Virus record (IMG/VR): IMGVR_UViG_3300043119_000901
Location: 1-31,300 of that record
Direction: 5' to 3' (one strand)
Origin: a virus
DNA length: 31,300 nt
This document shows positions 1-31,300 of the stretch, in pieces. Every line of letters starts with the position of its first letter. Position 1 is the first letter of the stretch. The position numbers were made by a program, and so were the translations under genes. Below the pieces are notes generated by a model. The model saw nothing but the letters and a program-made list of their open reading frames with translations. It made no database searches and was not told the DNA's origin.

Positions 1-184
1 CAAGAAGTGCATTAAAATCAGCCACCAATGCCGGTACATCTGCTGCGGTGCTATCTGTCTGAAGGGCAGAGGGTTTAACCTCCACCCCATCAAATGTAAG
101 CTTACCTTCAGCGGTGACTAAAAGTTCGCCACCAATAACCGTTTTTTCTCCACCCTGCTCGGTATAGTTCTTAACATTACTCAT
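1..184 (-). CDS. Head fibre / capsid decoration protein, 3' part outside the window
   Basis: The first 61 codons of a minus-strand gene are visible and the rest lies left of the window. The product begins MSNVKNYTEQGGEKTVIGGE and continues with a short beta-rich stretch and an ADVPALVADFNALL segment. This pattern is typical of the small head-fibre proteins (Phage_fiber_2 type) that follow the capsid gene in clostridial prophages. The ATG at 184-182 follows an AGGTGATG ribosome-binding site that overlaps the capsid stop codon, so the two genes are probably translationally coupled. The role, a trimeric fibre or decoration protein on the capsid surface, is inferred from family and position. Confidence 0.72.
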   Translation of the reverse strand, partial: MSNVKNYTEQGGEKTVIGGELLVTAEGKLTFDGVEVKPSALQTDSTAADVPALVADFNALL

Positions 185-194
185 AGAGCATCAC

Positions 195-1394
195 CTACGC
201 TTTCTGCTGAAGAACCTTGATGGCTTCAGCAAGAATCAGTTTCCCATCCACTCTCTGGCTTGCCTTAAAACCTACTTGACCGGTGGCTGCAAAGAGCTCA
301 TTAAGTCTCTGGAAGGAGCGACCTTGTCTATCGGCTACCCAGTAGTATCCAAAGTCACCAAAGGCGATGGACTTGGCTCCCGCTGCAATAGTTGGTACAT
401 AGGCAGAAGTCTTTACAGGTCGATTCAAGATGGTGTCAGGCTGACCGGCAGAGATGGAAGGCTGCCACAAATACTGACCATTCCCGTCCTTCAGTTTTCG
501 AATGGCTTTTACTGTCGCATCGTTCATGACGAAGATGGCATTCTTTCGATAAGGTGACTTCAAGCTGTAGAAAAGATCCATAATCTCATCAACGGTGATG
601 GCTGTAGCAGAAGCTGCAGTCACACCAAGCTCCGCTCCACCAGTGGCATTGAAAATACCTGTAGGCTTGCCGGAACCATCACCAACAAAGAAGGCTTCTT
701 CTTCCTTGGCACCGATTCGTCTTGCAAATTCCCTTGCAATGTAGCCTTCAAGGTTAAAGACGCTGTCATTAAGAAGCTCCTCAGATACCTTGATCATGGT
801 TGCAAGCTTATAGGCACCAATGGACACTTGAGTGAAGGCGTCATCAGATTCAGGAATCGGACCTTCCTCATCCACCCAGGACGCAGTTCCTTTAGATGCC
901 ACCACTGGAATCTTTCTATCCCCGGATGAAGTGGTGATTACCTTGGCAATGCTTCTGAAGATATTTTCTTCCTGAAGTGACTCAATCAAGGTTCTTTCAA
1001 ACTCGTCAGGCACCAGATAGCCGCCCTCTGAATCCGTACCAATCTGAAGGGCATTCTGCACATCATAACTATTCTTGTTTCTCATGGTTTTCCAGAATGC
1101 TTGTCGATACTCATTGGAGGCTCTACCCTTTTTCTCTTCTCCGCCCATGGCGCTTCCTGGCTTATTGGTAATAGGAGATGACGTTGGACGGGCAAGCTCC
1201 TCATCAATGGAAGCTCTGCGCTCCAGTCTTTCGATTTCTTTTCCTAAATTGACTACTTCCGCTTCCATTTTGTCGTATGTGGCAGTGTCTTCAGCAGAAA
1301 GCATACCGTCAGTTCCTCTTTTGCTATCCAGGAAAGCTTTCGCATCTTCCCAGGCTTTTGCTCTCTTTTCTCTCAGTTCAAGAATTTTGTTCAT
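195..1394 (-). CDS. HK97-family major capsid protein
   Basis: This 399-residue protein builds the icosahedral head. Residues 1-70 are charged and helical (a LELREKRAKAWEDAKAFLDS start and a coiled-coil ERLERR stretch), as expected for the delta scaffolding domain removed by the prohead protease. A linker rich in S, T, P and G follows at about 70-95. The mature fold starts near residue 115 (IGTDSEGGYLVPDEFERTLI). Family signatures follow: IPVV, WVDEEGPIPESD, KLATMIKVSEELLND and FVGDGSGKPTGIF. Length and order match the HK97-like phage_capsid family. AGGAGG lies 8 nt before the ATG. The gene sits 18 nt after the protease gene and just before the head-fibre gene, in standard head-module order. 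Confidence 0.95.
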   Translation of the reverse strand: MNKILELREKRAKAWEDAKAFLDSKRGTDGMLSAEDTATYDKMEAEVVNLGKEIERLERRASIDEELARPTSSPITNKPGSAMGGEEKKGRASNEYRQAFWKTMRNKNSYDVQNALQIGTDSEGGYLVPDEFERTLIESLQEENIFRSIAKVITTSSGDRKIPVVASKGTASWVDEEGPIPESDDAFTQVSIGAYKLATMIKVSEELLNDSVFNLEGYIAREFARRIGAKEEEAFFVGDGSGKPTGIFNATGGAELGVTAASATAITVDEIMDLFYSLKSPYRKNAIFVMNDATVKAIRKLKDGNGQYLWQPSISAGQPDTILNRPVKTSAYVPTIAAGAKSIAFGDFGYYWVADRQGRSFQRLNELFAATGQVGFKASQRVDGKLILAEAIKVLQQKA

Positions 1395-1412
1395 ATCATT
1401 TTCCTCCTCAAA

Positions 1413-2108
1413 TTAGTGAGCGATTAGGCTCAGTCTTTTTTCCAACTGCTCAATAGGTGTTCTGTTCTCTGGTTTGGGTGGGATAAGCTTGGTTAGTAGT
1501 GAATTGGCTACTGCGGCTCTAGAAAACATCACAGCTTCCAGGGGTTCACCCTCCACTTTCTCCTCCTCACCAGAAAATAGAATTGTATCTGCAAATCCCA
1601 GCTCCACTGCTTTTCTTGCATTGAACCAGGACTCTGCATCCATCAAGTGGGATATCTTTGTTCTCGTAAGACCTGTCTTGATTTCATAAGCATTCATAAT
1701 GCTTTCCTTAACCTCCGAGAGCATCTCACTGGCCTTTTGCATTTCCTTTGAATCCCCGATGGCTACCGTCATGGGATTGTGGATCATCATCATGGCCACA
1801 GGTGACATCTGTACTTCCGTTCCCGCCATTGCAATAACAGAAGCAGCTGATGCAGCCAGACCATCGATTTTCACCGTCACATTTCCCTGATAGTCCATCA
1901 ACATGTTGTAAATTTGTGCGGCTACAAAAACATCTCCGCCCGGAGAATTGATCCAAACGGTGATATCTCCCTGGGCCGACTCAAGTTCTTCCTTGAATAG
2001 CTTTGGAGTCACTTCGTCCCCATACCAGGTTTCATCTGAAATTTCTCCATTTAAAAAGAGGGTTCTTTCACCCTCATTCTTGACCCAGTTCCAAAATTTG
2101 CGCTTCAT
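1413..2108 (-). CDS. ClpP-like prohead maturation protease
   Basis: A 231-residue serine peptidase of the ClpP/S14 fold that phages use to cleave capsid and portal precursors during head maturation. The WINSPGGDV motif is at 52-60. The nucleophile is in GLAASAASVIAMAG (probable Ser87), the histidine in MMMIHNP (His110), and Asp157 in the LMDAESWFNA segment is the likely third catalytic residue. The last 55 or so residues are a non-catalytic tail common in phage versions. The ATG overlaps the portal stop as ATGA, and a GAGGAAAG site precedes it, so translation is coupled to the portal gene. The capsid gene follows after 18 nt. Confidence 0.94.
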   Translation of the reverse strand: MKRKFWNWVKNEGERTLFLNGEISDETWYGDEVTPKLFKEELESAQGDITVWINSPGGDVFVAAQIYNMLMDYQGNVTVKIDGLAASAASVIAMAGTEVQMSPVAMMMIHNPMTVAIGDSKEMQKASEMLSEVKESIMNAYEIKTGLTRTKISHLMDAESWFNARKAVELGFADTILFSGEEEKVEGEPLEAVMFSRAAVANSLLTKLIPPKPENRTPIEQLEKRLSLIAH

Positions 2109-3388
2109 CTGCTTTCCTCACTTCCCTTCTTATTTGCTGCCTCACTCTGGCCTTGGCCGCCAAACAAACCGGCATCCTTGAGCTTTGTCATGTTGCCATT
2201 GATTAGATATAGGTTTCCTCCTTCCTCATCTGGGATTGGATTCATATCCTCCATCTCTCTTATGTCATTGGCCGAAAGCCATCCATTCTGCCTTGCAACG
2301 GAATAACCATTCATACGACTTTGGTAATCACCCCGTAGAAGTCCGTCCACATTGAGTCTAATAAAAAACTCCTGCTTCTCTTTTGGAAGTAGGAGTGAAC
2401 GCTGCATGGCTTGTTCCCATCTTATGACCCAAGGATCCAAGGTATATTTTACGAACTCTAAGGATTGCTGCTCAATATTTGAGAAGCTGGATTTCTCAAG
2501 ATCCCCCACCATATGAGGCGGAATCCGATAGAGCCTTGCTATTTCATTGATCTGAAATTTTCTGGTTTCAAGAAACTGTGCTTCTTCCGGTGGAATACCA
2601 ATTTGCTGATACTTCATCCCTTCTTCAAGGACAGCAATCTTATGGGCATTGGCTGTTCCTCGGTACACTTCATTCCAAGAATCTCTAACCTTTTTTGGAT
2701 CCTTAAGCACTCCTGGATGTTCAAGCACACCTCCGGGATTAGCTCCATTGGCAAAGAAGCTGGCTCCATATTCTTCAGTGGCTATGGTCATACCCACAGC
2801 ATTCTTCGCCATGGCGATTGGAGAGTATCCCACCAAACCATCAAAGCCCAATCCTGGAATGTGAAGAACATCCTGTTTTCTTAACACCACTGAACCATAG
2901 TCTTTAAAGTTTGGATTCTCATCAGATGTTGTGGTGTAGATGTAGTAGATTTCTCCGTTCTTGTCTCTGCTAACTGTCATCTTGTTTGGTAAAAGTGGAT
3001 ACAAAGCAACCACTCGACCAGCGCCATCACGGATAATCTGTGCATAGGCATTCCCCCAAATAAGCAAATGGCTCATCAGTGTCTCTCGAAATACAAAGGA
3101 GCTCATCTCTGTATTGGGTTCGTTATGAAGGATATGGTAAAGGTGATGGTTATACACCCGCTCCTTGCCATTTTCCTTATACCTGTACACATGTAGTGGG
3201 AGAGAGGCTACCGCTTCTGCCAGAATACGCACACAGGAATATACCGCTGTAGTTTGCATGGCAGTGAATTCATTGACGGTCTTTCCGCTTGTCGTTGGCC
3301 CAAACAAATAAGTGTAATTTGAACCAGAGTAGTAATCTTTAGGCTTATCACGAGCCTTTATTAACTTTGTGATAATTGGTATATTCAT
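2105..3388 (-). CDS. HK97-family portal protein
   Basis: The dodecameric portal forms the DNA-entry vertex of the head and docks the terminase. The sequence has the usual family blocks: an N-terminal TAMQTTAVYSCVRILAEAVASLPLHVY stretch that includes the conserved AVYSCVRILAE, then LLIWGNAYAQI, LYPLLPNKM, GFDGLVGYSPI, FFANGANPGG and FQINEIARLYRIPPHMVGD. I chose the ATG at 3388 because AGGAGTG lies 6 nt upstream of it. A longer frame from a GTG at 3406 would place that ribosome-binding site inside codons 3-4. The last 40 residues are polar and low in complexity. The stop overlaps the protease start. Upstream, instead of the terminase directly, lies an opposite-strand gene. Confidence 0.95.
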   Translation of the reverse strand: MNIPIITKLIKARDKPKDYYSGSNYTYLFGPTTSGKTVNEFTAMQTTAVYSCVRILAEAVASLPLHVYRYKENGKERVYNHHLYHILHNEPNTEMSSFVFRETLMSHLLIWGNAYAQIIRDGAGRVVALYPLLPNKMTVSRDKNGEIYYIYTTTSDENPNFKDYGSVVLRKQDVLHIPGLGFDGLVGYSPIAMAKNAVGMTIATEEYGASFFANGANPGGVLEHPGVLKDPKKVRDSWNEVYRGTANAHKIAVLEEGMKYQQIGIPPEEAQFLETRKFQINEIARLYRIPPHMVGDLEKSSFSNIEQQSLEFVKYTLDPWVIRWEQAMQRSLLLPKEKQEFFIRLNVDGLLRGDYQSRMNGYSVARQNGWLSANDIREMEDMNPIPDEEGGNLYLINGNMTKLKDAGLFGGQGQSEAANKKGSEESR

Positions 3389-3400
3389 ATTTTCACTCCT

Positions 3401-3490
3401 AAACACACATTATTATGAAGGTTCAATTTTGTGTTGACAATGATATTTTTTCATGATATTCTAAACATACAATAATATGTATGTTCAATT
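3401..3490 (+). promoter_or_regulatory. Promoter with flanking imperfect direct repeats and a palindrome, for the plus-strand gene
   Basis: A sigma-A-like promoter is visible on the plus strand: TTGACA at 3434-3439, a 17-nt spacer and TATTCT at 3457-3462. It sits between two copies of a 28-bp imperfect direct repeat (3401-3428 and 3463-3490) that match at 23 of 28 positions and both end in TTCAATT. The second copy contains a perfect inverted repeat, AACATAC-N8-GTATGTT (3464-3485), over the expected transcription start. This layout would let a dimeric repressor block the promoter. The repressor is not identified. The first copy also lies directly upstream of the portal ribosome-binding site. 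Confidence 0.6.
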
Positions 3491-3505
3491 AAAAGGAGGT
3501 TTACC

Positions 3506-3898
3506 ATGAATGTAAATCACATTAAATCACGGATCATGAATGACTTTTCTGCTACATACAAAAATGCTTCACCTTTTGTAAACTCTGGTGCGCTTTGGGA
3601 TTTTTGTATGGACACTATCACTGATCCAGTCCTTCTATCCAACATTATCTTTGCTAATGATTTAGGCATTCCACCAGTAAAATCTTTGCTTCTTATTTGG
3701 GAAAGAAAGAACTCACCAAGACCTGACTATAAATTTACCGGTCAGGAAAGCCAATGGTTAGGATCCTTGATGGGGTATTTGTTCAAGTTCGTTCTTGGGT
3801 ATCAGAATCAGAAAGAACGATGTGCTGTTAATTCTTATGGCGTTGGCACTGCAACTCGCTTTCTTGATTGCCCTACTGTAATTGAAATTGAGCAGTAA
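3506..3898 (+). CDS. Unrecognised 130-residue protein, opposite-strand 'moron' in the head module
   Basis: I do not recognise this protein. It is soluble-looking, with no signal peptide or clear membrane segment, and has a hydrophobic middle containing IPPVKSLLLIW and a TGQESQWLGSLMGYLFKFVLGY helix. An SYGVGTATRF motif lies near the end. AAAAGGAGG lies 7 nt before the ATG. The gene runs against the surrounding late operon, between the large terminase and portal genes that normally adjoin, with its own promoter before it and a hairpin after it. That is the signature of a moron: a later-acquired, independently expressed phage gene, often active in the lysogen for host fitness, superinfection exclusion or anti-defence. 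The specific function is unknown. Confidence 0.8.
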   Translation: MNVNHIKSRIMNDFSATYKNASPFVNSGALWDFCMDTITDPVLLSNIIFANDLGIPPVKSLLLIWERKNSPRPDYKFTGQESQWLGSLMGYLFKFVLGYQNQKERCAVNSYGVGTATRFLDCPTVIEIEQ

Positions 3899-5491
3899 TT
3901 AAAAGACGATGATTCCACGTTCATCATAAACGCTGGAGTCATCGTCTTTATTTCTAATACAACGATCAAGAGCCATGATGGTAGCAACTATACCATCGAT
4001 TTTCTCTACTGACTTTTCCTTATCCGGTTTGATGTTTCCTGCCGGATCTTGACGCATGACTACATTTTGCGCCATCCATTTAAGGACTGGGTGACCACCA
4101 TGATTGATATTCCCCTCCATAAGAAGTTTATATAACTCCTTGCTTGGTGGGGACATGTCCTTATATCCCTGTCCAAAGGGTACAACTGTAAATCCCATAC
4201 CCTCTAAGTTCTGGACCATTTGAGTGGCATTCCACCGGTCAAAGGCAATTTCTTTAATGTGATACTTCTCTCCAAGCTCCTCAATAAACTTTTCAATAAA
4301 GCCATAATGAATCACGTTCCCTTCAGTGGTTTGGATATAGCCCTGTAGCTCCCAAACATCGTAGAGCACGTGGTCTCTTCTGCATCTTAACGCCAAAGTA
4401 TCCTCCGGTAACCAGAAGAATGGTAAGACGATGTGCTTCTCATCCTCACCCCTTGGTGGAAACACAAGAACAAAGGCTGTGATATCCGATGTACTGGAAA
4501 GGTCAAGACCTCCATAACATTCACGACCTTGCAGTGACTCCATATCAATGGGTAGATTTCCTCGATCATAAATGTGATCGGGTATCCAGCACACTGTCGC
4601 TGAAGTCCAGATATTGAGTCTTAGCTGTTTAAACACATTCTCTTCGGCAGGGTTTTCAAGAGCATTCTTGTAAGCTTCTCTCACCCGATCTATGGAAATG
4701 GTATGTCCCAGCGAAGGATTCGCTTTATACCAGTTGGATTCATCATTCCAATCATCTGCTTCTGTCAGTCCATACACCACCGGGTAGAAGGTATGGTCTT
4801 TCTTTCGACCGGCCTTTATATCCAGAGCTTTACTGTGGAGTTCATAGCAAATGCTATTTTTATCGGTTCCTGCAGTGGTGATGATAAAAAACAAGGGTTG
4901 CTCTCTGGCATCCCCGGAACCTTTTGTCAAAACATCATACAGTTTTCTGTTCGGCTGTGCATGAATCTCATCAAACACAAGGCCCGATACATTAAGTCCA
5001 TGCTTGGTTCCCGTCTCAGCGGATAATACCTGATAGAAGCCTGCATTAGAATAATTGACGATTCGTTTGGTGGCAGCTGTAATCTTCGACCGCTTTAGTA
5101 AAGCCGGTGTCATTTGTACCATTTGCTTTGCCACATCGAATACTATGGATGCCTGTGATCTATCGCAAGCTGCACCATAAACCTCTGCACTGGGTTCGTT
5201 GTCCGCATAAAGAAGAAAGAGCGCAATTGCGGCGGCTAGTTCAGACTTCCCCTGTTTCTTGGGTATCTCAACATAGGCTGTCAGGAACTGGCGCTTTCCG
5301 TTTTCTCCAACGATACCAAATAGATCTCGGATGATCTGTTCTTGCCAAGGTAGCAGAAGAAACTTCTTCCCTGCCCATTTTCCCTTGGTGTGTCTTAGGT
5401 TTTCAATAAAGGCAACTGCCCTATCTGCTTTCGCTTTATCATAATGGGAAGTTTCAAGCATAAAGGGGGATGGTGTGTATTTATAGGCCAT
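3899..5491 (-). CDS. terL: Terminase large subunit (packaging ATPase and nuclease)
   Basis: The 530-residue packaging motor pumps DNA into the prohead and cuts the concatemer. The ATPase half carries the deviant Walker A EIPKKQGKSE (75-84) and Walker B LVFDE (171-175), followed by a FFIITTAGT coupling segment. The nuclease half starts at GLDLSSTSD (328-336, first metal-binding Asp330), with further acidic residues at IAFDRWNA and in the final EKIDGIVATIMALDR helix. It matches the Terminase_1 family in length and motif order. Its ATG overlaps the small-subunit stop (TAATG). The stop lies next to the converging end of the plus-strand gene. HNH-dependent cos packaging is likely, given the HNH gene upstream. 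Confidence 0.96.
   Translation of the reverse strand: MAYKYTPSPFMLETSHYDKAKADRAVAFIENLRHTKGKWAGKKFLLLPWQEQIIRDLFGIVGENGKRQFLTAYVEIPKKQGKSELAAAIALFLLYADNEPSAEVYGAACDRSQASIVFDVAKQMVQMTPALLKRSKITAATKRIVNYSNAGFYQVLSAETGTKHGLNVSGLVFDEIHAQPNRKLYDVLTKGSGDAREQPLFFIITTAGTDKNSICYELHSKALDIKAGRKKDHTFYPVVYGLTEADDWNDESNWYKANPSLGHTISIDRVREAYKNALENPAEENVFKQLRLNIWTSATVCWIPDHIYDRGNLPIDMESLQGRECYGGLDLSSTSDITAFVLVFPPRGEDEKHIVLPFFWLPEDTLALRCRRDHVLYDVWELQGYIQTTEGNVIHYGFIEKFIEELGEKYHIKEIAFDRWNATQMVQNLEGMGFTVVPFGQGYKDMSPPSKELYKLLMEGNINHGGHPVLKWMAQNVVMRQDPAGNIKPDKEKSVEKIDGIVATIMALDRCIRNKDDDSSVYDERGIIVF
3902..3953 (+). terminator. Probable intrinsic terminator of the plus-strand gene, inside the large-terminase 3' end
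   Basis: A perfect 11-bp inverted repeat, AAAGACGATGA (3902-3912) and TCATCGTCTTT (3939-3949), starts 4 nt after the stop of the plus-strand gene and is followed by a T-rich run. The loop is long (26 nt). The hairpin is formed by the last 17 codons of the terminase gene, so these codons serve two purposes. Confidence 0.55.
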
Positions 5492-5964
5492 TACACACCA
5501 CCTCCCAGAATCTTCTCCATTTCATCTGCCGGGTCCACAGTACCTTCACCAGCCACAATTCTGCTTCTTGCAGAGGGCGTCAGTCCAAACTGCTCACAGA
5601 ACTTGAGCATGATTTTTAGATTGGTTTGGGCAATGGAAACCTGCGGCACCTGTTGTAAATAACCATTAGGGGTTCTGATCATGGTTCCATGCTGGGTGAT
5701 AAACTCCTCTGCTTCCTTCCATCTGGCGTATGCCTGACAGTAGCCCGCAAAAGCCGCCATGTCCATTTCTGTCAGAATCCCCATCTGCTCAAGTAGCTTC
5801 CCCATTCGTCTCCATTCTTTCTTTGCTTCCTGCTCTAACCATGAAGGACATCTGGGAGCTTTCTTTGGCGGTTTTGGTTCTTTATCGTTAAGTGCCCGTT
5901 TCCCAGGGTTTCCTTCTAGTTCTTTCAGTGCTGTCGGTTTGGGTTTTCTTCCTCTCTGTGCCAT
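5491..5964 (-). CDS. terS: Terminase small subunit, P27 family
   Basis: This 157-residue protein recognises the packaging site and recruits the large subunit. It starts MAQRGRKPKPTALKELEGNP, the hallmark N-terminus of P27-family small terminases. After it come the basic KRALNDKEPKPPKKAP segment, the APRCPSWLEQEAKKEW block and the helical central region (GILTEMDMAAFAGYCQAYARW). The ATG at 5964 is preceded by AGGAGGTGGG. A frame opening at a GTG three codons earlier would bury that site, so I rejected it. The stop overlaps the terL start. A strong terminator lies about 30 nt upstream, with no promoter visible between, so expression probably depends on read-through. Confidence 0.93.
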   Translation of the reverse strand: MAQRGRKPKPTALKELEGNPGKRALNDKEPKPPKKAPRCPSWLEQEAKKEWRRMGKLLEQMGILTEMDMAAFAGYCQAYARWKEAEEFITQHGTMIRTPNGYLQQVPQVSIAQTNLKIMLKFCEQFGLTPSARSRIVAGEGTVDPADEMEKILGGGV

Positions 5965-5995
5965 AAGTCCCACCTCCTCTCATTGGCTAACAGCA

Positions 5996-6022
5996 AGAAA
6001 AAAGACCTCCGAAGAAGTCTTT
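5996..6022 (-). terminator. Strong intrinsic terminator with UUCG tetraloop, upstream of terS
   Basis: Read on the minus strand, AAAGACTTC-TTCG-GAGGTCTTT is a 9-bp stem (one G-U pair) capped by a UUCG tetraloop and followed by six Ts (the A run at 5998-6003). This is a textbook rho-independent terminator. It lies between the DUF4314 gene and the terminase genes, and it separates the accessory block from the late head operon. Confidence 0.85.
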
Positions 6023-6043
6023 CACTTGGCTTAAATCTGTGTT

Positions 6044-6271
6044 TTAACCTTCTAGTTTTCTGCAGCTGTCCTCACCATATACCACACTAAGGCTACTGCC
6101 ATTGTCCCAGGAAACCATGATGCTTCCGATATCATCTACACCAATTACCGTTCCCTGGGTTCCCGTTGGTGGTGCTTGTATATCTTCCATTTGAATCAGT
6201 TCTACCCTTGTTCCGGGTGGGTACTCTTCTCTTAGTTTCTCTAGGATTTCTTTTCTAATAAACATCTTCAT
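6044..6271 (-). CDS. DUF4314 family small protein
   Basis: A 75-residue protein of the DUF4314 type, a small beta-rich fold common in Bacillota prophages. The recognisable core is YPPGTRVELIQMEDIQAPPTGTQGTVIGVDD followed by GSIMVSWDNGSSLSVVYGEDSC; the pattern of PPGT, GT-G-V and W-D-GS blocks suggests an SH3-like barrel. The function is unknown. The start is either 6271 or the in-frame ATG at 6265, which is better spaced from the GAGGGGG site. The beginning overlaps the end of the cyclotransferase-like gene by 17 nt in another frame, so the two are probably translated together. Confidence 0.8.
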   Translation of the reverse strand: MKMFIRKEILEKLREEYPPGTRVELIQMEDIQAPPTGTQGTVIGVDDIGSIMVSWDNGSSLSVVYGEDSCRKLEG

Positions 6272-6713
6272 CCCCCTCTACCGAAGAATCCTCCAGTGCT
6301 ATTTCTAAGATGGTCTTATCAAAGCCAAATCTCTCGTAGGCATCTTGAAGGGTTTTGTAGTAATGGTAGCTGGGCTGTCCTAGTTTCCTGTCTTGATCCA
6401 TCATGTAGAACATTCCTTGAACCTTTTCACCATCAAGGTCTAACTCCATCCACTCCTTGTAGTAGAAGGTTGGAAAGCCTTCATAACGATCAAGGTTATG
6501 TTCGTCTGTCGGTTCAATTTCCCAAAGCACCACCGGCACCTTTTGCCCTTCTTCTTTTTCAATGGTGGCATAAGCACCTGTCTTTGAGCCTTTGAAGATA
6601 AGCCTGTGATCTTCAATTACTGATACACCTCTTAGCTTTGCCCTAGGGCATCTGAAAGCCATTTGACTTTCATCCATGTTGCTCCCGTAGGCAATGTACA
6701 GTTTAGTTTTCAT
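6255..6713 (-). CDS. Gamma-glutamylcyclotransferase-like (AIG2/GGCT) protein
   Basis: A 152-residue member of the GGCT/AIG2-like fold. Family enzymes release 5-oxoproline from gamma-glutamyl amines or peptides. The substrate-loop motif YGSNM is at 9-13 and the catalytic acid is probably Glu78 in the LDRYEGFPTFYYKE segment, so the active site looks intact. The MAFRCPRAKL block and the Y-K-E-W strand are also typical. It lies immediately downstream of the amidoligase gene on the same strand. Comparative genomics of Amidoligase_2 enzymes links them with GGCT/AIG2 partners, one making and the other trimming amide bonds to glutamate-like groups. That pairing supports a joint role here, but the substrate is unknown. 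Confidence 0.87.
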   Translation of the reverse strand: MKTKLYIAYGSNMDESQMAFRCPRAKLRGVSVIEDHRLIFKGSKTGAYATIEKEEGQKVPVVLWEIEPTDEHNLDRYEGFPTFYYKEWMELDLDGEKVQGMFYMMDQDRKLGQPSYHYYKTLQDAYERFGFDKTILEIALEDSSVEGDEDVY

Positions 6714-6846
6714 TTCTTTCCATCCTTTCCTAAAGGGCCATTCTTCCCCGCCAGCTTGGCCTGTGTGGGCTTTTCAGCCGATTCGGGAACCCTCCTACCA
6801 CCTTAAGGGCGGTTCTCCCGCCCCGGTGAGCCTGTGGCTATTCATT
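6714..6846 (-). other. GC-rich intergenic stretch with hairpin and a start-less open frame
   Basis: This 133-nt gap is clearly richer in G+C than its surroundings. Minus strand: GGGCGG-GAGAA-CCGCCC forms a short hairpin at about 6808-6824, with no T run. After it, the frame 6802-6713 stays open for 30 codons and ends in a TGA that overlaps the ATG of the cyclotransferase-like gene (ATGA), but it has no ATG, GTG or TTG start. It reads as a polar, lysine-rich peptide containing VPESAEKPTQAKLAGKNG. It may be the tail of a decayed gene. I cannot assign a function. Confidence 0.35.
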
Positions 6847-7737
6847 TCATCCAGCTTGTCTCCATGCTGAGTTTCCATCAAGATACTTTAGAAAATGGAG
6901 CCTGCAGGTTTTAAACTCGTCCCCGATAAGCCCCAGCCTTAGCATCCAACATCTGAAGGCGTACTTCTCGTTGTCCGTCACCGTTTTTCTAGCTGATGCT
7001 TTCTTTTGACTTAAGGCTTGGTGGCTCACTGCCAGGCAAAACTGAATGTATGCTTTTACCTCTCCGGCATGGGTGGTGGCGTTGAAAAGTCTAAATTCTA
7101 CAGTGCCTTTGGTAAAAGTGGCGTGTAGGTTGAGTCCATAATATCGGGTGGCATTGTAATGCCTGTCTCTTCCGTAGGGATCCTCTGCATACCAAATGTC
7201 TGAAAGCTCTCTCATGGTCTTTGGCTTTTTCTTATTGATGGTTTCCAAAAGCTTCTCGTTGGTTTTCTTGCAATACCTAATTCTTCCTCGATCTATCTTA
7301 AGCGCCTTGTAAAGGATATCTTCCTTGCTGGCGATGATGTTGACAATGTTTCTTAAGGTTTGCGGTGTGAAGCGTTCTGCTCCAACATGTACATGTATTC
7401 CGCAGGAGTTATTTACAATTGCTCCCTTGTGTCTAAGCTGCCTAACCAGTTCCTGCAAATCCTCCATGTCCTCGTAGGTGAGGATGGGGCTGACCACTTC
7501 CGTTTTGTATTCATCTCCGGCTGAAACTCTGGTTCGTCCTTTTTTCTTTTGAGGAACAATGCTTGAGTCGTACATGGCTTTCCAGGTTCTCCCCTTGTTG
7601 TCCATGACCTCGTAGGTTCTGTAGCCACCTCCCGCATAGATGTTTCTGGTTCCAAAGTAGTCTGCAATGACCTGCCCTGCCTGCTCTCTTGTAATCCCTG
7701 TAACTTCGATTTCGATCCCGAAGGTTTGCGTTTTCAT
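6847..7737 (-). CDS. Amidoligase_2 family COOH-NH2 ligase
   Basis: A 296-residue ATP-dependent amidoligase of the glutamine-synthetase-like fold, predicted to join a carboxylate to an amine on a peptide or metabolite. Visible motifs are GIEIE at 7-11 (metal-binding acids of the first strand), TEVVSP at 79-84, CGIHVHVG at 112-119 (HxH), RYYGLNL at 198-204 and TVEFRLFN at 212-219. A C-terminal module (256-293, with NEKY, RLGL and AWR) is shared with the protein encoded at 8161-8940, and the two align through most of their length. The ATG has an AAAGGATGAGAG site upstream. A 12-bp-stem hairpin lies immediately before that. The cyclotransferase-like gene follows. Substrate unknown. Confidence 0.88.
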   Translation of the reverse strand: MKTQTFGIEIEVTGITREQAGQVIADYFGTRNIYAGGGYRTYEVMDNKGRTWKAMYDSSIVPQKKKGRTRVSAGDEYKTEVVSPILTYEDMEDLQELVRQLRHKGAIVNNSCGIHVHVGAERFTPQTLRNIVNIIASKEDILYKALKIDRGRIRYCKKTNEKLLETINKKKPKTMRELSDIWYAEDPYGRDRHYNATRYYGLNLHATFTKGTVEFRLFNATTHAGEVKAYIQFCLAVSHQALSQKKASARKTVTDNEKYAFRCWMLRLGLIGDEFKTCRLHFLKYLDGNSAWRQAG

Positions 7738-7755
7738 CTGCTCTCATCCTTTCTC

Positions 7756-7810
7756 TTACCTGTGTTTTAAGCTTTTTGGTAGTACTATATATCACTCTAA
7801 ACACAGGTAA
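7756..7810 (-). promoter_or_regulatory. Structured leader hairpin before the amidoligase gene
   Basis: Minus strand: TTACCTGTGTTT, a 31-nt loop, then AAACACAGGTAA, a perfect 12-bp stem ending 18 nt before the amidoligase ATG. The loop begins AGAGTGATATATAGTACTAC and continues into CAAAAAG. The same loop core occurs in the hairpin at 8941-9000, where the stem sequence is entirely different. Conserved loop plus different but complementary stems points to a functional structure. There is no T run, so it is not a simple terminator. A promoter within the conserved loop segment is an alternative. Confidence 0.7.
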
Positions 7811-7847
7811 TAGCAAGTTAAATGTGCATATAAAACGCATATTTATT

Positions 7848-8171
7848 TCATTCTTCTAGTGCTGTATACCGGCACCAGGAGTAGCCCTCGCTATTAATGA
7901 GGACACGCTCACCGGTCGCAGTGTTGATAACCCGGATGCATCTGATTTCTCCGTTTTCATTGGATCCGCCATCGGACTTATTAATCCAAGGTTGCTCATT
8001 GAAGAAATCTTCTGCAAAGGCTTTGAAGTCATCACCATCCAAGGAGACTACTTTGATCACTTCATATAGGCTGCCTCGCTGTCCAGCTTGTTTGGCATGG
8101 GCTGTAGCTTCTTTAAGTTCTTTCAGGTCATTGAGCTTTCTGCCGAATAATGCCCTTGGTCTATTCGTCAT
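7848..8171 (-). CDS. Hypothetical protein, 107 residues, in the amidoligase cluster
   Basis: I do not recognise a named family. From the ATG at 8171 the product starts MTNRPRALFGRKLNDLKELKE, then has a helical, basic first third and an acidic middle (VSLDGDDFKAFAEDFFNEQPWI). The last third looks like beta hairpins (EIRCIRVINTATGERVLIN, EGYSWCRYTALEE). I prefer this start because it overlaps the stop of the upstream gene (ATGACGAATAG), which implies translational coupling. A longer frame to 8195 has no better ribosome-binding site. It lies between the degenerate amidoligase relative and the amidoligase hairpin, so it may work with them. Confidence 0.72.
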   Translation of the reverse strand: MTNRPRALFGRKLNDLKELKEATAHAKQAGQRGSLYEVIKVVSLDGDDFKAFAEDFFNEQPWINKSDGGSNENGEIRCIRVINTATGERVLINSEGYSWCRYTALEE

Positions 8172-8940
8172 GGCTTTCACCCGCTTTTCTTTCACGCAAT
8201 CTCGCCTTGTGCTTCTCGGCGTCAGCAGGGGTACGAAAGGCGGTGTGTCCTTTTAAGCCTTCAAGCAGGGCCTTTCTTGAGTCCTTTGCTCCTTTGCCTC
8301 CTAGGCCAAGTCTGACCAGCCATACCCGAAGGTAGTATTTTTCATTTTCAGGTTCGCTGGCTTTTGGGCTTATTCGCTTTGCCTCTCTTGCATGGGCCAC
8401 CATCATGGCAGCCAGTTCAACGTAGGCCCTGTTCTTCTCCGGCTTTTCTGAACCTGGGAAGGTGAAGGTTACCTTGTCCTCTTCAAAGCTGAGTCCTGAA
8501 ATGGCTTCAGCATTTTCACTGCATAGGTTAAGGAACTCTTCTTTGCTTTCAGGTAGATTCGTTTGCAGGGTATCAATAAATTCATCACTGATAGAAAATT
8601 GGCCTTTCCCCACCACTCGATTAAGCAGGTACTGTTTGCTTCTAAGCATGTAGATCAGATTTTGAAGATGGGGTCCTTCCATCTCCTCTAAAGGAACAGT
8701 AACCTCCAGACTTTCAAGCTCCTGTCTTGGTTCTGCAAATCCATTTTCTTCTAAATGTGTTCTCATCCTTTCACCATCCATTTCTGTTTCACTCACCACC
8801 GTTCCATCTCGTTCAATGGTGTAGCCTTCCACCTTGTATGCATAACTTGGTGGTCCTACATACTTAGGTTTCTGTCCTAAAAATTCACCGATACTTTTCA
8901 CCAGTTCTTTTCGATTTTCACATGTCGTTTCAATACGCAT
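8161..8940 (-). CDS. Degenerate amidoligase paralogue ('virulence-related protein' type)
   Basis: Proteins like this 259-residue product are often labelled virulence-related in clostridial prophages. By eye it aligns with the neighbouring amidoligase over most of its length. Residues 3-37 match amidoligase 10-44 without gaps (I-E, T, R, I, G, Y, G, Y, V conserved). EVTVP with LQNLIYMLRSK matches the TEVVSP and LQELVRQLRHK region. Residues 172-236 match 229-293 without gaps, with 18 of the last 38 identical (NEKY, RLGL, G, K, R, L, G-A-R). The HxH motif of the amidoligase is absent (VGKGQFSI stands in its place) and the first strand lacks the paired acids, so it is probably not an active ligase. 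AGGAGG precedes the ATG and lies inside a hairpin stem. Confidence 0.78.
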   Translation of the reverse strand: MRIETTCENRKELVKSIGEFLGQKPKYVGPPSYAYKVEGYTIERDGTVVSETEMDGERMRTHLEENGFAEPRQELESLEVTVPLEEMEGPHLQNLIYMLRSKQYLLNRVVGKGQFSISDEFIDTLQTNLPESKEEFLNLCSENAEAISGLSFEEDKVTFTFPGSEKPEKNRAYVELAAMMVAHAREAKRISPKASEPENEKYYLRVWLVRLGLGGKGAKDSRKALLEGLKGHTAFRTPADAEKHKARLRERKAGESHDE

Positions 8941-9000
8941 TGACTTATACCTCCTTTGTTTTGGGTACTACATACATCACTCTAAAGAGGATATAAGTCA
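8941..9000 (-). promoter_or_regulatory. Structured leader hairpin that buries the ribosome-binding site of the 8161-8940 gene
   Basis: Minus strand: the 17-nt arm TGACTTATATCCTCTTT pairs with AAAGGAGGTATAAGTCA, with one mismatch and two G-U pairs. It encloses a 26-nt loop beginning AGAGTGATGTATGTAGTAC and ending CCCAAAAC. The 3' arm contains the AGGAGG ribosome-binding site and abuts the ATG, so the folded form should block translation. The loop core matches the hairpin at 7756-7810. A TTGACT at the base could also act as a -35 box, so a DNA-level role is possible. Confidence 0.72.
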
Positions 9001-9032
9001 AGCATTCTTGGACTATTCAGTAGATTCTTTTA

Positions 9033-9614
9033 TTAATAGACTGCAGCTTTATCAAAATGTCGGCTGCATTTATCAAAGACCATATCTTTGATCCATTTTG
9101 GTGCTTCCGGTACATCATTAAGCCTTCCATACTCACCAAACATCAGCTTTATTCCTTCGTTCCTTGCTTGTACCGCCTCTAAAAAGGTATGAAAATATCC
9201 CAGATGAATATCATACTGGGACGCTTTGATTCTCGCTCTATATTTTTGTCTTGGCTGATAGAAACTCACACCTGTTACACCAGAAGTGTTATTTACTTGA
9301 GTAGGCTGATTACACTGATTTTGCTGATGGGTACAAACCCTCAAGTTCTCTCTTTTGTTGTTAAGCGGATTCAGGTCGATGTGATCAACCTCATATCCCT
9401 TTGGTGGTTTTAGTAATATCTGATGGAGCTGGTTACCCTCTCTATCAATGACGTAGACAGTTCCTTTCTCACCAAACTTACGATTTGGATACCAGTTTCT
9501 TGATTTTACAGTTTTAAAGTCCTCTCTATCAAATATAAACACATGTCCTCCGGAAAGGGTCCCGGCCATGGTTTTACCATCTTCTAATAATCGATATCGA
9601 TTTTTTTGAATCAC
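9033..9614 (-). CDS. HNH endonuclease with AP2 DNA-binding domain
   Basis: A 193-residue free-standing homing-type endonuclease. The HNH core runs from about 62 to 92: LHQILLKPPKGYEVDHIDLNP..NNKRENLR, with His64, Asp78, His79 and Asn85/Asn86 as likely catalytic or structural residues. The C-terminal AP2-like region is at 111-165 (SGVTGVSFYQPRQKYRARI, then HLGYFHTFLEAVQARNE). Such genes often sit in phage genomes as selfish elements that cut related phages lacking them. The start is a GTG at 9614; an ATG 7 nt upstream, better spaced from GGAGGTG, opens only the two-codon frame ATG-GGG-TGA that ends on the GTG. It lies between the methyltransferase gene and the amidoligase block. Confidence 0.86.
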   Translation of the reverse strand: MIQKNRYRLLEDGKTMAGTLSGGHVFIFDREDFKTVKSRNWYPNRKFGEKGTVYVIDREGNQLHQILLKPPKGYEVDHIDLNPLNNKRENLRVCTHQQNQCNQPTQVNNTSGVTGVSFYQPRQKYRARIKASQYDIHLGYFHTFLEAVQARNEGIKLMFGEYGRLNDVPEAPKWIKDMVFDKCSRHFDKAAVY

Positions 9615-9649
9615 CCCATTTAAATCACCTCCACAATAGTTCCTGAAGT

Positions 9650-10903
9650 TTATTCTTCATCAGCTTCTATAGACTTTAAATCTTCATAGGAGATTTTCTC
9701 TCCATCTCTTATAAGAAAAACATCTGCGCTTGTTCCTGCATGGAGCACGAACCTTGATACAATGACATCCACAAATTTTTCATCAAGCTCTATCATGTAA
9801 CAAATCCTGTTTGTCTGATCACTACTGATGAGTGTACTGCCTGATCCACCAAAAGGATCCAAGACGATGCAATTGGCAAGGCTTGAATTCTTAATGGGAT
9901 AGGCTAACAGCTGCAATGGCTTCATTGTCGGATGGAGTTTTGATTTCGTTGGTCTGTCAAAATTCCAAATGGTTTTATGCTTTCGATCCCCATAAAACTT
10001 ATGGCTTGCTGTCGGCTTCCATCCATATAGAACAGGCTCATGAGCATAGAGATAATCTGATCTCCCTAGTACCGGAGCATTCTTCACCCAAATGCAGGTC
10101 TGGTGACAAAAGAAGCCAGCTTCCTTAAAAGCTGACCTAAAATTGACCGTCTCCCGGTCTGCGTGAAATACATAGATCGTACCGCCATCGACGAGATTCT
10201 CAAACATATTGGTATAGGCTTTTAAGAGAAACTCATAGAACTCTTTATCGCCCATATTGTCATTTTTGATTTTCCCAGCAGTGCCCTCATAGTCCACGTT
10301 ATAAGGCAAGTCCGTGAGGATCATATTAGCCTTCTTCCCATCCATGAGTTTTTCATAGTTTTCAGGAATCGTGCTATCTCCACAAACTAGACGGTGCTTT
10401 CCAAGTAACCAAAGATCTCCCTGTTTTGATATGGGTTCTTCCTTTAGAGCTTCATCCACATCAAAATCATCATCTTTGATTTCTTTGTCATGGACTTTAG
10501 AAAAAAGCTGCTCTATCTCAGGCGGCTCAAATCCAGTAAAATCTGTATTAAAATCGGCTGCTTGAATATCAACAAGTAGATCTGCTAGCATTTTTTCGTC
10601 CCACTCACCAGCAATTTTATTCAGTGCAATATTGAGCGCTTTAACCTTTGCATCGTCTTTAATCTCTAGAACTACACACTGCACTTCTGTGTGGCCAATA
10701 TCCTTAAGGACCGTTAGCCTTTGGTGTCCAGCAATCACCGTCATATCAAAGTTAACGATAATCGGTTCTACATAACCGAACTCCAATATTGAGTTCTTGA
10801 TTTTCTCGTATTCCTTATCTCCTGCTTTTAGCTTTTTCCTCGGGTTATATTCAGCCGGTTTCAAATCTTCTACCGGTATGGTTTGCCATTTCATATCACT
10901 CAT
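9650..10903 (-). CDS. ParB-like/N6- or N4-DNA methyltransferase fusion
   Basis: This 417-residue protein modifies phage or host DNA. Residues 5-110 are a ParB/sulfiredoxin-like domain (VEDLKPAEYNPRKK, then the VIAGHQRLTVLKDIG motif). From about 165 follows an amino-methyltransferase with the beta-class motif order: motif IV TDLPYNVDYEG comes before the SAM-binding motif I DPFGGSGST. HPTMKPLQLLAYPI is the usual block before motif I. DLPY in place of DPPY is common in this phage family. AAGGAGG lies 7 nt before the ATG, and the first codons overlap the stop of the upstream HTH gene by 8 nt. No restriction enzyme partner adjoins it, so it acts as an orphan methylase. The recognition sequence is unknown. 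Confidence 0.92.
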   Translation of the reverse strand: MSDMKWQTIPVEDLKPAEYNPRKKLKAGDKEYEKIKNSILEFGYVEPIIVNFDMTVIAGHQRLTVLKDIGHTEVQCVVLEIKDDAKVKALNIALNKIAGEWDEKMLADLLVDIQAADFNTDFTGFEPPEIEQLFSKVHDKEIKDDDFDVDEALKEEPISKQGDLWLLGKHRLVCGDSTIPENYEKLMDGKKANMILTDLPYNVDYEGTAGKIKNDNMGDKEFYEFLLKAYTNMFENLVDGGTIYVFHADRETVNFRSAFKEAGFFCHQTCIWVKNAPVLGRSDYLYAHEPVLYGWKPTASHKFYGDRKHKTIWNFDRPTKSKLHPTMKPLQLLAYPIKNSSLANCIVLDPFGGSGSTLISSDQTNRICYMIELDEKFVDVIVSRFVLHAGTSADVFLIRDGEKISYEDLKSIEADEE

Positions 10904-11387
10904 AATATGCCTCCTTAATCATGGAAGGTCCTACATAGGGGGATCTTCCTTCTTCTTTTCTCCAAAATCTATCATGTACATAGCAGTTGTGACTGCAGTA
11001 TTTTCTGTTCTTATTTCCATAGACCTTGAAGTCCTCGCCGCAATAAGCACAGGTTAGTTCATAGTAGGCTGTCTCATTTCTCTTGATACTATCTGAGTGC
11101 TGAAGCCACCATTCCCGCCTGCAGGTATCTGAGCAGAACTTTCGCTTTCGTCCCGTGACTGGTTGTTTCAAATCCCTGCCACAGCTCAAGCAAGCCTCGC
11201 CTTTTTCCATCTTTTCTTTGATGTTGATTCTGACATCAGTGGCTAAGCCATCCAGGTCATGGGTCTTACAGTAATTTCTAACAATATCTCTTGAAAGTCC
11301 TGTGAGAGAAGCAATGGCCCGATACCCAACGCCTCTCATTCGAAGTTCTCTTATTTGTTTGGCTTGAAAGTTCGTCACCCGCTTCAC
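10896..11387 (-). CDS. HTH protein with two zinc-binding clusters
   Basis: A 163-residue likely DNA-binding protein. Residues 1-45 form a resolvase/sigma-like helix-turn-helix (QAKQIRELRMRGVGYRAIASLTGLS, then IVRNYCKTH). Two cysteine clusters follow: C-L-S-C at 66-69 with C-S-D-T-C near 84-88, and C-A-Y-C at 113-116 with C-S-H-N-C near 130-134. Both look like treble-clef or zinc-ribbon sites. Relatives in clostridial phages are sometimes labelled sigma-70-like. The start is a GTG at 11387, or the GTG at 11378, which is better spaced from AAAGGG. It heads the accessory operon after the candidate cos region, and its end overlaps the methyltransferase start. Confidence 0.75.
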   Translation of the reverse strand: MKRVTNFQAKQIRELRMRGVGYRAIASLTGLSRDIVRNYCKTHDLDGLATDVRINIKEKMEKGEACLSCGRDLKQPVTGRKRKFCSDTCRREWWLQHSDSIKRNETAYYELTCAYCGEDFKVYGNKNRKYCSHNCYVHDRFWRKEEGRSPYVGPSMIKEAYYE

Positions 11388-11559
11388 ACCCTTTCGTTAA
11401 TTAATTGCATAAAAAATGCCGCAAAACCCTGCTTTAAGCAGCTGTTTTACAGCAAAAGTAGTAACAATATAGCGAAACCATTCACATCCTTAAGGCGATG
11501 TTTTTCTTGTAGTTTTGCTATTTCATTTAGTTTTTTCAGGCGGTTAAGCCCTTTTTAGG

Positions 11560-11655
11560 TATCCCCCCTATTTAATTCTGCGTTTTTTCACACAAGAGGG
11601 GGGCGCGGTCTCCATCTGAAAAAACTGTAGGGATTTGACCCGCCCCTAGGGGGTA
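11560..11655. other. Candidate cos (packaging) region beside the HNH gene
   Basis: This gene-free stretch has several features of cos sites next to phage HNH genes: the 10-bp palindrome CCCCTAGGGG (11643-11652), the GC-rich run GAGGGGGGCGCGG (about 11596-11608) and nearby A- and T-tracts. The HNH gene ends at 11659. HNH proteins and large terminase act together in cos cleavage in several Gram-positive phages, and their genes usually flank the site. The whole gap 11388-11658 contains no credible gene. The cleavage position cannot be fixed from sequence alone, and the terminase genes are unusually far away (5.6 kb). Confidence 0.4.
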
Positions 11656-11658
11656 ACA

Positions 11659-12018
11659 TTAGTATTTATATTCTTGATATCTATCTTCAGTCATCGTTTT
11701 CTTATCGTGACAAGACTTGCAGAGCGCTTGCCAGTTGCTCTCGTTCCAGAAGAGCTGTTCATCTCCACGGTGAGGTTTGATGTGGTCTACTACTGTAGCC
11801 TTGACATACTTCCCTTGCTTAAGACAACGAACACAAATGGGATGGCGCTTTAAGTACCTGGCTCTCGCCTTTCTCCACCGGCCATCGTAACCTTTATCCT
11901 TAGTGGTCCTGGCATCGGCTCGGTACAGCTTGTCATGTTCTTCACAGAACTTTGTCCCTGGTGGTACCAGCCGATTGCAGCCAGGGTGCTTACACGGAAT
12001 GTTTGGTCGTCTGGGCAC
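11659..12018 (-). CDS. Phage HNH endonuclease (packaging-associated type)
   Basis: A 119-residue HNH nuclease. The N-terminus has a zinc cluster (Cys9, Cys14, Cys25, His28). Then come a linker with GYDGRWRKARARYLK, a zinc pair at Cys62/Cys65, the ATVVDHIKPHRGD core (Asp78, His79), NWQALC (Asn95) and the closing C-x-x-C-H (100-104). The GYDxxWRKxRxxYL segment and the short length are typical of the HNH proteins that assist the terminase at cos in Gram-positive siphophages. The start is a GTG at 12018 preceded by AGAGGTGATG. It begins 5 nt after the stop of the sigma-like gene. A packaging role is inferred. Confidence 0.9.
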   Translation of the reverse strand: MPRRPNIPCKHPGCNRLVPPGTKFCEEHDKLYRADARTTKDKGYDGRWRKARARYLKRHPICVRCLKQGKYVKATVVDHIKPHRGDEQLFWNESNWQALCKSCHDKKTMTEDRYQEYKY

Positions 12019-12023
12019 CTACA

Positions 12024-12482
12024 TCACCTCTCAAGGATAAACGCTTCATGAAGGTTTTCAACTCTATCAACACCCATTCCAATCACCTCAGCAATTTCCT
12101 CAAAGCTTAAAGAGTGAGCATACCTCAGTGTCAGTAGCAGTTTTACTTCAGGATCTCCCACCGTCTCTAAGAAACGGTAAAGCCTTTTAAGTTCAAGCTT
12201 ATATTGACTCGCAAGGGCTTCTCTTTGTCTCTCCACAAACACCAATGAACTCTCCAGATCCTTATCTTCCAGGTGATCTTTCCCATAAAGCGTGTTCTCT
12301 ACTTTTTCATGGGTTAGCTCCAGCATGGTTCTCATCAGGTTCTCATGCTCCTGATGGATTTTATTTAAGCGATTAAGTCTTTTTCTAAGATCTTCAACTG
12401 AGGGTTTTCTTCTTAAGTCTTTCCATTCCGGTTTCATCTTCTCCATCCTTTCCATGAAAAAAGCCCCTGCAGGTTCTCCCAC
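12024..12482 (-). CDS. Sigma-like phage transcription regulator
   Basis: A product of 152 residues or fewer, with a charged coiled-coil N-terminal part (KPSVEDLRKRLNRLNKIHQEHENLM) and a C-terminal sigma-70 region-4-like helix-turn-helix (DPEVKLLLTLRYAHSLSFEEIAEVIGMG). This layout matches the ArpU/DUF1492-like late regulators of Gram-positive phages, which may activate late genes. The start is uncertain: ATGs at 12446 and 12437 have AAAGG sites upstream, while the longest frame opens at a GTG at 12482 without a good site. The HNH gene follows. It probably helps to switch on the packaging and head genes, perhaps by allowing read-through of the terminator before terS; this is inference. Confidence 0.72.
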   Translation of the reverse strand: MGEPAGAFFMERMEKMKPEWKDLRRKPSVEDLRKRLNRLNKIHQEHENLMRTMLELTHEKVENTLYGKDHLEDKDLESSLVFVERQREALASQYKLELKRLYRFLETVGDPEVKLLLTLRYAHSLSFEEIAEVIGMGVDRVENLHEAFILER

Positions 12483-12559
12483 AAAGGCTTCTCAAATATC
12501 AAAAGCCTTCAGGACCTTCATCCATCAGGCTCTACCGTTTTTTTATATCTCTTTACACC

Positions 12560-13159
12560 TTATACTCTATCATACTTGCCAGGTGTCTTTCTATGTCTTT
12601 TAGTGTCCTCTTTTAATATCTTGTCGATTTTTTTCAAAGCCCTGGCATGGAGTTTCATGGTATATCTTTTATCGTATCCTAGGCTTGTAGCAACGTCATT
12701 CCAGCTTTTCTTGTTGAGATATCTCATTTCCAATACCAGCTGATCTAGTGGGTCTTCAACTCGTCTGATCGTACACCTGATTTCTTGAGTCAGATCCACT
12801 AAACGATCGATGATCTCATTGGTTTCATGTTTTAGATCAATGAGTTTCACATTGTTTTCTTCACGAGTGTTAATATTCTGTCCATTTGATACCTTTACCT
12901 CAGCATAGGAAGGTGTCATCTTTTCCGCTAACGCCTGCAACCTTTCTTGCTCTTCTAGTTTTTGATCGATAATGCTATCCAGCCATAGGGCCTGTGATAA
13001 ATATGATTTAGCTGTCATCTCTGGTCTCCTTTCATAAAATCTGTAATCCGCTTCCCGCCACCCACAATGGTCCGATCCTAAGCCTAGTTTCATCGATGTT
13101 AAACCCCTCACCTCTAATGCCTCGTCTAGCATCTCAGGTACTCTAGCTCTTATGCTCAT
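12560..13159 (-). CDS. DUF1492-type sigma-like phage regulator
   Basis: The C-terminal part has the DUF1492 pattern: MTAKSYLSQALWLDSIIDQKLEE, a central coiled coil and an HTH (DPLDQLVLEMRYLNKKSWNDVATSLGYDKRY) that resembles sigma region 4. Two starts are plausible. The ATG at 13018 gives the usual family N-terminus and has AAAGGAG 7 nt upstream. The ATG at 13159 overlaps the previous stop as ATGA and adds 47 residues that include LGLGSDHCGWREADYRF. That open extension may be a fused or separate small coding segment. With the next gene downstream it forms a tandem of two related regulators. A role in late transcription is likely. Confidence 0.8.
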   Translation of the reverse strand: MSIRARVPEMLDEALEVRGLTSMKLGLGSDHCGWREADYRFYERRPEMTAKSYLSQALWLDSIIDQKLEEQERLQALAEKMTPSYAEVKVSNGQNINTREENNVKLIDLKHETNEIIDRLVDLTQEIRCTIRRVEDPLDQLVLEMRYLNKKSWNDVATSLGYDKRYTMKLHARALKKIDKILKEDTKRHRKTPGKYDRV

Positions 13160-13683
13160 AGCCTCATTATCCTTTCAACTGGATCCACAAGGTCAAAGGC
13201 GGCATACGATGCTGATAAGAAATTTGTTATGGGCTTTCCTTTATACTTCCATACGGATTTCCCGTTGTAGCTGACGCCGTAGTGCTGATCATTAAATTTG
13301 CTATGGATCATCTTTATCCACGAACCCTTATGCATAAGGATATAAGTGCCATAAGGTGTCTCTTTCCATTTTCGCTTGGGGAAATTCTTTTTTCTCTTTG
13401 CCCTATTCTTCATGAGGCGCTCTCGCTCTATTGCTGCTAGAACATCACCCTCCATGATTCCTGCGCAAATGCAACCAACACGGATGTCCTCAAAGTAATC
13501 ATCATGCTCCATCACATGGACGAATCTCACTCTGCTACACCCACAAAGTTCGCAGGTAAAGAGATCTGTATCTGATGCTTCTTCCTCGATATCAATTACA
13601 TCTGTGCAATACCAATCACTAATGGGGGCATGCCACTTTTCAAGGCGCTTCTGGCATCTTGCTTCATATCCATTTGAGTTCAT
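13156..13683 (-). CDS. Hypothetical protein with zinc-binding cysteines
   Basis: I do not recognise this 175-residue protein by name. A likely zinc site is made by CELCGCSR (44-51) and GCICAG (70-75). A basic helix (ERLMKNRAKRKKNFPKRKWKE) separates this from a C-terminal half with alternating beta strands (YGTYILMHKGSWIKMI, then YGVSYNGKSVWKYKGKPITNF). It is probably a nucleic-acid-binding accessory protein. AGGAGG lies 8 nt before the ATG. It is the first gene after the repeat-rich gap that follows the primase-helicase gene, and its stop overlaps the longer start of the DUF1492 gene. Confidence 0.75.
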   Translation of the reverse strand: MNSNGYEARCQKRLEKWHAPISDWYCTDVIDIEEEASDTDLFTCELCGCSRVRFVHVMEHDDYFEDIRVGCICAGIMEGDVLAAIERERLMKNRAKRKKNFPKRKWKETPYGTYILMHKGSWIKMIHSKFNDQHYGVSYNGKSVWKYKGKPITNFLSASYAAFDLVDPVERIMRL

Positions 13684-13950
13684 CTGATCAACCTCCTGTT
13701 CTTGTTGTTCTCAAATCTCTAAAAGCCCTATACGCGCGAATATACGTGTTTTACTGTATATAGGGCCTATTCTATCTATTTTTAAATTAATAATAGTTGT
13801 TAGGAATATAAGAACACACCATCTTCTAAGGCTTGCCGCCAGTGGGATTTGAGGTGTTCCGTAATTTGTTCCTAACCATTTATTAAGGAACATCCACTAC
13901 TCCGGAACATGTACCCAAAATCAACATTTTTAGGAACACTGCTAGGAACA
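13684..13950. repeat. Intergenic cluster of GGAAC/GTTCC repeats with inverted arms
   Basis: This gap after the primase-helicase gene holds six copies of GGAAC or GTTCC in about 100 bp. The 21-bp block TTAGGAACA-N6-GGAACA occurs at 13930-13950 and, inverted, at 13855-13875, differing only in the six central bases. Further copies are TTAAGGAACA (13883-13892) and CCGGAACA (13902-13909), with a weaker one near 13799. An 8-bp perfect inverted repeat, GCCCTATA/TATAGGGC (13725-13766), lies nearer the next gene. The block overlaps the last codons of the primase-helicase gene. Position and repeats suggest a replication origin or a regulator site. I saw no credible gene here. Confidence 0.55.
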
Positions 13951-16308
13951 GCTTTTAGGTACAAAGATATACTGTGGACCATAAAGCGTCGTTCGTTCTT
14001 TTTTATCCTGCCTTACCCAGCCAAGTTTCGTTAAAATTGCGGCCAGGGTATTGGAGTCTGCCCGGCCTAAGTTGGCCCTATCTTTCCCAAAGCACTCACA
14101 CCAGATTTCCATGTTGCAGACACTGCTGCGAGGAATCGTCCCCAATCTTGGAGCTGCGTTAAACTCATTTCCACTTAGGAAGTTTCTTCTCTCAAAAAGG
14201 TCCATCTTGTTCCAATCATCTGGGAGAAGTGTATCAAGGTATTCTCTGACTAAGCCTTCACGCTCATCGGACTCCATAGCTTCACGCTGTTCGGCCTTAG
14301 CCAGCTGCTCCATAGATGGATCCAGATATAGCTTTTCACCCGCTTTTACGTATACTAGGGCTTCAGCCCATATCTGCTGGATCTCTTCAGCGGTAATCTG
14401 CCAAGAATGTTTACTACCACCACCGGGAGTTTTCACAGGCCAGAAACGACGGTTTCCCGTAGTATCTCTTAGGTATCCGGACTCTGCGTTGGTGGTACCG
14501 AAGAAGATACACTGACGCTGGTGAGGGGTTGCGCGTTTTCCAAAAGCCGCACGATAGATATCATTTTGCCTTGAGAGAAAAGAACGCAGGGTTTCTACCT
14601 CAGCTTTTCTAAGACCTGCCAGCTCACCAATCTCAAGAATCCAGTAACCCTGAAGTTTCTCTGCTGCGGTTTTATCTTTGGTATCTCCAAGGTTTAAGCT
14701 GTCAGAGAACCATTCGCCAGCGAGCTTTGAGATCAATGTACTTTTACCAACTCCTTGAGGCCCATTTAATACGAGCATGGAGTCAAATTTGCACCCAGGG
14801 TTTTGCACTCGACTAATTGCAGCGCACAAGGTTTTTCTGGTAACGGCACGGACGTAAAGATTGTCATCAGCGCCGAGATAATCAATGAGTAAGGTATCTA
14901 CTCTTGGTATTTTGTCCCATTCCGGTAAAGAGTCCAGGTATTCTCGAATAGGATGGTAAGACCTGTCATCCGTGACTTTGGCTACAGCAATTTGATAGTT
15001 CCTCTGTGAAAAGGTCCCGTAGTTTGAGTCGATGTAGCTGATAAGCTGGGCATCATCTGCATCCCTCCAGTACTTTGAAGGATGGTTCCAAGGGACGCTG
15101 CCTTTGATCTCCATACCATCAAGCTGCTGATTAAATACCAATGCTTGTAGATTTGGATCATTCTGTAGAATGAGCGTGATGTTATGCAGATTGTTTTTAA
15201 GTACCGTGGAGCGGGACTCATATTCTAGTCTTTTCTGCCAATCGTTCTCTTCACCAAAATCCTCTAGCGCCCTAGCCTGCCTCTCCTGTAGAAGACGGAG
15301 TTTGACCTTTTCATCCTTTGAGGCAAACTCCATCATGGCCTTATAGGAAGGTAACTTAGATGAAGGCGTGTCTTCCGGACTTTTGTCATCAAGGTTTCTA
15401 AAATGGTGGATTCGGACTAAATCAAAAGCATTTAGCATCATCCCATATGCCGGATCAGTGGAGTGATGGGAGAAGGAAAACTTATCATCCTCTATCCACA
15501 CCCCTGCGGAAGAATCTGCTGGGATATAATCATAACGATCTGAGGCTGCACTTGGCTCATAGACCTCGGATAAAAAAGTCCCAATGGCTTCTCTTATGGT
15601 ATAGCTCCTGCAGAATGCTCCAATAAGACCAGACTTTGAGAGTGGATCTTGCTGTTTCTTCTTCTCCCTTTGCGCAGCGTCTGTTTGTCTTGATGAACCT
15701 GGCCATGAGGATATATCTTTCCAGTTATCGTATTTTGCCAATATGACATCTGGATCTAGAAATGGTCCTTTCATCTCTTCAAAGACATATTCTCCATCAC
15801 TGGAAGTGCTCGGCCAGTACATAAACTGGCTTGGCTTGAAGGAAGCTTCGTCAAAGTACTCCATACCAATTTCAAAAGCAACCATCCTGCTAATGGCTTG
15901 ATATTCATCAGCTGAAACCGGTCTAGAAAAAGGAGCCACCGTTCTTAGCCTTGGTTTCTCAGATGCATGGCTATGGGTGGAATGAGTGCAAGAAGCATAT
16001 TTGAAGTTTAGTTTAATGTCAGCTATATATTCATCTGCTGATTTTGCATAGTCCACATCAAGAGATAGCATCGTTTTTGATTCGATATTTTCATTCAAAC
16101 GACGCCCATCTTTTAACTCTGCTGCAATATAGCCGCCCACATCTTTGATGTTATCCTGCTGCTTTTTCTTCATGTGGCGGAATTCATCCTGAGTCTCTCT
16201 TGTATAAGTGGTAAGGGAGAGTTTTTTTACAAACTCATCCCATGTCACAGTTTGTTTTTTCCAGTACTTGTCATGTCTGGTGTTGCCGGTGGATATAATA
16301 AACTTCAT
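13942..16308 (-). CDS. Phage primase-helicase: prim-pol-like N-terminus and VapE helicase domain
   Basis: This 788-residue protein is the likely replication initiator. The N-terminal third resembles an archaeo-eukaryotic-type primase-polymerase: SLDVDYA at 82-88 (two metal-binding Asp) followed by the histidine-rich SCTHSTHSHASEKPRLR block. A linker leads to the virulence-associated-E helicase, with Walker A GPQGVGKST at 516-524, Walker B WILEIGEL near 556-563 and the sensor-like IFFGTTNAESGYLRDTTGNRRFWP, a hallmark of the family. The ATG at 16308 follows AAAGGAGG by 6 nt. An open extension upstream to 16452 overlaps the next gene and is not used. No VRR-NUC or SNF2 gene follows, although these often accompany it. 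Confidence 0.93.
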   Translation of the reverse strand: MKFIISTGNTRHDKYWKKQTVTWDEFVKKLSLTTYTRETQDEFRHMKKKQQDNIKDVGGYIAAELKDGRRLNENIESKTMLSLDVDYAKSADEYIADIKLNFKYASCTHSTHSHASEKPRLRTVAPFSRPVSADEYQAISRMVAFEIGMEYFDEASFKPSQFMYWPSTSSDGEYVFEEMKGPFLDPDVILAKYDNWKDISSWPGSSRQTDAAQREKKKQQDPLSKSGLIGAFCRSYTIREAIGTFLSEVYEPSAASDRYDYIPADSSAGVWIEDDKFSFSHHSTDPAYGMMLNAFDLVRIHHFRNLDDKSPEDTPSSKLPSYKAMMEFASKDEKVKLRLLQERQARALEDFGEENDWQKRLEYESRSTVLKNNLHNITLILQNDPNLQALVFNQQLDGMEIKGSVPWNHPSKYWRDADDAQLISYIDSNYGTFSQRNYQIAVAKVTDDRSYHPIREYLDSLPEWDKIPRVDTLLIDYLGADDNLYVRAVTRKTLCAAISRVQNPGCKFDSMLVLNGPQGVGKSTLISKLAGEWFSDSLNLGDTKDKTAAEKLQGYWILEIGELAGLRKAEVETLRSFLSRQNDIYRAAFGKRATPHQRQCIFFGTTNAESGYLRDTTGNRRFWPVKTPGGGSKHSWQITAEEIQQIWAEALVYVKAGEKLYLDPSMEQLAKAEQREAMESDEREGLVREYLDTLLPDDWNKMDLFERRNFLSGNEFNAAPRLGTIPRSSVCNMEIWCECFGKDRANLGRADSNTLAAILTKLGWVRQDKKERTTLYGPQYIFVPKSCS

Positions 16309-16339
16309 GATGACCTCCTTTCTGGTGATATGTAACCAC

Positions 16340-16585
16340 CTAGTTTTCCATCCAGGGTTCAGTCGTAACCACCACTTCATCAGATGCATAGCTAACAAGG
16401 TTAGTGTATTCACAAAGATTGAAGATGTACTCTGTATCACATCCTGCATCATTTATTGCGGCTATAACCGCTTCTTTGACTTCTTTGTCATCACTGAAGG
16501 CTAAAAGCTTTAGCTGCTCTAAGATCCTTCCAACAACCACCTCTTCACCATAAGTTTCAAATAATTCTTTTAAAGATTTGTTCAT
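16340..16585 (-). CDS. Small acidic phage protein, unknown function
   Basis: An 81-residue helical, strongly acidic protein (LKELFETYGEEVVVGRILEQLKLL, then DDKEVKEAVIAAINDAG). I do not recognise the family. AGGAGG lies 8 nt before the ATG. It is the first gene after the 60-bp repeat array and immediately precedes the primase-helicase gene, so it belongs to the early operon. Acidic proteins in this position may interact with DNA-binding partners or host factors, but nothing here proves it. Confidence 0.75.
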   Translation of the reverse strand: MNKSLKELFETYGEEVVVGRILEQLKLLAFSDDKEVKEAVIAAINDAGCDTEYIFNLCEYTNLVSYASDEVVVTTEPWMEN

Positions 16586-16621
16586 GACATGTTCCTCCTT
16601 TGGGTTTTTAATTTTTAGCCT

Positions 16622-16817
16622 CTATATATAGGTCACGAGAAAGGAAAAATCGGGGCCCTTTTTCAAAAATATTTTTGCCCCTATATATAGGTCACGAGAG
16701 TGTGAAAATTCCCCCCCTTTTTAGAGAGAATTTTTAATCCTTATATATAGGCCACGGGAGAGTAAATGGTAAACCCCCTTTTTTAAAAAAATGGTCCCAA
16801 TATATAGGCCACGAGAG
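16622..16817. repeat. Four tandem ~60-bp iteron-like repeats
   Basis: A 20-bp motif with consensus TATATATAGGYCACGRGAG occurs four times in the same direction, starting at 16622, 16681, 16741 and 16798 (periods 59, 60 and 57). Each copy is followed by a run of five or more C residues (cccc/ggggccc in the first unit), a T run and an A/T-rich palindromic stretch, so the whole ~60-bp unit is repeated with a diverged middle. In copy 2 the motif contains the palindrome CCTATATATAGG. The array fills the gap 16586-16903 between the Cro-like gene and the small acidic gene. Candidates are replication iterons or operators of an early promoter. No other gene is visible in this gap. Confidence 0.85.
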
Positions 16818-16903
16818 TGTGAAAAGTTGCCCCCCTGACTTAAGAAATCTCTCACTTATTAACCAACAGAACTGATATCTTGGTAATCATATTTTTAACC
16901 CAC

Positions 16904-17128
16904 TTAATAATTTTGCGTTTGCGTAATTTCTTGAGCAAAAAAAATTTCATTGGGGTCTTCAATCTTAAGATAATTACATATAGCCTGAATCTCACGCCTA
17001 TAGAAATCACTGTTACCATTGATCTTTCTATATAGCGTGGCTTGATTGATCCCTAGTAAATCAGCAATATTCTGCATTGTTTTGCCCTTCATAACCAATA
17101 AAGCTTTGAACTTCTTTTGATTAAACAT
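16904..17128 (-). CDS. Cro-like XRE-family regulator
   Basis: A 74-residue helix-turn-helix protein: KFKALLVMKGKTMQNIADLLGINQATLYRKINGNSDF forms the complete DNA-binding domain, followed by EIQAICNYLKIEDPNEIFF. Its place, first on the lytic side and divergent from the lysogeny repressor, fits a Cro or early regulator. AGGAGTGAGGTGACAAA precedes the ATG. An exact 19-bp operator-like repeat overlaps its stop region (16911-16929) and another lies upstream (17147-17165), so it probably binds or is controlled at these sites. Confidence 0.88.
   Translation of the reverse strand: MFNQKKFKALLVMKGKTMQNIADLLGINQATLYRKINGNSDFYRREIQAICNYLKIEDPNEIFFAQEITQTQNY
16911..16929. promoter_or_regulatory. Operator-like 19-bp repeat at the end of the Cro-like gene
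   Basis: TTTTGCGTTTGCGTAATTT here is identical, and in the same direction, to the copy at 17147-17165 upstream of the gene. It encodes the last residues of the Cro-like protein (TQTQNY region). It may be an operator for the downstream early genes and repeat array, or a footprint of a duplication. Confidence 0.55.
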
Positions 17129-17146
17129 TTTGTCACCTCACTCCTA

Positions 17147-17264
17147 TTTTGCGTTTGCGTAATTTTATTCTAATACATCTCGCTTTATCCGTCAATACGT
17201 AAACGCAATTTTTGTTTAGAATTTATAAGTTAATATTGCAAATACGCAAAATTTAATGTATAGT
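17147..17264. promoter_or_regulatory. Lysogeny switch: operators and repressor promoter
   Basis: The divergent control region holds three related sites: TTTTGCGTTTGCGTAATTT (17147-17165), TACGTAAACGCAATTTT (17196-17212, inverse sense) and TTGCAAATACGCAAAATTT (17235-17253). They share a GYAAA(TA)CGCAA core when read in the same sense. A rightward promoter for the repressor fits TTGCAA (17235-17240), an 18-nt spacer and TATAGT (17259-17264), with the third operator over its -35 box. The first site sits just upstream of the Cro-like ribosome-binding site. Confidence 0.65.
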
Positions 17265-17300
17265 AAAATAAATGATATTCTTATGAAAGCGGGTGAAGTG

Positions 17301-17729
17301 GTGGAATTTAAAGATAAGATAAAAAATCGAAGATTAGAATTGGGCTTAACTCTAGAGGAAGTTGCTAAGGCTGCAGGGGTGAGTGCACCTACGATTCTAA
17401 GATATGAAAATGGAGATATAAAGAACGTAAGAAAAGACAAGATAAAAGCCTTGGCTGATGCACTTCAACTCACACCGACCTATTTAATGGATTGGAACGA
17501 GCATCCAGAAATCAAAAGAAGCTTTGATTATTATATGGAAATGCAGCTCCACCTACTTGGTTATAAAATTATTTATGATGAAGAGGATGCCTATATTGTT
17601 TTAAAAGGCAAAGAAGGCGAGTTTGAAATAACTCAAGAAGATCTCGAAAAACTAAGTGGAGAGTTGCAATCGTTCTTGAATTTTAAAATTTTTGACCTTA
17701 TGCAGAACTCCCGGAAATTCGGCAAATAA
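17301..17729 (+). CDS. Phage lysogeny repressor (XRE family)
   Basis: The only plus-strand gene of the regulatory region. From the GTG at 17301 the product is 142 residues: an N-terminal XRE helix-turn-helix (FKDKIKNRRLELGLTLEEVAKAAGVS, then TILRYENGDIKNV and IKALADALQLTPTYLMDW) and a short C-terminal domain with a KIIYDEEDAYIVLKGKEGEFE hairpin. It has no Ser-Lys peptidase signature, so it is not a LexA-like self-cleaving repressor. The frame extends back to 17256, but that ATG would overlap the -10 box; GGTGA before the 17301 GTG and the usual M/V-EFKDKIK start favour this choice. It faces the Cro-like gene and converges on brxL. Confidence 0.87.
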   Translation: MEFKDKIKNRRLELGLTLEEVAKAAGVSAPTILRYENGDIKNVRKDKIKALADALQLTPTYLMDWNEHPEIKRSFDYYMEMQLHLLGYKIIYDEEDAYIVLKGKEGEFEITQEDLEKLSGELQSFLNFKIFDLMQNSRKFGK

Positions 17730-17775
17730 AATAAGCATCTACCTGGACACTCAGGCGGATGCTTATTTCTTTTTC
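17729..17775. terminator. Bidirectional terminator between the repressor and brxL
   Basis: AAATAAGCATC (17729-17739) pairs with GATGCTTATTT (17758-17768), with an inner CCTG/CAGG extension and a GACACT loop. TTTCTTTTT follows on the plus strand, and TTATTTTATTT on the minus strand. It overlaps the repressor stop codon and ends 18 nt before the brxL stop, so it can insulate the two converging units. Confidence 0.88.
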
Positions 17776-17792
17776 AAGCTATATTTAAGCAG

Positions 17793-19931
17793 TTACTCAA
17801 CACCAAGAGCTTTAAAGACTGCATCTTCTGGTGTCTGATAAAAAATCAGATTGAATTTACCCATGAGCTCCGGTGGAACAGACGACATGTCCGCAGCTGA
17901 CGTAATTGGCAATAATACTTTTTTAGCGCCACTATCTAGACAAACCTGAAGAACATTGGCCAGCTCTTCAACTTTTATAATACTTCCACTAATACTTAAG
18001 TTTCCTAGAATTGCAAGGCTGCTGATCACCGGCTTGTGTAGTGCAGCTGAACATAGGCCCACAAATGCAGTTAAAGACAGCTGATTGGTGATACCTATTC
18101 CGTTTAAATCCTGAAGATGCATTAAATAGTCCTTTGTTGAGGTGCTGATGGTACCACTAACATTTTTGCTATTGGCTTTTAGATACCTATAAGCTGTATC
18201 TATAGATTCTTTTGCTTCCCTGTCAGACCCAATTCCTGTGCGCTCAAACTTACCAGATCCAGAAACCATTTCTGTTTCCAGTTTGAATACGCCAAGCATG
18301 CCAGATTTCCCTCGACTTACAGTATATACCTGTCCTGGCTTATGAAGTCCTTCAGGAATCAGTTTGCCACCGCCTTGCTCGGGTACAGGAACAAATTCTT
18401 CTGTGAAATCTTTATTATCGATATAGGAGAAATTCACATCATAAAACTCCATGCCACCAATTTTCTTCAACTGCTCTTTGACACGTCTGCGGCTTTCCAG
18501 TGCAAATCTGAGTATTTCCTCAATATCTTCTTTGTTGAACTTTCCATTTGGATAAATCAACTTTATAAGTCCCGATACCATTTTTCTTACGGCAATCACA
18601 TCACGTTGATTTAGGTTGTTTCCTAGTTTGAAATACTGATCCAGCGCATCCGCATAGGAAGTCTTTCTCAACTCTCTCAGAAACTCCGCCAGATAGTCAG
18701 TGATAAACCCATACTGGTTTGTGAAAAAATCGGGTCTGTATTTGGGTATCTCCCATCCTGGTAGATAGCAATGCATCCTATCAAAAAATGCACTGTCATA
18801 GGCCATTGCTTCAGGGAATGGATCAAACAAGTGAGACGTTTTAAGCAGTACATCCACACTTTGATTGATATTTCCCACAAAAACCATGGACGCCGAAGCA
18901 TTTTTTTCTTCTTTGCCTCTGGAAAACGATCCGGATGCCATATAATCCTTCATGATCTGTATGCCATCTTTATCTTTAAAGGTAATCCCTGCTACTTCAT
19001 CAAAAGCGACACAATCCCACATACCAACAAGACCTACGGTCTTATTAGACATGTTATAGAAAAGATTCGCCACAGTGGTTTGGCCACCGGAGACCAAAAT
19101 GCTATTTGGAGAGATTTCCTTATATACATGAGATTTTCCAGTACCACGAGGCCCTAGCTCACATAGGTTGAAGTTGTTTTCTACAAGTGGTATCATTCTA
19201 GCTAGTAATAGTAGCTTTACTCTGAGCGAGAATTTAATCGGCTCCATCCCTATGGATCGAAGGATGATATCGATCCATTCATCTTTGGTAAACTGCTCTC
19301 TACCACCTAAAACCTCACCCATATCTAGATTTGGCATTTGAATAGGAGTAAGTTTCGTAATGATGAAGGGAATTCTACTTTTATCTGCTTCATCATAGAA
19401 ATATTCCAGCTGAACAATACACCAGATGCCTCCACTAAGAAGACGTTCAAAATCTGATGCATATTTCTCTGAAATAGGTATATTTTTGATTCCTAGGTTA
19501 GAGAATTCCGCCTCATAGATATCATGTCGATAATTTAGTTTGACAGAAATCTTATCAATAACTGTATAACTACCACGTTCTCTTAATTTAGAGATAATCT
19601 TCTGTGCTTCATCAGGGCGAACGAAGTTTTCAGCTAGGATGCTTTTGACATTGCTTACCCCTTCAGCTATAGCTTCCTCCTCCGTTGTTGCACAGTACAT
19701 CCCTAGGAGATACTCCAGAACATATACAGGTACATTAGCCCCTTCTTTGATCTTCTTCGTCAAATCTTTCCGTACTATCTTTCCTGCAAAGACGTCATTC
19801 AGCTTGTCATTGAGATAGTTATCAGAAATAAATATTTCTTCAGCAGCATCCTTACCGGTATCCTTGATGTCAAAATCATCTTCAAATTCTTCTATTTCAA
19901 TTTCATCATGGTTTGATTCTCTTTCATCCAC
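17793..19931 (-). CDS. brxL: BrxL, AAA+ Lon-like effector of type 1 BREX
   Basis: A 712-residue BREX protein. Residues 38-205 are the conserved N-terminal region (LNDVFAGKIVRKDLTKKIKEG, PVYVLEYLLGMYCAT). The AAA+ core carries Walker A GPRGTGKS (260-267), Walker B VAFDE (308-312) and sensor FVGNIN (351-356). The C-terminal 120 or so residues are Lon-protease-like (GITNQLSLTAFVGLCSAALHKP, SSLAILGNLSISGSIIKVEELANVLQVC), but the catalytic Lys position is Ala, consistent with BrxL acting on DNA rather than as a protease. An unusual acidic tail (16 D/E in the first 32 residues) precedes the core. The GTG start follows AAGGAGGGG. Last gene of the operon, 14 nt after pglZ. Confidence 0.95.
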   Translation of the reverse strand: MDERESNHDEIEIEEFEDDFDIKDTGKDAAEEIFISDNYLNDKLNDVFAGKIVRKDLTKKIKEGANVPVYVLEYLLGMYCATTEEEAIAEGVSNVKSILAENFVRPDEAQKIISKLRERGSYTVIDKISVKLNYRHDIYEAEFSNLGIKNIPISEKYASDFERLLSGGIWCIVQLEYFYDEADKSRIPFIITKLTPIQMPNLDMGEVLGGREQFTKDEWIDIILRSIGMEPIKFSLRVKLLLLARMIPLVENNFNLCELGPRGTGKSHVYKEISPNSILVSGGQTTVANLFYNMSNKTVGLVGMWDCVAFDEVAGITFKDKDGIQIMKDYMASGSFSRGKEEKNASASMVFVGNINQSVDVLLKTSHLFDPFPEAMAYDSAFFDRMHCYLPGWEIPKYRPDFFTNQYGFITDYLAEFLRELRKTSYADALDQYFKLGNNLNQRDVIAVRKMVSGLIKLIYPNGKFNKEDIEEILRFALESRRRVKEQLKKIGGMEFYDVNFSYIDNKDFTEEFVPVPEQGGGKLIPEGLHKPGQVYTVSRGKSGMLGVFKLETEMVSGSGKFERTGIGSDREAKESIDTAYRYLKANSKNVSGTISTSTKDYLMHLQDLNGIGITNQLSLTAFVGLCSAALHKPVISSLAILGNLSISGSIIKVEELANVLQVCLDSGAKKVLLPITSAADMSSVPPELMGKFNLIFYQTPEDAVFKALGVE

Positions 19932-19945
19932 CTATTCACCCCTCC

Positions 19946-22468
19946 TTATAAGCCGAAGCCAAAATCATCCGCAAAGGCAATATCCATCACCACGTCATGA
20001 CGTAAAACTTCAACATCATTTTTTTCATCATATGCTACTAAGTAGTATCGCTTGGATTTATCATACTGTTTGTTCTTAAAATTGAACTTTAATCTGAAAA
20101 TTCTCTTACTAGGATCATTATCCTTTTTGTCTGCAATATAGATACATTCGTTAGATATTTTTTCATTGTCTTCTGATATGAAGAAGATATTGTAGCTAGT
20201 TTCTTTGACTACATCACTCACTGCTTCAGACTGAATAAAGTCTAGTGAAGAGATTAGGTTTGTAATCTTTTGAACCATACTCACCAACATAATTTGTGCT
20301 GGTCTTGTATCTGCATGGCCTTTTTCAACTTTTACATCGATAACTGGAATAATCATTTCCTGAGGTGAAGATCCACCATGAACGAAGTTCTGCCCGCCAC
20401 CAGATACTTTAAATACATTAAAACTTATCGGCACAGATACCATTTTGGAATCATTATTCCCCAAGATTTCACCCATGGATAGTGAAATGACCCCATCATC
20501 CTCTAGTGCTTCTTCTGAAACAATAAACCTTCTATTTACAAAGGAATCTTTATCTGCAAGATGAATGATTTTATCTCTTTCCTGTAGCTTATCCCGTTTA
20601 TAAATAAAACCATGATCTGCTGTTACGATAAAATGGTAGGTATTGGCGCTCACTGATAGACGTTTAATCAAAGTAAAGACTTCTTCCACAGCTTCACTGC
20701 AGGCAGTGAATACTTCATTTTCAGTGTTTAGTTTATCCCCTCTTGCATCAATCTGGTTATGGTAAATATAAACTACATCCATACCTGTAAAAACTTCTCT
20801 AAGCTCAGCTTTTTTCATAAGCTTAACATCATCAAATTGAATGCTTCTGCTTTTTTGTGCATTAGAATTTAATATAGCCTCTCGCTGTTTAAGAGAGTCA
20901 CAAGGCATTCCATCCACTAGTACCTTGCTATCCTCCGTTAGTTCAAGGGTTCTATGAGGTAGTAAAGCTCCCATACCAAGTCTGGTATAAGAAGGCAAAA
21001 CACCCATGATAGCTTCAAGCTTTGGAGCACATTTCTCGTCATTCTGTAGCTTTGTGAAAAGAGATTGTCCAACTTCATAGCGCATAGCATCTGAAATGAT
21101 TACTACAACACGGTCTTTGCTAGGCTGAACATATTTGCTATAAAAGTTCCTCTGAAGAGGTAAAACAGATTTCATATCCCCTTTTTTCAGAGCATTATTC
21201 CAACTGTATACGCTTTTTGCCAGGTACTCATTGGTATAGATGTTTTCAACTAGATCTCTTAACTTTTCAAAAAATGCAGCCTCACTTAACTGATCGTAGT
21301 TTAAATAAAATTTTCTGTATTGGCTATCGATCTTGTAATCAGATGTTATATACTGATTGACAATATCCTTTAATCCCTCTTTGATTTGATAATTGACAGC
21401 CAATATCACATAATAGGCACTTTCTAGTAAATGATACTCCGTCCGGTATTTCTCTCTAAAATGCTTTTTACGTCGATCTTTACAGATTTCAGGAATGGTT
21501 AAGTTATTTAGCTTTGCTCCTACATCTTCACTAACAAGTCGATCATTTATCCAGCCAATTATAATTTGATCCACTACCTCAAAGGTATCACAATTTGATA
21601 AGGCTTCCGGGTTGTAGCTCTCTAATGCCGATTTAGCATTAAGGATTTTTGCAACATAAGATGATAACTCATCATATCGCCCCCTGTATAAAACATTATT
21701 CATTAGATCATCAAGGAAAGCGATAATATTACCAGATTTATATGAAACAAAGCTCTTCCATGGCGAAGGTACCTCGCCTTGAATATATCTCTGTGTATAG
21801 GTCACAAACATGGTAATGACAAGTTTTTCTAGTGTAGGCTTTACATCGGTATAGCCAAACTGTTCTTCACATAAACGCCAAAAGGCCTCCAAGAGATCAT
21901 ACTTCTTAAACTCATCTAGAAATTTATTATCTTCCAGTTTATCCTCTGTCAGAACAACACGCACAACTTCATCAAAGAAAGATACTCTTGTTTTACATAG
22001 CACGCTCATCAAGGCTACTTCAATACTTTCTTTAGTGAAATTCTCCAGCTCTAGATCATAAAACTTCTGCGTTCGATCTTTAGCGCCAAAGAACTTAATA
22101 TATTTCTGTATAACAGGTTTGTATTTCTGATCGATTCCCAGGTCCACAGTCAGCAGTGATGCCCGATCAGCGAAGAACTGTTTGGAATAGAGTAGCATAT
22201 CCTCCAGATGGTTATCTCTTACCTGTGGGCGTGGGAATGGTGCATAAATAAGATAGTTTGTTTCTGTATCTTTCCTCTCAAGAAAATATTTGGTATGAAA
22301 CTGATTGTCCTTTTCCAAATGATATATCTTAGCATTAATAATCTCCAAAGAATCAATGTCCTGTTCAAATTCTGCCTTATCATCGTACCAAAACACTAGC
22401 TTGCGAGTTTCCCCAGTGAACTCTTTATTGAGCTTGTCGGTTATCTGCTTTAAATTTAATTCTGCCAT
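19946..22468 (-). CDS. pglZ: PglZ, BREX type 1 alkaline-phosphatase-fold protein
   Basis: This protein, about 840 residues long, has the alkaline-phosphatase core in its second half: VVVIISDAMRYE (metal-binding Asp461 in the numbering of the longest frame), PSYTRLGMGALLP with the candidate nucleophile, YHNQIDARGD (His571, Asp575) and VTADHGFIY (Asp619, His620). The N-terminal 440 residues are alpha-helical, as in PglZ type A. All metal-site residues I can identify are present. PglZ is required for BREX exclusion and host methylation and is thought to bind PglX. ATG at 22468, one codon inside a possible GTG, with GGGAGGG upstream. Gap to pglX 18 nt. Confidence 0.96.
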   Translation of the reverse strand: MAELNLKQITDKLNKEFTGETRKLVFWYDDKAEFEQDIDSLEIINAKIYHLEKDNQFHTKYFLERKDTETNYLIYAPFPRPQVRDNHLEDMLLYSKQFFADRASLLTVDLGIDQKYKPVIQKYIKFFGAKDRTQKFYDLELENFTKESIEVALMSVLCKTRVSFFDEVVRVVLTEDKLEDNKFLDEFKKYDLLEAFWRLCEEQFGYTDVKPTLEKLVITMFVTYTQRYIQGEVPSPWKSFVSYKSGNIIAFLDDLMNNVLYRGRYDELSSYVAKILNAKSALESYNPEALSNCDTFEVVDQIIIGWINDRLVSEDVGAKLNNLTIPEICKDRRKKHFREKYRTEYHLLESAYYVILAVNYQIKEGLKDIVNQYITSDYKIDSQYRKFYLNYDQLSEAAFFEKLRDLVENIYTNEYLAKSVYSWNNALKKGDMKSVLPLQRNFYSKYVQPSKDRVVVIISDAMRYEVGQSLFTKLQNDEKCAPKLEAIMGVLPSYTRLGMGALLPHRTLELTEDSKVLVDGMPCDSLKQREAILNSNAQKSRSIQFDDVKLMKKAELREVFTGMDVVYIYHNQIDARGDKLNTENEVFTACSEAVEEVFTLIKRLSVSANTYHFIVTADHGFIYKRDKLQERDKIIHLADKDSFVNRRFIVSEEALEDDGVISLSMGEILGNNDSKMVSVPISFNVFKVSGGGQNFVHGGSSPQEMIIPVIDVKVEKGHADTRPAQIMLVSMVQKITNLISSLDFIQSEAVSDVVKETSYNIFFISEDNEKISNECIYIADKKDNDPSKRIFRLKFNFKNKQYDKSKRYYLVAYDEKNDVEVLRHDVVMDIAFADDFGFGL

Positions 22469-22486
22469 CACACACCCTCCCTTCTT

Positions 22487-25400
22487 CTAAATTTTAGCCA
22501 GTACATCTAACTTCTTGCCCTCTGTATCCGTTTGAACTTTTTCATAATTAACCTTTACACCATCATCCAGATCAATAGGAGTACGAGCTAATGCAAGATG
22601 GGCAATCTTCTCGTCATACTCTTTTGTCTCTTTTAGCTGCTTTGTCAGTTTCTCTTTTCTCTTTGTCGCTGCAGTCACTTCTCGAGCATTATTGCTGTTT
22701 TCAATGGTCTCCTGCATCCTTGTTATCTCATTTTCGTAAATACGCTGCATCTTATGCAGGTAATCAATGCGCAGGTTACCTATGGTGTTTTCATCGTATC
22801 GGTGCATATATATTAATGCCTTAAAACCATTCTGCTTGCCGCTGTCAAACAGCCAATAGATAGGTCGCTTTCCTGATCCAGTGACAGAATAAGTACTGTA
22901 ATGATCCTTGAAAAAGTCTTTCAGAAAATAATTTCTTATTGTCTCACGAGAGCTATTCCCCTTGTTCCCTAAAGCCTCAGCTATAAAGTCAAGATTCTCC
23001 TCCAAGTTTTCTTCGCCATAAACTTTTTTAACAAATGCTGCAAATAGGCCAACAATATCATCTTTAAAATATTCTTCATCAGTAATTGGAAGGATGTTAT
23101 CTTTATCAGGAATGAAAGTGTTATATTTGCTACTATCCCATTCCCCACCTGCAAAGGCTAATCCATCTACATCAAGACTATAACGGCCAAACATACATCC
23201 AACAGCGTAGGAAATAAAACCTTTAATCAGATCTTGCTTTGTGAGGATGAATTTACTTCCCTTCATTCTTGACATAACATCTTCTCTTGAATCAAATATT
23301 CTATGCACTGTTACATCTTTATCTTCGACTTCTGAAGTCAATTCATTTTGCAAGCCATAGATTCCGATGAAAATGCGGTTAAGTTCTTCTTCTTTATCTT
23401 TAAGCTGGATGAACCTATTATTACACTCAGTTTCCCATATGGAACATGCTTCTGAGACTGTAGAAACAGAGCGAATGAGCGGATGTTGGATGAAATTCCA
23501 TGAGGTTTCAAAAGAATCCCAATCTTGTTTCGATAGATGAATGCATGTTTTCACATATTCATTTATACTGCTCTCTTGACCTGGATCATATATCACCGGA
23601 AATCGCCCTACTTGCCCGACTTCAAATTTTAACGCCGGTGCTATTACTTCAAGGAATGCTTTTGAAACTTTGGAATTAAACATTCCCATTAAATATTGAG
23701 TGTCAATGCTACCACTATACACACATGGACCAGAAGCATTAGAAATATATTGATCTGACTGGTATCTAAAAGCAATATCAGTAGATGCCGTGTCATTCCA
23801 AGAAATAGATTCATGGAAATAATATCGAGTATTTCTTAGTACAGAACGTAGTTTTCCATTTTCGTCCTTGAAATTTCTTAATTCTGATCCGTTGTGCTCC
23901 CAATTGATTATATATTCATTATTCCCATACCATTTTCTGAAATTCCCACCTTTTGTCATTGGGAACCATTTCGCCTCTGAGCTAAAAACCGAAAACTTAT
24001 CAGCCGCAACTTCAAACCATAATCTTACAAAACGTTCATTATCTCCAGTAGTCAATCCCTTTCTTGGAGCTGCCACAGCTTCAAGCATTGGCGAAGTTGC
24101 AAGTATATTTAAGACTCTACTTGAAATCCAATATGCGTAAATGTACTCTGCAACAAATGCAAATTGACTCTGTTTTATATAATATTGATTGCGTATATCA
24201 ACGAACATTCTTTCTTTTTCTCTTTCTGTATCATATTGAATTAGTCTAAGAAAGGTACTTGTGTAATTACTTATAGTTTGAGGCATCAAGACAAAAGCCG
24301 TTGTCTGGACAATTTCTCCCTGTATTTCGTCAAATGCATTAGCTCCAAGGTGTGCCATGTTTATTAACTGCCAACGCAGTAATTTTTCTCTAAATTTAGT
24401 GTATGTAGTTTTATACATCCAAACATGTTGGGTAATCATCGCCTGATAGCCAGTTTCCTTAGCCATTTGACCACACCGTTCAATAAAAATTGCAAACAAA
24501 TCCGCTTTGCTATCGGGATAGTTTTTCTGCACATAATTCGACAATTTTGCACCCATGCCCTTACTACCCAAATACGGAGGATTCGTCACGACCACATCAT
24601 ACTTCTGAGCCATGCTCTGCCCGATCCTGAGAAGAAGTTTCAGTTGCTGCTTCGTCAATTCCAATCCAATGGAATCCAAAGACATCTGCCCATCTTCACT
24701 TGTTATCTCCACAAAACGGCTCACCAACTCCCAATTACACGGTTCTACCTTCAAAATAGAACCATATTCTTTGGCATCCACAAAGGTGTCTAGCAATCCA
24801 GTGATCTGGTTCATAGCATCATTCTTTTCTAGTTCGCTTAATCCAGCACCAAAGTATTTGAGCTGGTTGCGGTTGACAGTACTGCTCTCCTGGATGGAAT
24901 AAATATGACAGGTAGTTTGTCCGTTAAGAATTCTACGGTTGTACTGTCTTGCTTTCATCATCACCGCAAAATAGGCAAGCTGGTAGGCTCTATTATCGAT
25001 ATCTAAGCCATACAGATTGTTATCAACTATACTTTTAGCGGCATCCCTCTGGCTGTATCCACAGCTTTCATATATTTGCATCAGAACATCAAATGCGTAC
25101 ACCAAAATATGGCCACTACCCATTGCTGGATCTATGACCTTGATCTCTTCAGGTTTGATGGTCTTGTATTCTTCTCTAATACTTTCTAACTGTTTTTTAA
25201 CATCCTCATCTTGCTCGGCTTCATCTAGATAATACTTCCAATTAGACTTCAGCTCATCATTGGGATGACCCTCCATCCACAATCGTCCCAAGCTGTTCTC
25301 AACCATATACCGAACAATCCAGTCTGGAGTAAAGAGCTGTGTTGCTGCAGGTATCCGCTCTTTGGTAATTTTAACATTTTTCTTGAGCAGAGCAAAAGTT

Positions 25401-26128
25401 TCATCCTTAGGTTCCGTATTATAATACTGATACAACCAGCCTATGATTTCAACTTGACCTTCTTTGGATACATTAAAATCATCTTCTGAGATATCGTTGA
25501 CCAAGTGATAAACCACCCCATCTTTATCTGTAAAAGAAACATTTAGAAGGAGTTCAGTATAATCACTGGTTTTCTCAAAGAGATCTGGCAAATTAACATT
25601 TAATGCATTGCACTGCTTGATAAAAAGCATTCTAAATAATTCATTCAGCTTGTTCTCATGTTTTAACTGCATGATTCGGTCTTTTTCAAAAGCTGAATAA
25701 TTTAAGTCTACGTCCAATGCATGGGTTACAATATCTGGTTCCGATTTCCCCCTACTTTCAGAAGAAAGCACCCTTACTCGCGTTGGTAGATAGTCATTCA
25801 CTTCCATAAAACGAATAGCAATCAGACGATTGAACCAGGTATAGGCTACTTCCTCGATAACATTTTTATATGCTGTAGAATAATCACCCTGACTGGCTTT
25901 TAGCTGAATTTCTTCTACCAGTTTCTTTCGCTGTTCGATTTCAGTGCTTGCAATAGAGTTCGGCTCTTTGGTTCCAATATCAAAAAACTGAACCGTTTGT
26001 GTTGACTGTGGTAATGGATTCTTGATTTCTTTTTCAGTAATGCCCAAAAGTCCAGCTTTATAGGTTATATCTGCTATGAGCTTATTTCTAGCCCATATAG
26101 CAAAATTCTTAATCGCAGTTTTATTCAT
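22487..26128 (-). CDS. pglX: PglX, BREX adenine-specific DNA methyltransferase
   Basis: A 1213-residue N6-adenine methyltransferase that marks host DNA at a short non-palindromic site so BREX can discriminate self from phage. The N-terminal helical region (1-260) leads to the FTPDWIVRYMVENSLGRLW block. SAM motif I is VIDPAMGSGHIL (331-342), followed by NNLYGLDIDNRAYQLA, and the catalytic motif IV is VVTNPPYLG (513-521). The C-terminal half holds the target-recognition region (GLTTGDNERFVRLWFEV, then the PCVYSG and GQVGRFPV segments) and a terminal coiled coil. The gene is full length with no stop or frameshift. GAGGGGG precedes the ATG. Which site it methylates cannot be read from sequence. 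Confidence 0.97.
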   Translation of the reverse strand: MNKTAIKNFAIWARNKLIADITYKAGLLGITEKEIKNPLPQSTQTVQFFDIGTKEPNSIASTEIEQRKKLVEEIQLKASQGDYSTAYKNVIEEVAYTWFNRLIAIRFMEVNDYLPTRVRVLSSESRGKSEPDIVTHALDVDLNYSAFEKDRIMQLKHENKLNELFRMLFIKQCNALNVNLPDLFEKTSDYTELLLNVSFTDKDGVVYHLVNDISEDDFNVSKEGQVEIIGWLYQYYNTEPKDETFALLKKNVKITKERIPAATQLFTPDWIVRYMVENSLGRLWMEGHPNDELKSNWKYYLDEAEQDEDVKKQLESIREEYKTIKPEEIKVIDPAMGSGHILVYAFDVLMQIYESCGYSQRDAAKSIVDNNLYGLDIDNRAYQLAYFAVMMKARQYNRRILNGQTTCHIYSIQESSTVNRNQLKYFGAGLSELEKNDAMNQITGLLDTFVDAKEYGSILKVEPCNWELVSRFVEITSEDGQMSLDSIGLELTKQQLKLLLRIGQSMAQKYDVVVTNPPYLGSKGMGAKLSNYVQKNYPDSKADLFAIFIERCGQMAKETGYQAMITQHVWMYKTTYTKFREKLLRWQLINMAHLGANAFDEIQGEIVQTTAFVLMPQTISNYTSTFLRLIQYDTEREKERMFVDIRNQYYIKQSQFAFVAEYIYAYWISSRVLNILATSPMLEAVAAPRKGLTTGDNERFVRLWFEVAADKFSVFSSEAKWFPMTKGGNFRKWYGNNEYIINWEHNGSELRNFKDENGKLRSVLRNTRYYFHESISWNDTASTDIAFRYQSDQYISNASGPCVYSGSIDTQYLMGMFNSKVSKAFLEVIAPALKFEVGQVGRFPVIYDPGQESSINEYVKTCIHLSKQDWDSFETSWNFIQHPLIRSVSTVSEACSIWETECNNRFIQLKDKEEELNRIFIGIYGLQNELTSEVEDKDVTVHRIFDSREDVMSRMKGSKFILTKQDLIKGFISYAVGCMFGRYSLDVDGLAFAGGEWDSSKYNTFIPDKDNILPITDEEYFKDDIVGLFAAFVKKVYGEENLEENLDFIAEALGNKGNSSRETIRNYFLKDFFKDHYSTYSVTGSGKRPIYWLFDSGKQNGFKALIYMHRYDENTIGNLRIDYLHKMQRIYENEITRMQETIENSNNAREVTAATKRKEKLTKQLKETKEYDEKIAHLALARTPIDLDDGVKVNYEKVQTDTEGKKLDVLAKI

Positions 26129-26140
26129 GGTTTTCCCCCT

Positions 26141-29100
26141 CTAAAACTCAATGTTTATAATAGTATCTTGATCGAGTTCCTTCATGATTTTTTCTCTTAA
26201 ATCACTCATATATTTATCTAAATCTTGAGCTGTTTCTATTTGCCATGATGAAGTCAAGCTTACATTTTTAATGCTGATGCTCTTTCTTTTTTTCACCGGC
26301 GGCCTTGGAATTGAATTTCCACCGCCATATGGAGGTGTTGTTTCTGCTATTTTTTCGTCTTTTCTGGCCATTTCATTAAGGAGTCTTACTTTCAGTGCAT
26401 CTGCTTCAACCTTTACATTCTGAAGTGTAGCCACATTGTTGCAGGTAGTGGCTTTATCATGAATTTCTTTAAATAGCTTAATATATCGGTCTTTTAGCTC
26501 ATCCTTATAAGCCTTGGTATCAAGCACCTCAAATACCCTAGTTTTTGCATCTGCTATGGCATCCAGGATTGGTTGTTCCATTTTTGTAAGAACAGCCATA
26601 TAAGCATCGTTAAAACGTTCTAAAAGATCAGGCAGTTTAGGAATATCACTGTATGGCATTTGTTTGGTCAAAATGCCTTTAATCGCCTTGACACATTCCT
26701 CGACCTTTTCATCAACTATAAAGGTTTTACTTTCATCATAGATTGTCATCAATCGAAGGGCACGTTCAAAAATAGCTTTTTGTTCCCCTGAAAAAAATGC
26801 TTTTACAGGTTCATAATCTTCCGCAAAATCAAGATAGTCATCACGCTCAGAATGAACTTTCTTGAAAAATTCTGAAGGAGACTCTATCTGAACAACTGCA
26901 CGAAGTAAGCTTTTACCATTAGTAACGATTTTCTTTCCTGGAAATTGGTGACTGCGATACATGATTTCAAATTTTTCCAGTTCGTTTATAATATTCTTGC
27001 TATAGCTCTGGAATGATTGCATCATGGAATCATCGTCATCATTAATACTTGACACGCCAAATAATTCCTTCATTACTTCTCGAACAGCTTTCTTCTCTTC
27101 AATGCCCGCTTGCTTACGTCTTTCTGTGAGAAGTTTTTCAACATACTCTTTCTTTGTGATATATCGAATGATTTCATCTTCCGATTTATTCATTAAGGTA
27201 ATACTTGCACCATTAACCGTCATGGATATATCTCCATTTTTAAACAGCTTTGCTACTATCCATTCCACATCATCTTCCACAAAACCATAAGGTGCTTTCA
27301 TGAAACGATCCATAATGCTTTTCATGGATGTTTTAGTATGCATTGAAGAATTACTGGCAATATAACTCAGAACATCATGAATAGCGTGTGCATTTGCTTC
27401 CTGACCATCTTCAAGAGTCAATGACTGTTGGTTCGATGCCTTAAATAATGCTCTAATATTTGCTTCATTCATAGCAGCATTAATATAGGTTAACTTATGA
27501 TACACGGTAGAAACTAACCGTCCGATAGATTCTGTGATACGAGAAGAAACTTCCTTTAATCCAATCTGTGCTTTATCTCCGTTTACATAGATTTCAGCAT
27601 TTTTCATAGATTCTTGCAGGAATAGTTTTGCATTGCCATTTCTTTCACGCATCTCAATGCGCTTAGCCTCTTTAATCTGTTCAAACTTGGCTAATTTATT
27701 TGAAGTCGTAAGCCTTAAGTATTTCTCTATCTTAAGAGCACTTCGGAGTTCATTTAAAAATGTAGAATCATTAGGCAGTACAACAAGTACTTCCTTACCC
27801 TGGCCTGACATCATTCGAAGGGTTGTTTCATCTTCTGCATAATCAGACCCTGGAGTTAATACACGAACACCGATATCGTGATTTTGATTAGACTTGTAGG
27901 GTCTATCATCTACGATTTGATTAAATGCAAAGCTATATCTTCCATTGAATGCCGGATATCGGTATTTCTTATCACTGAAAATATCTTCAAAAATCAATTC
28001 AGACGCTTTACTAATTACCTCTGCCATCTCGACGTTCTGGTTTTCAATTTCTCTATTGATTTCCTGCTCTTCATCTGTTAAGAATACATATATTTCACCA
28101 TTTTTTTGAACTAGCATCTGACGAACTAAAATCTTCAGTGCTTCTTCTACTCGCTTTTTCAAAGTAATTCTATCGGTGTCAATATCTGATATCATCAGAC
28201 TAGTTATATTGTCAATATTCGCAGTAATTTCTTTAACATACTTAATCATAAACAAAGTTTTTAGAACATTGACATTAAAGCAATTCTCTTCTTGATCAGG
28301 ATTGATATAGCTATTGTCAGCCGCACGTGAAATAACCCCCTTGTGGCTGTGGTCCAAAAACTGATGCAGGGCATCATAGAACACATTAAAGGGAATCAAA
28401 GCTCCATGCTCTCTATCCATAAGTTTCATGGCCGATTCTTTAAATAGCGCAATCATGGAACGTTCACCCTCAGAAAGATGCTTACCGGACGCACCATGAG
28501 TTCTGATAGAAGTTAAAACACTTGCCAGCAAATTGAACTGATAAGGTACAAAAGGATACACCAAAGAAAAGTCATTTTCATTAGTATATAATTTCTTTTC
28601 TATACCATCATTAAAGACAATTAGATTTTTAATAATCGTTGATTTTTGCTCATATAAGATTCTTAAAGTTTGATCAGCTGTTGTTGTTTTATCAAGGATT
28701 CTTTTCTTAATAACCTCATCTACATTGGCAGATGACAAGGAAAGACGTGTGTCAAAACGTCCTTGAATCTTTGAAAAATCATTGCCTTTTGTCTTTGTAA
28801 TGGAGTCAATATCCTGTTGACTAGTCACAACTATCCAGACCTTACCTTGGCAAGCGGTACCTAGATCCTCAGTAACTGTCTGAAGATTAAGCATGAGCCT
28901 AGAATCCTCGCCTATGTACTGCCCAATCTCATCTACTAAAAATACGATATGATGGTTTCGTCCTTTTTGGTCAAGATATTCTTTCACCATCTTGGCAAAA
29001 TTCTCTATACTAAGTTGATAAGGTTCCGTAGCCTTTTCGCACCAATTCCTAGCTGCTGCTTCGCTCATGAAGTCCATTTCTGACAGGACTTCAACTACAG

Positions 29101-29722
29101 AGTCTTGAATGAAGTCAAATTTATGTCTGGATTCTTCCCAAGATTTCCCGAAGTCTTCCTGAAATTTATTTTTAAATATCTCGTATTTCCCTTGCTCTAC
29201 CAATTGCCTTTCCAAATCTGCAAGAAAAGGAATGGATCCACAAAAACCTTGCATTTCATTAAACACCTTTAAAAATACAGAAACAATGGCATCCTTTGAC
29301 TGTTTTCCTGACATTTCACTCTTTGAATCAATGTTAAAGAGAATTACATCTGTAGGAACACTAGCCGCAAGTTTCATATCTGCAAGCACCATTGGGTCGA
29401 TAATTTTGTTGTCCTCTATAAAATAATCGATCGCATTCTTTCCATTGACTACCTTGTTCTCAAGTAAATAAGATAATATTTTTAAGAAGTGGGACTTACC
29501 ACTACCAAAGAAACCAGAAATCCAAACACCCATTTTATCTGTATGGCCGTTGATACCTTTTTTGTAACTGCTTAAAAAGTCCGCAAAGTGCTTTTGAAGC
29601 TCTCTGGTAACAACATATTCTTCAAGTTCCTGCTTGATATTTTCATCATCTGCCTGTCCAACCTTAATAACACCCTTGATATCTCGATCAATTGGCTTTG
29701 CAAACATATCTTTTATAAACAT
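26141..29722 (-). CDS. brxC: BrxC, BREX P-loop ATPase
   Basis: The 1193-residue ATPase is one of the large core components. It opens with MFIKDMFAKPIDRDIKGVIK, a conserved BrxC start. Walker A is GFFGSGKSH (70-78), Walker B is IVFLVDEIGQYI (259-270), and an IVVTSQQD sensor follows. The middle region is long and helical, and the C-terminal part contains a proline-rich RPPVKKRKS linker before a short basic tail (SISIKNVSLTSSWQIE). Size and motif order match type 1 BREX. ATP-driven remodelling on DNA with PglX and PglZ is suspected, not established here. AGAGGGGG lies about 7 nt before the ATG. It follows brxB by 13 nt. Confidence 0.96.
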   Translation of the reverse strand: MFIKDMFAKPIDRDIKGVIKVGQADDENIKQELEEYVVTRELQKHFADFLSSYKKGINGHTDKMGVWISGFFGSGKSHFLKILSYLLENKVVNGKNAIDYFIEDNKIIDPMVLADMKLAASVPTDVILFNIDSKSEMSGKQSKDAIVSVFLKVFNEMQGFCGSIPFLADLERQLVEQGKYEIFKNKFQEDFGKSWEESRHKFDFIQDSVVEVLSEMDFMSEAAARNWCEKATEPYQLSIENFAKMVKEYLDQKGRNHHIVFLVDEIGQYIGEDSRLMLNLQTVTEDLGTACQGKVWIVVTSQQDIDSITKTKGNDFSKIQGRFDTRLSLSSANVDEVIKKRILDKTTTADQTLRILYEQKSTIIKNLIVFNDGIEKKLYTNENDFSLVYPFVPYQFNLLASVLTSIRTHGASGKHLSEGERSMIALFKESAMKLMDREHGALIPFNVFYDALHQFLDHSHKGVISRAADNSYINPDQEENCFNVNVLKTLFMIKYVKEITANIDNITSLMISDIDTDRITLKKRVEEALKILVRQMLVQKNGEIYVFLTDEEQEINREIENQNVEMAEVISKASELIFEDIFSDKKYRYPAFNGRYSFAFNQIVDDRPYKSNQNHDIGVRVLTPGSDYAEDETTLRMMSGQGKEVLVVLPNDSTFLNELRSALKIEKYLRLTTSNKLAKFEQIKEAKRIEMRERNGNAKLFLQESMKNAEIYVNGDKAQIGLKEVSSRITESIGRLVSTVYHKLTYINAAMNEANIRALFKASNQQSLTLEDGQEANAHAIHDVLSYIASNSSMHTKTSMKSIMDRFMKAPYGFVEDDVEWIVAKLFKNGDISMTVNGASITLMNKSEDEIIRYITKKEYVEKLLTERRKQAGIEEKKAVREVMKELFGVSSINDDDDSMMQSFQSYSKNIINELEKFEIMYRSHQFPGKKIVTNGKSLLRAVVQIESPSEFFKKVHSERDDYLDFAEDYEPVKAFFSGEQKAIFERALRLMTIYDESKTFIVDEKVEECVKAIKGILTKQMPYSDIPKLPDLLERFNDAYMAVLTKMEQPILDAIADAKTRVFEVLDTKAYKDELKDRYIKLFKEIHDKATTCNNVATLQNVKVEADALKVRLLNEMARKDEKIAETTPPYGGGNSIPRPPVKKRKSISIKNVSLTSSWQIETAQDLDKYMSDLREKIMKELDQDTIINIEF

Positions 29723-29735
29723 ATCTTATCCCCCT

Positions 29736-30314
29736 CTAATCTACTAGCTTAAAAGCTCTGTAGTAATTATCATCTTTTATGGTTGAAAAAAGGACCAATT
29801 CTTGTCCATCATATTTTCCAGGATAGAAAAGCACTACCGGCACTCTGTCTATCGCTTGATGGAGATTATTAAGTATCTTATGTGATCTTAGTATCGGATA
29901 ACATTTACCTATCCCTATCAGAAAGACTACTGCATCCTTCGGTGTGTTTTCTTGTATATGTTTTACAATCATGCTGGCTTCATCATTAACTTGTAATAGA
30001 TTTCCTACAGCTTTGATGATTCGTTCCAGACCCTTTCTCTTTTCAAATTTAAAGCATTGGTCCATGAATCCCTCTGATTCTAGAATATCAATTACAATAT
30101 CATATAAATCAAAGACAACCAGCTCAAAGCCATCTGAACCTTTTAAATTTTTACCCTTCATATAATCAATTCGTTCCCTGACAATCAACTCTTTCTCAGC
30201 AGGATAATCAAAAACATAGTACCCTACTTCATTTCCCAATCCTTTGTTCTGTCTAAAACTCTCACTCTTTATCAGACGCTCAGCAACATCCAGCCTTTCT
30301 TCTAAACTGGCCAT
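29736..30314 (-). CDS. brxB: BrxB, DUF1788 family BREX component
   Basis: A 192-residue DUF1788 protein. Landmarks are the LDVAERLIKSESFRQNKGLGNEV region, VGYYVFDYPAEKE, ELVVFDLYDIVIDILE, DAVVFLIGIGKCYPILRSHKILNNLH and RVPVVLFYPGKYDG. These form the usual Rossmann-like pattern. BrxB is essential for type 1 BREX defence, with an undefined biochemical role. The ATG directly follows the brxA TAG with no gap, and GGGGGTGAG in the brxA end serves as ribosome-binding site, so translation is coupled. Confidence 0.94.
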   Translation of the reverse strand: MASLEERLDVAERLIKSESFRQNKGLGNEVGYYVFDYPAEKELIVRERIDYMKGKNLKGSDGFELVVFDLYDIVIDILESEGFMDQCFKFEKRKGLERIIKAVGNLLQVNDEASMIVKHIQENTPKDAVVFLIGIGKCYPILRSHKILNNLHQAIDRVPVVLFYPGKYDGQELVLFSTIKDDNYYRAFKLVD

Positions 30315-30917
30315 CTATCTCACCCCCATCAAAGTATGAAGTGTTAACCCCATATGGTTTTCTTTGAGTTTATCCTCTAATGTCTTGTCGAGGATTGGTT
30401 TTCGAATTTTTCGGACCTTAGTTGCCCTTTCCAAAACCCCAGCTTCCATAAGAAGGGTCTTATAACAATTCCCAAGGCGCTTCAATGTATAATCTGTCCA
30501 CTTAGCAACTCGCTCATTTTGTAATTGCTTGTCTTTGAAGAAGATACTGATATCGCTATCTGTGATTTCATCCACACCAATAATCAGTTTTTCACGGTAG
30601 ACCTCATACATGAAATCAAAGAACAGTGTATCGCTCTCCATTATTGCGACTAAAGTAATAAGCTTTTGATTCAATATGTCACTTTCTTCAAATAATCTAT
30701 AAAAGCTAGGATCCAAGGCTTTAACACGAGTAGATATGGTATTGAAAATTTGAATGGATCTTGCTTCTGTCGGTGCTGAAAATATATTTTCTTCTAAATT
30801 CATTTCCTTTATTTCTGGTAGCGTCTTTCCACTATTCAGTAATTGAATTACCTTGCGAAATTCGGAAAACCAGAACGATAGTTTAACCATGCCTGCACTG
30901 TATTCTTTACGTTCCAT
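30315..30917 (-). CDS. brxA: BrxA, DUF1819 family BREX component
   Basis: A 200-residue DUF1819 protein with the typical opening (YSAGMVKLSFWFSEFRKVIQLL, then EENIFSAPTEARSIQIFNTISTRV) and the LFFDFMYEVYREKLI and RVAKWTDYTLKRLGNCYKTLLMEAGVL blocks. The last block is the winged-helix part. Characterised BrxA proteins bind DNA. AGGAGG lies 9 nt before the ATG. It is the first core gene of the operon, 30 nt after the regulator. Confidence 0.95.
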   Translation of the reverse strand: MERKEYSAGMVKLSFWFSEFRKVIQLLNSGKTLPEIKEMNLEENIFSAPTEARSIQIFNTISTRVKALDPSFYRLFEESDILNQKLITLVAIMESDTLFFDFMYEVYREKLIIGVDEITDSDISIFFKDKQLQNERVAKWTDYTLKRLGNCYKTLLMEAGVLERATKVRKIRKPILDKTLEDKLKENHMGLTLHTLMGVR

Positions 30918-30946
30918 ATTGTTTTTCCTCCTGTTATCATATCTAT

Positions 30947-31174
30947 TTATTTACTTTCTTTCTTATCATCTGCTATTGGAATTACCTCCATAATGTCCCC
31001 TACATCACAATGAAGGGCGCGGCAAATTTTCACCAGTACTTCCATTGAAATATATTCATTGTTTGATAATTTAGTCAAGGTGTTAGGGCTAATCCCTGTT
31101 GCCTTGCGCAATTCAGTTTTTTTCATGCCTTTATCGATTAGCAACTTAAACAATTTATTATAGGATACATTCAT
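30947..31174 (-). CDS. XRE/HTH_26-type regulator at the head of the BREX operon
   Basis: A 75-residue DNA-binding protein made almost entirely of one helix-turn-helix: YNKLFKLLIDKGMKKTELRKATGISPNTLTKLSNNEYISMEVLVKICRALHCDVGDIME. It resembles small Cro/C1-type regulators that precede defence operons. It is not one of the WYL-domain BrxR proteins. ATG at 31174 (another at 31177; the longest frame opens at a GTG at 31183); GAGGTG lies upstream. It is cotranscribed with brxA (29-nt gap), so it probably controls its own operon, perhaps through the direct repeats at 31223-31288. Confidence 0.86.
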   Translation of the reverse strand: MNVSYNKLFKLLIDKGMKKTELRKATGISPNTLTKLSNNEYISMEVLVKICRALHCDVGDIMEVIPIADDKKESK

Positions 31175-31222
31175 CATAAACACCTCGATTTTTAATTAGG
31201 AGCTGAATTGAAAAGTTAAATT

Positions 31223-31288
31223 CCAGTTTATTCAGCCAAAACTAGAATTTACTATTGCAAAGTTACTACCAGAATTTACTGTTGCAAA
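31223..31288. repeat. 27-bp-spaced direct repeats upstream of the BREX regulator
   Basis: AGAATTTACTATTGCAAA (31244-31261) and AGAATTTACTGTTGCAAA (31271-31288) differ at one base and are 27 bp apart. A weaker third unit, CCAGTTTATT plus GCCAAAACT, starts at 31223. The repeats lie 50-115 bp upstream of the regulator start and are candidate operators or promoter elements for BREX. They may continue beyond the window edge. Confidence 0.6.
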
Positions 31289-31300
31289 TACTCTGGTCTG

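Follow-up and report, generated by a model that had tools for sequence, protein, structure and literature searches.

A virus of Clostridium-type bacteria carries an amidoligase gene and a gamma-glutamyl cyclotransferase (GGCT) gene as an accessory module, which recurs at various sites in genomes and in mobile elements unrelated to one another. We give about even chances to a reading in which the two enzymes act in sequence, the ligase forming a gamma-glutamyl amide and the GGCT then trimming it as 5-oxoproline, probably in the late lytic phase. The pair had been described in an earlier note made from the sequence of the window, by which we mean the whole 31.3 kb virus record fragment analysed here. 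The features on which the argument rests were as follows:

13942-16452, minus strand: VapE-like helicase
9650-10903, minus strand: ParB-methyltransferase
8968-8986, minus strand: promoter-like element before the dead amidoligase relative, TTTAGAGTGATGTATGTAG
8161-8940, minus strand: catalytically dead amidoligase relative, the 'virulence-related protein' of Streptococcus phages (hhalign, motif loss, AF2)
7848-8195, minus strand: small ORF (PHROG 21303) between the two amidoligase-type genes
7783-7801, minus strand: promoter-like element before the amidoligase, TTTAGAGTGATATATAGTA
6847-7737, minus strand: amidoligase (Amidoligase_2, GS-like fold; PF12224, PHROG 2443, motif residues, AF2 model)
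6255-6713, minus strand: GGCT/GGACT (AIG2-like) gamma-glutamyl cyclotransferase (PF06094, PHROG 2520, human GGCT profile match)
6044-6271, minus strand: DUF4314 small protein (PF14192, E = 3.3e-33)
6000-6023, minus strand: terminator-like hairpin 3' of DUF4314 and 5' of the terminase small subunit gene (pattern scan only)

Along the minus strand, the genes run from a BREX set through the VapE-like helicase, regulators and HNH genes to the ParB-methyltransferase, the cassette (dead relative, small ORF, amidoligase, GGCT and DUF4314, in that order) and the terminase. Genes for the terminase small and large subunits, portal, protease and major capsid protein follow downstream of the cassette on the same strand, which bears out the phage setting that had been proposed for the pair. 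Homologous terminase, portal, protease and capsid genes are present in Heliusvirales phages such as NatCom_2932, which carry the cassette at the same place, and the window holds four of the nine Ca. Heliusviridae core genes (terminase large subunit, portal, protease and capsid), with none of the remaining five among the annotated ORFs of the 31.3 kb fragment. The window phage is Heliusvirales-like. Several core replication genes of Ca. Heliusviridae are missing from the fragment, where BREX is carried instead, and the core-gene list published for Ca. Heliusviridae/Heliusvirales in 2022 (PMC9226167) does not contain the amidoligase-GGCT pair. In a pattern scan, terminator-like hairpins in the region were no more numerous than in shuffled sequences.

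Several other features of the window and its relatives were observed. The BREX genes form a complete type 1 set (BrxA, BrxB, BrxC, PglX, PglZ and BrxL; 17793-30917, minus strand) that adjoins phage repressor-like and VapE-like genes; a 95% identical BrxL lies in the same place in a related virus record, L211 (from the same contig as L004), and both this record and that of the window end within or near the BREX genes. Four tandem imperfect repeats of 53-59 nt with a TATATATAGGYCACGRGA core (16613-16847), situated between the VapE-like gene and a small repressor-like gene, are possibly operators or origin iterons. At one locus (L045:6428-8299), the ORF of the terminase large subunit is longer by a few hundred residues, and this insertion resembles an intein that has an endonuclease domain.

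The amidoligase ORF (296 aa) matched PF12224 over residues 3-237 (E = 4.4e-75; 253 bits against a curated Pfam cut-off of 22, covering profile positions 2-244 of 245) as well as PHROG 2443 (E = 1.6e-104), and continues beyond the Pfam domain into a helical C-terminal domain of about 50 residues. The ExE, HxH and ExR residues expected of a GS-like fold are conserved, as all 30 homologues compared have E80, H115, H117, E214 and R216, and nearly all have E9 and E11. Since searching the PDB chains by sequence with the amidoligase profile returned no relative, the fold was taken from a predicted AF2 model (pLDDT 92.8), for which, as for the other AF2 model reported here, the alignment was built from the window and IMG/VR loci only. 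Foldseek matched the model to YbdK, glutamine synthetase, GmaS, plant GCL (glutamate-cysteine ligase) and Dop with best E values from 1e-4 to 2e-2 (about 1e-4 for YbdK and glutamine synthetase); probabilities were near 1, but TM-scores to these GS-fold proteins were only about 0.33-0.45. The families of these matched proteins use ATP with glutamate-type carboxylates as substrates. In another locus (L085:4168-9135), the amidoligase gene is interrupted by about 3.9 kb of DNA with three recombinase-like genes on the opposite strand.

The GGCT ORF (152 aa) matched PF06094 (GGACT; E = 3.8e-14, 53.7 bits against a Pfam cut-off of 22.8) and PHROG 2520 (E = 5.8e-46), with the YGSN loop (Y9-N12) and E78 invariant in 37 homologues. 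Human GGCT was the closest match to its profile (1.4e-16), and in the profile alignment E78 falls on the catalytic Glu of the human enzyme, which is E in the 2pn7 sequence and Q in that of 3cry. Some members of the GGCT superfamily act on other substrates. Both genes of the pair are under purifying selection, with dN/dS of about 0.02-0.13 for amidoligase and GGCT alike in all computable comparisons with relatives. The earlier note had called both enzymes intact, citing the YGSN loop and Glu78 of the GGCT; the Pfam matches and conserved motif residues substantiate this for each at its place on the minus strand, although the note did not mention the diverged relative (8161-8940) and DUF4314 (6044-6271) of the same cassette.

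The gene at 8161-8940 is grouped with the amidoligase by PHROG 2443, and in sequence comparisons it is a full-length amidoligase homologue that has no catalytic residues. Aligned by hhalign, the two proteins matched with a probability of 99.9% over their full length, and also when the N-terminal part (98.8%, E = 7e-17) or the C-terminal part (99.7%) was used alone, while column-shuffled controls stayed below 0.5%. When 58 homologues of the relative were placed on the amidoligase profile, E9, E11, E80, H115 and H117 were gapped or replaced, and neither E214 nor R216 was conserved. Its AF2 model (pLDDT 89.6) gave no significant Foldseek match in the PDB, the top hits being chance. Of 28 methyltransferase-terminase spans, retrieved by a DNA pattern and not by the ligase, 22 had the dead relative but not the ligase pair, and the relative is also carried by Streptococcus phages, where it is annotated as a 'virulence-related protein'. 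These occurrences mark it as a backbone gene, next to which the pair was inserted. The dead relative and the amidoligase have a conserved C-terminal domain in common, which also occurs as a stand-alone small protein in the cassettes of relatives, and the ligase keeps this domain in loci without the dead relative. We considered the dead relative as an obligate partner of the ligase and rejected this, both because of the 22 ligase-free spans and because the ligase occurs in loci where the dead relative was not found (L170, L186 and L199).

Within the cassette, then, a backbone pair (dead relative and DUF4314) stands beside the accessory pair. The DUF4314 gene overlaps the GGCT gene by 17 nt in the window, and in 12 loci from two phage lineages (L028-L030, L035-L040, L042, L054 and L072) the two form a single reading frame, which suggests that their products work together. 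Of 87 loci, 14 had the small ORF of PHROG 21303, and most of these were close relatives.

In the window, 133 nt separate the amidoligase and GGCT genes. A GGCT gene was found on the same strand in 67 of the 76 IMG/VR viral loci with room downstream (median gap 96 nt) and adjoined the amidoligase in 47 of 53 loci from bacterial genomes (median gap 106 nt); these loci are related rather than independent, so the counts overstate the number of events. A lack of conservation of this neighbourhood in other phages had been named as what would refute the proposal, and the opposite was found. The bacterial-genome loci came from Clostridia, Negativicutes, an Oceanobacillus and Synergistaceae, with Alkaliphilus transvaalensis as the nearest named host (93% amidoligase identity). 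The pair stays together 3' of the dead relative, before it (L106, L121 and L122), before the methyltransferase (L056 and L083) or inverted (L091), and also in loci where the core genes of the window phage were not found and where an integrase and resolvase, a reverse transcriptase and tail genes, or a restriction system lie nearby. One copy, in a Clostridium sp. genome (L170:9986-15965), lies near type I restriction-modification genes, and the window phage's core genes were not found there.

The distance matrices of the amidoligase, GGCT and dead relative agreed with one another more than with those of the terminase or methyltransferase, and the partial distance correlation between amidoligase and GGCT, with TerL and the methyltransferase removed, was 0.61 (0 of 500 permutations). 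Between L004 and L006, dS was 0.15 for the pair and 1.36 for the neighbouring dead relative. The amidoligase was found without GGCT in 9 of the 76 viral and 6 of the 53 genomic loci, for example in the Acidaminococcus set, whereas among the matches listed GGCT without amidoligase was limited to phage G and one edge fragment. The amidoligase had served as the query for most of the loci, and this favours such an asymmetry; however, a GGCT search of INPHARED and the DNA-element search are free of this bias and both agree with it. Of 43 INPHARED records that matched GGCT, 40 were also among the amidoligase matches listed, the other three being two records of phage G and a 4.4 kb fragment that has GGCT at its edge. 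That the ligase occurs without GGCT and the reverse hardly occurs is consistent with GGCT acting on what the ligase makes and being dispensable at times.

A promoter-like DNA element of about 18 bases, with the consensus TTTAGAGTGATRTATNTA and also designated by TTTAGAGTGATRTAT, precedes both amidoligase-type genes. It was matched 135 times in total, compared to 0-11 times for a shuffled consensus, with 49 matches at 49-111 nt before amidoligase genes, 45 at 43-71 nt before dead-relative genes, 7 before DUF4314 and 20 in the terminase region; no match had an upstream methyltransferase or HNH gene as its nearest downstream gene. Most copies have a TTGCTA-like box upstream, so that a promoter is the simplest reading of the element. 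A general scan for sigma-70 promoters gave fewer sites than in shuffled sequences and missed the shared element, and when the window and seven relatives were scanned with Rfam, no family was placed at it. Since the element is common to the pair and to the terminase region of relatives, the pair is probably made in the late lytic programme together with late genes, and from this arrangement of sites we infer co-regulation with the terminase. The window copies stand only before the dead relative and the amidoligase, with none directly before the terminase; the element also occurs in Streptococcus phages without the ligase pair (L088 and L092), and it may be an ordinary constitutive promoter.

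Taken as a sequential pair, the amidoligase would activate a carboxylate with ATP, the likeliest candidate being the gamma-carboxylate of glutamate, and would join it to an amine, after which the GGCT would remove the gamma-glutamyl group from the ligase product as 5-oxoproline, thereby trimming or reversing the modification. We infer the gamma-glutamyl chemistry and the order of the steps from the enzyme families. The GS-fold matches, the human GGCT profile, the adjacency of the genes and their integrity across elements, the distance correlation, the contrast in dS, the presence-absence asymmetry and the shared element argue for this reading, while the low TM-scores, the diversity of GGCT superfamily substrates, the possibility of a constitutive promoter and the lack of a window element directly before the terminase argue against it. 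The predicted fold and active-site residues fit the family role of making and trimming amide bonds that had been suggested for these enzymes, and the caution that their substrate is not established agrees with the papers on such pairs examined here. Among the targets that the note had suggested (a host protein, a phage structural protein or a metabolite used against host defences), the sequence evidence favours none over the others.

Other uses of the same chemistry were weighed against this. According to later papers that cite Iyer et al. 2009, phage amidoligases were predicted to modify the surface against superinfection in phiEco32, and these papers repeat the prediction for the same gene set. 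A peptide-type modification added to or trimmed from the host cell wall or surface, keeping other phages out, would benefit temperate phages; however, no gene next to the pair in the window was identified as having a secretion or envelope function, the element found also at the terminase region of relatives suggests expression in the lytic and not the lysogenic state, and the relatives examined have none of the ATP-grasp and glutamine amidotransferase genes of LUZ24-type pairs, so that we consider superinfection exclusion unlikely. Protein modification, in which the ligase would act like a Pup ligase and link glutamate or a small acid to a phage or host protein, at lysines or at a carboxylate, with GGCT as the eraser, is also unlikely: Dop, a depupylase, is among the Foldseek matches, and the C-terminal domain that recurs in the dead relative and the stand-alone small protein could be a docking module, but no candidate for a tag protein was identified and the domain is kept where the dead relative is missing. 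The domain and the late promoter-like element in common also invite a reading, which we regard as decidedly doubtful, in which the dead relative is a pseudoenzyme that assists the active ligase and the pair modifies a packaging-stage complex of the phage or a molecule bound to it.

Similar enzymes in Phage-ZRK32, a phage said to promote host growth, were proposed to supply the host's amino acid or glutathione-type nitrogen metabolism, but that set included a glutathione synthase and a glutamine amidotransferase, neither of which is among the annotated ORFs of the window, and such a role is very unlikely here. The opposed predicted chemistry and tight adjacency of the two genes, and the type I restriction system that adjoins one copy of the pair (L170), would suit a harmful conjugate made by the ligase and undone by GGCT. 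In such an arrangement the antidote should not be the part that is lost, yet the presumed toxin persists without GGCT in several lineages and GGCT hardly occurs alone. A PADLOC scan of four cassette proteins matched no defence family, so no known defence family is present in the cassette. With the asymmetry between ligase and GGCT weighing most, we judged a toxin-antidote role highly improbable.

The same two Pfam families occur in the genomes of LUZ24-like phages and of Arthrobacter cluster AL phages; in Arthrobacter phage Salgado the amidoligase and GGCT genes are neighbours, and PF06094 was confirmed there. The window pair differs from these in its surroundings, as it stands beside the dead relative and DUF4314 and without the ATP-grasp and glutamine amidotransferase genes that are also present in LUZ24-like UFV-P2 or the glutamine amidotransferase-type gene of Salgado. 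Closer precedents are Tn6164 of Clostridium difficile (PMC3485107; 2012), which has the same order of methyltransferase, virulence-related/amidoligase-like gene, amidoligase, GGCT and terminase, and the Terrisporobacter prophage TPDSL_ph1 (PMC11253131; 2024) and C. clostridioforme LM41 prophages 13-alpha and 13-epsilon (PMC11318856; 2024), in which two PHROG-2443 genes are followed by a PHROG-2520 gene. The pair is therefore not new: the earlier note was right that it is real, but did not mention these reports. New relative to them are the recognition of the relative as catalytically dead, the DNA element that the genes share, the fusion of GGCT with DUF4314 and the mobility of the pair.

Two of these three reports name both PHROG-2443 genes amidoligases, whereas the first gene has no catalytic residues here; this loss in the 'second amidoligase' corrects a repeated annotation error. 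Discussion of amidoligase-GGCT pairs in phages goes back to 2009. The version in the window is small, in that neither an ATP-grasp nor a glutamine amidotransferase partner was seen next to it, and is common in gut Firmicutes phages and their hosts. With its defined neighbours and shared control element, it offers a tractable way to find out what such enzymes modify for phages.
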